Positions 1 to 64,000 of a stretch of 64,000 nt of DNA are shown in pieces (position 1 is the first letter of the stretch; the number at the start of each line of letters is the position of its first letter). The notes beneath the pieces are model-generated. The model searched no databases. It had not been told where the DNA came from and was given only the letters and a program-made list of their open reading frames with translations. A program made the position numbers and the translations under genes. Origin of the DNA: Alienimonas californiensis (GTDB taxonomy: Bacteria; Planctomycetota; Planctomycetia; Planctomycetales; Planctomycetaceae); contig NZ_CP036265.1 in assembly GCF_007743815.1 (NCBI RefSeq), forward strand, positions 248,001-312,000, read 5' to 3'.

Positions 1-2
1 GG

Positions 3-647
3 GGAGCGGTTTATATCCTCGACGAGATGATCGCCGGCTTCCGCTATCACAACGGCGGCGGGCAGACGCTCTACGGAATCGAGCCGGACCTGTCCACGTT
101 CGGCAAGGCGATGGCCAACGGCTTTTCCCTTTCAGCGCTGGCCGGCAAGCGGGAGCTGATGGAACTCGGCGGGCTGCGGCACGACACGGAGCGGGTCTTC
201 CTGCTCTCCACCACCCACGGCGCCGAAACGCACGCCCTGGCCGCGTTCCTCGCCGTGGCGAAGATCTATCAGGACGAGCCGGTCTGCGAAACGATGGCCG
301 ACCGCGGCGACCTGCTGCGGGCCGGGATCGAGGCCGCCGCGAAGCAGCGGGGGCTCATCGAGTTCGTGCCGATATTTGGCCCCGGCTGCAACCTCGTGTT
401 CGGCGCCTGCGGACCGGACGGACAGTCGGACCAAGCCTATCGGAGCCTGTTAATTCAGGAATTGACCAAACGCGGCGTGTTCGGCCCGTCGTTGGTCATC
501 AGCTATTCGCACTCCGAACGCGACGTGGAGGACACCGTCGCCGCCTTCGAGGGGGCGCTGGACGTCTACGCCCGAGCGCTGGAGGACGGGGTCGAGCGCC
601 ACCTCGTCGGCCAGCCCTCGCGGGTCGTGTATCGCAAATTCAATTAG
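3..647 (+). CDS. Class-III aminotransferase, glutamate-1-semialdehyde aminomutase-like (5' partial)
   Basis: The frame is open through the left window edge, so the N-terminal half is missing and about 214 C-terminal residues are visible. LDEMIAGFR followed by PDLSTFGKAMANGF is the PLP-binding part of class-III (fold type I) aminotransferases: the Asp of LDEM should contact the PLP ring nitrogen and the Lys of FGKAM should form the Schiff base. This resembles DEVMTGFR and LGK in glutamate-1-semialdehyde aminomutases. Its position ahead of sugar-modifying genes argues for a pathway-specific aminotransferase rather than the haem enzyme; this is inference. The stop lies just before the DUF4910 gene, whose start is unclear. 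PLP family assignment is firm; the substrate is unknown. Confidence 0.8.
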   Translation, partial: GAVYILDEMIAGFRYHNGGGQTLYGIEPDLSTFGKAMANGFSLSALAGKRELMELGGLRHDTERVFLLSTTHGAETHALAAFLAVAKIYQDEPVCETMADRGDLLRAGIEAAAKQRGLIEFVPIFGPGCNLVFGACGPDGQSDQAYRSLLIQELTKRGVFGPSLVISYSHSERDVEDTVAAFEGALDVYARALEDGVERHLVGQPSRVVYRKFN

Positions 648-774
648 CCCCGGTCCGCTGGCCGCCCCCCCGTCCAATCCGCCGACCTTTCGCCCCGCCC
701 CGGACGCGGGTCAGCGGGCGCTGCGCCTGGCGGAGGAACTGTTCGGCATCTATCGGGCGAAGACGGGCGAGGGC

Positions 775-2109
775 GTGCGGCGGTCGCTCGCCCTGCTGGC
801 AGACGAATTATCGGGGGAAGGAGGCGAATGGACGGTGCACGAAGTGCCCACCGGCACGCCGATCCTCGATTGGGAGGCGCCGCCGGAGTGGAATGTCCGC
901 GACGCCTGGATCGCCGACCCGGCCGACCCCGCCGCCGGCCGGATTGTCGATTTTCGGCGCTGCAATCTGCACGTCCTCAGCGGGTCCGCCCCGGTCGATC
1001 GCCGCGTGCCGTGGTCGGAGCTGAAGGAGCATCTCGATACGGCGCCGGACCGCCCGGCCGACGTCCCGTTCCGCACCTGCGAACCGGGGGCGCGGTGGGG
1101 GTTCTGCGTCTCGCAGGAGCAATACGACGCCCTCGCCGCCCGCGGGGAGCGGGACTATGCGGTGCGAATCGACGCGACCGTCGCCCCCGGCTCCCTCACC
1201 TATGCCGAGTGGTTCCTCCCGGCCGACGCCCCCAAATGGCCGGGGAACGAACCGGCGGAAGTCCTGATTTCCACGCACGTCTGCCACCCGGCGCTGGCGC
1301 ACGACGGCGTCAGCGGGATGGCCGTCGCCGCGGAGTTGGCCCGGACGCTCGCCGCCCGGCCCGGGCGGCGGTTCGGGTATCGCCTGTTATTCGTCCCGGC
1401 GACGGTCGGGGCGATCGCCTGGCTGGCCGCGAACCGGGACCGGCTGCTCGGGGACGGGGCGGACCGCATTGCCGCCGGGCTGACGTTGGCCTGCTGCGGG
1501 GACGACGGCCCGTTCACGCTGCGGCGCTCCCGCCGCGGGGACGCAATCATCGACCGGGCCGCGGCGGTCGTGTTGAACCACCGGGACGAGCCGTCCGAAC
1601 TGCGGGACTTCGCCCCCTTCGGCTACGACCAGCGGCAGTATTGCTCGCCGGGGTTCAACCTGCCGATCGCCGGGCTGACCCGCACGCCGGACGGGGAGTA
1701 CCCGCAATATCACACCTCCGCGGACGACCTGTCGCTGCTGTCGGCGGCGGGATTGGGGGGGACTGTTGGGGTCTGCGCCGCAATTTTCGACGTGCTGGAG
1801 GCCAATCGGACCTACGTTAATCGTAAGCCGTACGGAGAACCGCGGCTCGGCCCCAGCGGTCTGTACGCCGCGTTCGGGTCCGATCCCGCCTCCGCCGCGG
1901 CCCAGCGGGCCGTGCAGTGGGTGTTGAACCTCAGCGACGGCCGGCATTCGCTGCTGGACGTCGCGGAACGCTCCGGCCTGCCCTTCCCCGCCGTCGCCCG
2001 GGCCGCCGCCGCCCTGAGCGCCCACAATTTTCTGACCGAACCCGCGGCGGGCGACCGTCGCCCCCGTCCCGCCCGCTTCGCCCTCCCCGCGACTTCATGT
2101 CCACGATGA
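775..2109 (+). CDS. DUF4910/DUF2172 aminopeptidase-like protein with C-terminal winged helix
   Basis: Family with an M28-like peptidase fold found in many polysaccharide and glycosylation clusters; its reaction is not established. The metal-site segment STHVCHPALAHDGVSG lies at about residues 165-180 (usual family form CHPS-x-ANDNLSG), a second conserved stretch QYCSPGFNLPI lies near residue 290, and the last 70 or so residues look like the winged-helix tail. GTG at 775 is the only standard start, but the family N-terminal motif (LFGIYRAKTGEGV) is encoded in the same frame from about 739. No ATG, GTG or TTG exists in frame between the stop at 451 and 775, so the true start is probably non-standard or the sequence has an error. 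The 3' end overlaps the next gene by several bases (ATGA at 2106). Confidence 0.72.
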   Translation: MRRSLALLADELSGEGGEWTVHEVPTGTPILDWEAPPEWNVRDAWIADPADPAAGRIVDFRRCNLHVLSGSAPVDRRVPWSELKEHLDTAPDRPADVPFRTCEPGARWGFCVSQEQYDALAARGERDYAVRIDATVAPGSLTYAEWFLPADAPKWPGNEPAEVLISTHVCHPALAHDGVSGMAVAAELARTLAARPGRRFGYRLLFVPATVGAIAWLAANRDRLLGDGADRIAAGLTLACCGDDGPFTLRRSRRGDAIIDRAAAVVLNHRDEPSELRDFAPFGYDQRQYCSPGFNLPIAGLTRTPDGEYPQYHTSADDLSLLSAAGLGGTVGVCAAIFDVLEANRTYVNRKPYGEPRLGPSGLYAAFGSDPASAAAQRAVQWVLNLSDGRHSLLDVAERSGLPFPAVARAAAALSAHNFLTEPAAGDRRPRPARFALPATSCPR

Positions 2110-3401
2110 CCCTGCCCGCCCCCGCGTCTTCGCCCGCCGCCGACGCGTCGGTCTCCGTCGATCGTCCCTGCCGGTTCTGCGCCGCCCCGGTGCGGCAACT
2201 CGTGGTGGACCTCGGCATGTCGCCGCTGTGCGAGAACTTCCTCACCCGGGACGAATTGAACCGGATGGAGCCGTTCTATCCGCTGTCGGCGTGGGTCTGC
2301 GAAAAATGCCTGCTCGTGCAGGTCGAGGAGTTCGTCAGCGGGCGGGAGATCTTCGGCGGGGAGTACGCCTACTTCAGTTCGTTCAGCGATTCCTGGCTGC
2401 AGTTCTCCCGGGAGTACGCCGACCGCATGATCGACCGGCTGAATCTCGGTTCCGACAGCTTCGTGCTGGAACTGGCCAGCAACGACGGCTACCTGCTGAA
2501 GAACTTCGTCGAGCGGGGCGTTCCCTGCCTCGGAATCGAACCGGCGGCGAACTGCGCCGCGGCGGCAGAGAAGATCGGCGTGCCCAGCCGGGTCGAATAC
2601 TTCGGCGTGGAGGTCGCGGAGAGACTCGCCGCGGAGGGGATCTCCGCGGACCTGCTGATCGCCAATAACTGCGCCGCCCACGTGCCGGACCTGAACGACT
2701 TCATCGGCGGGATGAAGCGGGTCCTGAAGCCCGGCGGGACGATCACCGTCGAGGTCGCCCACTGGCTGAACATGTTCGAGCAGACGCAGTTCGACCAGAT
2801 TTATCAGGAGCATTACTGCTACTTCTCCCTCCTGACCCTGCGGGAGGTGTTCGCCGCCCACGGCATGACGCTGTACGACGTGGACGAGATCCCCACCCAC
2901 GGCGGGTCGCTGCGGGTCTACGCCCGCCACGAAGACGCGGATTATCAGGGCGAACCGCTGCCCGTGACCGCCGCCGTCGAGGCGCTGTGCGACCGGGAGC
3001 GGTCCATCGGCCTGGCGGAGATGCGCACCTACGAGGACTACGGCCGCCGTGTGGAGCGAGTGAAGCGGGACCTGCTGGACTTTCTGATCACGGCGAAGCG
3101 CAACGGGAAAACCGTCGTCGGCTACGGGGCGCCCGGCAAGGGCAACACGCTGCTGAACTACTGCGGCATCCGCGAGGACTTCCTCGACTACGTCGTCGAC
3201 CGCAACCCGTACAAGCACGGCAAGTTCCTGCCCGGCACGCACATCCCGGTTCACCCGACCGAGCGTATCGCCGAGACGAAACCGGACTACGTTCTGATCC
3301 TGCCGTGGAACCTGCGGCCCGAAATCAGCGCCCAGTTGGAGTACGTTCGGGAGTGGGGGGCCAAACTGGTCGTCCCGATTCCGGAGTTGGACGTCTTCTG
3401 A
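2097..3401 (+). CDS. SAM-dependent C-methyltransferase (NovU/TylCIII type)
   Basis: 434 residues from ATG 2097; a second ATG at 2106 forms ATGA with the stop of the DUF4910 gene, so translation is likely coupled from either. Three parts fit the sugar C-methyltransferase family: an N-terminal zinc-binding segment with cysteines near 25, 28, 68 and 71, a SAM-binding Rossmann core with LELASNDGYLL near 124-134, and a C-terminal Methyltransf_14-like domain with VVGYGAPGKGNTLLNY and a late KPDYVLILPWN. Such enzymes methylate a carbon of a keto-sugar nucleotide. Followed after 60 bp by a sugar-1-phosphate nucleotidyltransferase, which supports a role in making a branched or C-methylated sugar. The substrate is inferred, not shown. 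Confidence 0.85.
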   Translation: MSTMTLPAPASSPAADASVSVDRPCRFCAAPVRQLVVDLGMSPLCENFLTRDELNRMEPFYPLSAWVCEKCLLVQVEEFVSGREIFGGEYAYFSSFSDSWLQFSREYADRMIDRLNLGSDSFVLELASNDGYLLKNFVERGVPCLGIEPAANCAAAAEKIGVPSRVEYFGVEVAERLAAEGISADLLIANNCAAHVPDLNDFIGGMKRVLKPGGTITVEVAHWLNMFEQTQFDQIYQEHYCYFSLLTLREVFAAHGMTLYDVDEIPTHGGSLRVYARHEDADYQGEPLPVTAAVEALCDRERSIGLAEMRTYEDYGRRVERVKRDLLDFLITAKRNGKTVVGYGAPGKGNTLLNYCGIREDFLDYVVDRNPYKHGKFLPGTHIPVHPTERIAETKPDYVLILPWNLRPEISAQLEYVREWGAKLVVPIPELDVF

Positions 3402-3461
3402 ACGTCGCCCGCTCCGCCCCCTTCCCGCCGCCGTTCCCCTCCCACAATAATTATTAGCGCC

Positions 3462-4382
3462 ATGAAGGTCGTTCTGTTCTGCGGCGGATTCGGGATGCGG
3501 CTGCGGGAGTATTCGGAGTCGGTCCCCAAGCCGCTGGTCGAGATCGGCGATCGGCCGATCCTGTGGCACATCATGAAGTACTACGCCCACTTCGGGCACA
3601 CGGACTTCATCCTCTGCCTGGGGTGGCGGGCGCGGGCGTTCAAGCGGTACTTCCTGGAGTACGACGAGTGCGTCTCCAACGACTTCACGCTGTCGTTCGG
3701 CCCGGAACGCCGCGGACTGGCCGACCGCCGCGGCGGGGACGCGCCCGTCGAAGGCCGGGCGGACGCCGCCGGCGCCGAGAGCGGCCGGCGACATAGCCGG
3801 CGGGTGCAACTCGCCGCCCGGGACCTGCACGACTGGAATATCACGTTCGTCGACACCGGCACGACCTCCTCCATCGGCGAGCGCCTGCGGGCCGTGCGGC
3901 CCCATCTGGAGGGCGAGGAAACCTTCCTGGCCAACTACGCCGACGGCCTGTCCGACGTGAACTTGGACTCCCTGATCAGCTTCCACAAGCGTCAGCGGGC
4001 CGCCGTCACCTTTATGACGGTCAAGCCGTCGCAGACGTTCCACACGGTCGATATGGCCGAGGACGGCCGCGTGCGGGAATTAAAAGCCGTCACCGACACG
4101 GAGACCTGGATCAACGCCGGGTTTTTCGTGCTGAACCATGAGGTGTTCGACGTGCTGGGGCCGGGCGAGGATCTGGTGGCCGAGCCGATCGACCGGCTGG
4201 CGAAGGCCGGCAAGGTGTCGGCGTTGAAACACGACGGCTTTTTCGGGTGCATGGACACCTTCAAGGAAAAGCAGATGCTCGACGACCTGTACGCCGGCGG
4301 CCAGGCGCCGTGGGAACTGTGGCGCCAGAGCCCCGCGGCGACCGAGGCCGACGGGCCCAGCCTGTTCCCGGCCGCCGCCTGA
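3462..4382 (+). CDS. Sugar-1-phosphate nucleotidyltransferase (glucose-1-phosphate cytidylyltransferase-like)
   Basis: 306 residues. The N-terminus carries the nucleotidyltransferase signature GGFGMRLREYSESVPKPLVEI (key residues G8, G9, R13, K23), and HIMKYYAHFGHTDFILCLG plus WNITFVDTG resemble the glucose-1-phosphate cytidylyltransferase (RfbF) family. Residues about 82-112 are an Arg/Ala-rich stretch where the family normally has a short NDF-to-VTLVDTG loop, so this copy has a longer or diverged loop. The later WINAGFFVLNHEVFD is the usual sugar-binding region. It would activate a hexose phosphate for the neighbouring methyltransferase and aminotransferase. CTP versus other NTPs cannot be decided here. 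Confidence 0.82.
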   Translation: MKVVLFCGGFGMRLREYSESVPKPLVEIGDRPILWHIMKYYAHFGHTDFILCLGWRARAFKRYFLEYDECVSNDFTLSFGPERRGLADRRGGDAPVEGRADAAGAESGRRHSRRVQLAARDLHDWNITFVDTGTTSSIGERLRAVRPHLEGEETFLANYADGLSDVNLDSLISFHKRQRAAVTFMTVKPSQTFHTVDMAEDGRVRELKAVTDTETWINAGFFVLNHEVFDVLGPGEDLVAEPIDRLAKAGKVSALKHDGFFGCMDTFKEKQMLDDLYAGGQAPWELWRQSPAATEADGPSLFPAAA

Positions 4383-4398
4383 CCCCTGCCGCGATCGC

Positions 4399-5043
4399 AT
4401 GTTTCACCCGTCCCTCACCGGCCTGCGCGAGGTGTTGTGCCTCGGCGCCCATTCGGACGACATCGAAATCGGCTGCGGCGGCACGCTGTTGCGATTGATC
4501 GCCACGAACCCCGGCCTGCGGATCACCTGGGTCGTGTTCAGCGGGGCGGACGATGAAGTCCGCCGAGAAGAGGCGCTTCGCGGAGCCGAATTGTTTTGCG
4601 CCGGGGCGCCCGAACCGACGGTGCACGTCGAGGGGTTCCGCGACGGCTATTTTCCGTTCAATAGTCAGTTGAAAGACCGCTTCCGGGCGCTGGCGGGGGC
4701 GGTCAATCCGGACCTGATCTTCACCCATCGCCGGGACGACGCCCATCAGGACCACCGGGCGCTGGCGGACCTGACGTGGCAGCACTTCCGGAACCATCTG
4801 ACGCTGGAATACGAGATCCCGAAGTACGAGGGGGACCTTGGCCAGCCGAACCTGTTCGTCCCGCTGGACCGGACGACGGCGGAGCGGAAGGTCGAACTGC
4901 TGAACGAAATCTTCGCCTCGCAGCGGACCCGGGCGTGGTTCACGCCGGACACGTTCCGGGCGACGCTGCGGCTCCGCGGGATCGAGGCGAACGCCGACGG
5001 CGGCTTCGCGGAAGGCTTTCACGTGCGGAAGATCGTGCTGTGA
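4399..5043 (+). CDS. PIG-L/LmbE-family deacetylase
   Basis: 214 residues. GAHSDDIEIGCGGT near residues 16-29 is the zinc motif of the LmbE/PIG-L N-deacetylases (AHPDDxE in most members, with Ser for Pro here), and THRRDDAHQDH near 112-122 supplies the second conserved His/Asp cluster. The family removes N-acetyl groups from GlcNAc-type substrates or activates related bonds. It starts 16 bp after the nucleotidyltransferase and its TGA overlaps the GTG of the flippase (GTGA at 5040), so it belongs to the same operon. Likely tailors an amino sugar made by this cassette; the substrate is inferred from context. Confidence 0.85.
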   Translation: MFHPSLTGLREVLCLGAHSDDIEIGCGGTLLRLIATNPGLRITWVVFSGADDEVRREEALRGAELFCAGAPEPTVHVEGFRDGYFPFNSQLKDRFRALAGAVNPDLIFTHRRDDAHQDHRALADLTWQHFRNHLTLEYEIPKYEGDLGQPNLFVPLDRTTAERKVELLNEIFASQRTRAWFTPDTFRATLRLRGIEANADGGFAEGFHVRKIVL

Positions 5044-6380
5044 CGCAGGCGGCCGACGCCCCGCCCGACGCGACTGCCGACGCCCCGCCCAACACCGTCG
5101 GCCCGTTTCGCGGCGTGCGATCGTTGGTCGAGCGGGCGCTGTCCGATCCGGCGTTGGCGATCGCGGATCAGGCGGCGGTTTCGGGCACGCGGTTCGTCAC
5201 CACCGTGACGGTCGGCCGCTTCGCGGGGGCGGAGGAACTGGGCGTCTACGCCCTGGCGACCGCCGGCCTGATCCTCGCCGGCTGCGTGCAGGAATCGATC
5301 GTCACCAAACCCTACACCGTGCTGCGGACCGGCCGCGGCGACCGGCGGTACGCCGGCAGCGCGCTGGCCTTTCACCTCCTCTTCGGACTCGGGCTGGCGG
5401 GGGCCCTGCTGATCGCGGCGGCGGTGTGCGGGGCGGCGGGGGCCCCGGGGGCGGGGCTCGTGCTGGCCTGCCTGGCGGGCGTGGCGCCGCTGACGCTGTT
5501 GTGGGAATTCGCCCGGCGGATGAGCTTCGCCCACCTGCGATTCCGCAGCGCGCTGGCGGTGGACGGCGGGCTCGGGGCGCTGCAACTGTCCGGGCTGGCG
5601 GCGCTGGCGCTGGCGGGGTCGCTGAACGCCCTCACGGCGTTGGCGGTCGTCGGCGCCGCGGCGGCGCTGGCGGGCGGAACCTGGCTGGCGCTGCGGCGGA
5701 GGCAGTTCGCGCCGCGGCGGACGCGGCTGCGGTCGGACTGGGGCCGCAACTGGCGCTTCGGCCGGTGGGTTCTCGCGGGGCAGCTTTGCGGCACCTCGGC
5801 GAACGGCGCCCCGCAGTGGATCCTCGCGGCGACCGCGGGCGTCGCCGCCGCCGGTCTGTACGCCGGCGCCCAGAACGTCGTGCTGCTGTGCAACCCGCTG
5901 ATCCTGGCGATGGCCAGCCTGCTGGTGCCGCAAACCGCGGAGGCCCGGCGCTCCGGCGGGACGGCGGCGGTGCGGCGGGTCGTCCTGCGGGCGGCGGCGC
6001 TGCTGGCGGCGGTCGCCGGGCTGTTCTGGCTCGGGCTGCTGCTCTTCGGCGGGACGCTGCTCCGACAGATCTACGGAGCGGAGTTCGCCGGCGCCGGGTC
6101 GGCGATTCGCGTGCTCGGGCTGGCTCCGCTCGCCTGGTCGTTCATCGTCGCCTTCGAGGCCGGCCTGTCGGCGATCGATCGGCCGGACCTCAGCTTTCGC
6201 GCCATTCTGGTCGGCCTGATCGTGACCGCCGCCGGCGCCGCCGCACTCTCCGGACCGTTCGGCCCGGCGGGCGCCGCGGCGGGGCTGGCGCTGGGCGCCG
6301 CCGTGTCGGCGGCCGTGCTCGCATTCGACTTTCTCCGCCTGACGTCGATCGCGGCCGCGGTGCCGCCGGAGTCCGTGTGA
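5040..6380 (+). CDS. Oligosaccharide flippase (Wzx/MATE-like polysaccharide transporter)
   Basis: 446 residues from GTG 5040, which overlaps the deacetylase stop as GTGA. After a short cytoplasmic N-terminus the protein is almost entirely hydrophobic, with about 12 Ala/Leu/Val-rich membrane segments and short charged loops, as in lipopolysaccharide flippases of the MOP superfamily. The stretch TRFVTTVTVGRFAGAEELGVYALA is near the first membrane segment and matches the usual GxxxLG-type start of Wzx. It would move a lipid-linked sugar across the inner membrane and closes the 5' sugar cassette. The next gene is on the opposite strand, with 84 bp between. Confidence 0.8.
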   Translation: MTQAADAPPDATADAPPNTVGPFRGVRSLVERALSDPALAIADQAAVSGTRFVTTVTVGRFAGAEELGVYALATAGLILAGCVQESIVTKPYTVLRTGRGDRRYAGSALAFHLLFGLGLAGALLIAAAVCGAAGAPGAGLVLACLAGVAPLTLLWEFARRMSFAHLRFRSALAVDGGLGALQLSGLAALALAGSLNALTALAVVGAAAALAGGTWLALRRRQFAPRRTRLRSDWGRNWRFGRWVLAGQLCGTSANGAPQWILAATAGVAAAGLYAGAQNVVLLCNPLILAMASLLVPQTAEARRSGGTAAVRRVVLRAAALLAAVAGLFWLGLLLFGGTLLRQIYGAEFAGAGSAIRVLGLAPLAWSFIVAFEAGLSAIDRPDLSFRAILVGLIVTAAGAAALSGPFGPAGAAAGLALGAAVSAAVLAFDFLRLTSIAAAVPPESV

Positions 6381-6464
6381 CCGGCGCCGGGTCCGTCTCC
6401 GCCGAGCGGTTCGCGGCGGGGGCGAGGAAGCAGGCGAGCCCGGCCGCCCCGCGGGGCGCAGTGC

Positions 6465-9284
6465 TCACCGCCGGCCGGATTCGGCCGCGGCGTCGTTGTC
6501 CGGATCGGCCTCGGGATCGTCGGCCGGCGGGGCGGCGAGGGGCTCGGGGGATTCGCCGCGGACGGCGGCGATCAGTAGATCGGAGGGGCCGGTCTTGTTG
6601 AGGAAGCATTCGGCGCCGGCGGCCCGCATCGCCTCGCCCACGGCCGCTTCGGAGTGCATCGACAGCCCGACCACCCGCACGCCGGGCACCTCGCGGACGA
6701 TGCGAGCGGTCGCCTCGACCCCGCCGAGCTTCGGCAGGGAGACGTCCATCACGACCACGTCCGGCCGCAACTCCTTCGCCCGTTCGACCGCCTCCAGCCC
6801 GTCGCTGGCCTCGCCGACGATCTCCACCCCGCCCCGCACGTTCAGCAGCGACGCCAGCCCGCTGCGAATGACCGTATGGTCGTCGACCAGCAAGGCCCGG
6901 ACGGCGTCAGTCTTCGCGGCGGCTTCGTGCTGCGGCTGGGCGTCGCGGGGGAGGTCGGCGGCGAGGCGGGCGGCGTCCACGCCGTCGTCGGCCCGATCGC
7001 GCGCCAGTCGCTCCAGTTCCTCGGCGGGCAGGGAGATCGAGATCGCGGCGCCGGCGCCCGGCGCGGACTGCACCGCCAGCGTGCCGCCGAGCAGTTCGAC
7101 CCGCTCCCGAATGTTGGCCAGCCCGAACCCGCCGGCGAGGTGCGAAGGCGAGTCGCCCGCCAGCAGCCGCTCCGGTTCGCAGCCGCGACCCTCGTCGCGG
7201 ACGGTCAGCGTCAGCCCGCCGCCGGGTCGGGCGAGGGCGAGGGCCGCGGACTGGCCGCCGGAGTGTTTCAGGGCGTTGAGCAGCAGTTCCCGGGCACTTT
7301 GGAACAGGAACGCCTCCACCTGCCGGGGCAGCGCGGCGACGGCCGCGAGGTCGTCGTCTTTGTCACGGTCGCCGCCGGCGTCACGGTCGTCGCGGCCGGG
7401 GACGGTCACCGCGACGGCGAACCGGTGCTGGTCCCGAAAGGTGCGGCCGAGCCATTGCAGCGCCTCGGCAAGGCCGCGGTCGTAGAGCACCGGCGGGCAG
7501 AGGTCGACCGCCAGCGTGCGGGAGGCCTCGATCGCCTCGTCCACCAAAGGGGCGAGCCGGCGGAGGGCTTCCCGCCCATCCGCCCCCCCCGCCTGGGCCA
7601 GCTCAGCCCACATCTTCGTGCCCACCAATAACTGCTGGAAATGATCGTGCAGGGTGTAGGCGATGCGGCGGCGCTCCTCCTGCTCGGCGGCGGTCAGTTT
7701 GGCGGCGAGGCGGCGGAGTTGGTCGGTCCGTTCGGCGACGCGGCGTTCGAGGTCCTCGGTCAGGGACCGCAGTTCCCGCTCCGCCCGTTTCAGATCGGTC
7801 ACGTCGCGAATCGTGCCGACGTGCCGCACCGCCCGGCGGTTGGGCCCCGCGCCCTCGAACGTCACCTCCCCGTTGACGGCGACCCACCGCAGCTCCCCGT
7901 CCTGACGGACGATGCGGTGCTCCACGTCGATGCGGCCGTCCCCGGCGGCGTCGACCGCGGCGGCGATCGCGGCTTCCAGCAGCGGGTGATCGGCGGGCGG
8001 GACCATCGCCAGGTACGCCGCCGCATCCGGCCCCGGCCCCACGGCGGGGTCGAGCCCGAGGATGCGGAGGGCCTCGTCGGACCAGTTCATTCCCCCGGAG
8101 AAGGCGGCCACGAACCGCTCCGGCGCCTCGGCGGGCGTGCCGCCCTGCGGGAGAGCGTCCGCCTCGGGAGCCGAGGCGGGCGGGCGGTATTCCCAAGCCC
8201 CCATGCGGGCCGCGGTAACGGCCAGCCGCAGGCGGTTCTCGCTTTCGGCGACGGCCCGGGCGGACATCTCGGAGGCGGTGACGTCCTGGATGACGCCGAC
8301 GATCCGGTTCTCCCGCGCGTCGCGGCGACCGTGCAGCACGACGTAGCGGTCCGGGCCGCCGTCGGCCGGTCGGATGCGATACGCCATGGGCTCCCACCGC
8401 TCGGCGCCGGAAGCGATCGCCGCCGCCATGTCCGCCTTCAGGGCCTCCCGGTCATCCGGGTGGACGCAGCCGTCGATCGCGGTGTGCAGGCCGTCCCGGT
8501 CGGACGGCAGCCCGTTGATCTCCGCGGTGCGGGCGTCCCAACTGACCTCCATCGTGTCGAGGTCAATCTCCCAGGTGCCCAGCTGGCCCGCGTCCAGGGC
8601 CAGGCGGAGGCGGCCCTCGCTCTGGGCGAGGCCGCGGGCGGCCTCCTCGGAGGCGGTCACGTCCTGCACGACGCCGACCACGCGGCCCTCCTCGCGGGGG
8701 CCGTCCGGGCACCCCTGGAACGCCACGTACTTCACGCGGCCGTCGGTCATCAGCAGCCGGAAGGTCATCCGCGGCCACTGCTCGGCGTCGGACGCGAGCG
8801 CCTCGGCGATCTCCGCCCGCACCCGCGTGCGGTCCTCCGGGTGCACGCAGGCGTCGACGACGGCGTCGAGATCGCCGGACCGGCCGGGCAACTCGTTCAC
8901 CTCGGCGGAACGGTCGTCCCAACTAATGACGCCGGTCCGCCCGTCGATCTGCCAGGTGCCGAGATTCGCGGCGTGCAGGGCGAGCCGCCGCACCTCCGCG
9001 GCGCGGCGAAAGCGGGCCTCGGCGGTCCGCAGTTCCGCCCGATCGACGAGAACCCGGCCGTGATCCGTCTCGCCCGCGACGCCGTCCGTTCCCAGCGCGG
9101 TACGGCTTCCCCGCCGCACGCTCGCGCCCTCCGCTCCGGCGTCCGCAAACGTCGCGTCCGCGAACGCGGCGAGCGTCGCGAAACCCCCGCCCCCCACCGC
9201 GAACAACTCGGCGGCCGGGGGGTCGGACGGGGAACCGGCGGCGGACATGCGGGCGGGGCGAAGGCGGCGGATGCGGGCGCCCAT
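6465..9284 (-). CDS. Three-PAS sensor histidine kinase with C-terminal receiver domain
   Basis: 939 residues. Three PAS/PAC units lie at about 95-215, 225-345 and 350-500, each ending in a GV-x-QDVT or GTIRDVT strand; a coiled coil at 495-540 leads to a HisKA_3 dimerisation domain with EERRRIAYTLHDHFQQ (His near 546). A HATPase follows (Asn of LLLNALKHS near 670, DEGRG near 697, GLANIRERVELLGG near 721). Residues 795-910 form a receiver with DD at 801-802, phospho-acceptor Asp near 847 in VVMDVSLPKLGG, and Lys near 897. The receiver is NarL/FixJ-like but no HTH follows. No transmembrane segment is evident, so it is probably cytoplasmic. ATG at residue 13 is an alternative start. Its output partner is not in the window. 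Confidence 0.88.
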   Translation of the reverse strand: MGARIRRLRPARMSAAGSPSDPPAAELFAVGGGGFATLAAFADATFADAGAEGASVRRGSRTALGTDGVAGETDHGRVLVDRAELRTAEARFRRAAEVRRLALHAANLGTWQIDGRTGVISWDDRSAEVNELPGRSGDLDAVVDACVHPEDRTRVRAEIAEALASDAEQWPRMTFRLLMTDGRVKYVAFQGCPDGPREEGRVVGVVQDVTASEEAARGLAQSEGRLRLALDAGQLGTWEIDLDTMEVSWDARTAEINGLPSDRDGLHTAIDGCVHPDDREALKADMAAAIASGAERWEPMAYRIRPADGGPDRYVVLHGRRDARENRIVGVIQDVTASEMSARAVAESENRLRLAVTAARMGAWEYRPPASAPEADALPQGGTPAEAPERFVAAFSGGMNWSDEALRILGLDPAVGPGPDAAAYLAMVPPADHPLLEAAIAAAVDAAGDGRIDVEHRIVRQDGELRWVAVNGEVTFEGAGPNRRAVRHVGTIRDVTDLKRAERELRSLTEDLERRVAERTDQLRRLAAKLTAAEQEERRRIAYTLHDHFQQLLVGTKMWAELAQAGGADGREALRRLAPLVDEAIEASRTLAVDLCPPVLYDRGLAEALQWLGRTFRDQHRFAVAVTVPGRDDRDAGGDRDKDDDLAAVAALPRQVEAFLFQSARELLLNALKHSGGQSAALALARPGGGLTLTVRDEGRGCEPERLLAGDSPSHLAGGFGLANIRERVELLGGTLAVQSAPGAGAAISISLPAEELERLARDRADDGVDAARLAADLPRDAQPQHEAAAKTDAVRALLVDDHTVIRSGLASLLNVRGGVEIVGEASDGLEAVERAKELRPDVVVMDVSLPKLGGVEATARIVREVPGVRVVGLSMHSEAAVGEAMRAAGAECFLNKTGPSDLLIAAVRGESPEPLAAPPADDPEADPDNDAAAESGRR

Positions 9285-9368
9285 GATAGCGGGGCCGTCC
9301 CGCCGCGGGGCGACCTCCCGATCCGGATTCCCGCCCGTCCGCCCCTGCGAGAAACGCCCCGGCGGGGG

Positions 9369-11669
9369 CTAACGCATCTTCTTCATCTCAAATTGCTCCC
9401 CGGCGAGGGCCCGTTTGGCGAAGGCGCCCCAGTAGGGCGTGGGGGTGTAGCTCCAGTCGGAGATCATCACCGGGCTCGCCTTGGGGTGCAGGCACCAGCC
9501 GGTCCAATTGAGGCGATGCTTCTGAATGAACCCGAGCATATCGGGCACCCAGGTGTATGGATCCTCCTGAACCTCGGCGGGGACGAAGCTCATCTTGGTC
9601 ACGTCGGCACCGCATTCGCCGACGAAGATCGGGTACTTCTCCGCGACGGGCAGGACGCTCGCCCAGCCGGGGTGCCAGTTATAGGTGTGCCAGGCGTACA
9701 TAATGCCGTGGCCGCCCTGGTCGTCGAGGGCGTAGCCCTTCACGATGCCGCTGAGGTCGTTCGAATAGAACATCCCGGAGGCGATAATCACGTTCTTGGC
9801 GCCGGTGGACCGCACGGCGTCGACGAGGCCCTGCATGCCGACCGAGCGGTAGGCGTTGTTGGCGAGTTTTTCCTCGTCGGTCAGGAAGGTCGCCTCGTCG
9901 ACGCCCTCGGGCAGGCCGACCCAGCCGCCGTTGCGCCACACCTCCCAACTGATCCCGTGCGGCTCGTTGAAGACGTCGAACAGCACCGCCGGATGATCTT
10001 TATACTTCGCGGCGAAGTCCTTCCAGAAGGCGGCGTGCTCCGGCTTGGGCGCCCGGAAGCGGTGCAGGTCGATCGCGATATAGGCCCCGCGGTTGGCCGC
10101 GAGGGTGATGATCTGGTCGATAATCTCCCGATATTCCTCGCCGCCGTCCTTCTGGTAGGCGCTGTCGCCGTACCAGAACGACTCCTTCATCGGGACGCGG
10201 ACGCAGTTCGCCTTCCAGTCGTCGATCGCCACGACCACCGATTTAATCATCTGCCGGTCGGCCGGCAGCGTTTCCAGGCCGCCGGCGTTCACGCCCTGCA
10301 GCCAGACCTCGTTGCCGTCCGCGTCGTGCAGGCGATTGCCGACCACGCGGAGTTCGCTGGGCCAGTTCTCGCGTTGCGGCTCCTCGGGGGGCACGAACCG
10401 GGCCTGCCGTTCCGCCTCCCGCTGCGCGGCGGCGATCCGCAGCGGCTCCGGGTCGGTCGGCCTTAAAACAAGGTCGTCCAGTTCGAACGTGCCCGCGTTC
10501 GCCTCGAACAGGCAGGGCATGAGGACCAGCGTGAGCGCCTCCTCCGGGACGAGGAAGCTCTTGCTCACTTCGACCCAGCCGTCGGTGTCTTTTTGCGTAT
10601 AAGCGGGAGAGGGCGAGCCGCCGAGTTTCTTGCCGTCGACCCCGTGGTACTCCATCAGGATGCGGGCGTCGTGCCAGGGGGCCTCGCCCTTTTTCAAGCC
10701 GGTCACGCGCTGCCGCCACGACAGTTCCAGCGCCTTCACGTCGGCGGGGATATCGAAGGTGCGATAGACCATCACCATCGCCCCCGGCTCCGGCACGGTC
10801 AGGCGGAGAAAGCGGTTGCCGTCCTCCGCCGGCCAGCTCCCGCCGTCCTTCGGCACTCCCCAGTCTTTGGGCCGATCGCCGGTTTTCGCCTTGGGATCGG
10901 CCGTTTCAAAGTCGCCGTTGGAGATTAAATTGTCCTCCGCCGCCAGCCGCTCGGCGGCCTTGGCCCGGCGTTTGGCGGCGTCGGCCTGCAACTTGGCGTC
11001 GCGGACGGCGGTTTTCTGATCGAGCGCCTCCCGAAGCGGGCCGGGATCGACGGGCCGCAGGGCGAGGTCGTCCAGATCGAACGTGCCGGCCTGCACCTGG
11101 AACAGCGACGGCATGAACTTCAGCCCCCGGGCGCCGGCGGGCACGAGAAACTCGACCTCCCGCTCGACCCAGCCGTCGGTGTCCTTCCGCGAGGAGGGCG
11201 CCGGCGGGCCGGGGCTGACCTTTTTCCGCTCCGCGTCCATAAATTCCATCATGATGCGGGCGTCGAACCAGGACTGCCGGCCGACCTTCAACCCCTCGAC
11301 CCGCTGCCGCCAGGAGAGCTTCAGCGCCTCGACCCCCTCCGGGATCGTCAGCTCCTGATAGAGCATCACCGTTTCGCCCGGCTTCGGGCTGGTCAGCCGC
11401 AGGAAGCGGTTGCCGTCCTCGACGGCCCAAGAACCGCCGGTCGGGGCGTCCGCCCAGCCGTCCGGCTTGCCGTCGCCGTTCTGGTCGACTTCGAAGTCGG
11501 GGTTGGGGGTGAGGGAGGCCGCGGGCGTTTGGGCGTCCTGAGCGAACGCCGTCGGCGTGAGGGCTCCCGCCGCCCCGAGCAGCACCAGACCGAGGGCGAA
11601 CGCGGCGCCGCGCACCACGGCGCCGAACGGGCGAGCGACGGCAAATTGCGGGGGAGCGGGACGCGGCAT
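9369..11669 (-). CDS. Secreted glycoside hydrolase family 5 enzyme with two N-terminal CBM-like domains
   Basis: 766 residues from ATG 11669, chosen because the signal peptide (hydrophobic core about 19-42, AFA cleavage near 43) begins there and GGAG lies about 12 bases upstream. Two homologous jelly-roll-like carbohydrate-binding units at roughly 50-235 and 250-420 share NGDFE/NPDFE, GNRFLRL, LSWRQRV and [16 protein letters not shown] motifs (CBM_4_9-like). The catalytic domain from about 440 begins with [15 protein letters not shown]; the acid/base Glu is in FNEPHG (about 569) and the nucleophile Glu in FVGECGAD (about 685), as in clan GH-A. It would cut beta-linked glucans or mannans outside the cytoplasm. 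The target polysaccharide is not known. Confidence 0.88.
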
Positions 11670-11817
11670 CCAAGAGTCTCCGAGGATCGAATCAGGCCGA
11701 TGGGTTCTTTGCGGGAAGTGTGATCGCTCCCCGCAGCGTTGTCGACCGGCCGCCGATACCCGGGCACGGTCTTCGGGGCACGGGCTTCGGGGCATGGCCC
11801 CGGGGGGAGGACGCTCG

Positions 11818-11839
11818 CCGGCCCGCTACCGCGGGCCGG
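11818..11839. promoter_or_regulatory. 9-bp perfect hairpin just upstream of the AI-2E-family gene
   Basis: CCGGCCCGC - TACC - GCGGGCCGG, a perfect GC stem, ends 23 bases before the ATG at 11862 in the 192-bp region between two divergent genes. An imperfect direct repeat around GGGCACGG and CTTCGGGGCA precedes it at about 11760-11793. It could affect translation of the downstream gene or bind a dimeric regulator; GC-rich chance hairpins are common at this base composition. Confidence 0.35.
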
Positions 11840-11861
11840 GACGGGACGGCACGATCTGCTG

Positions 11862-13886
11862 ATGTCGACGGTGCCCGCTCCCCCGCCTGTCTCCCGCACG
11901 CCCCGAGTCGTGCCCGGCGCGGCGCCGGACGCGACCACCAAAACGGCAGCGTGGGTCGCGTTCACGATCGCCGTCCTCTACTTCGCCCAGGAGGTGTTGC
12001 TCCCCTTCGCCCTGGCGGTCCTGTTGACGTTCCTGCTGGCGCCGCTGGTCTCGCGGTTGCGGCGGTGGGGCCTGGGCCGCGTGCCGGCGGTAATCCTCGT
12101 CACCGCCCTGACGGCGGCGATCGTCGTGTCGCTGGCGGCGGTGGTCGCCTGGCAGATCGCCGGCCTGGCGCAGGATCTCCCGAAGTACGAACGGAACCTC
12201 TCCGCCAAGATCGACTCCATGGAGGCCGGCACGGAGAACGGCACCGTCGCCCGGCTGCGGAAAATGTACGACCGGCTGTCGGCCCGGCTGGGCGCCGACG
12301 ACGAGGTCCCTGCCGCCGGGGCCGACGACAAGCCGGTGCCGGTGGAAGTGGTGGAGGTCGACGCCGGCGAGAGCGCCACCGGGCCGCTGGAGTTCGCCCT
12401 CGGCTATCTCGGTTCGCTGCTGGCGCCGATCGGCGTGGCGGCGGTCGTGCTGGTGTTCGCCGTGTTCATGCTGATCGACCGCGAGGATCTGCGGGACCGC
12501 CTGTTCCGGCTCAGCGGCGTCGACCGCCTCGGCGCCACCACCCAGGTGTTGGAGGAAGCCGGCAAGCGGGTCAGCCGCTATCTCCTCATGCAACTGATCG
12601 TCAACGCCTCCTACGGCGCCGCGGTGGCCGTCGGGCTCCTGGTGATCGGCCTGCCCAACGCGATCCTCTGGGGGTTGTTGGCGACGACGCTACGCTACGT
12701 GCCGTACGTCGGTCCGTGGATCGCGGCGGCGTTCCCGATCACGCTGTCGGTGGTGGTTTCCAAGGGTTGGAGCGACCCGCTGCTGATCGTCGGGATGTTC
12801 GTCGTGCTGGAATTAATCAGCAACAACGTGATCGAGCCGTGGCTGTACGGCAGCGGCACGGGGGTCTCGACGATGGGCGTGCTGCTGGCGGCGGCGTTCT
12901 GGCTGTGGCTGTGGGGGCCGGTCGGGCTGATCCTGGCAATGCCGTTAACCGTCTGCCTGACGGTCGTCGGTCGGCACGTCCCGCAACTGGCCTTCCTGCA
13001 GGTTATTTTAGGCGACGAGCCGGTGCTGGACCCGGCGGCCCGGCTGTATCAGCGGTTCCTCTCGATGGACGCCGACGAGGTGGACGACCTCGTCGAGCAC
13101 CTGTTCGACCCCGACGAACCCGCCGGCTGGGCCTCCGGCGAGGCGACCGGCGCTGCGGAGTCTCCGCCGGAGCGGACGACGATGGCGTTCTACGACGCGG
13201 TCCTGCTGCCGGCCCTGACGCTGGCGGAGCGCGACCGGCGCCGCGGTTCTCTGGACGAACGGCACGAGCGGTTCGCCCACGACGAGGCCCGTGCCCTCAT
13301 TGCCGAACTCGCCGACCGCACCGCCGCCGAGGCCCCGAAAAACGGCGGTCCCGTCGGTGCGACGACGACCGCGGACGGTCCCCCGGCCGGGACGCCGCGG
13401 GCGCTGGTCGTGTCGGCCCGCGACGAGGCGGACGCGATCGCCGGCACGGCGCTCGTCCAGTTGCTGCGGGCCCGGGGCTGGGACGCCGAGGCGTTGACCG
13501 AGGAGACGTTGGTCAGCGAGGTCGCGGAGCGGACGGCGACCGGACCGCACGTGGTGGTCGTCAGTGCCCTGCCCCCCGGCGCCGGGGCGCACGCCCGGTC
13601 GTGGACCCGGCGTTTGCGGGCCGCGGCGCCGAAGCTGCCAATTATCGTGGGCCTCTGGGGCGGCGGCCCGGGGGCAGAGCGCCTCCGCAACCGTCTGAAG
13701 GACGCGGGCGCCGACCGCCTCAGCGTGACGCTCGCGGAGGCGGTCGCCCACGTCCGCGCCCTCGCCGCCGCCGCCGCCGCCACCCCGAGAACCCACGACG
13801 CCGCCCCGACCAGCCACGGCGACTGCCCCAATTCAAACCCCCGCCCCCCGGAATCACAATCCGGCTCCACGACCACGAAACGCTAG
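11862..13886 (+). CDS. AI-2E family transporter with long cytoplasmic C-terminal extension
   Basis: 674 residues from ATG 11862. Residues about 25-400 match the AI-2E exporter (PerM/YdiK) family: N-terminal helices (VAFTIAVLYFAQEVLLPFA), a soluble middle part, and the late membrane segments containing LRYVPYVGPWIAAAFP and ISNNVIEPWLYG. The family normally ends near residue 350-400. Here about 270 more residues follow, including a Rossmann-like unit at about 550-670 (ALVVSARDEADAIAGT, LLRARGWDAEALTEE, VVVSALPPG, LPIIVGLWGGG) that resembles the fold of B12-binding or receiver-type domains without a recognisable cofactor motif. Function could be export of a small molecule or a peptidoglycan-linked role. 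It diverges from the GH5 gene. Confidence 0.82.
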   Translation: MSTVPAPPPVSRTPRVVPGAAPDATTKTAAWVAFTIAVLYFAQEVLLPFALAVLLTFLLAPLVSRLRRWGLGRVPAVILVTALTAAIVVSLAAVVAWQIAGLAQDLPKYERNLSAKIDSMEAGTENGTVARLRKMYDRLSARLGADDEVPAAGADDKPVPVEVVEVDAGESATGPLEFALGYLGSLLAPIGVAAVVLVFAVFMLIDREDLRDRLFRLSGVDRLGATTQVLEEAGKRVSRYLLMQLIVNASYGAAVAVGLLVIGLPNAILWGLLATTLRYVPYVGPWIAAAFPITLSVVVSKGWSDPLLIVGMFVVLELISNNVIEPWLYGSGTGVSTMGVLLAAAFWLWLWGPVGLILAMPLTVCLTVVGRHVPQLAFLQVILGDEPVLDPAARLYQRFLSMDADEVDDLVEHLFDPDEPAGWASGEATGAAESPPERTTMAFYDAVLLPALTLAERDRRRGSLDERHERFAHDEARALIAELADRTAAEAPKNGGPVGATTTADGPPAGTPRALVVSARDEADAIAGTALVQLLRARGWDAEALTEETLVSEVAERTATGPHVVVVSALPPGAGAHARSWTRRLRAAAPKLPIIVGLWGGGPGAERLRNRLKDAGADRLSVTLAEAVAHVRALAAAAAATPRTHDAAPTSHGDCPNSNPRPPESQSGSTTTKR

Positions 13887-13910
13887 CATAGTAGACTCTG
13901 CGGCGCGGCC

Positions 13911-13952
13911 GTGAGACGTTTTCTACGCGATCTTCGCGCAAAAACGTCTCAC
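13911..13952. promoter_or_regulatory. Strong two-stage hairpin (terminator or regulatory element)
   Basis: GTGAGACGTTTT at 13911-13922 is perfectly complementary to AAAACGTCTCAC at 13941-13952. Between them CGCGA and TCGCG (13926-13930 and 13934-13938) form an inner stem around TCT. A third partial copy of the arm (GTGTCTCAC) follows at about 13956-13964. It lies 25 bp after the AI-2E gene. With T and A runs inside the stem it may act as a bidirectional terminator, although no U-tract follows the outer stem. A protein-binding palindrome is the alternative. Confidence 0.5.
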
Positions 13953-14048
13953 GAAGTGTCTCACGCCCCGGGCCGGCCGCCCTCTCAATAAGCCATTTTT
14001 TCATCGCCCGCCCCAGCGAACAGGGAAGCCACCGAGGGGCTTCCCTCC

Positions 14049-14122
14049 TCAGTCCAACGCCTGCCGCTCGTCGCAGGAGTCGGACTGACGATTGCGGTTC
14101 CGCCGCCTGCCGGCGACGGAAC
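14049..14122. promoter_or_regulatory. Two adjacent imperfect hairpins upstream of the MBOAT gene
   Basis: First hairpin: TCAGTCC at 14049-14055 pairs with GGACTGA at 14082-14088, with an inner CTGC/GCAG pair. Second: GTTCCG and CGGAAC arms enclose a GC-rich loop at about 14096-14122. They sit in a 376-bp stretch (13887-14262) that has no gene. The role is unknown; they could be transcript-end structures or part of the leader of the acyltransferase mRNA. Confidence 0.35.
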
Positions 14123-14262
14123 AGCCCTTCTTCCCTGTCGAACAAACGGGACGTCGAACAACTCGGAAGGATTTGACCATAACTCATTGAGCGACGTCCG
14201 CGGGCCCGGTAAACCTGTCGCCGCCCCGTCGCCCCCGGCCGCCGTACAGGTCTCGCCCCCAC

Positions 14263-15762
14263 GTGCAGTTTAACTCTCTGCTGTTCGCCCTGTTTTTCGG
14301 GGTCGTGCTGCTGGCGTATTACGTGCCGCCGTGGAGCGGGCGGGCCGGGTGGGGGATGCAGAAGGGCCTGCTGCTGGCCTTCAGCTACCTGTTCTACGCC
14401 GCAGCCCACCCGCCGTTCGCGGCGCTGCTGGCGTTCAGCACGGTCGTGGATTGGTTCGCCGCCAAGGGGATGCACCGGGCGGACTCGCTGGTCGCCCGGC
14501 GGGGCTGGCTCCTCGCCAGCCTCGCCACGAATCTGGGCATGCTGGGCTTCTTCAAGTACGGCGAGTTCCTGCTGGTGAACTTCGCCGACGCCGTCCACGG
14601 TCTGGGCTGGACCGGCTACGAGCCGCCGGAGTGGAGCATCCTGCTGCCGGTCGGGATCAGCTTTTTCACCTTCCAGACGCTCTCCTACACGATCGACGTC
14701 TATCGCGGGAACGCGGAGCCGTGGGACAGCTTCCTGGACTTCGCCCTGTACGTCAGCTTCTTCCCGCAGCTGGTCGCCGGGCCGATCGTGCGGGCGACGG
14801 ACTTCCTGCCGCAGCTCGCCCCGGAGGAACGGGAGGGGTCGACGAAGGTCGGCCGGCGGGCGAGCGGGCCTCAATTCAGTTGGGGCCTGAGCTTGCTGGT
14901 CGTGGGCCTGTTCGAAAAGGTAGTTGTCGCCGATGGCCTCTTGGCCCCAGTGGCGAACCAGGTGTTCGGCTCGCCCGGGGCCGAGGGGGCCACAGAACGG
15001 CTGGCCGAGGGCTACACGTTCGTGAGCGCCTGGGTCGGCACGTTGGCGTTCGCGGGGCAAATCTTCTGCGACTTCGCCGGGTACAGCACCTGCGCGATCG
15101 GCGTGGCGATGTGCCTGGGCTTCGCCCTGCCGGAGAACTTTCGCTACCCCTACGCCGCCGTCGGTTTCAGCGACTTCTGGCGGCGCTGGCATATCTCGCT
15201 TTCCACCTGGCTGCGGGACTACCTGTATATCCCGTTGGGCGGCAACCGCGGGGGACGAGCGTTCGTTTATCGCAATTTAATGCTGACGATGCTGCTGGGC
15301 GGGATCTGGCACGGGGCGGCGTGGACGTTCCTCGCCTGGGGCGGGCTGCACGGGGCGTTGCTGATCCTCGAACGCGGCCTGCGGGCACTGCCGAGCGCCC
15401 GCTGGGAATTGTGGCGGCGGTGGTACGGGGAGCTGTTTCTTATCTCCGTGACCTTCGCGGCGATTTGTGTGACGTGGGTGTTCTTCCGGGCGGGCACCTT
15501 CGAGCAGGCATGGTCAATGCTTTCCGCACTATCCGGTGCGTCCGGCATGGGCAAGGGCGGCCTGCTGTTGCGGGACGTGGGGTTGACCGGTGTCGGCGTC
15601 GGCGGCGTCTTGGCAGTCCACTACCTACTGCGCAACACGACGCTGGAAGCGGTCGCCGACCGGCTGCCGTGGTGGGTGACGTCCTGCACACTGGCGGCGA
15701 TGACCGTCTTGATCGTTCTCTCTCCGCCGTCGGACGAGGCGTTTATCTACTTTCAGTTCTGA
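14263..15762 (+). CDS. MBOAT-family O-acyltransferase (AlgI-like)
   Basis: 499 residues starting at GTG 14263 (MQFNSLLFALFFGVVLL is the usual AlgI/DltB-like first helix). About ten membrane segments are present; the MBOAT signature includes GYSTCAIGVAMCLGF, FSDFWRRWHISLSTWLRDYLY and the catalytic His in GGIWHGAAW (His350), with a second conserved His in GGLHG (His363). Such enzymes pass acetyl groups from the cytoplasm to a periplasmic acceptor that O-acetylates a polysaccharide. The next gene 21 bp downstream encodes an SGNH-like protein, the usual periplasmic partner (as in AlgI/AlgJ or PatA/PatB). The acyl-group acceptor is not identifiable here. Confidence 0.9.
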   Translation: MQFNSLLFALFFGVVLLAYYVPPWSGRAGWGMQKGLLLAFSYLFYAAAHPPFAALLAFSTVVDWFAAKGMHRADSLVARRGWLLASLATNLGMLGFFKYGEFLLVNFADAVHGLGWTGYEPPEWSILLPVGISFFTFQTLSYTIDVYRGNAEPWDSFLDFALYVSFFPQLVAGPIVRATDFLPQLAPEEREGSTKVGRRASGPQFSWGLSLLVVGLFEKVVVADGLLAPVANQVFGSPGAEGATERLAEGYTFVSAWVGTLAFAGQIFCDFAGYSTCAIGVAMCLGFALPENFRYPYAAVGFSDFWRRWHISLSTWLRDYLYIPLGGNRGGRAFVYRNLMLTMLLGGIWHGAAWTFLAWGGLHGALLILERGLRALPSARWELWRRWYGELFLISVTFAAICVTWVFFRAGTFEQAWSMLSALSGASGMGKGGLLLRDVGLTGVGVGGVLAVHYLLRNTTLEAVADRLPWWVTSCTLAAMTVLIVLSPPSDEAFIYFQF

Positions 15763-15783
15763 CAGACGAGTATCGTTCGAAAC

Positions 15784-16800
15784 ATGACACCCACTTCCGC
15801 TTTTCCTGCCGCACGCACACCCGAACTGCCGCTCGGGCGGAGGGCAGCACTGTGCCTGTTGCTGATCGCCGCCTCAGTCGTCGGGCTGGAATTCTTTTGG
15901 CGGTCACGCGGCTGGGGACCGGGCGTGTCCGACACCTGGGCATTGCGGGCGTGGTTTCTGACTCAGGCGGAAGGCATCCGACCCGACGGCGTTGTGACGC
16001 TCGGCACGTCCAGAATGGCCAGCGGGTTCGACACTGAGGTCTTCAGGCGAAGGTTCCCGAACACGCGCCTCGTTAACGTGTCCCTCCCGGCGCTACAGCC
16101 GACGGCCTTTGCTGAGCACCTATCGGACAACGGTTTTGCCGGGCTACTCATAATTGACGTGCAGAGCTTTCATTTTCAGAGCAGCAGAATGAACAAAGGC
16201 CTTGCAGAATTAGACCAGACGTTAGAGGTTTCGACCCTCGAAGCGTGGAACGCGCGGCTCTCTTCATACGGCCAAAGCGTGCTTTGTTGCACGCATATGT
16301 CGCTGGGATGGAGGAGGCTCATCGATGAGGCGATCGACCGTCGGGCACTGCCGCGACGCCCGTATCAAGCGATGCGGCGGGACCGTTATCGCCCGTCCGA
16401 CTTTCGCATCCTCGCCGCCCAGGGAGAGTTACAGGAACGTCGTCGCCGTAGTGTGCGCCGCATGTTGGCGGCGACCACAAGCACGAGCCAGGAGCGGTGG
16501 GAGGCAAACGCGGAGACGTTTGGGGCCGTGGTGAGACGAATACAGGAGCGAGGGGGGCAGGTTGTGCTGATCCGATTCCCAACTTCGGGCGAGCGTTGGA
16601 CCCACAACCAGATCGTCTACCCGAAAGCGTCTCACTGGGACCGGCTCGCCGAATTGACGGCTGCCGAAACGATTCACTTCCGTGACGTGCCGGCCCTCTC
16701 TGATTTTGAATGCCCCGACACGTCCCACCTAGACATGCGGGACGCTCCGGCTTTCACCGCCGCACTGTTAGACGAGTTAGAAAGACGAGGCATTTTGTAG
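15784..16800 (+). CDS. Membrane-anchored SGNH-like acyltransferase partner of the MBOAT protein
   Basis: 338 residues. One N-terminal hydrophobic segment (about 21-38) should anchor it with the rest in the periplasm. A GTSRM motif at about 74-78 gives a block-I serine (Ser76), and CPDTSHLDMRDAP near 310-322 supplies the Asp-x-x-His pair (Asp312, His315) of the SGNH fold. Overall similarity is low, so family membership rests on these motifs and on its place 21 bp after the MBOAT gene. In comparable pairs the SGNH protein transfers the acetyl group to the polysaccharide. The stop is only about 30 bp before an IS630 end, so any further operon genes have been separated from it. Confidence 0.68.
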   Translation: MTPTSAFPAARTPELPLGRRAALCLLLIAASVVGLEFFWRSRGWGPGVSDTWALRAWFLTQAEGIRPDGVVTLGTSRMASGFDTEVFRRRFPNTRLVNVSLPALQPTAFAEHLSDNGFAGLLIIDVQSFHFQSSRMNKGLAELDQTLEVSTLEAWNARLSSYGQSVLCCTHMSLGWRRLIDEAIDRRALPRRPYQAMRRDRYRPSDFRILAAQGELQERRRRSVRRMLAATTSTSQERWEANAETFGAVVRRIQERGGQVVLIRFPTSGERWTHNQIVYPKASHWDRLAELTAAETIHFRDVPALSDFECPDTSHLDMRDAPAFTAALLDELERRGIL

Positions 16801-16838
16801 TCGAGCAGCAACGTAGAACACTGATTCTTAGTGCAGCG

Positions 16839-17570
16839 TCAAGCGGTTACTGACGGGTAGAGACGACTCAGTTTAATTCGCGCGTCGGCCGTCGTGAACT
16901 GCCACCGGACCGTCGCCCCCGCCGCGTTGCGGGCCGCGACCCAGGCCTCGATCTCACGCCGCAGCGTCTCGATCCCGCCCAGTCGCCGGCGGCCCAGACA
17001 CTGCCGCACCATCGCGGAGAACTCGCACTCCACCACGTCGAGCCAACTGCCGTGCACCGGCGTATAAATAAACTCGACGCGGTCCGCCAGTCGCCGCGCC
17101 TCGGCGGCCGGATATCGTTCGTAGAAAGCGGACGCCGTGTGCGTGTTGAGGTTGTCGCACACGATCCGGACGACCTCGGCGTCGGGATAAACCTCGTCGC
17201 ACAACTCGCGGACGATCTCGGCGAACTCCAGCCGCCGCCGCTGCGGCCGGACCCACGCTCTGCGCCACGCCCGCAGGGGCTCGAAGGCTAAAAACGCACA
17301 GCAGAGCCCGCCCCGGACGTACTCGCAGTCCTGCCGCGCGTCGGCGCCGGGCCGCATCGGCAGCGGGTCGCGGCCCTCGCCGACCAACGCGCACGGCCGC
17401 TCGTCCAGGCCCACGACCGGCCGCTTGGGGTCGCGGGGCTCGGCATAGACGTCGAGCGTCCGCTCCATATCCGCCACGAACGCCGCGCTCCGCCCCGGCG
17501 GAATTACCCACTGCTTGACCCGGTGGGGCCGCAACACGTTTTTTTCAGCGTTTGCCGCACGGTTTCGCAA
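16839..17570 (-). CDS. IS630 transposase, C-terminal frame (orfB, DDE)
   Basis: Encodes the DDE catalytic part read after a -1 frameshift from orfA: VVGLDERP supplies the first Asp, VRIVCDNLNTHTASAF the second, and HGSWLDVVECEFSAM the final Glu. The listed start is the frame's own first Met and is probably not used alone. The stop lies about 10 bp inside the left end of the element. Confidence 0.82.
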   Translation of the reverse strand: MRNRAANAEKNVLRPHRVKQWVIPPGRSAAFVADMERTLDVYAEPRDPKRPVVGLDERPCALVGEGRDPLPMRPGADARQDCEYVRGGLCCAFLAFEPLRAWRRAWVRPQRRRLEFAEIVRELCDEVYPDAEVVRIVCDNLNTHTASAFYERYPAAEARRLADRVEFIYTPVHGSWLDVVECEFSAMVRQCLGRRRLGGIETLRREIEAWVAARNAAGATVRWQFTTADARIKLSRLYPSVTA

Positions 17571-17992
17571 CTGACGGGCCCGTCGAGCCAGCCTTCGGCG
17601 ACGCCGAGGGAGACGTAGCGGTCGGCGAGCAGCCGCACCGTCCAGGCGGCCCGGCCCGCGGGCGGCTCCGAACAGGCCAAGGCGACCAGGTGCGCCTCGG
17701 CGGCGCCGTCGATCTTGGGCTGGCGTCGCGGTCCGCCTCTGCGGACGCGCAGGGCCTGGTCGAGCCCCTCCTCGACGAACCGCTTGCGGGTCCGCGCGAC
17801 GGTGGCGGGGCTGCAGCCGACCGCGGCGGCCACGCGCTCGTCGTCCCAGGCGGGGCCGTCGTCGGAGGCGTCGGCGAGCAGCAGCGTGCGGGCGTGCCGA
17901 ATCGCCCGCGCGTGGGAGCGCCCCGTGCGGGTCAGGTCGTCGAGGCGGTCGCGCTGCGCGTCGGAGAGGGAAACGGCGTACTTGGCGGACAT
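17504..17992 (-). CDS. IS630 transposase, N-terminal frame (orfA, HTH)
   Basis: 162 residues starting at MSAKYAVSLSDAQRD. Helix-turn-helix region (RVAAAVGCSPATVARTRKRFVEEG) binds the IS ends. The frame ends just past an A7 tract (CTGAAAAAAACGTG on the minus strand near 17540), where a -1 shift joins it to the DDE-encoding frame to give VRQTLKKNVLRPHRVKQW. The same arrangement occurs in the IS630 copy at 37948. Confidence 0.85.
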   Translation of the reverse strand: MSAKYAVSLSDAQRDRLDDLTRTGRSHARAIRHARTLLLADASDDGPAWDDERVAAAVGCSPATVARTRKRFVEEGLDQALRVRRGGPRRQPKIDGAAEAHLVALACSEPPAGRAAWTVRLLADRYVSLGVAEGWLDGPVSCETVRQTLKKTCCGPTGSSSG

Positions 17993-18145
17993 GGCGGTAA
18001 AATCGGTCGAGGCGGTGCGTCCCAACCTAGCAGTAACCGCTTGACGCTGCACTTAGTACTACAGTTGCACGTTGGCCGGCGTGCGGCGACAGTTTGAGCG
18101 GCGGGGGAGTCGTTCTCAAGGATCTGAGAGGGCGTGTGAGAAGCG

Positions 18146-18541
18146 TCAGTCCAGCCTCCGGAGCATGAGGTGGATCATGGCGATTTGCACGAACGCTTCG
18201 CTGGAGGCGGTCGTGTACTCGTAGTCCTTCGACAGCCGCCGGCACTTGCCCAGCCACGCGAACGTCCGCTCCGCCACCCACCGCCGCGGCAACAGTTCCG
18301 AGCCCTTCGACTTCCGGCGGACGATCTCGACCCGCCAGAGCGTGTTCGCCGCGACCCAGCCCACGAACCGCCCGGCGTACCCGCCGTCGGCCCAGATCAG
18401 CCGCAGCCGGCCGAAGGAGGCGGTCGCCTTCGCCATGACGCGCTCGCCGCCGTCGCGGTCCTGTACGTCGGCGCCGTGCACCACGACCGCCAACAGCAAG
18501 CCTATCGTGTCCGTCAGGACGTGCCGCTTACGACCCTTCAC
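18146..18541 (-). CDS. IS5-family transposase, C-terminal frame
   Basis: 131 residues containing KGRKRHVLTDTIGLLLAVVVHGADVQDRDG, the second catalytic Asp in LIWADGGYAGRF, and the Glu in WVAERTFAWLGKCRRLSKDYE. It joins the upstream frame through the A6 tract near 18545. Together the two frames make a full-length IS5 transposase. Confidence 0.85.
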   Translation of the reverse strand: MKGRKRHVLTDTIGLLLAVVVHGADVQDRDGGERVMAKATASFGRLRLIWADGGYAGRFVGWVAANTLWRVEIVRRKSKGSELLPRRWVAERTFAWLGKCRRLSKDYEYTTASSEAFVQIAMIHLMLRRLD

Positions 18542-18923
18542 ATTTTTTCCCCGTGTCGTAGCCGCTCTCGCCGCCCCGATCGGTCGTCTTCACGCTCTGG
18601 CTGTCGATCGCCCCGGCGCTCGGCTCGGGGTTCCGGCCGGCCCGTCGGCGTACCCGCTCCCGCAGCCGGGCGTTCATCCTCTCCCACACGCCCTCGTCGC
18701 GCCACTTGCGGAAGTAGTACCAGACGGTGCCCCACGGCGGGAAATCGTGCGGCAGCAGCCGCCAGGAGCAGCCGGTGCGGTCGACGTAGAGGATCGCGCT
18801 AACGACCTCCCGCATGTCCGCCGAGCGGGGTCGCCCGCCGGGCTTGGCCTTGGGGACGTGCGGCCTGAGCCGCTCCCACTGGGCGTCGGTGAGATCGGTG
18901 GAGTAGGCGGGTCGGTCCGTCAT
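18528..18923 (-). CDS. IS5-family transposase, N-terminal frame
   Basis: 131 residues, beginning MTDRPAYSTDLTDAQWERL, the typical start of two-frame IS5 elements, with WRLLPHDFPPWGTVWYYFRKW and the first catalytic Asp in GAIDSQSVK. It ends after GYDTGKK at an A6 tract; a shift to the +1 frame is needed to continue into the second frame. Confidence 0.85.
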   Translation of the reverse strand: MTDRPAYSTDLTDAQWERLRPHVPKAKPGGRPRSADMREVVSAILYVDRTGCSWRLLPHDFPPWGTVWYYFRKWRDEGVWERMNARLRERVRRRAGRNPEPSAGAIDSQSVKTTDRGGESGYDTGKKCEGS

Positions 18924-18982
18924 ACCACGACCCTACGGGCCGCCGCCCGCCTCCTCCAGCCTTCTCACACGCTCTCTGAGGG

Positions 18983-20218
18983 GTGGCTGCGGTTCGCGTT
19001 CGGGAGGCGCTTCGGTGGGCCCGCGAGGTCGACGCCGCGGCCAGGCGGATCGGGCCGCGGTTCCGGCGGCCGGAGTTGCGGGGTCGGGCCGGGCAGTACC
19101 TGCGGGGCCTGATCAGTCGGGTCGAACGCAAGAACGGCTGGCAACTCGCCGAGGAGGTCGGCGAGTCCAAACCGACGAACCTGCAGCACTTCATCGCCCG
19201 GGCCCGCTGGGACGCCGACGCGGTGCGGGACGACCTGCGGGGCTATGTCCTCGAGCGGCTCGGCGACCGATCGAGAGCCGAAGAAGCCGTGCTGATCGTG
19301 GACGAGACCGGCTTCCTGAAGAAGGGGACCAAGTCCGTCGGCGTGAAGCGCATGTATTCAGGCACGGCCGGCCGTATCGAGAATTGCCAGATCGGCGTCT
19401 TCTTGGCCCTGCGCACTCCCCGCGGCCACGCGCTGATCGACCGGGCCCTGTACCTGCCGCAGGAGTGGGCCGAGGACGCCGAACGCCGAACCGCCGCCAA
19501 GATCCTCGCGGACGTCGAGTTCGCGACCAAACCCGCCCTGGCCTATGCGATGGTCGAGCGGGCGTTGGACGCCGGCGTCCCCTGCGGCTGGGCGACCGCG
19601 GACGAGGCCTACGGCGGGGATTATCGGTTCCGGCGGCTGCTGGAAGATCGCGGCGTGGGCTACGTCGTCGCGGTCTCCAGGGCGCAGCGGCTGTGGACGC
19701 CGGACCTGCAGCAGTTGAAGGTCGAAGAGTACGTGCGGGAGTTCGCCGGCGACTCCGACGGCGAGGCTTGGGAGGAGCTGTCCTGCGGCTTCGGGACGAA
19801 GGGGGAGCGACGCTACCGCTGGGCGGCACTGCGGCACAGCGCGCCGCTGGAGCGGGAAGACGGTGTCGTCTTTCGCAGGGCGTTGTTGGTCCGCGAAAGC
19901 CTCGGCGCGTCCGAGACGGGCGTTTGCGAGCGGGCCTATTATTTCACCTGCGCCCCGGAGGGAACGACGCTGCAAAAGCTGGCCGAGATCGCCGGCAGCC
20001 GCTGGGCGATCGAGGAGTGCTTCGAGCAGGCCAAGCAGGAGACGGGGCTGGACGAGGACGAGGTCCGGAGTTGGGACGGCTGGCATCGGCACGTGACGCT
20101 GTCGATGCTGGCGCACGCCACCTTGGCGGCGATTCGGGCCAAGGCCGCGGACGCCCCCAAAAAACGGACGAGAAAGCGAACGAAGCCGCCTGCGACAATG
20201 CGGGCGACAACGACCTGA
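18983..20218 (+). CDS. IS701-family transposase (first frame; C-terminus continues in the -1 frame)
   Basis: 411 residues from GTG 18983, which lies only two bases after the nested IS5 target duplication, so a few N-terminal residues may be missing. Conserved blocks include RFRRPELRGRAGQYLRGLIS, VERKNGWQLAE, LIVDETGFLKKGTKSVGV (first Asp), GWATADEAYGGD (second Asp) and RWAIEECFEQAKQETGLDEDE (Glu). The family C-terminus (LIPLTVPEIRRVL ... WSRWRRRHQ) is encoded from about 20165 to 20400 in the -1 frame. The change occurs at CCCCCAAAAAACGG near 20156, a plausible -1 slip site; otherwise it is a frameshift mutation. The second-frame stop at 20398-20400 falls inside the right inverted repeat. Confidence 0.8.
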   Translation: MAAVRVREALRWAREVDAAARRIGPRFRRPELRGRAGQYLRGLISRVERKNGWQLAEEVGESKPTNLQHFIARARWDADAVRDDLRGYVLERLGDRSRAEEAVLIVDETGFLKKGTKSVGVKRMYSGTAGRIENCQIGVFLALRTPRGHALIDRALYLPQEWAEDAERRTAAKILADVEFATKPALAYAMVERALDAGVPCGWATADEAYGGDYRFRRLLEDRGVGYVVAVSRAQRLWTPDLQQLKVEEYVREFAGDSDGEAWEELSCGFGTKGERRYRWAALRHSAPLEREDGVVFRRALLVRESLGASETGVCERAYYFTCAPEGTTLQKLAEIAGSRWAIEECFEQAKQETGLDEDEVRSWDGWHRHVTLSMLAHATLAAIRAKAADAPKKRTRKRTKPPATMRATTT

Positions 20219-20418
20219 TCCCACTGACGGTTCCCGAAATCCGTCGCGTGCTGGTGAGATTAATCTTCGGCCGCAGGCGCTGCGACGAGGCCGTTCTGGC
20301 GTGGTCGCGGTGGCGCCGGCGGCATCAATACGCCGCCATGCTCTGCCACTACAAAGCCCGCGGCCATACCGCTCCCCGGGTCACTGACGTGCAACTGTAG
20401 TGCTAAAGCGAACCGCGA

Positions 20419-21031
20419 TCAGGCGTAGCGTGTATAGCCGCAGTGGCGGAGATAGTTCCGGCACTCGGACGGCGGAAAGCGGTCGAGCAGTTCGCCGATG
20501 CGGCGCCACAGCCCCTCGACCGTCCGCTCGCCCGCGGCCCGGATCAGACGCTTGAGCTTGCTGAACAGCAGTTCGATCGGGTTCAGGTCGGGGCTGTACG
20601 GCGGCAGGTACCGCGCCTTCGCACCGACGGCCCGGATCGCCTCCGCCACGCCCGCCACCTTGTGGGCGGAGAGGTTGTCCATCACCACCACGTCGCCGCG
20701 GCGCAGGACCGGGCACAGGTGTTGCCGGACCCACGCCAGAAACAGCGGCCCGTCGATCGCCCCGTCGACGACCAGCGGGGCGACCGGACCGTCGGCCCGC
20801 AACCCGCATAAAAACGTCGTGGTGCGCCAGTGGCCGTGCGGCACGGACGCCAGCAGCCGGCGTCCCCGCGGCGCCCAGCCGCGGGTCGGGGTCATGTTCG
20901 TCTTGGCCCACGTCTCGTCCAGAAAGACCAGCCGCCCGGCCCGGAAGCCGCCGCGGGCCCGCCGCCAACGCCGCCGGGCGTCGGCGACGTCGGGGCGGGT
21001 TTGCTCGCAGGCGATCAGCGTCTTTTTTTGT
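20419..21031 (-). CDS. IS630 transposase copy B, C-terminal frame (DDE)
   Basis: Reads from the slip site as KTLIACEQTRPDVADARRRW, then LVFLDETWAKTNM (first Asp), VVVMDNLSAHK (second Asp) and SPDLNPIELLFSKLK (Glu). All three catalytic acids are present, so the element may still be active. No good start codon lies at the slip site; the first Met is at 20895. Confidence 0.8.
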
Positions 21032-21359
21032 AGCGAAAGCCGAGCCGGCGGAGTTCTCGCCGCAGCGTCTCCGCCGAGCAGCCCAGGCCCAGATCGGCCT
21101 TCAGCTGCCGCACGGTGCGGTCGGTTCGGGCGTTCATCGCCGCGACGATCTCCGCCTCCCGGCCGGCCAGAACCCGCGTCCGTCCCGGCGCGGTCCGGGC
21201 GGCGGGGACCTCGCTGACGCCGCTCTCCCGGCGTCGCTGGACCAGTCGCCGCACCCAGGCGGGACTGACGGCGAAACGGTCGGCCACGACCTTCGTCGGC
21301 TCGCCGGCGTCGCGGGCGGCCAAGACGCGTTCCCTCAGGTCCTCCGAATACGCACGCAC
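21015..21359 (-). CDS. IS630 transposase copy B, N-terminal frame
   Basis: Starts at GTG 21359 (VRAYSEDLRERVLAARDAGE, the usual IS630 beginning) and contains the HTH ADRFAVSPAWVRRLVQRRRE. It ends RYKKRR at an A7 tract (21022-21028); a -1 slip continues into KTLIACEQTRPDV of the DDE frame. Confidence 0.83.
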   Translation of the reverse strand: MRAYSEDLRERVLAARDAGEPTKVVADRFAVSPAWVRRLVQRRRESGVSEVPAARTAPGRTRVLAGREAEIVAAMNARTDRTVRQLKADLGLGCSAETLRRELRRLGFRYKKRR

Positions 21360-21552
21360 CGACTCGACTCCGTGAGCGGGATGGACGCCGACATTTTGCC
21401 GTCGCCCCATCCGCTACGCCACACCTGGGTTTGCTCTAGCAAGTCGACAGCATGCTCGAACATTCTCTCTCGCATCTTATTGCCCAGAGGCGGGCAGCAA
21501 CGCCGAAGACACTTTGCAGCCCACGTCCGCAGAGAATGAGCGACGCTAACTA

Positions 21553-22749
21553 GTGTCCCGAGTTAGAAGTTCGCAGCTACTTTCCCGGCGGCCGGGACGG
21601 ATAATGGGCGATCGCGAAGCCCGAAGGAGGTTGCGATGCCATGGCGTGAACCGATGGAGATCACGGCGGAGGAACGGGCGGCGTTGGAACGCTGGGCCCG
21701 TCGGCCGAAGACCGCCCAGGCGCTGGCGCTGCGCAGCCGGATCGTGCTGGCCTGCTCGGATCCGGCACGCACCGGACGCCGGCAGACCGACGTCGCCGTC
21801 GCCAAGGATTTGGGCGTGACCAACACGACCGTCCACAAGTGGCGCACCCGGTTTGAGGTCGACCGGCTCGACGGCCTCTCCGACGAACCCCGCTGCGGGG
21901 CCCCCCGCAGAATCACCGACGAGCAGGTGGAGGCGGTCGTCACGCGGACGCTGGAGTCGACGCCGGAGAACGCCACGCACTGGAGCACCCGCGGGATGGC
22001 GACGGCGTCTGGCCTGTCGCAGACGGCCGTCTCGCGGACCTGGCGGGCGTTCGGCCTGAAGCCCCACCTGTCGGAGACGTTTAAGCTCTCCAAGGACCCG
22101 CAGTTCGTGGAGAAGGTCCGCGACGTCGTTGGCCTGTACCTTGCGCCGCCGCAACACGCGATCGTGCTCTCGGTCGACGAGAAGAGCCAGTGTCAGGCGC
22201 TCGAGCGTTCGGCGCCGGTCGAGCCGGTGCGGCCCGGGCGGCCGGAGTCGCACACGCACGATTACGTCCGGCACGGGACGACGAGCCTGTTCTCGGCGTT
22301 GAACGTGGCCACCGGCGAGGTCGTCGGCAAGTGCATGCGGCGCCACCGCAGCGCGGAGTTCGTGCGGTTCCTCAATCCAGCTCGACGCGGCGATTCCCCG
22401 AACGGACGCGGAGGGCGAGGCCGTCGAACTGCACGTGATCATGGACAATTACGCCACGCACAAGACCGACCGGGTGCGGCGGTGGTTTGCCAAGCGGCCG
22501 CGGTCTCACGGGCGCTTCACGCCGACCGGAGCCTCGTGGATCAACCAGGTCGAGCGGTTCTTCTCGGAACTGACGACCAAACGGCTGCGGCGGGGCGTGT
22601 TCAAAAGCGTGCCGGCGTTGGAGCGGGCGATCAACGACTACGTCGCCCAACACAACCGGAACGCCAAGCCGTTCGTGTGGACGGCCGACGCCGATTTAAT
22701 CCTCGACCGCGTCCGCAGAAAATGCGAACGAACTTCCAACTCAGGACAC
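21553..22749 (+). mobile_element. IS630-family element, copy C, with TA target duplication
   Basis: Inverted ends of about 23 bp start GTGTCCCGAGTTAGAAGTTC at 21553; the right end reads GTGTCCTGAGTTGGAAGTTC on the complement, ending at 22749. TA at 21551-21552 and 22750-22751 is the duplicated target. The 112 bp between copy B and this copy holds no recognisable gene. Confidence 0.88.
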
Positions 22750-22752
22750 TAG
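21636..22752 (+). pseudogene. IS630 transposase copy C, broken by a one-base frameshift
   Basis: Preceded by GAAGGAGG, it begins MPWREPMEITAEERAALERW and keeps the HTH and first Asp (IVLSVDEKSQCQALER) in one frame. At about 22375 an extra C shifts the frame: the expected QLDAAIPRTDAEGEAVELHV and MDNYATHKTDRVRRW (second Asp) and NQVERFFSELTTKRLRRG (Glu) lie in the next frame, ending at 22752. The stop codon uses the TA of the target duplication. There is no A-tract at the junction, so this is a mutation or sequence error rather than programmed slippage. Confidence 0.8.
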
Positions 22753-22758
22753 AGGTGC

Positions 22759-23547
22759 TTGAGGAAGAGCGACCGATTGCGGTTTGGGTTCCTGCTTGAA
22801 GCGGGGGGGGCGAACGTGGAAGATCAGCAGCCCGCCCCGCGCACCAATGTCGCGGCCCCTCCCCCACCGCCCCGCCAACCTGTGTCCGCTCGCCATTGCT
22901 CGCGCCGTCGAACGTGGATCGCAGTGTTGGTTGCGTTGTGGTTCGTTCCGGCCTCCGCGGAATCCGCTGCGGCCGGACCGGTTATTTCCCTCTTCCGCTC
23001 GATCGAGCGGGATCTGGGACGCTTGCGTCCATTTCAGCCGGACGTCGTCGTCTGCCCCCCTCAGCAGATCACGTTCGGTCCCGTCCCGCCGATCATGTGC
23101 TGCGTGCCGCTCTCGTCGATCGACGGGGCCGCGACGACGGGTGATGAAGCCGCCGGCGCCACAGAATCGGCCGCGGGCTTTGCGGGTGGAGCGTCCGCCG
23201 CCGCAGGCGGCGGCGTGATGAGCGGAACCGGCGTGGTCGGCACGTTCGGTTCGACGATGGGCTCCCTCGGAGTGCCGGGCGGAGGCGGTCTCGCCGGCGG
23301 CGGCGCCGGGGCGGGCGGATTCGGAGGCGGGGCGGGCGGCTTCGGCGGGGCCGGGGTCGCGGCGTTCGGTCCCGCCTCCTTCTCGGGCGATCCCGGCGGC
23401 GGCTCACCGGGACCAGGAGATCCGCCGCTGACAGTTCACCCGACCCCGGAGCCGACCTCCGTCGCATTGGCGACGCTCTGGGGCATCGGCCTGCTGGCCG
23501 GGAAGGGACGGCGTTTCAGGGATCTGGCGGTCACGCGCGGCCAATAA
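22759..23547 (+). CDS. Gly-rich secreted protein with PEP-CTERM-like anchor
   Basis: 262 residues from TTG 22759; GTG 22816 (after a G-rich stretch) is an equally likely start. A signal segment, RRRTWIAVLVALWFVPASA, precedes a secreted part with a Cys-containing stretch (VVVCPPQQITFGPVPPIMCC) and a long Gly/Ala/Phe-rich repeat region near 140-225. The C-terminus is a PEP-CTERM-type sorting signal: PTPEPTSVALATLWGIGLL, then a basic KGRRFR. An exosortase would cut this and attach the protein outside the cell. The IS630 copy C right end is eight bases upstream, so the native promoter or N-terminus may have been displaced. Its TAA overlaps the ATG of the next gene (TAATG). Confidence 0.62.
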   Translation: MRKSDRLRFGFLLEAGGANVEDQQPAPRTNVAAPPPPPRQPVSARHCSRRRTWIAVLVALWFVPASAESAAAGPVISLFRSIERDLGRLRPFQPDVVVCPPQQITFGPVPPIMCCVPLSSIDGAATTGDEAAGATESAAGFAGGASAAAGGGVMSGTGVVGTFGSTMGSLGVPGGGGLAGGGAGAGGFGGGAGGFGGAGVAAFGPASFSGDPGGGSPGPGDPPLTVHPTPEPTSVALATLWGIGLLAGKGRRFRDLAVTRGQ

Positions 23548-25976
23548 TGGCGGCTTCCCAAGTTCCGCAGATCCTGTTGACATCATCACTGCTGGCCGAG
23601 GAGCGTCGCGGGAACGGGTTTGCGGACCGCCCGAAGCTTCTGCCCCGGCTGGTCGCAGTCGCGGCACTGATCTTGTGGGCGACTGGCACCGCCGACGCGG
23701 ACGTCATGACGGTGGGATCAGACGCCGAGTTGCGGCGGGCGCTGTCGGACGCGGGCCCCGGCGACACCGTTCTAATTCTCCCCGGCGAGTACCGGGGCGG
23801 CATCCGTTGGTCCCCCCGCGGTGAGCCGGGGCGACCGATCACGCTCGCGGGCACTAATCGAGACGATCCACCTGTTTTCCGAGGCGGGTTCGAAGTATTC
23901 AGACTGCATCGCCCCACGCACACCGTGCTGCGCGACCTCATCATCGAAGGGTCCGGCGACAACGGACTCAACGCGGATGATAGTGGACGTCGGGATCAAC
24001 CCGCGGGACCGCTAACTCTCCAGAGGATCACCTCGCGCGACAGCGGCGGCCGGGGGAATCACGACGGATTCAAGCTGACCGGGATCGATGACTTGAAGAT
24101 CGTCGACTGCACCGTCTCCGGGTGGGGACGGGGGGGACAGGGAATCGACTTGGTCGGCTGTCATAACGTAATCGTTCGTGGCTGCCGAATCGACGGCGGG
24201 GGGAAAAGTGCTGTCGGCCTCCAAGCGAAAGGCGGTAGCCGAGACGTTCTCTTCGCTGACTGTCGGGTCGAGGGCGTGACGGAGCGGTGCGTGAACGTCG
24301 GCGGCTTAACAGGCGACCAGTTCTTCCGGCCGCCCGGAGCGACTGCGGAAGCGACGGAAGTACGCGTGCTTGGCTGCGAGTTAGTCGGCGCGAGTGCCGC
24401 GGTGGCCTTCATCGGTTCGGACAGCACTCGCGTCGAGAATTGCGTGCTCTACCGCCAAACCCGCTACCCGATCCGCATCCTCCGGGAAAACAACGGCGAG
24501 CGGATGGTTCCGACTCGGGGGGGTGAGTTCGTCGGCAACACCGTCGTTTGGCACGACGGGGACTTATTGACGTTCGTGAACGTCGGCGCCAACTCCCGTC
24601 CGGAAACCTTCACATTCGCCGGAAACATCTGGTACTGCGTCACTCACCCGGCCCGCAGCACGCCGAGCGGACTTCCGGTTGAGGAAGTCAGCGGCGTATA
24701 CGGCGTCGATCCAAAACTGAAGGACCCGCCGCAGAATCTCACGCCGACCCGCCCGGCGGCGGATCTTCATAAAGAGGCCTCTGTCCGTGCCGAACGGCAT
24801 CGCCTGCGACTGACTGTCGCGGCCGTACTGACGCCGCTGGCGTTGGGGATCCTTTGGTGGCTGCACCGGACGGCGGCGAGAGCGATTCGGCCGCGGCCCG
24901 TCACCACCGACGCCCGTTTCGCCGCCCCCCCGCCCCGCCGCTCACACGCTGTTTTTGCGCTGGCCGGTTGGATCTCGCTGATGGCCGCCGCCTCCCTGGC
25001 ACCGTTCTCGCCGGCCGATGGCGGATCGTGGCTGAGCGTGGATTGGGGCACCACGTTCCGTCGCTTCGCCGACCTGCCCTTCGACGCTGAGGCGATCAGC
25101 AACGTCGACTGGACGGTTAACACCCTCGCGGGCGTGCCACTGGGGTTCTTCGCGGTTGCCGTCGCAATGATCGGGCGTGGGTTCGGCCGCCCCGGCGGCG
25201 CCTTTTCCGTCGAACGTCGTTCGCTGTTCTGGAGTATTACGGGAGTCGTCGCGGCCATCGGTGGTTCGGCGGCACTCGCGTTCATCCTAGAATCATCGCA
25301 GCTGCTGCTTGAAGGTCGGACATCGACGAAATACGACCTTTACGCTCAGGTTTGCGGGGCCGTCATGGGGGTGGCTGCTTGGTTTGCCGTTGGCCCGTCC
25401 GCGACCCAGTGGGTGAAAAAGCGGCTGAGTCGCTCCAGAGCGGTCCGCACGCTCCAGCCGATTGACTTCGCGGCGGTTATCGCGGTCGCACTCGTCGCGG
25501 TGTGGACGCTTCGGCCGTTCGATCCGCTCGTTCATCCCGTCGACCTTTATCACAAGCTGCAGGGAGGCGGTTTCCGCCCCGTGCCCTTCGGCCCCGGCTG
25601 GACGGTCGAGGATTTCACTTGGTCGGTCCTGCGGGCGGTGCCGTTCGGTTTGTTGGCGGCGATCTTCTGGACGCCCCCAGATCGGCCGACACGCACCTTC
25701 CGGCCGGCGTGGGTGGTAGGTCTTGTCGCCGCCGCCGCATTGGAGGGCGGGCAGTTCTTCGTCCGCGGGCGGGTTTGCGACGTCACGGACGTGCTGGCGG
25801 CCGCCGTCGGCGCCGCCGTGGGAGCAAGCCTTGCGTCCGTCTTCGCGCGTTCCCCGTTCCTGACGCCGGTGCCGATGGCCGGGCGGGGACTGAATGTGGT
25901 CCGCTGGACCGTCGGCGTCGGGCTCGCCTCCGTCGCCTGCCTGATTTACGCGGGCTCCGTCGACTCGCTCGGCTGA
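23547..25976 (+). CDS. Parallel beta-helix protein fused to a duplicated VanZ-like membrane domain
   Basis: 809 residues. After an N-terminal hydrophobic segment (about 32-51), residues 52-390 form a right-handed beta-helix of the chondroitinase-B/pectate-lyase superfamily type (SDAELRRALSDAGPGDTVLI, then repeated strands ending NVIVRGCRI, DVLFADCRV, EVRVLGCELV, TRVENCVLY). A membrane helix lies near 412-434, followed by two VanZ-like halves: one ends ESSQLLLEGRTSTKYDLYAQ (about 580), the other EGGQFFVRGRVCDVTDVL (about 731), matching the ExxQ...GR...D pattern. It is translationally coupled to the PEP-CTERM gene, which suggests a joint role at the cell surface. A polysaccharide-lyase-like or binding role is inferred. 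Its 3' end overlaps the convergent GT gene by 31 bp. Confidence 0.75.
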   Translation: MAASQVPQILLTSSLLAEERRGNGFADRPKLLPRLVAVAALILWATGTADADVMTVGSDAELRRALSDAGPGDTVLILPGEYRGGIRWSPRGEPGRPITLAGTNRDDPPVFRGGFEVFRLHRPTHTVLRDLIIEGSGDNGLNADDSGRRDQPAGPLTLQRITSRDSGGRGNHDGFKLTGIDDLKIVDCTVSGWGRGGQGIDLVGCHNVIVRGCRIDGGGKSAVGLQAKGGSRDVLFADCRVEGVTERCVNVGGLTGDQFFRPPGATAEATEVRVLGCELVGASAAVAFIGSDSTRVENCVLYRQTRYPIRILRENNGERMVPTRGGEFVGNTVVWHDGDLLTFVNVGANSRPETFTFAGNIWYCVTHPARSTPSGLPVEEVSGVYGVDPKLKDPPQNLTPTRPAADLHKEASVRAERHRLRLTVAAVLTPLALGILWWLHRTAARAIRPRPVTTDARFAAPPPRRSHAVFALAGWISLMAAASLAPFSPADGGSWLSVDWGTTFRRFADLPFDAEAISNVDWTVNTLAGVPLGFFAVAVAMIGRGFGRPGGAFSVERRSLFWSITGVVAAIGGSAALAFILESSQLLLEGRTSTKYDLYAQVCGAVMGVAAWFAVGPSATQWVKKRLSRSRAVRTLQPIDFAAVIAVALVAVWTLRPFDPLVHPVDLYHKLQGGGFRPVPFGPGWTVEDFTWSVLRAVPFGLLAAIFWTPPDRPTRTFRPAWVVGLVAAAALEGGQFFVRGRVCDVTDVLAAAVGAAVGASLASVFARSPFLTPVPMAGRGLNVVRWTVGVGLASVACLIYAGSVDSLG

Positions 25977-27127
25977 GCGAGCCGGAACTTTACCACCAGT
26001 TCGTCGTACGCCGCCGCGACGCGGTCCATGCGGGCGGCGAAGCTGTAGCGGGTCTCGACCGTCGCCCGGCCCTCCTCCCCCAAGCGGCGACGCTGGACTT
26101 CGTCGTCGGCGAGTCGCGCCAGTGCCGCCGTCAACGCAGGCGTGTCGGCGGGGGGGACGAGTAGGCCGGTCTCGCCGTCGGCGATCAGGCGGGGGACGCC
26201 GGCGATGGCGGTGGCGGCGACGGGGAGCCCGCGGGCCATCGCCTCCAGCACGACGTTCGGCAGACCCTCCCGCAGGCTGGAGAGACAGAATGCGTCCGCC
26301 GCGGCGAGCAGGTCGTTCACGTCGGTGCGGTAGCCGAGCAGCCGGAACCGGGCGGGCTTCGGGAGGGCGTCGATCCGCGTTTGGAGGGCCGCCCGCTCCG
26401 CGCCGTCGCCGGCGATGAGGAGCTCGGCGTCGACGCCGTCCGCCCGCAGGGCGGCGACGGCGTCGATCAGTCGGTCGAACGCCTTCTCCGGGTTCAGCCG
26501 TCCCACGCCGAGGACCACGAACCGCCCCTCCGGCAGGTCCAGCCGCTCCCGTGAGGCGGCTCGCTCTGCGGCGGTCGGCGGGCGGTTGGCCTCCACGTCG
26601 ATCGCGTTCTCCACCAGCTCCAGCCGGTCCCGCCGCAGGCCCGCCGCGGCGCACTCCTCCACCAGGTCCGGCGAGACGCAAAGAATCCGGCGGTAGAACC
26701 GCAGCGCCGCCTTGTCGATCCGCGTGTACAGCGGCATGCGACCTGTTTTGTCCACCCAGCCGTGGACCGTCGTGACCAATTCCATGCGGTGGAACGGACG
26801 CACCAGCAGGCCCAGCACGTTGCTCTTGTAGTCGTGCCCGTGCCAGATCCGGACCTCCCGCTCCCGGCACAGCCGCACCAGCGAACGCACGACCGACAGG
26901 TCTCGCAGCCCGCGGTCCGGCATGGCGACGATCTCCGTGCCGGCCGCCCGGCCGCGGCGGCGGAGGTCCTCGATGCCAGGATCGCCCGGCGGGTGCAGGA
27001 AGACGCACAGCCCCGCGTAGCCGCGGTCGGCTAGCAGGCGGGGGGAGTTTAGGATCGTCTTCTCCGGCCCCCCGCCCGTCCCCGTCACCACCCGCACGTG
27101 CAGGACCACGGGGGAAGCGACCGGCAC
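25946..27127 (-). CDS. Glycosyltransferase family 4 (GT-B)
   Basis: 393 residues. N-terminal GT4 half with GTGGGPEKTILNSPRLLADRG and WHGHDYKSNVLG; C-terminal donor-binding half with VVLGVGRLNPEKAFDRLI and EGLPNVVLEAMARGLPV (the E-x7-E motif of retaining GT4 enzymes). Transfers a sugar from a nucleotide donor to a growing glycan on the cytoplasmic side. It has no close operon partner: upstream is a 446-bp divergent region, downstream a convergent gene. A decayed copy of its central and N-terminal coding sequence lies at about 28870-29181, so this gene was duplicated in the past. Confidence 0.9.
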   Translation of the reverse strand: MPVASPVVLHVRVVTGTGGGPEKTILNSPRLLADRGYAGLCVFLHPPGDPGIEDLRRRGRAAGTEIVAMPDRGLRDLSVVRSLVRLCREREVRIWHGHDYKSNVLGLLVRPFHRMELVTTVHGWVDKTGRMPLYTRIDKAALRFYRRILCVSPDLVEECAAAGLRRDRLELVENAIDVEANRPPTAAERAASRERLDLPEGRFVVLGVGRLNPEKAFDRLIDAVAALRADGVDAELLIAGDGAERAALQTRIDALPKPARFRLLGYRTDVNDLLAAADAFCLSSLREGLPNVVLEAMARGLPVAATAIAGVPRLIADGETGLLVPPADTPALTAALARLADDEVQRRRLGEEGRATVETRYSFAARMDRVAAAYDELVVKFRLAQPSESTEPA

Positions 27128-27573
27128 GGGGCGAATGATCCAGAACGTCGGGAGAGCGAGGCGGACGCAACATCGCCTCGGCCCCCCCGCAGGTCAATCC
27201 GTCCGCCGTAGGAGCGGGCTGACGCCGTACCGCCGCCACGTCCGCAGCCCCGAGGACGACGAGATTGAGGTCGTTCGTCTCGCACGCCTCTGATGAAGGG
27301 GGGCACCTGCGTGGGGGTGGCGTCCGGATTGGGTACCGACGGGGCATTCCGGGCGTGATTCGCGGACCCTTTAGTGCCTCCCGGGGGAGCTTGAGAGCCG
27401 TTTAGATCCCGCCGCGGAGTCACCGCCTCGCTGCCGGGGCGTCGCCATAGCATTGGGCACGGAAATACCTGAGATCTGACCCTCTCTTCGTCCCGAATTC
27501 GATAGAATCGGTGGAAGCCCGGTCGCGCATCCCGCGGCTCCCTGAGTCCCCGTCCACCTGAGGCACCGACGCA
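27128..27573. other. 446-bp divergent intergenic region without a gene
   Basis: Separates the minus-strand GT4 gene from the plus-strand prepilin gene and must hold both promoters. ORFs crossing it are overlaps of neighbouring genes in other frames. No convincing -35/-10 pair, sigma-54 site or inverted repeat was found. Confidence 0.5.
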
Positions 27574-28752
27574 ATGAAGTTTCCCCGCCCTTGCCGACCG
27601 CACGCCTTCGCGCGGCGGGGCTCCGTCCGCACCGGCTTCACGCTGATCGAACTGCTGGTCGTGATCAGCATCATCGCGGTGCTGATCTCGCTGGTGGCCC
27701 CCGCCGTCCAACAGGCCCGCGCCGCCGCCCGGCTGATGCAGTGCCAGAACAATGTTAAGCAGATTACGCTGGCATTGACCAATAAGGCCACCAGCGACAG
27801 CGGCAAGCTGCCCCATATTCGCGACGGCGTCTACCGCCTCGCCCCCGCGTCCGCCGGGGCCGCCGGCGCCGATGCCGCCGTCGGGGCCCGCAATACGTGG
27901 CCGCGGGCGATCCTGCCGCAGATGGACGCCCGGTCGCAGGATCGGACGATCAACAGCCTCGAAGAACTACACCTGACGGCGGCCACCGCGGCGCCGTTCA
28001 CGAACAGAATCGCCGTGCTCGGCCTCGGCACCGGCCAGATTAAGAGCTACATCTGCCCGGATGACAGCGCCAATAGTGGCGCCAACTTCGGTCTGAGCTA
28101 CCGAGCCAACGGCGGCTACTTCGTCGATAGCATCGTGCCGAACGTCGACGGCACGGGCTCGGATCCCGGGTCTCATCGACCAAACAGCTACACTTGGGTC
28201 GTGGCTGGTGCTTTAGCACCCAACAAGACTGACGTTCATTTAAAGTCCGGGGCGATGCATAACCCAATTGGCGGCGATGTCGACGCTGCGGGCGGCGCCT
28301 CGGCCCAGCTGACTCTCGATCAGATCGGCAACTGGGACGGCACAACGAACACGATGTGGATCTCCGAGAACGACACCGCCGCCAACTGGCTGAACGACAA
28401 CACCTTCGGCCTCGCCTTCGGAGCCGTACTCCCGGACGACGGATGGGTTGTAGAATTTCCAGGCGACTCCGCCCCCGCAGGCCCGTACGGAACGTTCACC
28501 GAGCCCGGCAGGCCGAACGCAAAGTTTAACAGTAACGTGCCGCGGCCGCGGCCGTCGTCGGAGCACTCCGGCGGGGCGATCATCGTCGGCTTCTGCGACG
28601 GGCGGGCAACCAGCTTCAACGATACGATCGCCCGCGACGTGTACCTCCGATTGATCTCCAGCGGCGGATCGACTTTAGTGTTCCCCCGAAATGGGGGTGC
28701 GCGCTCTGGGATGCCGCTGCAGGCCCCGGTTAGTTCCTCCGACTACGATTGA
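27574..28752 (+). CDS. DUF1559 prepilin-like protein with N-terminal methylation motif
   Basis: 392 residues. After a basic leader, [19 protein letters not shown] is the type IV prepilin/type II pseudopilin processing site (cut between Gly and Phe), followed by the planctomycete-typical [25 protein letters not shown]1559 (SBP_bac_10) body follows, with [10 protein letters not shown]-like and [12 protein letters not shown] segments and a C-terminal [17 protein letters not shown], the conserved FCDG motif. Planctomycetes carry dozens of these; they are exported and likely form pseudopili or surface structures, but individual roles are unknown. It sits alone between a divergent GT4 gene and a terminator-like hairpin. 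Confidence 0.92.
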
Positions 28753-28849
28753 ACCTCGCCGGACCCTTCGGCTCCCGCGCCGTGGTCGGGTAACCGGCCG
28801 CGGCGCTTTCGTGCGCAGAGGACGGCCCCCGACATGGGAACTTGCGGCC

Positions 28850-28882
28850 GGACCGGCGGTCCTACCGGCCCGGTCCCTTTTT
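28850..28882 (+). terminator. Rho-independent terminator after the prepilin gene
   Basis: GGACCGGCGGT (28850-28860) pairs imperfectly with ACCGGCCCGGTCC (28864-28876) and is followed by TTTTT at 28878-28882. It lies about 100 bp after the prepilin stop. Confidence 0.5.
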
Positions 28883-29181
28883 CGGGTTCAGCCGTCTCAC
28901 GCGGAGGACGCTTAACGGGTCCGCCAGTAGGTCCAGTCCCCCCGGGCAGCGGCTCGCTCCGCGGTCGTCGGCGGGCCAAGCCGCCGCAAGCTCAACCACA
29001 TGTCCACCTGATCCAGCCCGCAGCGCAGCGCGTTCTCGAACTCCTCCGCAAAGCCTGGCGAGACGCGCCGATAGAGCCGCAGTACTGCCTTGTTAATCGC
29101 ACGAAGGCTCCGCCGATCGGCACGAACTCGATTTCCGTCCCTGCCATCAAAACGCGTCGTCAGCGGCCAGACAAGCAGCAC
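28876..29181 (-). pseudogene. Decayed duplicate of the neighbouring GT4 gene
   Basis: On the minus strand this stretch still reads INKAVLRLYRRVSPGFAEEFENAL and GPPTTAERAAARGDW, against IDKAALRFYRRILCVSPDLVEECA and RPPTAAERAASRERL in the intact GT4 gene at 25946-27127. At DNA level the block TTCAGCCGTCTCACGCGGAGGAC at 28885 lines up with TTCAGCCGTCCCACGCCGAGGAC near 26497. Several frameshifts and the absence of the rest of the gene show it is a remnant, not a functional gene. Confidence 0.6.
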
Positions 29182-29228
29182 CCGGCGGTGGACGGCGATG
29201 GGGCCAAGGAAACGGCAGTAAAATTGTA

Positions 29229-29257
29229 AAAGGGCGGGGCGTCGCCGCCCCGCCCTT
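29229..29257 (-). terminator. Rho-independent terminator of the PEP-CTERM gene
   Basis: Perfect 12-bp stem AAGGGCGGGGCG (29230-29241) and CGCCCCGCCCTT (29246-29257) with a 4-base loop. Read on the minus strand it is followed by TTTACAATTTTA. It lies 24 bp past the stop of the PEP-CTERM gene. Confidence 0.8.
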
Positions 29258-29280
29258 GAGATATCGAGCGGCAGAAACCG

Positions 29281-29877
29281 TCAGACAGCTGAGGGAATCT
29301 GCTTCCGGCGCCGACCTCCAAAAACCATCCCGCACGCCGTTAGCCCGAGCAAAGCGAGAGACGCCGGTTCCGGCACAGCGGAACCCTCAACCGACTCCTG
29401 CTGATAATCGATCTGCGCCTGCACGAAATCTCCGCCCCCAGGAATCTGATTTACCCGGTCGCCGAATTCGAAGATTAAGGCAAAGGTTCCACCAGAACTG
29501 AACGGAGAGCCGATAAATATAGAGGCTGTACCAACGTTCGTACCGTCGACGCCTACATCGTTGGCCGTGTTAAACGTAAAACCATCGTCCGTGGTGACAC
29601 TGTTCAGGATGTTCCCCAACGACACGCCCCCAAAGGTAATCGAGGCGAATTCGGGATCACCGGCCGCAAAACTCTGCAGGCCGAAGTCACCAAATAGCGT
29701 GAGCGTCAAAGTCGCCAGACTGCCTGCTTTCGGATTGTTCAGCGTGAGACTGGTTACAACATCGTCAGCAGTGCCTGGATTCCCGGAGAAGGTAAGACTG
29801 ATCGGGCCAGTCGTCGACATGGCAGCTGACGCTGATCCGGCGAAGCCAATCACGGCAATAGCGGCCAGTACCGTCAT
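29281..29877 (-). CDS. PEP-CTERM sorting-domain protein
   Basis: 198 residues from ATG 29877; the frame is open to an upstream ATG at 29958, but the signal peptide (MTVLAAIAVIGFAGSASA) starts at 29877. The exported part is rich in Gly, Ser, Thr, Asn and Phe with beta-strand character (TLTLTLFGDFGLQSFAAGD, GFTFNTANDVGVDGTNVGT). The C-terminus is canonical: VPEPASLALLGLTACGMVFG, then RRRKQ. It would be processed by an exosortase of the XrtA type and released or attached together with the exopolysaccharide. It has its own strong terminator, so it is probably transcribed alone. The function of the exported part is unknown. Confidence 0.88.
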   Translation of the reverse strand: MTVLAAIAVIGFAGSASAAMSTTGPISLTFSGNPGTADDVVTSLTLNNPKAGSLATLTLTLFGDFGLQSFAAGDPEFASITFGGVSLGNILNSVTTDDGFTFNTANDVGVDGTNVGTASIFIGSPFSSGGTFALIFEFGDRVNQIPGGGDFVQAQIDYQQESVEGSAVPEPASLALLGLTACGMVFGGRRRKQIPSAV

Positions 29878-30015
29878 CTTCAAGAGGGAGATCACTAGCA
29901 GGAGCGGGATTGGGGGGCAGGATGGGGTGCAACCGGAGACTACGCTCGTGGATCGCACCGCGTGAGGGCCATATCTGTCGTTGAAGCGACGCTGAGAATA
30001 AGCCTTGACTCGCCT

Positions 30016-31224
30016 TCATGCCAGCGCAAACGTTACGAACTTTTCAGTCCGTTTCTCCCAAGAAACATCGATCAAAAAGGTGGACCAGATCGTCCGCTCC
30101 ACGTGGCTCAACGAGGGGTTCAGGCGATGCACAACCCCGTTGACAAACGCCGGGGGGTCAGCGGCGAGGTCGCAGGCGCCGGCGTAAGGAAGCGTCGCCG
30201 GCAAATCCCGCACGACCACCGGCTTGCCGCAGGCGAGGTACTCCAGCAGTTTGAGCGGCTGCATCGCCCGGGTGACGGGTGCGTCGCGGTAGGGCATCAC
30301 CAGCACGGCGGCCGCCGCGGCGAGGGCGGGCAGCGTGGCGTGCGGGACGGCGGGGATCCGCAAGACGTTCGGGCGGTTCGTCAGCTCCGGCGGTTCGTCC
30401 TGCCCCGGGCCGACGAGGAGCACGGTCGCCGGGCGGGGGGAGTTGGGGCCGACGGCGTCGGCGATTGCGTGCACCGCCTCGACGTCCAGCCGGCGATCAA
30501 TTAGTCCCCAGAACACCACCAGCGGCCCCTCCGGCAGCCGATGCGGGAACGGAACTTTCGGGTTCGACCAGAACTCCAGATCGACGCCGTGCTCCACCAC
30601 GTGCACCTCCGCCCGCCGCTCCATCGTCATCAGCCGGTCGCGGAGCCCCGGGCCGGCGGCGACGAGACGGTCGGCCTTCGCCACCACTTCCCGTTCCAGT
30701 TCCCCCGCCGTCGCCCCGTCCACGCCGGGCCAGACGGAGAAATCGTCCACGCAATAATAAATCCAGCGGTCGACCGGCAGCGCCCCGACCAGCGGGGCCA
30801 TAACCGGGACTGTGGTGATCGCCGCGACAGGGCCGTCCCGCCGGGCCTCTTCAATTGGTCCGACGAGCTGCCGGGCGAGCAGTTGGCGGTTCAGGCGACG
30901 GTCGTGGGGGCGACGGAACCAGGGCCACATCTTTGGGTTTAATACCGTCGGCTCCGGCCCGGCGTCGGCGGGTGCCGAAGCGGCTCCCCCGCCGCCCGTC
31001 CAATGGCGGAACTTGCCGGCGGCCCGGGTGACGGTGGCGAGGTCCAGCCGCGGCGGGCGGAGACCGATCGTGTTCACCCAGAGGACGCGGTGATCGTCCA
31101 GAAGATGCCGCACGATGTGCTGGCAGCTGGAGGGGTGCCGGCCCCAGTCGTCGCTGAAGACGACGAGAGTGTGAAATTGTGATCGGGCGGCGGGCGGCGG
31201 GTCAACTTCGGGAACTTCCGTCAC
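30016..31224 (-). CDS. Glycosyltransferase (GT-B fold, TuaH/GT4-like)
   Basis: 402 residues from GTG 31224, which overlaps the stop of the FemAB-like gene as GTGA. The longer open frame upstream runs through that gene and is not used. VFSDDWGRHPSSCQHIVRHL at the N-terminus, WIYYCVDDFSVWPG in the middle, and LLEYLACGKPVVVRDLPATL near the C-terminus fit glycosyltransferases that act late in exopolysaccharide synthesis. Third gene of a three-gene unit (GT4, FemAB-like, this gene) that is often found near XrtA systems. Donor and acceptor are not known. Confidence 0.82.
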   Translation of the reverse strand: MTEVPEVDPPPAARSQFHTLVVFSDDWGRHPSSCQHIVRHLLDDHRVLWVNTIGLRPPRLDLATVTRAAGKFRHWTGGGGAASAPADAGPEPTVLNPKMWPWFRRPHDRRLNRQLLARQLVGPIEEARRDGPVAAITTVPVMAPLVGALPVDRWIYYCVDDFSVWPGVDGATAGELEREVVAKADRLVAAGPGLRDRLMTMERRAEVHVVEHGVDLEFWSNPKVPFPHRLPEGPLVVFWGLIDRRLDVEAVHAIADAVGPNSPRPATVLLVGPGQDEPPELTNRPNVLRIPAVPHATLPALAAAAAVLVMPYRDAPVTRAMQPLKLLEYLACGKPVVVRDLPATLPYAGACDLAADPPAFVNGVVHRLNPSLSHVERTIWSTFLIDVSWEKRTEKFVTFALA

Positions 31225-32279
31225 GGAATCCCTCGCACAATCTTCGGCCCCAGTCGATTCGCGATCGGCAGCGGGAGTTTTTTCCAAGCCTCCACCGCCA
31301 AACGGAAACCGCCGGCCTCGGGGCTGAGGCCGCCGGGTTCGCCCTTCCGCACGTGGAACTGCCAGCAGGCGGGGTGCGGCTCGGCCCCCCACTGCTTCTT
31401 AAACCGATAGGTGGGCGAATCGACCGTGCTCCGGCCGAAGTCGAACTCGCCGGCCCCCCGCCCGACCGCCCGGTCGAGCAGCTGCCAGTACATCGCCATG
31501 TTCACTCCGGCCGGATTGTAGGCCCGCAGCGTACTGGCGCTCGGCACCGCCGTGCGAATGGCCCCGTCAGTCCCGGGCTGATCGTGAATGAGAAGCGCCC
31601 CGGCGACGGGCTTTGGACCGTCGAAGCCGACGCACACTTCTGCGTCGCCGTCAAACTCCGTCAGAATCGCGGCGAACAGTTCCCGACCAAAAACCGGGGT
31701 GCCGAGGTCCCGCATGTTCTCGGCGAAGACGGCGTGAAAGTCGTTCAGCACCTCCTCCCCGCCCCACCGGAAGGTGACGTCGGTCTCCAGACACTTTCTA
31801 AGCTGCGACCGCCGCTTGCTCTTGAATGAGGCCATCAGGGCCTCTTCGTCGCCCGGTAGGCGCAGCCGCATGTGCACCTTGTGGGAGAGCCGGTGCGTGA
31901 GGGCCGGGTGATCGACCGGCGCCTCGTGCCGCAGTTCGAGCCATTTCGCGTCGTACTCCGCGGCGAGGGCGACGGCGGCGTCGATCAGCGGACCGAACGC
32001 CGTCGGGCCACCGGTCGCTCCCGCGGTATTGACGTACGGCAGGGCGACGGCGAATCGCCCGAACAGCCGCGACCGCGTCAGGCAAAGCGGCAGATGGGCA
32101 ATGGGTCGGCCGTCACAGCCGGGAACGGTGAGCAGGACCGGCTCGTGCCGGAACGCCGCAGCCAGCACCCGCAGCCAGCGTTTGTCCCGCCGCAAGGCGG
32201 GTCCGTCCGCGGAGTCCGCGGCGACATCAGCCAGTGTCGTTTGCGCTGAAGAAACCGGCGGCGGCGGGGCGTGAGGCAT
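31221..32279 (-). CDS. FemAB-like GNAT protein of the XrtA/PEP-CTERM system
   Basis: 352 residues. A two-domain GNAT fold is suggested by PYVNTAGATGGPTAFGPLI, LMASFKSKRRSQLRKCLETDVTF and the C-terminal FDFGRSTVDSPTYRFKKQWGAEP, which resembles the FemAB-related family tied to PEP-CTERM/exosortase loci (TIGR03019-type). FemAB enzymes move aminoacyl groups from tRNA to cell-envelope acceptors; whether this branch does so is not established. The start at 32279 lies 74 bp after the upstream GT4 stop, and the end overlaps the next gene. Its presence is one of the main signs that an XrtA-type export system is active here. Confidence 0.82.
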   Translation of the reverse strand: MPHAPPPPVSSAQTTLADVAADSADGPALRRDKRWLRVLAAAFRHEPVLLTVPGCDGRPIAHLPLCLTRSRLFGRFAVALPYVNTAGATGGPTAFGPLIDAAVALAAEYDAKWLELRHEAPVDHPALTHRLSHKVHMRLRLPGDEEALMASFKSKRRSQLRKCLETDVTFRWGGEEVLNDFHAVFAENMRDLGTPVFGRELFAAILTEFDGDAEVCVGFDGPKPVAGALLIHDQPGTDGAIRTAVPSASTLRAYNPAGVNMAMYWQLLDRAVGRGAGEFDFGRSTVDSPTYRFKKQWGAEPHPACWQFHVRKGEPGGLSPEAGGFRLAVEAWKKLPLPIANRLGPKIVRGIP

Positions 32280-32353
32280 TGGGACGGGGACTGTCCCGGT
32301 GCCTGCGGGGCTGCGTCAACGCCCGACGCCCAGATTCCGCACGCCCGGCCCGA

Positions 32354-33550
32354 TCAGTCCGCCCGCCGCCCGTGCGAGGCGGCCATCTGTTGATAGAGCT
32401 CGGCGTAGGCCTCGACCATGCGGTCCTCACCGAACCGCTCGAACGCCCGCCGCCGCCCGACGGTGCCGAGCGTCGCCGCGGCGGCCGGAGCGTCGGCGAA
32501 CTCGCGGAGGGCGGCCCCCAGTGCCGCCGCGTCCCCGGCCCCCGCCAACCGACCGCACGACTCCACCCGCGCCCCGCCAAGAACTTCTCGCAACCCGCCG
32601 ACGTCCGTGGCGACGACCGGTCGTCCGGCGGCCATCGCCTCGATCACCGTCAGCGGGATGCCCTCGGAAACGCTGGTCAGCAACCCACAGTCCGCCGCCG
32701 CCCAAAGCCGCGGCACGTCCCGCCGCAGCCCGGCGAGCGTAACGAAGTCGCCGGCCCCCTCCGCCCGGATCACCTCTTCAACTCGCCCCCGCTCCGGTCC
32801 CTCGCCGACGACGAGCAGGCGAACGCGGCGGCCTTCCGCCCGATTCGCCTCGCGGACGGCCCGCACGGCGGTCGCGTGGTCCTTGATCGGGTCCAGCCGG
32901 GCCACCTGCACGGCGAGGAAGTTGTCGTCGGGCACCCCGAATTCCCCCCGCACCGCCGCCCGATGCTCCGCGGCCGCCGCGTCCGGCTCGGCGGCGTAGG
33001 GGGCGAGATCAACGCCGTTGTAAATGACGCGGATGCGCTCGGCCGGCAGGCCTTCGTTGTCGATCAGCGCCCGCTTCACGCCCTCCCCTACGGCGACCAC
33101 CCGATCCCGCCGACGCAGCGCCAGCCGGTTGAACGCGGCCCGCTTGCGGCTCGGCAGGTCCGGATGAAACCGCCCGTGCTCGGTGAACAGGATTGGCGGC
33201 CCCCCAAGTGCCCGCCGTGTCGGGGGCAACCGCGACAGTGCGGCGTAGACGAACGGTGTGTACTGGTGAGCGTGGAGCAGGTCGACCCGCCGGTCCGCGG
33301 CCCATTCTCGCACTCGCCGCGCGCACCGCAGATCCAGCCCCGCCCTCCGGTCGAGCGTCTCGACGGGATGCCCCGCCGCGGCGAGCTCCTCCGCCATCGT
33401 CCCCGCCCGGTCCAGACAGGCAAACGCGAACCGCACCCGCGGCCCCGCCCCCGCCGGAGCCAACGCCGCCGCCGTCCGCGCCACCAACACCTCCGCCCCG
33501 CCCACATCTAAGCTATGCAGGAGAACGCCGATGGTGGGGAGGACAGACAT
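32354..33550 (-). CDS. Glycosyltransferase family 4, XrtA-locus type
   Basis: 398 residues. LLHSLDVGGAEVLVARTAAAL opens the acceptor half (family GGAE motif); LLHAHQYTPFVYAAL and TEHGRFHPDLPSRKRAAFNRL follow. The donor half contains QVARLDPIKDHATAVRAVRE and SEGIPLTVIEAMAAGRPVVAT (the E-x7-E motif). It resembles GT4 proteins of PEP-CTERM/exosortase loci (TIGR03088-like) but this is inferred. First gene of a unit that continues with the FemAB-like protein and another glycosyltransferase. Upstream lies the IS-rich island, so its promoter must be within 33551-33900. Confidence 0.88.
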   Translation of the reverse strand: MSVLPTIGVLLHSLDVGGAEVLVARTAAALAPAGAGPRVRFAFACLDRAGTMAEELAAAGHPVETLDRRAGLDLRCARRVREWAADRRVDLLHAHQYTPFVYAALSRLPPTRRALGGPPILFTEHGRFHPDLPSRKRAAFNRLALRRRDRVVAVGEGVKRALIDNEGLPAERIRVIYNGVDLAPYAAEPDAAAAEHRAAVRGEFGVPDDNFLAVQVARLDPIKDHATAVRAVREANRAEGRRVRLLVVGEGPERGRVEEVIRAEGAGDFVTLAGLRRDVPRLWAAADCGLLTSVSEGIPLTVIEAMAAGRPVVATDVGGLREVLGGARVESCGRLAGAGDAAALGAALREFADAPAAAATLGTVGRRRAFERFGEDRMVEAYAELYQQMAASHGRRAD

Positions 33551-33897
33551 CCGGGCAGACTACTGCCGCCGTGCGACGGTCCGAAACCTATGCATCGACT
33601 CGTGGACGATCTTTCATCTCAATCTCAAGATGCCGTACCGGTTTGACCACCTTGCGAGGAACAGCGCGGCCCACAGCGGATCATCAAGCCCGCCGAAGGA
33701 GGCCGACCTCCTAAGTGCAGCGCACACTGGTTAGGGCAATCCCCTCGTAAAGCGTACCGAACGCAGAGTTTATCCAACCGAACTGCTCGTCCAAGGAGTG
33801 ACCGTGCCAGCTATCGATCAGCACTTCCAACCACCGCACGCGTAGCCAAAGGACTCCTCTGGCGAAAGACCTCCGCAGGCCTTGCAGAGGTTTGCAT
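33551..33897. other. Gene-free stretch at the left edge of the eroded island
   Basis: About 350 bp of lower-GC DNA with no ORF of coding character on either strand and no recognisable repeat. It should contain the promoter of the GT4 gene reading left from 33550. Confidence 0.4.
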
Positions 33898-34190
33898 CAG
33901 TACTACACAATAACTGCATCTCAGCGGACATACAATCAGACTTTGAAACTCGAGAGGGTCGTTCAGTCGGAACTCAGGGACGACCACGTTTCAGGTTCGG
34001 GAGGTGTGTCGGTGGGCCCGCGAGTGCGGCACTTCAGCGGAACGAATCGGGCCGCGGTTCCGGCGGCCCGAGCTTCCCGGCCGGGCCGGCCAATATCTAC
34101 AGGGTTTGATAAGCCGCATCGAACGCGGGAACGGCTGACAATTGGCCGAGGAAGTCGGCGAGGCGAAGCCAGCCAACCTCCAGTCCCGCA
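33898..34190 (+). pseudogene. 5' remnant of an IS701-family element
   Basis: Starting near AGTACTACAC at 33897 (compare AGTACTACAG at the left end of the complete IS701), the segment aligns from about 33990 with the start of the IS701 transposase gene: GTGGGCCCGCGAG, ATCGGGCCGCGGTTCCGGCG and GGCCGAGGAAGTCGGCGAG-type blocks match, with small deletions, a stop (TGA near 34136) and frame changes. It ends where it reads [13 protein letters not shown] (AEEVGESKPTNLQ in the intact copy), and GroEL sequence begins at once. Confidence 0.65.
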
Positions 34191-34798
34191 GCGGGTCGGC
34201 TGACGCCGGTAAGCGCGTCGCCCAGATTAGGAAGGGCATCGACGACACCGACAGCGAATACGACCGCGAGAAGTTCCAGGAGCGCCTCGCCAAGCTGGTC
34301 GGCGGCGTGGCCGTGGTCAGCGTCGGCGCCGCCACCGAGGCGGAGATGAAGCAGACCAAGGCCCGCATGGAAGACGCCCTGCACGCCACCCGCGCGGCGG
34401 TGGAGGAAGGCATTCTCCCCGGCGGCGGCACGGCCCTGCTGCGGTGCGTCAAGGGTCTGGACGAGGTGAAGGCCAAGGGCGACGAGAAGATCGGCGTGGA
34501 GATCGTCCGCCGGGCGCTGCAGAGCCCGACGAAGCAGATCGCCAAGAACGCCGGCCAGGACGGCAGCGTCGTCGCCGACGAGGTCCACCGGGCCGAGGAT
34601 CCCCACGGCTACAACGCCCTGACGGGGGTGTATGAAGACCTGTTCGCCGCCGGCGTGATCGACCCGACGAAGGTGGTGAAGAGCGCCCTGACGAACGCCG
34701 CCAGCATCGCCGGCCTGATGCTGACGACCCAGTGCCTCGTCACCAAAACCGGCGAAGGCGAAGACAAGCTCCCGACCGTCGCAGGCGCGGTGCGGTAG
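34142..34798 (+). pseudogene. groL: GroEL C-terminal fragment fused to IS701 remnant
   Basis: The open frame of 218 residues starts inside the IS701 remnant (first about 14 residues) and then becomes the apical/intermediate and equatorial C-terminal part of a 60-kDa chaperonin, corresponding to about residues 340-540 of Gro[33 protein letters not shown]-type segment ([20 protein letters not shown]) with GGGTALLR, and [19 protein letters not shown]. The N-terminal 60 percent is missing and the end ([12 protein letters not shown]) lacks the usual Gly/Met tail. It cannot fold as a GroEL subunit; most likely a displaced gene fragment. Confidence 0.8.
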
Positions 34799-35113
34799 AC
34801 CGACGAGAAGTCCCACGCAGACCCCTTCGCGAAATACTTCAGAACACACTTGACACCCCGCTGGCCTTCGGGTGGGCTGTTTTGAAGTGAGTCGTGGACC
34901 ATACGCGGCCCCATTCTTTCTTTGCAGCGACAGGCCATTCTGTGTAGGACCGGCCCAGAATCTCCTAATCCGCGTAGCGGCGTAGCCGGGCCGCCCACAA
35001 GATTGGCAGCGTACAATGGACACGAGCCGCGTCACTTCGCCGCAATCTGTCGGCGTACCACGATACCCCCCTCCCACATTAGCCCCGGCTAACCTGCCGA
35101 CGAACGCAGATAA
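34799..35113. other. 315-bp gap upstream of the GT61 gene
   Basis: Moderate-GC DNA with no credible ORF. Nothing resembles the missing 3' part of GroEL or the right end of IS701. It should contain the promoter of the GT61 gene, but no clear motif was found. Confidence 0.4.
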
Positions 35114-36247
35114 ATGACGCCAAAGAGCTTATTCCGCAAAGCACTCTCTTTAATCCGAGATGATGGCAGCTCGACTTTCGATCCCTCGCGATGGCTGGCA
35201 TCAGAAGATTTCGCCTCGAGGTTTGGCGCAAAATGGACACCCGTATACATCCGAAGCCATGCCGAACGCTGTGCCCCTATCGTGCACGGCAAAGGCGAAC
35301 CGCAGTGGGGCGAGAATCTTGACGACCACTTTCCCGACTCCGGCGTCTTAGAGATCAAAGATGCGATAATACACAATAAAGACGGATGGATCTTTGGCGA
35401 AGAGGGTCGGTTTCTTCCTGACCATTCGTGGTATACGCAACATGCGGACGAGCTCCGACACCGAGTGATGCCGCGAAAGGAAGTGCGACACATAAGGGGT
35501 CGCTGCCTGACTCTCGCGAGCGACTTCGGCACAGGAAGCTATGGGCATTTCCTATTGGATTGCATCGGGCGCCTTCACCTTTTTGAAGCGGCCGGCAATA
35601 CTTTCGCTGACGTAGACCATATCCTGTGCCCTAAGCCTCCCTCTGAGACCGCCGACAAGATCCTTCAACACATAGGCGTCCCCAGAGATAAATGTATCTG
35701 GGCGGACGAGCTGAACAGCTACAGCCTCTGCGCCGAATGCCTGATCGCACCGACCTTTCCCGGGACCAGGCGTAATTACCCGCCATGGCTGCCGAGTTAT
35801 CTGAGAAGCAAACTTCTGGACGACAGTCACGGGGGCGAACGCCGACTTTACATATCACGACATGGCTGCCGAAGGAACGCCTCTAATGAACGAGCTGTAG
35901 AGAGAATTGTAAAGAGCTTCGACTTTGAGGTGTACGATCCGTCCGGTGGAGGTGGATCGTATAGGGACTTCGCTGAGGCCGCCGTCATCGTTGGGCCTCA
36001 CGGGGGAGGGCTATCGGATTTAGCGTTCTGCGGTAAGGGAACGGCGGTCCTCGAACTTGTACCGTCCGACCATCAGCACCCTTATTTTTACACGCTTTCT
36101 GCTGCCGCTGGGCTTCAGTATCATTGCATGGTGTGTCGCAGCGAGAAGGAAAGGCCTCCAGGAACGTTTGGTCCGAGTCTTAGCGATTTTCACGTCGATG
36201 AACAGACTTTGGAAGCCGCCGTGTCCGAGCTCATTACCTCGAGATAG
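35114..36247 (+). CDS. Glycosyltransferase family 61 protein (DUF563)
   Basis: 377 residues. The GT61 pattern is visible: RCLTLASDFGTGSYGHFLLDC in the first half, FPGTRRNYPPWLPSYLRSKLL, then RRLYISRHGCRRNASNERAV and the conserved VIVGPHGGGLSDLAFCGKGT with VLELVPSDHQHPYFY near the C-terminus. GT61 enzymes add xylose, GlcNAc or related sugars to glycans. Base and codon usage are clearly less GC-rich than in the window's first 15 kb (more A and T at third positions), suggesting recent acquisition. An IS5 element is inserted ten bases after its stop. Confidence 0.85.
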   Translation: MTPKSLFRKALSLIRDDGSSTFDPSRWLASEDFASRFGAKWTPVYIRSHAERCAPIVHGKGEPQWGENLDDHFPDSGVLEIKDAIIHNKDGWIFGEEGRFLPDHSWYTQHADELRHRVMPRKEVRHIRGRCLTLASDFGTGSYGHFLLDCIGRLHLFEAAGNTFADVDHILCPKPPSETADKILQHIGVPRDKCIWADELNSYSLCAECLIAPTFPGTRRNYPPWLPSYLRSKLLDDSHGGERRLYISRHGCRRNASNERAVERIVKSFDFEVYDPSGGGGSYRDFAEAAVIVGPHGGGLSDLAFCGKGTAVLELVPSDHQHPYFYTLSAAAGLQYHCMVCRSEKERPPGTFGPSLSDFHVDEQTLEAAVSELITSR

Positions 36248-36257
36248 CAGCCTGCCT

Positions 36258-37115
36258 AGAGCCTGTTGTTGACTTTCGCTCTGCAGGAGTCGCGAATGGG
36301 ACATGAACGCGCCACGGAAAGGCTACCCCAGCGACGTGACGGACGCGGAATGGGAGTTTCTCACGCCGTACCTGACGCTGATGCGGGAGGACGCCCCGCA
36401 ACGACTTCACCCGTCCCGGAAGCTGTTCGACGCGCTGCGGTACGTGGTCAAAACCGGCTGCGTCTGGCGGTATCTGCCGAACGACTTTCCGCCGTGGGAG
36501 GCCGTCTACCAGCAGGCCCGCCGCTGGCAGGCCGCCGGCGTGTTCGAGGCGATCGCCCACGACCTGCGGATCGTCGAGCGATTGCTGAAGGACCGCCGGG
36601 AGAACCCGACCGCCACGATCTTCGACGCCCGCACTCTGCAATCCACGCCCGAGAGCGGCGCCAGGGCGGGCTACGACGGGGCCAAAAAGAGGAACGGCTC
36701 CAAGGTCCACGCTGCGGTCGACACGCTGGGCAACCTCTTGGCGTTGACGATCACCGCCGCCAGCGAGCAGGAGCGGGCGCAGGTCGCCGAACTGGCCCGG
36801 CGGGTTCAGGAGGCGACCGGCGGGACGGTGGAGCTGGCCTGGGCCGACCAGGGCTACACCGGACCGGACGCGGCGGGCGCCGCCGCCGAGGAGGGGATCG
36901 AACTGGAGATCGTCAAGCACGACGGGGCGAAGAAGGGGTTCGTGCTGCTGCCGCGGCGGTGGGTCGTGGAGCGGACCTTCGGCTGGCTGGGCCGCAGCCG
37001 AAGGCTGGCCCGGGACTACGAGCGGCTGGCGGAGACGCTGGCCGGCTACCACTGGGTCGCCTTCCTCGGCCTCCTGCTCGGACGAATTATCCGACAAACT
37101 TCATAACAGGCTCTA
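36258..37115 (+). mobile_element. IS5-family element, complete copy
   Basis: Ends are inverted: GAGCCTGTTGTT at 36259 and GAGCCTGTTATG on the complement ending at 37113, both bordered by TA. A single uninterrupted transposase fills the element. A decayed relative is at 40700-41171. Confidence 0.82.
36303..37106 (+). CDS. IS5-family transposase (intact, single frame)
   Basis: 267 residues. DVTDAEWEFLTPYLTLM, CVWRYLPNDFPPWEAVYQQ and the three catalytic regions are all present: ATIFDARTLQSTPESG (first Asp), LAWADQGYTGPDAAG (second Asp) and RRWVVERTFGWLGRSRRLARDYE (Glu). No frameshift is needed, unlike the nested IS5 at 18129. Likely still able to transpose. Confidence 0.9.
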   Translation: MNAPRKGYPSDVTDAEWEFLTPYLTLMREDAPQRLHPSRKLFDALRYVVKTGCVWRYLPNDFPPWEAVYQQARRWQAAGVFEAIAHDLRIVERLLKDRRENPTATIFDARTLQSTPESGARAGYDGAKKRNGSKVHAAVDTLGNLLALTITAASEQERAQVAELARRVQEATGGTVELAWADQGYTGPDAAGAAAEEGIELEIVKHDGAKKGFVLLPRRWVVERTFGWLGRSRRLARDYERLAETLAGYHWVAFLGLLLGRIIRQTS

Positions 37116-37369
37116 CGGCGAGGTGGTGTCGAACGCCGTGAGGCTCAGCGGTAGAATTATCGCTGCAGCCTCTTGTGCCCGTCTACGTTCCGAGCGTGGT
37201 CTGGGGGGACGCGGCGGGCGGCCCTGCGACTTTTGAGAAAGGTCGCGGGGGCGATTGGGGCCGCGACACGAGTAGCACTCGATCACGCAGAAGGCGAGCC
37301 TTAGCTTCAAGCGCCGACTCCACGGCCGGCCGCGGCGGGCAGCGTGATGCAGCCGACGCCGCACGACTT

Positions 37370-37600
37370 TCAAGCCCGCCGCCGAGAATCGCTCGTTCAT
37401 GCCGTCCGGAAATCCGTCTACTCGTTTCTTTTCAGGGGGGCGTACGGGATGGTACAACCGAATCCGGGACTCCAGGTCGGTCACGCAGAACAACTGGTCT
37501 TGACCGCTTCGAGAACCTCGCATCGCCCACCGATGAGATCTGTTCGGTCGACCAAGTGCACGTAGGATCTCCCATTCGAGTGTTTCGGCAGACTGCTAGA
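37370..37600 (-). pseudogene. 5' end remnant of an IS1182-like element
   Basis: Read leftwards from 37600: an end sequence TCTAGCAGTCTGCCGAAACA, then GGTCGACCGAACAGATCTCA, then an ORF start MRGSRSGQDQLFCVTDLESR with HPVRPPEKKRVDGF, which resembles the N-terminus of IS1182-family transposases (MRGSD...LFSYVSLEDRVP..HPLR). The rest of the transposase is absent or decayed. A second, shorter copy of the same end lies at 42452-42536. Confidence 0.45.
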
Positions 37601-37679
37601 TATGCGGCGGCGGTCCACCCCCCAGAGGGACTCACCAGTATCCCGAGGGGAGCCCCCTTTGGCTTTCTCCCCTCCGCGG

Positions 37680-37850
37680 CTTTCATCCTGTCGTACTCAC
37701 TTCGCCAGCGGTTGTCGATCGCTTCAGCGGCCTCGAGCACCTGCAGCACTGCCACCAAGGTCGGTGCTAAGCATCGTGCCGGCATCCCGCAGCTTGCGGA
37801 CGACGCCTTCGGATTTGTGCTGCTTGTGCCGTTCTCCAAGGGTCGGTTCT
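37680..37850 (-). pseudogene. IS3-family orfA remnant
   Basis: The minus strand reads EGVVRKLRDAGTMLST and, one frame over, VAVLQVLEAAEAIDNRWRSE and YDRMKAAEGRK. These match EEIVRSLRDAYAMLNAGRDL, AAVLQALEVTEATYHRWRNQ and YGGMKATEAKK of the IS3 transposase at 41245. It is a frame-broken fragment of an IS3 relative lying against the IS1182-like end. Confidence 0.55.
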
Positions 37851-37947
37851 ACATGTCGACTTCATTGACTTCAGGATTTTTCAGTCATTGAACCAGTTTT
37901 GGCGGATAGGCCAAACGCCGAAGTCACTGAATGACAGGAACAACTTA

Positions 37948-39160
37948 GTACCGCGTCAGGCTGACATTGGCGGGTGAGATGGCCATGCTGACGACTCCCC
38001 CCTCTACGGATGGAGTCCCGGCGATGGCCAAGCGGTACTGCGTTGAACTGACGGACCTCGAACGCGACCGGCTCTCCGCCCTGACCAAACAGGCCCGGAT
38101 CGACCGCCGAGTCTTTCAGCGGGCGCAGATCCTGCTGAAGGCCGATCAGGCCCCCGGGGGGGCGGCTTGGCCGGACCTCCGGCTGACGGACGCCTTCGAC
38201 GTCTCGGTCCGTACCGTCGAACGCCTGCGGCAGCGGTTCGTGGAGGCCGGTCTGGACGAGACGCTCCGCCCGACGCCCACGCCCAGACCGCCGCGGAAGA
38301 TCGACGGCGCCGCTCAGGCCCGCATCGTCGCGTTGGCCTGCTCGGAGCCGCCGCCCGGCTTCGCCCGCTGGAGCCTGACGCTGCTGGCCGCCCGCGTCGT
38401 GGAACTGGAGATCGTGGATTCGATCTCCCACGAGACGGTCCGGCAGGTTTTGAAAAAAACGTCCTGCAGCCGCACCGCAAGCGCTGCTGGGTGATTCCGC
38501 CGAAGCAGTCCGGCGGGTTCGTCTGCCGGATGGAGGAGGTCTTGGCGATCTATCAGCGGCCGTACGACGCACGATTTCCCGTGGTTTGTCTGGACGAGAC
38601 GAACACGCAGTTGGTCTCCGAAACTCGCACGCCGCTGTCCGTGCGGCCGGGCGAGCCGGCCCGCTACGACCACGAAGATCGGCGGGAGGGCGTGGCTCAA
38701 CTGTTTCTGGCGTTCGAGCCGCTGACGAACCGCCGCTGGACCTGGGTCCGGCCGCACAAGGCCGCCGTCGACTTCGCCGAGGTCGTTCGCGAGTTGGCGG
38801 ACCGGTTTCCCGAAGCCGCACGAATCCTGTTGGTCTCGGACAACTTAAACACGCACGGCGGCGGCAGCTTTTATACGCGGTTCCCGCCGGCGGAGGCCCG
38901 CCGGCTGTGCGAACGGATCCAATTTGTGCACACGCCAAGCACGGCTCGTGGCTCAATATGGCCGAGATCGAGTTGAGCGTGCTGGGGCGACAATGTCTGA
39001 GCCGGCGGATCGGTGACGCGGAGACGCTCCGCCGGGAAGTCGCCGCGTGGACCGCGGCCCGCAACGCCGCCGCCGGCACGGTGACCTGGCAGTTCGCCGC
39101 CGAGGACGCCCGTGTGAAGCTCCGCTCGCTCTACCCGTCGAACCCAGATTGAGGCAGTAC
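37948..39160 (+). mobile_element. IS630-family element, copy D
   Basis: Inverted ends of moderate identity (GTACCGCGTCAGGCTGACAT at 37948 against GTACTGCCTCAATCTGGGTT on the complement ending 39160), each flanked by TA (37946-37947 and 39161-39162). Its transposase is a clear relative of copy A. Confidence 0.75.
38024..39152 (+). pseudogene. IS630 transposase copy D, frameshifted
   Basis: The N-terminal frame (MAKRYCVELTDLERDRLSAL, HTH DAFDVSVRTVERLRQRFVEA) runs to 38494 and passes through the family A7 slip site (TTGAAAAAAACGTC near 38450) into a -1 frame with KNVLQPHRKRCWVIPPKQSG, VVCLDETNTQ and ILLVSDNLNTHGG. At about 38936 one base is missing: the expected HTPKHGSWLNMAEIELSVLG is split between two frames, so the catalytic Glu is lost from the main product. 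The rest (IGDAETLRREVAAWTAARN) ends at 39152. Probably inactive unless the missing base is a sequence error. Confidence 0.78.
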
Positions 39161-39378
39161 TAGAGCACGCCTAGCAGCACGCGCTGAAAGTTTCGCAGGC
39201 CGGCACGGTGGTGAATGCTGGCGCGAGCCGTGCGAGTTGAGGCGGGACTTGGGGACCGAAGGTCGCTACCAAAGTGCTCGGTGATGATGATCACCTTGAT
39301 CGTGGGCGAGGAGGCGATTCATGCGGGCGAAAACGCAAGCAACACGGTAACTTCTGCCTGATCCACTTCCGCCCTGCG

Positions 39379-40578
39379 ATGCAGACTCAGAAAGCAACAA
39401 TCTTGTGTTCGACTACACCCCGACCAGGGCCGTCCGGCTACATGCCTCAACTAGACGGCCTGCGGGCAGTTGCGGTTCTGGCCGTAATGATACATCATTG
39501 GTTTCCGGCCCACATGTTGTACTTCGACGCCGGCAACTATGCGGTCCTGCTCTTTTTTACCCTCTCTGGATTTCTCATCACCGGGATACTCGTGCGTGCT
39601 CGCTGCGAAACCGAGCGATCCGAGGGGGCTAAAAGGCGACAGGTGTTTAAAGCATTCTATGCCCGTCGGGCGTTGCGGATCTTCCCCGTGTATTACGCGG
39701 CGGTCGTCATTTTGCTCGCCTTCGATGTCGGGTCGGCGCGGTCGGTTTCACTCCCTTTGGTGACCTATACACATAATCTTTGGGTCGGCTGGAACCATTG
39801 GACTCCGCCATACGGCCATTTTTGGACGTTGGCAGTGGAGGAGCAGTTCTACCTTTTCTGGCCCTTAGTGGTTCTGCTATTGCCAAGAAGGCTCGCAGTC
39901 TGGATAGCCTTCACTGCAGTCGCCGCAACGCCGTTTCTAAGGGGGCTCGCGGGAATGAATGGTGCTGCAGTTGCTTCCGTGTTAACCACCTCAAATCTCG
40001 CCCCACTCGCGGGCGGATCTGCTCTAGCTTTGCTGGGTCGAGATTCGGCGCTCGGCAAACGCCTCACGAACCTTGCGGCCGGGTTGGGAGCACTCGTCTA
40101 CGTCCCGCTGACTCTCACTCTCGTCTTTTTGACCGTTGAATCGCCTGGGCCAAATGGCCGATTCTTTAATGAGACGATCTATGGATTTCGGCAGCTTTCT
40201 GTATCTGCGATCGCGGTGTGGCTCGTAGCGGCGGCCGGGAGGGGCGCCCCCGGAATCACAGGCCGAGTGCTGCAATGGCCCCCGCTCGTGTATTGTGGCA
40301 CAATCAGCTATGGCCTATATATCTATCACAGTTTCGCCCCGCCTGTGTGGTCTCACGCAGCATTATTTCTCGGCCTGCCGGAAATCGTATCAACAAACGA
40401 CTGGGTACGTTGGCCTTTTCTTCTCCTGCTCACGTTCTTCACTTCGGCTATGTCGTGGCACTGTTTCGAACGCCCGATTAACAAATACAAGCATCGTTAT
40501 CCGTACGTTCCAGATTCAGTCGCTGCCGGAACAATCGTCGAGAGACCCCGGGCCGGCTCTGAGATTCCTGTGCCGTAG
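39379..40578 (+). CDS. Acyltransferase family 3 membrane protein
   Basis: 399 residues from ATG 39379. PQLDGLRAVAVLAVMIHHWF near the N-terminus is the acyltransferase-3 signature (conserved His and Arg), followed by FFTLSGFLITGILVRA and FYARRALRIFPVYYAAV; about ten membrane segments follow, with FWTLAVEEQFYLFWPL in the middle and TISYGLYIYHSF later. Such proteins O-acetylate or succinylate surface sugars. Third-position GC is lower than in the flanking EPS operon, consistent with an acquired gene. It stands alone between IS630 copy D and IS5/IS3 remnants. Confidence 0.88.
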   Translation: MQTQKATILCSTTPRPGPSGYMPQLDGLRAVAVLAVMIHHWFPAHMLYFDAGNYAVLLFFTLSGFLITGILVRARCETERSEGAKRRQVFKAFYARRALRIFPVYYAAVVILLAFDVGSARSVSLPLVTYTHNLWVGWNHWTPPYGHFWTLAVEEQFYLFWPLVVLLLPRRLAVWIAFTAVAATPFLRGLAGMNGAAVASVLTTSNLAPLAGGSALALLGRDSALGKRLTNLAAGLGALVYVPLTLTLVFLTVESPGPNGRFFNETIYGFRQLSVSAIAVWLVAAAGRGAPGITGRVLQWPPLVYCGTISYGLYIYHSFAPPVWSHAALFLGLPEIVSTNDWVRWPFLLLLTFFTSAMSWHCFERPINKYKHRYPYVPDSVAAGTIVERPRAGSEIPVP

Positions 40579-40699
40579 GAGCGAATAAACATGTCCATGC
40601 AGGAACTGTAGAAGCAATCGCAGTTCGGAAACTGAGTCCGTGTTTTGACGACGGAGCAAGGGCCATGCAGATACATTGTCACCGCCCTGCAAGGTGTGC

Positions 40700-41171
40700 C
40701 GGCCTATATCTTGCCAGGAAGTTGCGAATAATGAGGCAGAGCAGGAGGCCGGCAAAGGCGAGCCAGTGGTAGCACGCCAGGGTCTCCGCCAGCCGCTCGT
40801 AGTCGCGGGCCAATCTTTGGGACCGTCCCAGCCAACCGAACGCCCGTTTCACGACCCACCGCCGCGGCAGCAGGAAGAGCCCCCTCTACGGATTCGGCTG
40901 CCGCCCGATCTCCAGTTCGACTTCCTTCGCGGCGGCCGCCCCAGCCGGATCTGCGCCGGTGTAGCCCTGTTCCGCCCACGGCAGTTCCACCTGCCCCTCG
41001 GCGACCTGCTGCATGCGGGCTAGCAGCGCGCCGACCTCCGCCCTCCTGTTTGCTAGCGGCGGTGACGGTCAGTGCCAGCAGTTTTCCGAGCGTGTCGCGC
41101 GGCGTGGACCTTCGAGCCATTCTTCTGTCTGGCCCCGTCATGGCCGGCACGCCCGCAGCTCTTAGGCGTGC
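40700..41171 (-). pseudogene. IS5 transposase remnant cut by IS3
   Basis: The minus strand keeps the C-terminal half of an IS5 transposase like the one at 36303: STPKSC-GRAGHD (STPESGARAGYD), KNGSKVHAA, then in another frame DTLGKLLALTVTAASKQEGG, and further frame changes through the Glu region and LPLARLC. The first about 115 residues are absent because the IS3 element at 41173 begins there and the missing part does not reappear beyond it. Confidence 0.7.
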
Positions 41172-41172
41172 T

Positions 41173-42451
41173 GGCCTGCCCCCGGAAACTGGTCCACTGG
41201 TTGTGAGAGTCTCGAGCCGATGAGATCGGCATGGAGATTCGACCATGACCAAACGACGCAAGCGGCACACGCCCGAGGAGATCGTCCGCAGCCTGCGGGA
41301 CGCCTACGCGATGTTGAACGCGGGCCGCGACCTGGCGGCCGTGCTGCAGGCGCTCGAAGTCACCGAGGCGACCTATCACCGCTGGCGGAACCAGTACGGC
41401 GGGATGAAGGCGACCGAGGCCAAGAAGCTCAGGGAACTCGAAGTCGAGAACGCCCGGCTCAAAAACTGCTGGCCGAGGCCGAGCTGGACAAGGCGACGCT
41501 CAAGGAACTCGCCTCGGGAAACTGGCGGCCCTTCGCGGAAACGGGACGCCGCCCGGCATCTAGCGAAGACGTTCGCCGTGTCGCAGCGGCGGGCCTGCCG
41601 GGTCGTCGACCAGCATCGCAGCACGCAGCGGTACGAGCCGACGCCCAGGTCCGACGAGGGGCCGCTGCTGAAACGCATGTCCGAACTGGTCCGACGACGC
41701 CCGCGCTACGGGTACCGCCGGATCGGCGCGCTGCTGAGGGCGGAAGGCTTCCGGCTGAACGCCAAGCGGACGTTCCGGCTCTGGCGTCGGGAAGGCTTCA
41801 AGGCGCCGCGAAAACAAGAGAAGAAGCGACGCACGGGGGATTCCGCGAACGCCTGCCACCGTCGGCGGGCGTCCGGGAAGAACGACGTGTGGGCCTGGGA
41901 CTTCGCCTTCGACCGGACGACCGGCGGATCGACGCTGAAGCGGCTCTCGGTCGTGGACGAATTCACGCGGGAATGCCTGGCGCTGGAGGTCGCCCGCAGC
42001 GTCACGGCGGAGGATCTGATCGAGACGCTGGCGGCGCCGTTCCGCCATCGGGGGGGGGGGCGCCGAACCATCTCCGCAGCGACAACGGCCCGGAGTTCGC
42101 GGCGAAGGCGATCCGGCACTGGACCGAGCGGCTGCAGATCGGCACGCTGTACGTCGCTCCGGCCTCGCCGTGGGAGAACGGCGACGCGGAGAGTTTTCAC
42201 TCGAAACTGCGGGACGAGTTCCTGGCCGCCGAGGAGTTCGGCAGCCTGCGGGAGGCTCGAGCTTTGACGAGCGCCTGGAAGCGTGAGTACAACGAAGTGC
42301 GACCGCACAGTTCGCTGGGACTCGCGGCCCCGGCGGCGTTCGCGCGGACGTGCGGGGCGTCCGTTCGGCCTCCGGCCTCATTCCCGCCCCGCACGTCCTG
42401 CCCCCCCGTCCCCGCTCTCATAGCGACTGGACCAGTTTCTGGGGGCAGGCC
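41173..42451 (+). mobile_element. IS3-family element
   Basis: Inverted ends: TGGCCTGCCCCCGGAAACTG at 41172 and TGGCCTGCCCCCAGAAACTG on the complement ending at 42452, continuing GTCCA. It is inserted between an IS5 remnant and a solo IS1182-like end. The transposase reading frame is broken at two places. Confidence 0.82.
41245..42390 (+). pseudogene. IS3 transposase with disrupted frames
   Basis: OrfA part: MTKRRKRHTPEEIVRSLRDA, then ATYHRWRNQYGGMKATEAKK. At about 41463 the expected LKKLLAEAELDKATLKELA changes frame at an A5 tract. OrfB part: LAKTFAVSQRRACRVVDQHR, RPRYGYRRIGALLRAEG, and the first Asp in NDVWAWDFAFDRTTGG. At a run of 11 G (42050-42060) the frame breaks again; LRSDNGPEFAAKAIRHW (second Asp) and SPWENGDAESFHSKLRDEF (Glu) lie in the other frame. 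The orfA/orfB change may be normal for IS3; the break at the G run is not. Confidence 0.75.
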
Positions 42452-42536
42452 AATCGCATCGCCTACCTATGAGATCTGTTCGGTCGACCGAGGAAATATA
42501 GCATCTTCGGATCGAGTTTTTCAGCAGCCTGCTAGA
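42452..42536 (-). repeat. Solo IS1182-like end, interrupted by IS3
   Basis: From 42536 leftwards: TCTAGCAGGCTGCTGAAAAA, then GGTCGACCGAACAGATCTCA, the same order of blocks as at 37534-37600 (a perfect 21-bp core, then about 30 diverged bases, then the CTAGCAG end). The IS3 insertion at 42451 cuts it. No transposase follows. Confidence 0.5.
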
Positions 42537-42584
42537 GGAAAGACGCAAACATGGATCTACTGACCGTTGCAGTTCGCGGGGCAC

Positions 42585-43433
42585 TCAGCCGCCGCAGGTT
42601 GCCCGCCAAGCCGACAAATCACGGTTAATCGTAGACTCAAGGCGGTCGATGTCTGCAAGAAAGCGTTCGGCTAACTCCTCCCACACCGCACCCGATGCTG
42701 GATCAGAAGCCGTGGCAGCTCGCTGGCGGGCGGTTCGCTTGATAATCGCCCCGATGGCCGAACTGCTTATCAAAGAAACGACCCAACCAAGCCTAACGTC
42801 ATAGAAGTGCTTCTGTAGACGTGGGAAAAGTACCCGATTGAATGTCTCCCCGGTCGCTTCGGGGACGACCTCGTCATCCACTCCGAGGAATCGACAGACC
42901 GCTGCGAATGTCCCAATGGGGTCTTGACTAACATCATCGTGCAGCCAGACCCCCACCCGTTCCACTCCGAATGTATTCTGCCAGCGGGTGAGTGCGTCCG
43001 CGTACAGGCTGCGGGTGACAAGGTGCGTCGACTCGCGTAGTGCCTGTGACAGCGTCACCTCCGGCTTCTCGCGGTAGTACAACTCGAACGCCGATCGGGT
43101 CCTAGCCATTGGCTGGCGAAGGATCACGATCAGCCTTGCGTTAGGTAGCGCATCCCGCACGGCAGCTGGATCGGCGTCGTGCAAATACGATGGAGAGATC
43201 TCCCCGGCCATAATGCCGGCGGGAGCCTCCGCGAAATGCTTGGTATACCAGCCGAGACTCCTTTCCCGATGAGTAGAGTAATAGTGCACTTCCTTCCCTG
43301 GTGGCACAAATACGTCGGGATGCTGGGCTAAGCAATTGTGCAACCATGTGGTGGCGGCCCGTTCCGCTCCTAATCCGAGAAAATCCGGTAGTCGACCGAC
43401 CCCGGGGTCTACTTCGCCGCTCATGGTCGCCAT
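42585..43433 (-). CDS. Sulfotransferase-domain protein
   Basis: 282 residues. LGLGAERAATTWLHNCLAQH is the PAPS 5'-phosphosulfate loop (atypical: usual form is K-x-G-T-T), VFVPPGKEVHYYSTHRERSL follows as in heparan-sulfate-type sulfotransferases (FFPPKKEPHYF), and RLIVILRQPMARTRSAFELY is the 3'-phosphate-binding strand with Arg and Ser. It would transfer sulfate from PAPS to a sugar hydroxyl. Last gene of the long minus-strand operon; its ATG lies 13 bases inside the preceding acyltransferase-like gene. The 3' side is bounded by IS debris. Cytoplasmic, since no signal peptide is seen. Confidence 0.85.
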   Translation of the reverse strand: MATMSGEVDPGVGRLPDFLGLGAERAATTWLHNCLAQHPDVFVPPGKEVHYYSTHRERSLGWYTKHFAEAPAGIMAGEISPSYLHDADPAAVRDALPNARLIVILRQPMARTRSAFELYYREKPEVTLSQALRESTHLVTRSLYADALTRWQNTFGVERVGVWLHDDVSQDPIGTFAAVCRFLGVDDEVVPEATGETFNRVLFPRLQKHFYDVRLGWVVSLISSSAIGAIIKRTARQRAATASDPASGAVWEELAERFLADIDRLESTINRDLSAWRATCGG

Positions 43434-43993
43434 CGCTCCACTAGCCGCTTTGACAGCACCCCGGTTGCCGCTGTCCGGCTACCGCCCCATGCATCCCGTC
43501 CGCCCCCCCCCCGCGGCGACTCGCCAGGCTGCTCGGGGACCCGCAGGACCGACGGGGTTGTGTCGTGCTTGCGGGCACTGTTCTTCACGCTCACCGGCGA
43601 ATCCAGCGACACGTTCTCCTCAATATTCACCGTTCCAAGCACGCCGGACGGACTGCAGTAGCTGTGGGAACCCAAGGCGACGCCTGGAGAGGTGAGCAAC
43701 GCACTGAAGCTAACGTGCACGTCCCCACCGCACGCTAAGATTGTCCGCGGGACAAAGGCCCGCCGCAACATGGCCTTGGCCGGACGGGCTCGAAGTGAAA
43801 AGGCCAGCGGATAACATGGAACCGTCCACTCCCCCCCAGCTAGAACCCTCCGGCATGCCACCGAAGCTAGCAACACGAGTGCCGCGGAGCAGGAATACAC
43901 AACAGTTCTTGAATTCGGCATTTGCGACGATCGAATAGCATGCTCGTCGGCAGCCGACGCGGCGGTCATACGTTTGCAAGTTCCAGCGGTCAT
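43421..43993 (-). CDS. Hexapeptide-repeat acyltransferase-like protein, C-terminus probably frameshifted
   Basis: 190 residues from ATG 43993, which forms ATGA with the GT4 stop at 43990. A tandem 8-residue repeat (MTAGTCKR after GTCNSMTA) is at the start. HVSFSALLTSPGVALGSHSY, LGTVNIEENVSLDSPVSVKN and ARKHDTTPSVLRVPEQPGE closely follow the pattern of left-handed beta-helix acetyltransferases (family: R-x-H-x-x..PIREQPGE). After EQPGE the expected V-x-IG-x-x-AWIG...V-x-ADVG block is lost around a run of ten G (43503-43512), leaving GRDAWGGSRTAATGVLSK and a stop about 40 residues early. Either a decayed gene or a tract-length error. Would O- or N-acetylate a sugar if intact. Confidence 0.5.
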   Translation of the reverse strand: MTAGTCKRMTAASAADEHAIRSSQMPNSRTVVYSCSAALVLLASVACRRVLAGGEWTVPCYPLAFSLRARPAKAMLRRAFVPRTILACGGDVHVSFSALLTSPGVALGSHSYCSPSGVLGTVNIEENVSLDSPVSVKNSARKHDTTPSVLRVPEQPGESPRGGGGRDAWGGSRTAATGVLSKRLVERWRP

Positions 43994-44008
43994 ACTATTG
44001 CAAGTTCC
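43963..44008. repeat. Tandem 22-bp direct repeat at the GT4/acyltransferase junction
   Basis: CGGTCATACGTTTGCAAGTT at 43963 and CGGTCATACTATTGCAAGTT at 43987, period 24 bp, matching at 20 of 22 positions. The GT4 stop and the next gene's start lie inside it, so the start codon region was duplicated; both copies contain a potential ATG. Confidence 0.7.
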
Positions 44009-45207
44009 GCCGGAGAAGCCCCAGGCCCCATGTCGAACAGCGACCGGGCCACCTCTACCCTCGTCGGCCAATCGAACCGCCGCTCCACTCGCTTCCGGCC
44101 CGCGTATCCCATCGCGTTGCTGCGACCCGGGTTAGTCAAGAGCGAGACTATTTCCGAGGCGACTGCGGAGGGATCCTCGCAGTCCATCCGAACGCCGGTC
44201 GCCCCGTCCTCGATCGCCTCGCCCGTCCCGCCGGCGGTTCCGCACACCGTCGGCTTCCGGCAGGCGGCGGCTTCTAGCAACACAATGCCAAACCCCTCTG
44301 TGTTAGACTCGACGTCACGGTTTGGTAGCGCGAACAAGTCGCACTGCTGATGAGCCGCGAGCATCGTGTCCTCCGCAACCGCCCCGTGGAACAGAACCGC
44401 ATCGGCGACGCCGCACTCTTCGGCGAGCGAACGCAACGTTGCCTCATAATCGCCTGCGCCGACGACCGCGTAAAGCACGTCCGGGACGGATTGTCGAATA
44501 GCCGGCATTGCCCGAATCAACACATCCTGGCCCTTCCTCGCCTGAAGCCGACCGACCGTCAGTACCACCGGACGGTCACCCCAACCGAGCGCGGCCCGGG
44601 ACGCCGGGTTCCGCGGGGCCGGTACGAAGCGGGACGCGTCGACGCCGGGATGCAAAACGCATACTTTCTCTGACTGCAACTCCCAGTATTTGTCGAGAAG
44701 TGAGGCGGTATTTTGCGTATTTGCCACGATCCGCGACGCGCGGCGGAAGGTCAGCCGGGCCAGCGCGTTCAACTCCCGCCCTAACGCTGCCCCGCGGACC
44801 TCCTCCCCATGAACATAAACCGTCAGTGGGAGGCGAAACCGAGCCGCGAGCGCGGCCCCCAACAGTCCTTCTGGCAGCACGCACCCAGCGTGAACGGCGG
44901 CGACTCGATCCCTGCACACGATCCGCCTCAGGTCGCGGTAACACCTCATATAGTCTAAAGCGGATGACGGACGAATGAGACCGGTCCCCGGGGGGGGGAA
45001 GAAGACGCGCTCGACCGCAATCGGTGAGGCGACGTCATGGACCGCGTCGGCGACCGGATCGTCCGACGGCCCAGCTGCGACGACTGTGCTGCCTAAGCGA
45101 GCGTAGAGGTCCTCAAACCATCGCCCGCTGCCGCCGTGACGCGGCGGGTAGACGGCAGTTATAAGCAGCACGGGCACGCCTGCAGATTGAAGTGCCGGTC
45201 CAATCAT
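43990..45207 (-). CDS. Glycosyltransferase family 4
   Basis: 405 residues from ATG 45207, which overlaps the ligase stop as ATGA. AVYPPRHGGSGRWFEDLYAR opens the GT-B N-domain, AVHAGCVLPEGLLGAALAAR and VYVHGEEVRGAALGRELN follow; the C-domain has VVLTVGRLQARKGQDVLIRA and NTEGFGIVLLEAAACRKPTV (E-x7-E). Adds one sugar from an NDP or UDP donor to a lipid-linked intermediate on the cytoplasmic face. It contains an in-frame run of nine G at 44990-44998 (FFPPPGTG). Confidence 0.9.
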   Translation of the reverse strand: MIGPALQSAGVPVLLITAVYPPRHGGSGRWFEDLYARLGSTVVAAGPSDDPVADAVHDVASPIAVERVFFPPPGTGLIRPSSALDYMRCYRDLRRIVCRDRVAAVHAGCVLPEGLLGAALAARFRLPLTVYVHGEEVRGAALGRELNALARLTFRRASRIVANTQNTASLLDKYWELQSEKVCVLHPGVDASRFVPAPRNPASRAALGWGDRPVVLTVGRLQARKGQDVLIRAMPAIRQSVPDVLYAVVGAGDYEATLRSLAEECGVADAVLFHGAVAEDTMLAAHQQCDLFALPNRDVESNTEGFGIVLLEAAACRKPTVCGTAGGTGEAIEDGATGVRMDCEDPSAVASEIVSLLTNPGRSNAMGYAGRKRVERRFDWPTRVEVARSLFDMGPGASPAELAIV

Positions 45208-46547
45208 GCCGCCGCCGTGGGTAAGTCGTTCACTGTGCCCGCATCTACTTTGCCACCACCTATCCCATCGGCGGCCGAGTCTAGTTGACGGAGATGTCGT
45301 CGGATCACCAGTACGGCGGCGCACCCCAGTGCTCCGAGACCATATGGTGTTTCAATAAGCGGCGAAGTGGCAAACATCCCACTAACAAAGTACCCAACGA
45401 GGCCGCAGAGATAGGCAAGCGTAGAAACCCGCGCCCACGACGGCAGCACCTGCCGCCCGCGGATCCAGATTCTCAGCAAAGCGAGCCATGGGGCGATGAA
45501 GAAAGAATAGTAAGCGAAAGTCGCAGGCACGCCGGAACCCGTCGAGATGTCGAAAATAATATTATGCAGGCTCTTGTTTGTCGTATCTAACCCGCCGGCG
45601 TAGTAACGTGGAACGAGCCGCCGTCCGGCGTTCGGCCCAACGCCCAGAAGCGGGTAATCAAGGGTGATATTCCACCCGGCCTCCCAGAGCTTAAAGCGGC
45701 TGTCGGCGGAAGAATCCAAGTCCTCGCCGCTTTCGAAAGACGAGGCAAACTCACGTGTCACGCTCGGCCCGGCTAGCAGAGCGGCGGCAGTCACAACTGC
45801 AGCTGCGGCCAACAGCGAGTATTTAGTTTTCGGGATCAAGAGAAAACAAAACGCCCCCATTGCAATTCCGCCCAACATCGCTCCACGACTGGCGAGCAGC
45901 ATGACTTCATGCATTTGCAGTGTGAAGATCCCTCCGGCGAGGAGTCGCTGCCACGTCCGCGTTCCTCCGACCATCAACCCCAAGCTGCATCCAGCGGCGG
46001 GCATCGTCAGCATTGAGTAAATATTATTGTCTTGGTACGCCCACCCGCGGAGTGCGTACCACGCGATTCCGGTACGAAAGTAGTCTTCGTTGATCCTAAG
46101 TGCATTATACCCCTGCGCCAGCACGAATACCCAGACCAACGCCGTCAATCTCCCTGGCCGGTCCAGCAGAGCCACTCCCACCACAGCCATCAACACGATC
46201 TTCCACATGAAGGACAGGAACCAAGCAGAGTCGCGGGGATTGACGCTCATAAAATAACTAATGTAAGACAGACCCAAATAGGCGACCAAAGAGCAGCAGG
46301 CAAAAAGAGACACGCCTTTAATCTGATTTCCCCTAAGGCCGCCCACCAAAAACCCGATCAAACAGGCTGCCGCCAAGTACTTTTGAAACCCTGCGTCTTG
46401 GCTTAACGACCACCGCCAATTGTACGTGGGCACTAGGGTGCTGAACCCATAGTAGCCCAACAATGCCCAATGCGGCCGGAACAGACCAACCCCGCAACAG
46501 AGGGCCAGCAGCGTGTAAATAAAGACCGCACCAAGCATCCGAATCAA
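45204..46547 (-). CDS. O-antigen ligase-like / exosortase-associated O-glycosylation ligase
   Basis: 447 residues with about 11 hydrophobic segments. The Wzy_C-type signature is visible: LLASRGAMLGGIAMGAFCFL, then a large periplasmic loop with SADSRFKLWEAGWNITLDYP and LLGVGPNAGRRLVPRYY, and KSLHNIIFDISTGSGVPATF. The N-terminal half (LLGYYGFSTLVPTYNWRWSL) resembles the putative O-glycosylation ligase of exosortase-A loci (TIGR03097-like). It would transfer a lipid-linked glycan to a final acceptor, or polymerise repeat units. It follows the GT2 gene after 25 bp and overlaps the next GT4 gene. Confidence 0.85.
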   Translation of the reverse strand: MIRMLGAVFIYTLLALCCGVGLFRPHWALLGYYGFSTLVPTYNWRWSLSQDAGFQKYLAAACLIGFLVGGLRGNQIKGVSLFACCSLVAYLGLSYISYFMSVNPRDSAWFLSFMWKIVLMAVVGVALLDRPGRLTALVWVFVLAQGYNALRINEDYFRTGIAWYALRGWAYQDNNIYSMLTMPAAGCSLGLMVGGTRTWQRLLAGGIFTLQMHEVMLLASRGAMLGGIAMGAFCFLLIPKTKYSLLAAAAVVTAAALLAGPSVTREFASSFESGEDLDSSADSRFKLWEAGWNITLDYPLLGVGPNAGRRLVPRYYAGGLDTTNKSLHNIIFDISTGSGVPATFAYYSFFIAPWLALLRIWIRGRQVLPSWARVSTLAYLCGLVGYFVSGMFATSPLIETPYGLGALGCAAVLVIRRHLRQLDSAADGIGGGKVDAGTVNDLPTAAA

Positions 46548-46572
46548 TGAGAAGGAGTGACGGGAACGGACG

Positions 46573-47586
46573 TCAGTCTCGCCGTAGAAGGGATCGTAAC
46601 ACAGGACCGGGGAGGAGCGAACCTAGCCAGTATTTCGCCCAAACTTTGAATGTAAGTTCCCCCGGTTCAGCGGTCCAGAGCACCGCGCGGGCGGCGGTCC
46701 CGTCGCCGGCCCGCAAACTGTGGTAAACCGCCGCCAGCCGCCGCCGTGTCTGCGCCGACCGGACCGCAGATCGCTCGGCGGCGGCAAGTGGTGGTCGCAA
46801 TAGTCTGTCGTCCGGCCCTGCTGGTGGCGGATCGGCGCGTAGGCCGTCGAGCACCTTGAGATCGTTCCGCATCAACTTGGCGACGTTCCCAGTCAGGTTG
46901 TCGCCGCCAGAGTGCATGGTCGTCAGCACCGAATCCACGGCCGCGAACCGATGAGCTAGTATAAGGTTCAGCCAGACCGCCCAGTCTTCGCTACCCCAGA
47001 TATGATTAGGGAAATGAAGGCCAGGGAGCCCCCGACGAGCCAATACCGCGCTAGTGATGACTCGACAAGATTCAAGCCAAGTTGGAAAGGAGCGTCGGTC
47101 AAACACCCGGTACCCGCCAATGGGTTCACAGTCAACATTTCGCACCCCGCCGAGAGCGAACCGGCTCTCCATCAGTACCCGCCCTGGAGCAGCGGCGGTG
47201 CCGCAGAGCGTGCGGGTATCGGCGAATACCGCGTCGGCACCTGTCGCCGCAGCGGCGTTTAACTGGCGCTCGAGTTTGTCCGGAGCCCAAGTGTCGTCAC
47301 TATCCAAAAAGGCGACCCAGTCCCCCCGACACTCGACCAGACCGCGATTGCGGGCCGCGGCGGCCCCACCATTGCGTTGACGCACGACCCGTATCGGCAC
47401 GCCACCGGCAACATTGAGGGCGTCAGCCGCGTTTGCACTACCATCAGTGCTGCCGTCGTCAACGACGATGATCTCCAGCGGCCGGACAGTCTGGTTCAAC
47501 GCACTGCGAACGGACTCTGGCAGGCTGTCCGCTCGATTGTAACAGGGAATGAGAACGGAGACGGTATGGGCCTGGGCGGAACTCAT
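46573..47586 (-). CDS. Glycosyltransferase family 2
   Basis: 337 residues. GT-A fold donor domain: VSVLIPCYNRADSLPESVRS, IIVVDDGSTDGSANAADA, AAARNRGLVECRGDWVAFLD and the DxD-type SDDTW metal-binding motif. The C-terminal half (GSEDWAVWLNLILAHRFAAV, then a helical tail) should define the acceptor. Its ATG overlaps the stop of the preceding GT2 gene. A 25-bp gap follows before the ligase, the largest gap within this part of the operon. Confidence 0.9.
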   Translation of the reverse strand: MSSAQAHTVSVLIPCYNRADSLPESVRSALNQTVRPLEIIVVDDGSTDGSANAADALNVAGGVPIRVVRQRNGGAAAARNRGLVECRGDWVAFLDSDDTWAPDKLERQLNAAAATGADAVFADTRTLCGTAAAPGRVLMESRFALGGVRNVDCEPIGGYRVFDRRSFPTWLESCRVITSAVLARRGLPGLHFPNHIWGSEDWAVWLNLILAHRFAAVDSVLTTMHSGGDNLTGNVAKLMRNDLKVLDGLRADPPPAGPDDRLLRPPLAAAERSAVRSAQTRRRLAAVYHSLRAGDGTAARAVLWTAEPGELTFKVWAKYWLGSLLPGPVLRSLLRRD

Positions 47587-48635
47587 GCGACTGGCTCCCG
47601 GGGCGGAGCAAGCCCGAGCAGGCCCCTGATGCGGCAGGCGAGTAAAGTCTTCCGAAACGGAAGGTGCCGAGGCCTTAAGGCGACAGCTTCACGAAAAACT
47701 TGAAGCGCTTCAGCGTGGCGGCCCAGTGACCAATACCCATTGTATCCTAAGCCCCAGAATAGATCGTTGCCCAGTCGCTCCCGTAGGGCCGCCCGCTCCT
47801 CAGCCGTCCACCCGCCCTCGTTCAGTAGGTCCCGAAACCCCGTCGTCAAACTTTCATAGACGCGGGCCGTCTTCTCCGCCGTCACCCGCCCGCCGGTTCC
47901 CTCAACGAGCGAGGAGTGATTTCCGTGAAGGCGGTATAGTCCTGTCGTGGCGGCGACGTGCATTAGGCCTACGCCAGCACGGGCCGCGGCGGCGAGAAAA
48001 ACGCGGTCCCCTCCGTTCCGCAGGTCCGGGCGGAGGCGAGCCTGATCAAATACCTCACGCCGGATTAGAGAAAACTGCAAACCAGGGTTTACGTCGTGAA
48101 GAATTAGAGTTGCCGCCAGTCCCGCCCCGTCCAGCCGGTGTCCCCCACCGGAGGGCACTGCGAATGGCCGCAGCGGCTCCGGCACCGGCCGCTCGCCGGG
48201 GATATCGAAGACCGCCAGGGGGCTGCCGACAACGTGAAGGGACGTACTGAACGCCCACCCGACGTCGGGATGAGCATTAAGCGCTCCCCCGAGCGTGGCG
48301 AGGTGGTCCGGGAGCCAGACATCGTCACTGTCGTAAAACGCGATCCGCCCGCCGCGAGCTGCGCGAAGCCCATGAGCTCGTGCCGCGTACGCGCCGGAGT
48401 TATCCTGTCGTAAGCTCACCACCGGCCGGTCGGACTGGGCCGCGAAGTCCTCAACTACCTGCGGTGTGGCATCGGTGCTGCCGTCGTCGACGATGATCAG
48501 CTCCCAATCCCGAAACGTCTGCCCGGCAATCGCCGCGAAGGCGTCCGGCAGGAAATCGGCCCGGTCATATGTAGGTAAGATCACGCTAACAGCCGGCCCG
48601 GGGGAGTTAGTATCGGCGGCTGCGTCAGCACTCAT
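47583..48635 (-). CDS. Glycosyltransferase family 2
   Basis: 350 residues. VSVILPTYDRADFLPDAFAA, LIIVDDGSTDATPQVVED, GAYAARAHGLRAARGGRIAF and YDSDDVW form the GT-A donor site. QFSLIRREVFDQARLRPDLR and GGDRVFLAAAARAGVG lie in the acceptor half. The start lies 11 bases inside the sulfotransferase stop region and the stop overlaps the next GT2 start (ATGA), so both junctions are coupled. Confidence 0.9.
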   Translation of the reverse strand: MSADAAADTNSPGPAVSVILPTYDRADFLPDAFAAIAGQTFRDWELIIVDDGSTDATPQVVEDFAAQSDRPVVSLRQDNSGAYAARAHGLRAARGGRIAFYDSDDVWLPDHLATLGGALNAHPDVGWAFSTSLHVVGSPLAVFDIPGERPVPEPLRPFAVPSGGGHRLDGAGLAATLILHDVNPGLQFSLIRREVFDQARLRPDLRNGGDRVFLAAAARAGVGLMHVAATTGLYRLHGNHSSLVEGTGGRVTAEKTARVYESLTTGFRDLLNEGGWTAEERAALRERLGNDLFWGLGYNGYWSLGRHAEALQVFREAVALRPRHLPFRKTLLACRIRGLLGLAPPREPVA

Positions 48636-49473
48636 ATCCTAGCCCTCGCATTTCCGCCCCCGCGTACTGAGCAAACCATGCTTTCCACCACCATGGCCAA
48701 CTCTGCCAGCGGCCGACCGGTTTGAAGTCCTTCGGCTTTTCCACCGGTTTCCAATGTACCTCTGTTCGCCCGCCACGGTGGGACGAACTACCCCGTAGCG
48801 GCAAGGCGTCAAACGCAGCCCGGTCGAATCCCGCCGGGTCCAGGTCGCAAAACCGCACTAAGTCCAACAGTGCATCCGCCCCGCCGGCTAGCAGGTCCTC
48901 GTACCGTACCAGCGTCCAGTCCCTGTCACGGGCGGCGACGCGGGATGCGCTGAACTCTGCAATCAGACGGGCTCCCTCTCGCCACTGCCCGGCCCAGTAT
49001 CGGCGGCCGGCGTAGGGAAAGCTGCGGGCGGCGGACTCCGTCACGTCCCGCCCGTCCCGCACCAGCAAAATCAACTTGGCGGTCGGCAGCAGCGCGTGCA
49101 AAGCGTCTAGGCCGTGAGCCCGTGGCGTTTTCGTTACCAACCGAGAACCCGCAGGGGGTGGCTCATCCCGGCCTGCCTCATCCAACGCGGTAATCAATTC
49201 CCGCCCAAGTCCTCGCAAAAACCGCCCCTCCACCGCGAGTGCATGGTCGCCCCACCGGTGTGCGGTGTCGCGGGCATAGGACGTGAGTCGGCCGGCGTGC
49301 TCTAGCAGATAGTCCTCCCCAATCGCAGGCCGCCGCACATCCCTATGACACCCTAACGCGTCTGCAAGAAAGTTGGTCCCACTACGGTTCATCCCACCTA
49401 CAATGAACACTGGCCGGTCCCACGCTGGGGCGCCGGTGCTGCCGGGTTGAAAAACTGTGGTCGCGGCTGTCAC
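48625..49473 (-). CDS. Sulfotransferase (PAPS-dependent)
   Basis: 282 residues. FIVGGMNRSGTNFLADALGC is a typical 5'-PSB loop (R-S-G-T), LVTKTPRAHGLDALHALLPT contains the conserved KTPR, and AKLILLVRDGRDVTESAARS is the 3'-PB strand. A C-terminal KPVEKPKDFKPVGRWQSWPW region is of unknown function. It should sulfate a sugar or possibly a protein Tyr; sugar is favoured by its place among GT genes. The second of two sulfotransferases in the operon, of a different subfamily from the one at 42585. Confidence 0.88.
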   Translation of the reverse strand: MTAATTVFQPGSTGAPAWDRPVFIVGGMNRSGTNFLADALGCHRDVRRPAIGEDYLLEHAGRLTSYARDTAHRWGDHALAVEGRFLRGLGRELITALDEAGRDEPPPAGSRLVTKTPRAHGLDALHALLPTAKLILLVRDGRDVTESAARSFPYAGRRYWAGQWREGARLIAEFSASRVAARDRDWTLVRYEDLLAGGADALLDLVRFCDLDPAGFDRAAFDALPLRGSSSHRGGRTEVHWKPVEKPKDFKPVGRWQSWPWWWKAWFAQYAGAEMRGLGYEC

Positions 49474-50465
49474 GGAGCGGACTTCGTAACAGGAATAAGG
49501 GCCCGCCGGACGGCGGCGAGGACGTGGCCGGCGGCGTCCTTGGCCGCGACGACGGTGACTGGTGGGAGGCGGCGGGTGAGTTGTGGCGGGTGAGCGGCGG
49601 GGGGGAGGTCGAAGCGGTCAGCGGCAGCCCTGCGGCATGCCTGCACCGTCTTCCAGTCCCGCTCCCAGTATGCCAACTCGTGCGCTGACACCAGTCGCGC
49701 GACTAGCCCTCTCCGGACGGCAGCTTGGTCTTCACCAGTCAGCGCGTCACCATGGGCCGCCAGCCACGCTAATCGATTGAGTGCCCCCAATAAACGATGC
49801 CGAGCCCCACCGGACTGTTGCGACGGTCCCCGCCGCCACCCGGTCAGCCGGCCGGGAACCCGCACAAAATCCCCATGCCGCCGTACGTCTAGCAGAAAGA
49901 GCAAATCCTCATTCTCCCGCACTTCCTCAGGGAATCTAACCGCCGCGGCAACGCTCCGCCTTACGGCCGCGGCGCTCGGCAGCACGCCGCCGTTCACCAG
50001 CATTGACCGCAGGTCTGCCGAGACGCCCTTCCCTGTAGGAAAGTCAGTTCGCTCCGGCGGGTCCGGCCGGCGGCCGGCGCCGTCAAATATGTAGTGCCCA
50101 TTAAATATACACGTCACTCGAGGTCCGGCCGCCGCCGCGACCTTCCCGACTGCTGCCAGCCGGGTCGGCTCCCACACATCGTCGGCGTCCAGAAACGCCA
50201 CCCACTCCCCGACTGCTAAATCCACCCCGCGATTCCGGGCGACGCTCTCTCCGCGGTTCTCCTGCCGCACCACCCGCAGGTCGATACCGGCGGTGCGAAG
50301 ACGATCGGCGAAGGATTCGGCGACGGCGGCACTGTCGTCAGTGCTGCCGTCATCTACGAACACCACTTCTCGAGGCGTAACTGTCTGGGTTAGCACGCTA
50401 CATAGCGTCTCAGACAGAAACGAAGCCCCATTATAGCAGGGAACGACGACTGAAAACCCACTCAC
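49470..50465 (-). CDS. Glycosyltransferase family 2
   Basis: 331 residues. VVVPCYNGASFLSETLCSVL, VVFVDDGSTDDSAAVAESF, ESVARNRGVDLAVGEWVAFL and DADDVWEPTRL mark the GT-A donor half. The tail contains ELAYWERDWKTVQACRRAAA and LPPVTVVAAKDAAG, a pattern shared with the GT2 proteins at 50462 and 52743, so the three are paralogs by duplication. ATGA overlaps at both ends. Confidence 0.9.
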   Translation of the reverse strand: MSGFSVVVPCYNGASFLSETLCSVLTQTVTPREVVFVDDGSTDDSAAVAESFADRLRTAGIDLRVVRQENRGESVARNRGVDLAVGEWVAFLDADDVWEPTRLAAVGKVAAAAGPRVTCIFNGHYIFDGAGRRPDPPERTDFPTGKGVSADLRSMLVNGGVLPSAAAVRRSVAAAVRFPEEVRENEDLLFLLDVRRHGDFVRVPGRLTGWRRGPSQQSGGARHRLLGALNRLAWLAAHGDALTGEDQAAVRRGLVARLVSAHELAYWERDWKTVQACRRAAADRFDLPPAAHPPQLTRRLPPVTVVAAKDAAGHVLAAVRRALIPVTKSAP

Positions 50466-51481
50466 CGCCCGCCCCCTTCAACAGCCGGATCATCGGACAA
50501 GTCGCCAAAGTCCTCTTCGACCGCCCTGGGATCCTCAACGCCGACAACTCTCGAAGGGCCGATCTCGGAGCAGCCACGGTGAAGCAGGCGGTCCGCCGAA
50601 TCCTTCATCCTCAGCAGCCAGGCAGGGGGCACGCGGCGGGCCAGAGCGGCGGCGGCGGTGGGGTGGTCAGCATATTGTTCCAAATACCGTCGCGTAATCC
50701 AGTACGCCGACCAGTCCCGTTTCCAATAGGCATCTTCGGTAAGGCGGGCCAGCTTGGCGACCGACGCCCGCCGGGTCCAGGCAACCTCGGCGGGATCTAG
50801 TTCGCCCTCACGCTCCGAGAGCCACCGCAGCATGGTCCTATGCCGCTCCACAGCGGCGTCGGGCGAGGCACTCTGCTGGCCGGCGTGCAAACGGTACCCG
50901 GTGAGCGGGTCGCGGACCAACTCGATTCGCCCATGCCGCAGTAACTCAAGGGTATAGATGCGATCTTCAGCGAACCGTGTCCATGTCGGAAAACGGGCCG
51001 GGCAGGCCTGCCGAACCAGCAGCGACGACGGCCGGCATGGGTTCCCTCGGACGTTCACCCGCGTCAGCGAGTACCGCTGCTCCGGGGCCTCCTCCCCAGG
51101 ATCGGATATATAACTGGCCGCCCCAAAGGCGTAGTCGGCGGTGTGAACGGCGACCACTCCGGGGCCGGCTAAGGCAAGTTGCCGTTCGATCTTCGTCGGC
51201 TCCCAAAGGTCGTCGGCATCTAAGAACGCCACCCAAGTTCCGACGGCCTCTTCGATCCCCCGATTGCGGGCCACGCTTTCCCCGCTGTTGAGTTGCCGCA
51301 GCACGCGCACCGGATCGCCAAATGCTTCGGCGATCGCGGCCGAGTCGTCCGTGCTGCCGTCGTCGATGATGATTACCTCACGCGGCGGCACAGTCTGGAC
51401 TAGAGCACTTGCGACCGCTTTCCGCAAGTGGGCTGCCCCGTTGTAGCAGGGGATGACGGCGGAGACACTAAAGTTGTTCAC
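50462..51481 (-). CDS. Glycosyltransferase family 2
   Basis: 339 residues. VSAVIPCYNGAAHLRKAVAS, IIIDDGSTDDSAAIAEAFGD, GESVARNRGIEEAVGTWVAF and LDADDLWEPTKIERQ form the donor site. The tail with DAYWKRDWSAYWITRRYLEQ and VPPAWLLRMKDSADRLLHRG matches the paralogs. An acidic 25-residue extension (VVGVEDPRAVEEDFGDLSDD) closes the protein. Coupled to both neighbours by ATGA. Confidence 0.9.
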   Translation of the reverse strand: MNNFSVSAVIPCYNGAAHLRKAVASALVQTVPPREVIIIDDGSTDDSAAIAEAFGDPVRVLRQLNSGESVARNRGIEEAVGTWVAFLDADDLWEPTKIERQLALAGPGVVAVHTADYAFGAASYISDPGEEAPEQRYSLTRVNVRGNPCRPSSLLVRQACPARFPTWTRFAEDRIYTLELLRHGRIELVRDPLTGYRLHAGQQSASPDAAVERHRTMLRWLSEREGELDPAEVAWTRRASVAKLARLTEDAYWKRDWSAYWITRRYLEQYADHPTAAAALARRVPPAWLLRMKDSADRLLHRGCSEIGPSRVVGVEDPRAVEEDFGDLSDDPAVEGGGR

Positions 51482-52746
51482 GCGTCAACCTCCGCGAGCG
51501 ATCTCGCGGCCTTGGGGGGGGCGGCCAGTGCGGCGAAGGCGGAAGGGAAGAGGTCGGGCTTTCGGCCGCGGCCGGCGGCGAAAAGCAGTACTTCCGCCAG
51601 TCGGCCGAGGCTGGAGTCTCGATCAAAGTAGCTCCGTACGCGGGTCGCAGCCGCTGCTCCTAGAAGCGAGGCCCGCGCGGGATCATCCAGCACCTCTGCC
51701 ATATTCGCTGCCATCCCTGCCACGTCCCGTTCGTCGCACAACAGCCCGGTCTCGCCGTCGATCACTACGTCCGGAATCCCGGCGTGCCTAGTCGCAACTA
51801 CTGGCAGACCCGCCGAACCAGCTTCCACCACAGATACTGGCGTTCCTTCGCAGTCTCCATCGGCTGCCTCCACGCTGTGCTGCACAAACGCCCGCGCTGC
51901 CCTCATCTCTGCCGCTACCTCGGCGTGCTGTCGCGAGCCTAAAAAACTCACTTGATCCGCCACTCCAAGTCCAACCGCTAAATCAAGGCAAACTTTTTCA
52001 AGGGGTCCCTCCCCGATGACGCGCAGCCGCGCGTCCGGCCGCTCACGGGCGACCTCAGCGAAGGCGCACACCGTAAGATGCGGGGCCTTTTTCGGCACTA
52101 GCCGCCCGACGGCCAAGAGCACGGGCGGCGCAGACGCCGGAGCTGCCCCGGCGAAACTACCGACGTCTACCCCGCACGGGTTGACGAATAGCTTACCTGG
52201 CAGGCCCCCTAGTTCCTCCAGCCGATCTCGCATATGACGCGAGACGGCCACGACAGCCGAAGCGGCTTTGAACATGTCAACATATCCGCCCCCGAAACGC
52301 TCTAGCACCGTGTGACGGGTGGCGTCGTGGCCGTGAAAATGGACAACCAACGGAATGCCTTCCTCCCCACAGGCATCTACCAGCCCCACTCCTACCGTTC
52401 CGTATTCCCCCAGCACCACGTCCGGTCGACTCTGACGGATTGCAGCCCGATACCCGCGGGTCAACTCGTATTCCCACGGCAAACCACGAGTCACACGGTG
52501 CAGCTTGCGGGCGATGCGTCGCAGTGGCCCGCCGGATAGTACAGGGCCGGACTCGGTGCGAGGCGATTTGGTCGGGAGGTCCCGCTGCGGGTGCCACTCC
52601 AGCACAGTAGTCAGTGCGACCCCCGGATAACGCGGCAAGTCCTTGGCATGGGCCACTAGGAACGTCTCCGACAATTCCCCCAGGTGCGGCTGCACGATCA
52701 GCACCCGCAGCCCGCAATCCGATTTTTCACGTCCGTCTGACCTCAT
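51478..52746 (-). CDS. Glycosyltransferase family 4
   Basis: 422 residues from ATG 52746 (ATGA with the previous stop; the longer frame to 52788 lies inside the upstream gene). LIVQPHLGELSETFLVAHAK opens the N-domain, HFHGHDATRHTVLERFGGGY and AVVAVSRHMRDRLEELG follow; the donor domain has LLAVGRLVPKKAPHLTVCAF, EAADGDCEGTPVSVVEAGSA and VVATRHAGIPDVVIDGETGL. The E-x7-E motif is present (EGTPVSVVE). Clear paralog of the GT4 at 53672; probably adds a related sugar. Confidence 0.92.
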   Translation of the reverse strand: MRSDGREKSDCGLRVLIVQPHLGELSETFLVAHAKDLPRYPGVALTTVLEWHPQRDLPTKSPRTESGPVLSGGPLRRIARKLHRVTRGLPWEYELTRGYRAAIRQSRPDVVLGEYGTVGVGLVDACGEEGIPLVVHFHGHDATRHTVLERFGGGYVDMFKAASAVVAVSRHMRDRLEELGGLPGKLFVNPCGVDVGSFAGAAPASAPPVLLAVGRLVPKKAPHLTVCAFAEVARERPDARLRVIGEGPLEKVCLDLAVGLGVADQVSFLGSRQHAEVAAEMRAARAFVQHSVEAADGDCEGTPVSVVEAGSAGLPVVATRHAGIPDVVIDGETGLLCDERDVAGMAANMAEVLDDPARASLLGAAAATRVRSYFDRDSSLGRLAEVLLFAAGRGRKPDLFPSAFAALAAPPKAARSLAEVDA

Positions 52747-53675
52747 GACGCAATCCCGGTGAGTCGGTCGACAGCATCCTTGAACCAAAAAACGATCCGT
52801 GGCAGTACCGGACGATCGAGTTCAGCGTCCAGTTCAGCCGAAAACCCCCGCAGCCGGGCCAAGCGACGGCGGGCGGTGCGAAGCCGGGCCACGTCCCGCT
52901 CCCAGTAGGCCGCACGAACGACCGGAGCCAAACGGTGGGCCCACGCCCGGTCAATACCGGCTCGCTCCTTGCCAGTGACAGCCCCAGTGGCATCCAGCCA
53001 GTCAGCGACGGCGGCGTACCAGTCCAGTTCTATTCCGCGCGCAGCACTCTGTCCAGCGCCGTGCTTCCGATAGCGTGTGAGGGCAGCAGGGTCGAAAACG
53101 AAACCGCCCGGCCCGGCACAACGTGCCAACTCTAGAAAGAAAATCTGATCTTCCCCGTAGTGTAGGTCCTCATGAAACGCCGGACACGCCGCCCGCCGGA
53201 CCAGCACCGCCGAAGGGGTCAAGAAGTTGTTTCGCACCGCCAGTCGGGCCACCGCGTATCGCCGTGACGGCGGGTCCGATCCTAGGTCCGTAATCCGTGT
53301 CTCCGCCCCAAACAACTCTACGTTGCTATGAGCTGCGGCAGCACCTGCCCCTGCTACCTCGGCCGCGGATAGCAGCCGCTCCAACTTGTCCAGTGCCCAC
53401 AGGTCATCAGCGTCGCAGAACGCAATCCACTCGGTTTCCGCCGCCCGCACCCCTCGATTGCGGGCAACGCTCTCCCCGCTGTTCTGCTGCCGCAGCACCC
53501 GCACTAGCCCGCCGAAGGATTCGGCGACGTCGGCTGAGTCGTCCGTGCTACCGTCGTCGACCACGACCACCGCCGCTGGAGGACGGGTCTGGCCAAGGAT
53601 ACTTTCGAGCGTCTCGCGGAGATACCGTGAGCCGTTGTAGCAAGGGACGACGGCAGTGACTGGGGCGGAACTCAC
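52743..53675 (-). CDS. Glycosyltransferase family 2
   Basis: 310 residues. TAVVPCYNGSRYLRETLESI, VVVVDDGSTDDSADVAESFG, SGESVARNRGVRAAETEWIA and FCDADDLWALDKLERL mark the donor half; NFLTPSAVLVRRAACPAF and YGEDQIFFLELARC the acceptor side. The tail (AAYWERDVARLRTARRRLAR and IVFWFKDAVDRLTG) belongs to the shared module of this paralog group. ATGA at both ends. Confidence 0.9.
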   Translation of the reverse strand: MSSAPVTAVVPCYNGSRYLRETLESILGQTRPPAAVVVVDDGSTDDSADVAESFGGLVRVLRQQNSGESVARNRGVRAAETEWIAFCDADDLWALDKLERLLSAAEVAGAGAAAAHSNVELFGAETRITDLGSDPPSRRYAVARLAVRNNFLTPSAVLVRRAACPAFHEDLHYGEDQIFFLELARCAGPGGFVFDPAALTRYRKHGAGQSAARGIELDWYAAVADWLDATGAVTGKERAGIDRAWAHRLAPVVRAAYWERDVARLRTARRRLARLRGFSAELDAELDRPVLPRIVFWFKDAVDRLTGIAS

Positions 53676-54976
53676 AGGACCACCCCCAAGAGTCCGGGAG
53701 CAGACTCGTCGGAGGGTTCCGCGGCGGGGCCGGTCCGCAGAAAGTCTGGGTCAGTGTAGGGAACCGTGGTGCCGTCGGCTGCGGCCCGCAGGACGCTCGC
53801 TAGCCGATCGAGGCTGGCGACCCGGTCAAAGTGCGCTCGCACCCGCGCCGCCGCCCCAGACCCCAGCCGCCCTGCCGCTGCTGGGTCTGCCAGCAGCCGG
53901 ACCATGCTCGTGGCCATCCCCGTCACGTCCCGCTCGTCGCATAGTAGGCCAGTCTCACCATCGATCACCACGTCTGGAATTCCGGCGTGCCGAGTCGCGA
54001 CCACCGGCAGGCCAGCGGCTCCGGCTTCAAGGACGGCGACGGGAGTGCCCTCGCAATCTCCGTCCTCCGCCTCAACGCTGTGCTGGACAAACGCTCGCGC
54101 CGCCCGCATCCAGCCCGCGACCTCCGCGTGAGGTAGGGCTCCAAGGAACTCTACTTGATTCACCACCCCCAGCCCGATGGCCAAATCCCGGCACGCGGCG
54201 AGGAGAGGCCCATCCCCGATCATCACCAGCCGGGCGCCGGCCGGCACATCAGGGTGAACTAAGGTTTGGGCGAACGCTAGCAGCGTCAGGTGCGGAGCTT
54301 TCTTGTCCACGAACCGTCCCACTGCCAATAGCGTCGGCGGGGCACTAGATGCGTCGGCGGCAGGAAACAGCTCTGACTCACAGCCGCACGGCACGACGGC
54401 GATTTTTTGCGTTGCACACCCGGCGGTCGCGAGTCGTTCACGCATGTGGCGTGATACGGCAACGACCGCGGGGACGACGCGGAACATTTCTGCATAAACC
54501 TCACGGTGCCGCTCCAGCACGTCCCGCCGGGTCGCGTCATACCCATGAAAGTGTGGAACCAGCGGCACCCCAGCGGCCCGGCAGGGGTCAACCCAGCCGA
54601 CCGCGTGTGGCCCGTACTCGGCTAGCACGACATCCGGCCGGGATTCTCGGAGAGCTCGCAGCCGTGCCCTAGGAAACTGCCCAGCCAATTCCCCTGATCC
54701 TAACCCGCCCCGGCTGAGCCTCCGGGCCAGCCGACTCCCTATGCGTCGCGGGAGCCCAGCGAGGCCGGGCGAACGAAACTGCCCCGGCACAGGGCGGCCG
54801 TCCAGCAGCACTGCTCGCCGGCCGTCGGATATGTCACCGTTCTCGGCCACCCCGCACAGGACCGTCCCGGCATCGGGAAGGTAGTGCTCGTGAGCCAGCA
54901 GGAATGTCTCCGACGACTCCGGAGTTTTGGGCCTTGCCAGCAGAACGCGGGGAGAGGCGGGACGATGGGCGCTCAT
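53672..54976 (-). CDS. Glycosyltransferase family 4
   Basis: 434 residues. LLARPKTPESSETFLLAHEH, VPLVPHFHGYDATRRDVLER and AVVAVSRHMRERLATAGC form the N-domain; LLAVGRFVDKKAPHLTLLAF, EAEDGDCEGTPVAVLEAGAA and VVATRHAGIPDVVIDGETGL the donor domain. Paralog of the GT4 at 51478, each followed directly by a GT2 gene, so a GT4-GT2 pair was duplicated. Its Pro-rich tail (FLRTGPAAEPSDESAPG) differs from the paralog's. Confidence 0.92.
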   Translation of the reverse strand: MSAHRPASPRVLLARPKTPESSETFLLAHEHYLPDAGTVLCGVAENGDISDGRRAVLLDGRPVPGQFRSPGLAGLPRRIGSRLARRLSRGGLGSGELAGQFPRARLRALRESRPDVVLAEYGPHAVGWVDPCRAAGVPLVPHFHGYDATRRDVLERHREVYAEMFRVVPAVVAVSRHMRERLATAGCATQKIAVVPCGCESELFPAADASSAPPTLLAVGRFVDKKAPHLTLLAFAQTLVHPDVPAGARLVMIGDGPLLAACRDLAIGLGVVNQVEFLGALPHAEVAGWMRAARAFVQHSVEAEDGDCEGTPVAVLEAGAAGLPVVATRHAGIPDVVIDGETGLLCDERDVTGMATSMVRLLADPAAAGRLGSGAAARVRAHFDRVASLDRLASVLRAAADGTTVPYTDPDFLRTGPAAEPSDESAPGLLGVVL

Positions 54977-55974
54977 CGGTTCCCCCCAACGGTCGCGGGT
55001 GCGATTGCGAGTGGGAGGGCGAGTTGAGGACCGTCAAGCAAGTCCGCTACTTTGTGCGGAGCCGGCGGGCGGCGGCAGGACACGAGGGCAAGCACGTCCC
55101 ACGCGGCCCGCCGCAGTGGCGTCCGCAGCACCCCCTTGGCCGCCGACACCACGGCCCGCCGCGGTGCCCCGCGGGCCAGCAGCCCGACGATCTGCCGGTC
55201 CCGCGCTAAAGCCGGGTCGGCCGGTCTATAGCGGTCTTCCCGGGAGAGGGCCGGCGGGCGAGATCTGCCCGACCGGGCGAAGTCTTCGGCCAAAGCCCGC
55301 TCCTTGCGGGCGGTCTGCTCGGTACGGCGGATGCGGCAGACCGCGCCAGGGTGCTTGCGGTACCCGTAGAAGTACCGCGGCAGGTTGGCGAACGTGCCGT
55401 GGTCGGCGAGACGCAAATAGAGGTCCAGATCTTCCACCCACGCGAACTCCTTCCGATACCCGCCGACCGCCCGCAGCGCGTCTTGGCGGAACATTGCCGA
55501 AGCGTGCAATAGGGCTCCGCCAGCCCCCCGACGGACGCGGGCCACGATGTCCTTGTGGGCCGTTACTTCCCCCTGCAGGTCCAGCACCCGTCCGCCGGCC
55601 CCGAACAGAACCGCGAACGTCCCGACCGCCACGCATTCCGGGTTGTCCCGCAGGAACGCGACCTGCCGCCGCAGCCGGTCCGGGTGGCAGACGTCGTCGG
55701 CGTCCATCCTCGCCACCAACGGAGCCCGGCACTGTTCCAGCCCGTCGTTGAGCGCCCCCACGATCCCGGTGTTCGGTCGGCTGATCACCCGCACCCGGGG
55801 GTCCTTCGCGGCGTACCCGTCGAGGAGCGCCTTCGTCCCGTCGGTGCTGCCGTCGTCGACCGCCACCACTTCGAAGTCCGTTAGCGTCTGCGACAGCACG
55901 CTCCCCGCCGCCGCAGGAAGATAGCGGGCGGCGTTATAGCACGGCATGAGGACGGAAACAGCGGGGGCGGTCAT
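54973..55974 (-). CDS. Glycosyltransferase family 2 (shares identical 5' third with the next gene upstream)
   Basis: 333 residues from ATG 55974, preceded by CGGAGG and overlapping the previous stop as ATGA. Residues 1 to about 118 (SVLMPCYNAARYLPAAAGSV, VVAVDDGSTDGTKALLDGYA, LVARMDADDVCHPDRLRRQV) are encoded by DNA identical to that of the gene at 55971. The rest diverges: VLFGAGGRVLDLQGEVTAHK, GGYRKEFAWVEDLDLYLRLA, then a basic tail. The donor domain is thus shared while the acceptor half differs. Confidence 0.9.
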   Translation of the reverse strand: MTAPAVSVLMPCYNAARYLPAAAGSVLSQTLTDFEVVAVDDGSTDGTKALLDGYAAKDPRVRVISRPNTGIVGALNDGLEQCRAPLVARMDADDVCHPDRLRRQVAFLRDNPECVAVGTFAVLFGAGGRVLDLQGEVTAHKDIVARVRRGAGGALLHASAMFRQDALRAVGGYRKEFAWVEDLDLYLRLADHGTFANLPRYFYGYRKHPGAVCRIRRTEQTARKERALAEDFARSGRSRPPALSREDRYRPADPALARDRQIVGLLARGAPRRAVVSAAKGVLRTPLRRAAWDVLALVSCRRPPAPHKVADLLDGPQLALPLAIAPATVGGNR

Positions 55975-55987
55975 CGCGAAACCTCCG
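55619..55987 (-). repeat. 369-bp perfect direct repeat, copy 1
   Basis: Identical base for base to 56566-56934 (offset 947). It spans the ribosome-binding site, start codon and first 118 codons of the GT2 gene at 54973. Sequence differs immediately outside both borders. Confidence 0.97.
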
Positions 55988-56921
55988 TTGCCACAGGTGG
56001 GCAGAGCCAGCGGAGCGGGCACAGCCCGCAGGCAGCGGCACTCTTCAGCCACCAAACTCGCCCGAACCGACGACGGGGGATGCGACGGAGGTATTTCCAC
56101 GCCGTCCTCGCCCGTCCCTCTCGCAGGGCGAATGCGACGTACCCGCGATACGTGGCAGCCGTCCCGCGGGCGCCTACCCGGTACGGGTACGGCGGGTCCG
56201 CCCGAAGGCCTCGGGCGATTCGGGCGGCGGCGACCAGCCGTCGGACCTTTTCCACCTGAAGCTCCCGCCGCTCCGCTGATACGCTGCCTCCGTGGACCCT
56301 GTATTTCAGAAGTGCCTCAGGCATGTTGCGGATCTCCCCAAGGGCTGTCAGCCGCAGCCACAGGTCGTAGTCTTCTATCCACAAGGCCTCCTTCCGGTAT
56401 CCGCCGACTGCTAGGACGGCATCAGTCCGCATCACCACCGAAGGGTGGATCGGCTGGGCCGACTCGGCCGATTCGCACAGCAGGCGAGCCACCACTGCTG
56501 CGTGTGCCCCGCCACGGATCATGCGACCGACGGGAGCGCCGTCTTCATCGATCACCTCCACCGCTGTCCCGACCGCCACGCATTCCGGGTTGTCCCGCAG
56601 GAACGCGACCTGCCGCCGCAGCCGGTCCGGGTGGCAGACGTCGTCGGCGTCCATCCTCGCCACCAACGGAGCCCGGCACTGTTCCAGCCCGTCGTTGAGC
56701 GCCCCCACGATCCCGGTGTTCGGTCGGCTGATCACCCGCACCCGGGGGTCCTTCGCGGCGTACCCGTCGAGGAGCGCCTTCGTCCCGTCGGTGCTGCCGT
56801 CGTCGACCGCCACCACTTCGAAGTCCGTTAGCGTCTGCGACAGCACGCTCCCCGCCGCCGCAGGAAGATAGCGGGCGGCGTTATAGCACGGCATGAGGAC
56901 GGAAACAGCGGGGGCGGTCAT
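55971..56921 (-). CDS. Glycosyltransferase family 2 (shares identical 5' third with the next gene downstream)
   Basis: 316 residues from ATG 56921, preceded by CGGAGG and overlapping the pyruvyltransferase stop as ATGA. The N-terminal 118 residues are identical to those of the gene at 54973. The specific half reads AVEVIDEDGAPVGRMIRGGA, QPIHPSVVMRTDAVLAVGGY and WIEDYDLWLRLTALGEIRNM, with a tail ending LCPLRWLCPPVATEVSR. In GT2 enzymes the second half usually sets acceptor specificity, so the pair may add the same sugar to different acceptors; this is inference. Confidence 0.9.
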   Translation of the reverse strand: MTAPAVSVLMPCYNAARYLPAAAGSVLSQTLTDFEVVAVDDGSTDGTKALLDGYAAKDPRVRVISRPNTGIVGALNDGLEQCRAPLVARMDADDVCHPDRLRRQVAFLRDNPECVAVGTAVEVIDEDGAPVGRMIRGGAHAAVVARLLCESAESAQPIHPSVVMRTDAVLAVGGYRKEALWIEDYDLWLRLTALGEIRNMPEALLKYRVHGGSVSAERRELQVEKVRRLVAAARIARGLRADPPYPYRVGARGTAATYRGYVAFALREGRARTAWKYLRRIPRRRFGRVWWLKSAAACGLCPLRWLCPPVATEVSR

Positions 56922-56934
56922 CGCGAAACCTCCG
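56566..56934 (-). repeat. 369-bp perfect direct repeat, copy 2
   Basis: Identical to 55619-55987; covers the ribosome-binding site, start and first 118 codons of the GT2 gene at 55971, and runs 13 bases upstream of its ATG into the end of the pyruvyltransferase gene. Confidence 0.97.
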
Positions 56935-58201
56935 CCAAGAGTTGGTCGTAGGCTGCCTCGCAAGCGGCGGCTTGACGACAGGCGGCGGCGTAAATTGCGG
57001 CACGCCGATCAGGACCGGCGTTCCAGGCATCAGTAACCGCTGCGGTCAGTCGCGCCGCTAAATGAGGACCGGTCGTCTCCAGCGGGGTACAGGCCCCCGG
57101 ACCGAACTGGGCGGCGAGGCCGCCAAACTTCCAGGCGTAATAATCAGAGGCAACAAGCCCAACCACCGGCACGCCTCGGGACAGTGCGAACACCCCTGCG
57201 TGGTAGCTGCCGGTGACAACCGCGCGGCACTGTCCGGCGACAGACGCGACGGCTTCCGGGGTATCTTCCACCACATCTCCGCCAGCGGCTAATCTGTTCG
57301 ACGGGACTAGTTCGAGCGTTCGGTCCAAATCACGCTCCTTGTCGTGGAAGCTGACCGGCACGCACCGAACGTGGGCATTCATCGCGGCAACTGCCCCCGC
57401 GATCGCCTCCCGAAGCCGGTCAGCCCGGCCGACTATCCCTGAGTACTTCGCCGCCCGCACGTTCAGCCCCAGCACATCTCCGCATGCGGCGTCGGCCGGC
57501 CCGAGCGCCGCAGCTGGGCCGACCGCATCGTCCCCAGTACAGATCACATTTGAACCGAGGGCGTTCAACTCCTCCAGCAACGGCCCGCTCGCCGCCGATT
57601 CCCGCAGGGTGACGAGCACCGCCGCTCGCACCGCCTCGGCCAGCCGGTGGCGGGTCGATGCATGCGAGAGCGGGCCGAGTCCCTGTCCGAGCAACGCTGT
57701 TGGCTTTCCAAGGCTTCGGGCAAGTTCCAAAGTGTCCAGCACCCGATTTGCATGCCGACGAAACGGGTCTGTGAAGTATCCTCCGCCGGTGGCCAGCACG
57801 AGGTCCGCCCACCGGACATGGTCGTGAAACCGGCCGGCGGCACGGTCGGCCGGGTGCCAAATTCCTCGCAATGCTATCAGGGAACGGAACAGCGTCGGCC
57901 GCCGCGCTTTAAAATCCGCCCCCGCCCGCTGAGCGACGCGCCGCAGCCGGTACGGGCGAGCCTGCGGAGAGCCAGATACGAAAGTGCAATCAGCCCACTG
58001 GTCTCGACCGTCGATCTCGACAGGGCGAACACCGTCGCCCGGTCCGCCCACCGCTCCGGATAGTCGACCCGAATCAGTCGTCAGGATCCGCAGCCGCAAG
58101 TCCGGCCACCGCCGCCGCAGCCGGTCCACGGCTGCGGCTAGCATGGCTACGTCGCCAACGTTGCGGAGATGGTAGCCGGAGTTGTCGATGAGAACATTCA
58201 T
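56918..58201 (-). CDS. Polysaccharide pyruvyl transferase-family protein
   Basis: 427 residues. IDNSGYHLRNVGDVAMLAAA at the N-terminus (family GNxGDxA motif), DLVLATGGGYFTDPFRR, KPTALLGQGLGPLSHASTRH, VLVTLRESAAS, VTGSYHAGVFALSRGVPVVG near the C-terminus (the H-x-x-x-F-A-x-x-x-G-V-P motif). The family adds pyruvate ketals to sugars from PEP, as in CsaB and WcaK. It lies between the ABC exporter and the GT genes and its TGA overlaps the next GT2 start. Pyruvyl groups would give the glycan negative charge together with sulfate. Confidence 0.88.
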   Translation of the reverse strand: MNVLIDNSGYHLRNVGDVAMLAAAVDRLRRRWPDLRLRILTTDSGRLSGAVGGPGDGVRPVEIDGRDQWADCTFVSGSPQARPYRLRRVAQRAGADFKARRPTLFRSLIALRGIWHPADRAAGRFHDHVRWADLVLATGGGYFTDPFRRHANRVLDTLELARSLGKPTALLGQGLGPLSHASTRHRLAEAVRAAVLVTLRESAASGPLLEELNALGSNVICTGDDAVGPAAALGPADAACGDVLGLNVRAAKYSGIVGRADRLREAIAGAVAAMNAHVRCVPVSFHDKERDLDRTLELVPSNRLAAGGDVVEDTPEAVASVAGQCRAVVTGSYHAGVFALSRGVPVVGLVASDYYAWKFGGLAAQFGPGACTPLETTGPHLAARLTAAVTDAWNAGPDRRAAIYAAACRQAAACEAAYDQLLAEVSR

Positions 58202-58428
58202 AGTTCGAGTCGGGTCCTGACAGTCCCGTCCAACAACCTAGTTTTCCTCAGGGCCCCGTCCCGGCATTCGCTCTGCCCCACCTTCCCCACGAACACGGAA
58301 TGAGGCGGTCTCACCCGCCACTGCCCAAGGCTCGCCGTTAATGCCGTCGGCCTCGGCGGCGAGTAGGGTAGCCTTGATATCCACGACTTGCTTTGCGTCC
58401 AAAAGGCGAACTGCACGAGCTTGACCAT
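58198..58428 (-). CDS. Possible small coupled ORF of unknown function (76 aa)
   Basis: Starts at an ATG that shares one base with the Wzt stop (TGATG at 58430-58426) and ends in a TGA overlapping the pyruvyltransferase ATG (ATGA at 58201), so its junctions fit the rest of the operon exactly. The protein is unfamiliar and basic (MVKLVQFAFWTQSKSWISRL at the start). Against it: several rare codons (ATA, CTA, AGA, AGG), and another frame over the same DNA reads AVRLLDAKQVVDIKATLLAA with a more protein-like composition. It may be a real small gene, or the decayed remainder of a longer one. Confidence 0.35.
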   Translation of the reverse strand: MVKLVQFAFWTQSKSWISRLPYSPPRPTALTASLGQWRVRPPHSVFVGKVGQSECRDGALRKTRLLDGTVRTRLEL

Positions 58429-59699
58429 CAGGCCTCCAAAAACTGCCAGCGATGCTCGACCATCATTGCGCAATACTCAGGGTCAGGCGTACGTCCGCCG
58501 GGGAAAAACTTCGACCCGGCGACTTCGATTGAAGCTGCGTGACCAACCCAATCGAGATTCCTGCCATTACACTGTAAATCAACGGCTAGCCGATACCGTC
58601 CCGGCAGAAAAGGAGCCGAGGGAATTTCACAAGCGGCATGCCATTCTCCCTCGGCAGGTCCCACCCAATGCTGACCAGCAAGTGCGGTCGAAAAGTTAGT
58701 GATCGCCGCACCCACCGAATTGTACATGGTCATCGTCACCCCCAAAGAAGGCAGCGGCTCCTTGATTTCAATTCTCAACCGAAGCGTCATCAACTCGCCA
58801 GCCATAACGAGCCCGTCAGAGTTGCCGCTCTCGTTAAATACCAAAACCTCTCGCAAGCGAACTCCGCCGTCCCCGGGACGGCCTGATTCGATACGCAATC
58901 CAGAAGTACGTTCGACCCCCTGCGAGTACGCGGCTAAGGCGCCTCCTACCTCGCAGTCGGCGATCTTCTCTCCGGACTGGAGCACCACCCCTCGAGAACA
59001 CAATTGCCTCACCGCCCCCATATTATGGCTTACAAAAAGCACAGTCCGCCCTTGACCAGCGACGTCCTCCATCTTGCCGAGACAGCGGGCCTGAAACTCC
59101 GCATCGCCGACGGCCAGCACCTCATCAATGATCAGAATCTCCGGCTCTAGGTGGGCCGCCACGGCGAAGGCGAGCCGCACCTTCATGCCACTGCTGTACC
59201 GCTTGACCGGGGTGTCGAGGAACTTCTCGACGCCGCTAAATTCCACGATTTCGTCAAACTTACGATCGATTTCGGCCTTTGACATACCGAGAACTGTCCC
59301 ATTCATATAGACATTGTCCCGGCCGGTCAACTCTGGATGGAACCCGGTGCCGACCTCCAAAAGACTGCTTACCCGGCCGCGAATCGTGGCCGACCCTCGG
59401 GTCGGGCGGGCGATGCGAGAAAGAACCTTCAACAACGTGCTCTTGCCTGCACCGTTCTGACCGATAACGCCGACGACCTCACCCTCAGCGACCTCAAAGC
59501 TCACGTCTTTAAGTGCCCAGAACAGGTCCGGGGCGTCCTCGGCGTCGTGAGTGTTCAGGCGGGCAAGATTCCGTAGATTCCGCATCGGGGCCGCCGCCAG
59601 CCGCCACGCCTTCGCCGCCGCTGACCCGGAAGTGTCCTCGGCCAAGCCGATCCGATACGCCTTTGACAGGCAGTCGACGGTGATCGCAGGGCGAGACAC
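58428..59699 (-). CDS. wzt: Polysaccharide ABC exporter ATPase (Wzt-like) with C-terminal substrate-binding domain
   Basis: 423 residues from GTG 59699; the open frame extends far upstream through the permease gene and is not used. Walker A is GVIGQNGAGKST, the signature motif is RYSSGMKVRLAFA, Walker B is EILIIDEVLAVGDAEFQ and the switch His is in FVSHNMGAV. An insertion before Walker A (about residues 25-60, basic) and the tail from about 265 on (VMAGELMTLRLRIEIKEPLP, EIPSAPFLPGRYRLAVDLQC) match Wzt C-terminal domains that recognise the capped end of the glycan. It energises the permease 80 bp upstream. Confidence 0.92.
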   Translation of the reverse strand: MSRPAITVDCLSKAYRIGLAEDTSGSAAAKAWRLAAAPMRNLRNLARLNTHDAEDAPDLFWALKDVSFEVAEGEVVGVIGQNGAGKSTLLKVLSRIARPTRGSATIRGRVSSLLEVGTGFHPELTGRDNVYMNGTVLGMSKAEIDRKFDEIVEFSGVEKFLDTPVKRYSSGMKVRLAFAVAAHLEPEILIIDEVLAVGDAEFQARCLGKMEDVAGQGRTVLFVSHNMGAVRQLCSRGVVLQSGEKIADCEVGGALAAYSQGVERTSGLRIESGRPGDGGVRLREVLVFNESGNSDGLVMAGELMTLRLRIEIKEPLPSLGVTMTMYNSVGAAITNFSTALAGQHWVGPAEGEWHAACEIPSAPFLPGRYRLAVDLQCNGRNLDWVGHAASIEVAGSKFFPGGRTPDPEYCAMMVEHRWQFLEA

Positions 59700-59779
59700 G
59701 GGAATTGGGTTCGGGGAGACGAGGAGGAGTAAGGATTGAGCAGGGAGGTCAGCCGGACGACGGCGACCGTAGCAGCGGG

Positions 59780-60676
59780 TCAGGCAACATCCGCGAAGAC
59801 CGCCTCGCGGCGACGGAAAAATAGCATGCCGCTCAGCAACAGACCCGCAGCGACCGCAGAACCGATCGCGATGTCGGTCCATGGCATCGTCGGCTCTCCG
59901 AGGAATGCGGAACGGAATCCGCCGATGACCCCCACCATGGGATTCATTGCGTACAGAGGACGGTATTCCTCCGGAACCAGTTCCGCCCGATAAATTACCG
60001 GCGAGGCGTACATACCGAGCTGCACCAAAAATACTGTCGCATGATTCACGTCCCGAAACTGAATTGCCAACGCCGTCAGCCAACACGCCAATCCGGCCGC
60101 GGCAGCGACCATAACTGCGACCAGCACTGGAACCAGCAGCACCCCAACATTGGGGGCGTAGCCACTGACCGCCAAGGCAGCGATCATCAGAAGGAACGCT
60201 ATGGCGAAGTCGACCAGCCCGACGCATACCTGCGATAGCGGAATGACCAAGCGAGGAAAGTACACCTTACTGATCATGTTGGCGTTGGACACCAGGCTGG
60301 CCGTCCCCCCTCGGATGCAACCCGAGAAATACGTCCAAGGAACCATCGCCACGAAGCTGAACAGAGCGTACGGGACGCCTCCGCTGTCAATCTCCGCCAG
60401 CTGACCGAACACCAATGTGAACGTAGCGACCGTTGCCAACGGCTTAATCACGGCCCACCCAATGCCGACGGCGCTCTGCGCGTACTGGGCCTTGATGCCC
60501 CGCCAGACGAGGAATCGGAACAGGTCGCGATAAGCCCAGAACTCCGCCAGGTCCAGCAGTTCCCAGCCGCGAGGAGGCGTAATGCGCACCTCCCGCACCG
60601 CCGGACCGACCACGGGGGCGGGCTCGGATGGAGGCGACGCAGCGATTGGCGGTTTGGCGAGGGTGGGACCGCTCAC
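59780..60676 (-). CDS. wzm: Polysaccharide ABC exporter permease (Wzm-like, ABC-2 family)
   Basis: 298 residues from GTG 60676, overlapping the transglutaminase-like gene's stop as GTGA. After a 50-residue Pro-rich cytoplasmic N-terminus, LAEFWAYRDLFRFLVWRGIK and YAQSAVGIGWAVIKPLATVA start the ABC-2 permease core, with six membrane helices, SNANMISKVYFPRLVIPLSQ, and YASPVIYRAELVPEEYRPLY plus MNPMVGVIGGFRSAFLGEP near the end. Forms the channel for a completed lipid-linked glycan, with the Wzt-like ATPase. Confidence 0.9.
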   Translation of the reverse strand: MSGPTLAKPPIAASPPSEPAPVVGPAVREVRITPPRGWELLDLAEFWAYRDLFRFLVWRGIKAQYAQSAVGIGWAVIKPLATVATFTLVFGQLAEIDSGGVPYALFSFVAMVPWTYFSGCIRGGTASLVSNANMISKVYFPRLVIPLSQVCVGLVDFAIAFLLMIAALAVSGYAPNVGVLLVPVLVAVMVAAAAGLACWLTALAIQFRDVNHATVFLVQLGMYASPVIYRAELVPEEYRPLYAMNPMVGVIGGFRSAFLGEPTMPWTDIAIGSAVAAGLLLSGMLFFRRREAVFADVA

Positions 60677-62100
60677 GGGGCGGGCGGCTTGGCGGGGGAA
60701 TGAAGAGCGGGGCGAACTGTAACCCGCAGTTGGACGGCGGCGTTGAGGCGGTCCGGCGGGCGACGGCCTTCGACCGTCAACACGTTCCGCCCTAGATGGA
60801 GCGGCCACACTATCTGGCCGTTCACGGCGGCGATGATGTCACCAGCCGTATCGGCAGCGTGGAGCGGCTCGAGGCCGATACCCGCGAGGGCAAACTGTAG
60901 ATTTAGCTTTGTTCCGGGAGAAGATCCCAGCGACGACCCCCGCATCAATCCCCATTGCCGTAGGACGACAGCGCCGACCGGTCCGTACAGTCGCTCCAAC
61001 CCCGCGGCGGAGAGACGGGTTCCCTCTGGACAGGCCGGCGGCAATTTCCCCGAGGGTCCGTCCCACAATACGTACTGTCGTACGGCGTCCGGGTGCCCCG
61101 GCGGCAGCCAGTTGCTGAGTTGATCGTTCCGGGCGGAGTAGAAGACCGTGCGGTAAAGCGACGTCAGCGACTTCCGTCCCGCGTCCGCCGGACCGCCGCG
61201 GACGTGCGACGTTCGCAGCGCCCCGCCGGCCCGCCCGAGAACGACGGCTTCGATTCCCGTCTCACGCCGCACGACGGTCGCGTCGCCGGCGTCGAGACCG
61301 CGGCCGGCTAGATCGGCCGCGGCCGTGTGCAGGTCGCGGGCGGACAACCACTCCCCCGCGTCGTCTCCAGACCAGTCCGCGGCGCGGCGATAGGCGAGGT
61401 TGAAGTCCGGGTCGAGCAGGACCCAACGGCGGGCGGCCGGGTCGCAGTACTCTACGACGGCATGTTCGAATACCGTGCCGTCGGCGCTGAGTCCCAGCAC
61501 GCGGGCGTCGTACCCGACCGCGAGCAGGGCGTGGGCCGTGAGCGCGGCGAAGTGGTGGCAGAGCAGCGGCCCGTCCCCCTCCGCCGCAAGTAGGCACAGT
61601 GCCGGGTGTGATCCAGGGTCTTCTGCGGGGACGCCGTGGGGGGCGAGCCGGCGGACGGCGTCGCACAACTCGAACGGGTCTTCGGGGATGGAGCCGCCCA
61701 GAACCCTGCGCAGATCCTCCGCGAACGCGCGGAACTCGGGGCTGTCCACGTCCTCGTGCCGGAACGGCAGCGGTTGGAGCGTCGACGGCTGGTCAATCTC
61801 CACCGTCACCTCGGCGCCGCCGGGCCAGGCGGCGGCGATCGCCGCCGCCATCGCGTCTTCATCCACCGGCCGGATGTCCGGAGTCGGGGCCGCGTCGTCG
61901 CCCCAGACGTCGAATACGCCGTAACCGACCTCGGCCGCGGACAGCGCCCACACACGGCGGGTCGAAGGGTCGACCGCCGTCATTATCCCGCCGGCGATCC
62001 CCAACAGAGCGACGACAATCGACAGAGTCAAACGGAGCCGCCGCGGGCGTGAGACCGGTTCGGGTCCTGCAGGATAAGTTTCAGCCGCGATCCCACTCAT
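60673..62100 (-). CDS. Membrane-anchored transglutaminase-like protein of the EPS operon
   Basis: 475 residues. One N-terminal membrane segment (about 23-43) anchors it with the rest outside. LCHHFAALTAHALLAVGYDA carries the candidate catalytic Cys, FEHAVVEYCDPAARRWVLLD the His and the Asp region (LLDPDFN), in the order Cys-His-Asp of the transglutaminase-like/papain fold. The C-terminal 150 residues (WPLHLGRNVLTVEGRRPPDR) are not recognised. The upstream overlap with TIGR03087-like GT is ATGA, and the downstream overlap with the permease is GTGA. The activity (peptidase, amidase or transferase) is not known. Confidence 0.72.
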   Translation of the reverse strand: MSGIAAETYPAGPEPVSRPRRLRLTLSIVVALLGIAGGIMTAVDPSTRRVWALSAAEVGYGVFDVWGDDAAPTPDIRPVDEDAMAAAIAAAWPGGAEVTVEIDQPSTLQPLPFRHEDVDSPEFRAFAEDLRRVLGGSIPEDPFELCDAVRRLAPHGVPAEDPGSHPALCLLAAEGDGPLLCHHFAALTAHALLAVGYDARVLGLSADGTVFEHAVVEYCDPAARRWVLLDPDFNLAYRRAADWSGDDAGEWLSARDLHTAAADLAGRGLDAGDATVVRRETGIEAVVLGRAGGALRTSHVRGGPADAGRKSLTSLYRTVFYSARNDQLSNWLPPGHPDAVRQYVLWDGPSGKLPPACPEGTRLSAAGLERLYGPVGAVVLRQWGLMRGSSLGSSPGTKLNLQFALAGIGLEPLHAADTAGDIIAAVNGQIVWPLHLGRNVLTVEGRRPPDRLNAAVQLRVTVRPALHSPAKPPAP

Positions 62101-63431
62101 GACCGTCCTCCCGCGGGAGTGAGGTCGAGTAGTTCGAACAATGGGGCGACGCAGCGGCGCCAGTCGTGCCGTTCCTCAACGTGGCACCGGCCGGCGGAGG
62201 CGAGGGCGCGGCGGCGGTCTTCATTTGCGAACAGCCCGACGATCTCGTTCGCCCACTCGGCGGGCGCGGCTGCGGCTAGATAGTCTTGGCCGGCGACTGC
62301 CAGCAGGCCCTCGGCAGCCGCGGGGCTGGCGATGACGGGGACGCCGGCGGCCATCGCCTCCAGCACCTTGTTTTGCAGACCGCGGGCGATGCGGAGGGGG
62401 GTCACGGCGACGTGGGCCGCGGCAAGGTGGGGGCGAACGTCGGGGACGGAGCCGGTGACGGTCACGCCGTCGCGGCCGTGCAGGGCGGTGACGGCCGGGG
62501 TCGGGCGGCGGCCGACGATCTCGAAGGTCGCTTCCGGCCGCGTCTCGCGAACCTGCGGCCAAACCTCGCGGACGAACCAGGTGACGGCGTTGACGTTCGG
62601 GCGATAGTCCATTGCGCCCAAGAATACGACACGACCGCCGGTCGGCAACGGCGGAGGAGGAGGTTCCGCAGGACGAAAATAGTCGAGGTCCACGCCGTTG
62701 GTCACCGCGTGGATAAACGCGGCAGCCTTATGTTCGCCCGGAGCCGTGAGTTCGCGGCGGCCGAGTTCGGCCTCCGCCTCGGTGACGAAGGTCGCGGCGT
62801 CGCAGCGGGCGACCAACCGTCGCTCGGCGGCCCGCAGCCGCTTCGACTCGGTCCGGTACAACAGCTTGGCGGCCAGACCGGAGGGCGTGCGGCCGCAGCC
62901 GGCGGCGTAGTCGGCCCACTTACGGCTGTCGAGGTCCACGAAATCGACGACCGTCCGCACGCCCGCCAGCGCCGGCAGGTCGAGGTAACGGCCCAACCCG
63001 CCGCAGGACAGGAGGACGGCATCCGGACGGTGCGTCGCCGCGATTTCTCGGACAGCGTCGGCGAACCGGCCGGAGGCGAATGCTCCCTCCGTCGCGGAGC
63101 GTCCGCTGAGCAGTCCCCAAGCCGCCCCCGCGGCCCGCCCGGCGCGACCGACCGGGATCACCCGCAGGTCAGAGCAACAGGCTTCCAGTTCGGCCCGGCG
63201 CTCCGGCGCCACCGGCTCGTCGGCGAAGGTCACGACGGAGACGTCGCACCGCGATTGCAGCGTCCGCAGGATGTGGAACGCCCGGATGCGGTCCCCCTTG
63301 TCCGGCGGATAGGGGAACCGGTGCACCAGGTACAACACCCGCGGCCGGGCACCGCCCACCGCGGACGAATAACGCGGGCCGGCGGCGTCGGCTCTCGCCG
63401 CGCGGGCGGTGGGAGGATCGACCGTCAACAT
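62097..63431 (-). CDS. XrtA/PEP-CTERM-system glycosyltransferase (TIGR03087-like)
   Basis: 444 residues from ATG 63431; the open frame continues upstream through the deacetylase gene but the family begins at LYLVHRFPYPPDKGDRIRAF. Middle: VVDFVDLDSRKWADYAAGCG and LYRTESKRLRAAERRLVARC, typical of this subfamily. Donor domain: VVFLGAMDYRPNVNAVTWFV, TFEIVGRRPTPAVTALHG and RIARGLQNKVLEAMAAGVPV. Close family members occur almost only with exosortase A systems, so this is one of the strongest pointers to XrtA here. The start overlaps the end of the deacetylase gene by 7 bp. Confidence 0.9.
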   Translation of the reverse strand: MLTVDPPTARAARADAAGPRYSSAVGGARPRVLYLVHRFPYPPDKGDRIRAFHILRTLQSRCDVSVVTFADEPVAPERRAELEACCSDLRVIPVGRAGRAAGAAWGLLSGRSATEGAFASGRFADAVREIAATHRPDAVLLSCGGLGRYLDLPALAGVRTVVDFVDLDSRKWADYAAGCGRTPSGLAAKLLYRTESKRLRAAERRLVARCDAATFVTEAEAELGRRELTAPGEHKAAAFIHAVTNGVDLDYFRPAEPPPPPLPTGGRVVFLGAMDYRPNVNAVTWFVREVWPQVRETRPEATFEIVGRRPTPAVTALHGRDGVTVTGSVPDVRPHLAAAHVAVTPLRIARGLQNKVLEAMAAGVPVIASPAAAEGLLAVAGQDYLAAAAPAEWANEIVGLFANEDRRRALASAGRCHVEERHDWRRCVAPLFELLDLTPAGGRS

Positions 63432-64000
63432 GGCCCCGCCCCCACGGCAACCCATTCGGGGGGCGAGGCTGACTCTTGGAACGACAGTTCGGACAGTCCG
63501 TTCGCCGCGGCGTGAGTCTCGACCACTTCGCCGAGCGTGCCGAACGGCAGGCGGCCCAGCATCCGGTCCAGCCGGCCTTCCGTCTTGTTGAGGTTCAGGT
63601 AGTGGCGGAACCGGTTCATCCGCGTGCCCGGCAGGCGGGGCTGGTCCGGATCGACCTCCCACGGGTGAATATAAAAGATCACGGGGCGCCCCTCCCCGTG
63701 GGCCGCCCGCCGCTGCATCGCGGCGGTGAGGGACTCGGGGAAGAAGCGAAAATAGCCGCCGCCCGCGGCCGGCAGGTTCAATCCGCGACGGCCGGCGCCG
63801 ACCCGAACTACCGTGGGCGGGACCTCCCAGAGTTCGCCGCCGGCAGGGCCGGCCAGGCGGTGAATCGTCGCCGACGCGCCGGGCACGCCGTAGCGGCCGC
63901 GGCGGACGGGAAAGACGCTGCTGTCGACCGTGAACCCCTCTTCGACCAACACGTCGACTGCCCAGCGGGAGCAGTCTGTGATCGAGAACGACGGGGCTCG
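63425..64000 (-). CDS. XrtA-system polysaccharide deacetylase, DUF3473 type (5' partial)
   Basis: The frame is open through the right window edge; about 191 C-terminal residues are seen. RAPSFSI at the edge, VDVLVEEGFTVDSSVFPVRR, YGVPGASATIHRL, LWEVPPTVVRVG, GGGYFRFFPESL and VIFYIHPWEVDPDQPRLPG, then RFRHYLNLNKTEGRLDRMLG, follow the order of the DUF3473 deacetylases tied to PEP-CTERM/exosortase loci (TIGR03006-like). The NodB metal-binding motifs would be in the missing N-terminal part. It would remove acetyl groups from the exopolysaccharide. Overlaps the downstream GT by 7 bp, so it heads, or is near the head of, the long operon. Confidence 0.88.
   Translation of the reverse strand, partial: RAPSFSITDCSRWAVDVLVEEGFTVDSSVFPVRRGRYGVPGASATIHRLAGPAGGELWEVPPTVVRVGAGRRGLNLPAAGGGYFRFFPESLTAAMQRRAAHGEGRPVIFYIHPWEVDPDQPRLPGTRMNRFRHYLNLNKTEGRLDRMLGRLPFGTLGEVVETHAAANGLSELSFQESASPPEWVAVGAGPC

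Follow-up and report, generated by a model that had tools for sequence, protein, structure and literature searches.

The window analysed here, 64,000 nucleotides of Alienimonas californiensis (NZ_CP036265.1, positions 248,001 to 312,000), encodes an 809-residue protein (P0002; 23547..25976, + strand, ATG start) in which a beta-helix is joined by a transmembrane (TM) helix to two consecutive VanZ copies. In our best reading, to which we give about an even chance, P0002 is an inner-membrane, outward-facing exopolysaccharide (EPS) processor, which would cut or sense a polymer and, coupled to this, act on the polymer's lipid-linked end. The beta-helix/VanZ fusion type is already described. The present locus adds a tandem VanZ, an enzyme-like beta-helix and an XrtA-type EPS block.

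The open reading frames of P0002 and of the Gly-rich P0001 (22759..23547, + strand, 262 residues, TTG start) were confirmed, together with the TAATG through which the stop of P0001 overlaps the start of P0002. Along P0002 follow an N-terminal hydrophobic secretion helix (residues about 31–52, 23637..23702), the beta-helix domain (~53–395, 23703..24731), a TM helix (~422–440, 24810..24866), VanZ copy 1 (~469–620, 24951..25406), VanZ copy 2 (~635–772, 25449..25862) and a C-terminal TM helix (~784–805, 25896..25961), all on the + strand. Hydropathy identifies the secretion helix and both TM helices; the first is also a helix in the AlphaFold model, where the linking TM lies in a helix modelled at residues 404–446 (pLDDT ~80–90). 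In Pfam, Beta_helix PF13229 matches residues 125–249 above its cut-off (E 7e-9), and VanZ PF04892 matches two stretches (E 1e-17, 65.3 bits against a cut-off of 30.1). Each VanZ copy exceeds the PF04892 cut-off separately in a genome scan, is delimited by alignment and, in copy 1, by topology, and contains four hydrophobic helices. The duplication of VanZ claimed in an earlier sequence-only reading therefore stands. The structure model of the VanZ half, folded without an alignment, is of low confidence, so the VanZ fold rests on the profile matches.

Eleven hydrophobic helices were located in P0002, at residues ~31–49, 422–440, 469–487, 524–542, 563–581, 598–616, 635–653, 690–708, 721–739, 749–767 and 784–802. 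The net charges of the successive loops are +5, -4, +2, 0, +5, -1, +2, 0 and +3. Because these charges alternate, both the beta-helix and the conserved ends of the VanZ copies are predicted by the positive-inside rule to lie outside. The modelled arrangement, a secreted domain followed by a TM and outward-facing VanZ, fits the ‘SP + X + TM + lipocone’ scheme.

Modelled by AlphaFold with 62 aligned sequences, the N-terminal domain is a right-handed beta-helix (pLDDT 91.3, pTM 0.90). Its best solved matches in Foldseek comprise the Paenibacillus alginate lyase 6kfn, the epimerase AlgE4, PL6 and PL31 lyases, chondroitinase B, a rhamnogalacturonan lyase and RbmB, a lyase of the Vibrio biofilm matrix. 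Nearly all of the nearest solved folds are polysaccharide lyases, epimerases or hydrolases. These neighbours bear out the earlier description of a carbohydrate-active-type beta-helix. The domain resembles PL6 in the model: it shares with the PL6 lyases (AlyGC, chondroitinase B) and with 6kfn the right-handed fold, the top Foldseek ranks and a profile match in the N-terminal coils. In contrast to these lyases, P0002 is membrane-tethered and shows no significant alignment across the PL6 catalytic region, and the TM-scores are about 0.3–0.58. A PDB profile search with the beta-helix finds the PL6 similarity mainly in the N-terminal coils. The Pfam model of PL6 (PF14592) has no match on P0002, and on its ortholog in a genome of another genus (G334) covers model positions 1–111 only, with 26.8 against 24 bits. 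We thus reject PL6 membership by whole-domain profile, since no more than the N-terminal coils match.

The beta-helix belongs to a family of standalone secreted proteins of ~400 residues that spans Planctomycetota and beyond. These proteins are homologous to P0002 across the whole beta-helix and carry the same invariant residues, whereas the VanZ part is missing from them. Conservation was assessed on the 62 aligned standalone-family relatives, considering polar residues conserved in at least 90%. All family-invariant charged residues are kept in P0002 (D144, D145, D173, K176, D201, K228, R247, R261, E268 and R310), as is the invariant Q226, which makes a decayed scaffold unlikely. P0002 departs from the conserved polar positions at T178, S191, L254, C299, V300, R313 and S350. 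The invariant K228 and R247, candidate counterparts of the catalytic Lys/Arg pair of PL6, lie roughly one coil (about 19 residues) apart.

We compared the two VanZ copies with the VanZ-1 reference motif, which consists of an Asn in H2, ExxQ in H3 and DxDDxxxN in H4. Copy 1 has N525, ESSQ (E582xxQ585) and only the last Asp of the H4 motif (D597), with Q601 in place of the Asn. Copy 2 has S693 at the H2 position, EGGQ (E733xxQ736), D745 and D748, and lacks the terminal Asn. The full DxDDxxxN motif is absent from both copies in the alignment. By the lipocone scheme, copy 1 looks competent from these residues, and copy 2 is possibly altered. To our knowledge, no chemistry has been demonstrated for VanZ, and the chemistry itself is a prediction.

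The surroundings of P0002 are those of EPS assembly, as had been proposed. Convergent with P0002 lies a GT4 glycosyltransferase gene (25946..27127, - strand), followed on the same strand by a GT4-like gene (30016..31392), a FemAB-family gene (31221..32279) and a further GT4 gene (32354..33550). The FemAB gene exceeds the cut-off of the curated model TIGR03019 (280.6 bits against 260.35) and is of the XrtA/PEP-CTERM-associated type in both the source genome and G334. More than one exosortase gene is present in the source genome; one of them, ~4.8 kb beyond the window, scores above the TIGR02602 cut-off and below the XrtA-specific one, and is adjoined by a polysaccharide tyrosine-kinase gene whose score is below its cut-offs. 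On this predicted gene content, the locus qualifies as an XrtA-type EPS/exosortase locus. A PEP-CTERM protein above the Pfam cut-off is encoded at 29281..29958 (- strand) and is a better-supported exosortase substrate than P0001.

A co-occurrence survey and domain search, both suggested by the earlier reading, showed that the fusion recurs. G334 encodes a full-length P0002 ortholog (38% identical), 3' of which lie GT4, GT4, FemAB and GT4 genes in the order and orientation of the window, with identities of 58%, 47%, 56% and 54% to the genes listed above. Relative to G334, a DUF1559 pseudopilin-like gene and the PEP-CTERM gene (27574-29958) are inserted in the block of the window. The full fusion was found in the source genome and G334 only, 2 of the 170 family genomes, and in none further among 398 sampled from the class, so it is inessential for such loci.

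Three other readings of P0002 were weighed. The sequence-only reading had proposed a coupled pair, in which P0002 anchors or decorates P0001 as its dedicated PEP-CTERM surface protein; we regard this as very unlikely. The TAATG overlap, the exosortase genes and the C-terminal tail of P0001 speak for it. This tail (PEPTSVALATLWGIGLLAGKGRRFRD) has the PEP-hydrophobic-basic form and aligns with the clear PEP-CTERM tails VPEPTSMALFGLGGIGLIAGLAKRRRQ of two related genomes. By eye and by the tail alignment, a signal peptide, PEP, a hydrophobic stretch and a basic end are all present, with about nine extra residues after the basic cluster. However, no Pfam or NCBIfam model, the curated PEP-CTERM models included, matches P0001, so of the description as a secreted Gly-rich PEP-CTERM protein, the signal-like helix and the tail hold while a family match is wanting; the PEP-CTERM label is plausible on sequence. 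A codon-usage test left the P0001 frame unconfirmed, and a clear PEP-CTERM gene likewise scored poorly. An IS630-family element (about 21550..22752, + strand; NF033545, 159 bits against a 100-bit cut-off; inverted repeats CTAGTGTCC...) abuts the 5' end of P0001, its right inverted repeat ending 6 bp 5' of the assigned TTG. The signal-like helix begins at about residue 51, and the GTG at 22884, directly 5' of it, is the likelier start. No whole-length homolog of P0001 was found in the 170 family genomes, the congener G298 included (other matches concern the tail or low-complexity sequence), and no P0001-like gene lies 5' of the G334 fusion. A conserved P0001/P0002 pair is rejected on these grounds, and the role of P0001 as a dedicated surface substrate is unsupported. 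In G334 the fusion instead keeps the glycosyltransferase block as its conserved partner. We also notice that transposase remnants (IS630, IS5-like and other) fill ~6 kb of the window (16839-22752), from an MBOAT/338-aa gene pair to P0001.

P0002 could also be a chance gene fusion of little functional meaning, formed when a secreted beta-helix gene ran into an adjoining VanZ gene. The rarity of the fusion (two genomes) is consistent with this idea, and so is a scan of up to 10 kb of sequence on each side of 80 standalone beta-helix loci: no VanZ gene was found, so an operonic precursor is unseen there. The VanZ profile used had been checked on P0002 and on single-VanZ proteins, and we reject an operonic VanZ beside the standalone beta-helix as the precursor of the fusion at these loci. 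Two findings speak against a chance event: two genera have retained the P0002 type (38% identity) together with its EPS neighbours, and a related tandem VanZ is joined, in reverse order, to a beta-helix of a second family. The reverse-order fusion is a 735-aa protein of a third genome (G291), with VanZ x2 followed by a beta-helix that has no BLAST similarity to that of P0002 and also occurs standalone in other genomes. Its neighbours include an XrtA-type glycosyltransferase and an EPS sugar-phosphate transferase, and its VanZ half falls in one group with those of P0002 and the G334 ortholog, at moderate support (85/84). We consider a chance fusion unlikely.

The third possibility is a sensor-type fusion, in which the beta-helix is a non-catalytic polysaccharide binder that regulates VanZ on lipid-linked precursors. 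Burroughs, Nicastro and Aravind (eLife 2025, PMC12419801) list SP + X + TM + VanZ fusions whose X includes an extracellular beta-helix. They count the beta-helix among the ligand-binding X domains and read SP+X+TM+lipocone proteins as sensor-type, which favours this reading for the same architecture. The VanZ partners they describe, linked via a TM, also comprise beta-propeller and lectin-like domains, and FHA domains too. In planctomycetes, tandem VanZ is likewise joined to many X modules (a beta-helix at either end, PHP + Wzy_C, PHP + Wzy_C + acyltransferase, FHA and, by eye, TPR-like repeats), as expected of interchangeable sensors. On the other hand, a pure binder would be expected to lose some of the charged residues that are invariant in the standalone family, yet P0002 keeps every one, including a Lys and an Arg ~19 residues apart. 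A sensor-type fusion is possible, if somewhat doubtful.

The same paper removes the earlier suggestion that this architecture had not been described, since beta-helix + TM + VanZ fusions are already listed there (PMC12419801). P0002 shares with them the order of signal peptide, extracellular X, TM and VanZ, and an EPS neighbourhood typical of VanZ-1. It differs in its two VanZ copies (that paper describes duplicated VanZ-1 elsewhere), its enzyme-like beta-helix of a standalone family and its XrtA/PEP-CTERM EPS locus. Planctomycetes and exosortase are unmentioned in the main text of PMC12419801, and a literature search on VanZ with exosortase or planctomycetes found no relevant VanZ paper. The authors propose that during EPS assembly VanZ works on the head groups of lipid carriers, via release or transfer, and this lends support to an EPS role for P0002.

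In the reading we favour, that of an EPS processor, P0002 probably trims or releases polymer at the membrane. The PL6-like beta-helix would bind or cleave nascent polysaccharide just outside the membrane, and the TM helix would tie it to a VanZ (lipocone) pair with conserved residues that are predicted to face outward too. For copy 1, the probable target is that polymer's undecaprenyl-phosphate-linked end, through phosphoester cleavage or transfer; copy 2 may be less active or have a regulatory role. Chain trimming or sensing would thereby be coupled to release from the lipid carrier. The architecture, the beta-helix fold, the retained polar residues, the conserved EPS neighbours and the sidedness are observed or predicted from sequence; catalysis of any kind, the identity of the substrate and the coupling are inferred. 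Beta-helix enzymes acting on the producer’s own EPS are known in WceF (Pantoea stewartii) and RbmB (Vibrio cholerae), and P0002 resembles them as an EPS-system beta-helix likely acting on a self-made polymer. WceF is a trimeric tailspike-like hydrolase. We know of no VanZ joined to either protein.

The terminal transferases of many exopolysaccharides are unknown, and P0002 couples VanZ with a recognisable polysaccharide-active domain in one EPS locus. This makes it a handle: the polymer could be named from the sugar specificity of the beta-helix, and mutants of VanZ would tell if its target is the lipid-linked end. The fusion of related tandem VanZ to two different beta-helix families strengthens the case for VanZ action on EPS intermediates. 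As a more speculative extension, which we think rather improbable, tandem VanZ in planctomycete EPS loci may be an EPS chain-release or ligase enzyme, to which beta-helix depolymerases were fused on two or more independent occasions, once at each end, as one-protein ‘cut and release’ terminators.

The beta-helix itself is far more widespread than the fusion. P0002 is matched by 55 of 294 phylum genomes, mostly over the beta-helix, and 429 relatives occur in public genomes, the best 80 of which include Armatimonadota, Hydrogenedentota, Verrucomicrobiota and two archaeal MAGs. The two archaeal copies among these 80 (L163, L173) are close relatives in MAGs labelled Brockarchaeota and Bathyarchaeota, possibly through lateral transfer or a binning error. 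The source genome has a standalone paralog (G000:C1:1875309-1876418) that is 60% identical to the P0002 beta-helix, and the congener G298 has a standalone copy only. Outside the genus, a context comparison found no neighbours common to the standalone genes. Relatives of the DUF1559 pseudopilin of the window lie near the standalone paralog in both G000 and G298.

Other tandem-VanZ proteins were noticed in the fetched loci. Giant forms with PHP and O-antigen-ligase (Wzy_C) domains are encoded at L130 7455-12980 (G442), which has an acyltransferase too, and at L129 9212-13975 (G294). A protein with VanZ x3 and two FHA domains (L059 5043-8126) adjoins the VanZ x2 + beta-helix gene of G291. In L128 8288-12538 (G024) and L131 6572-10894 (G392), the tandem VanZ is accompanied by a C-terminal region that is beta-propeller-like by reading and an N-terminal region that is PHP-like with no Pfam match. 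Within the EPS region of the window, an 808-aa GH5 (cellulase-family) protein is encoded at 9369-11795.
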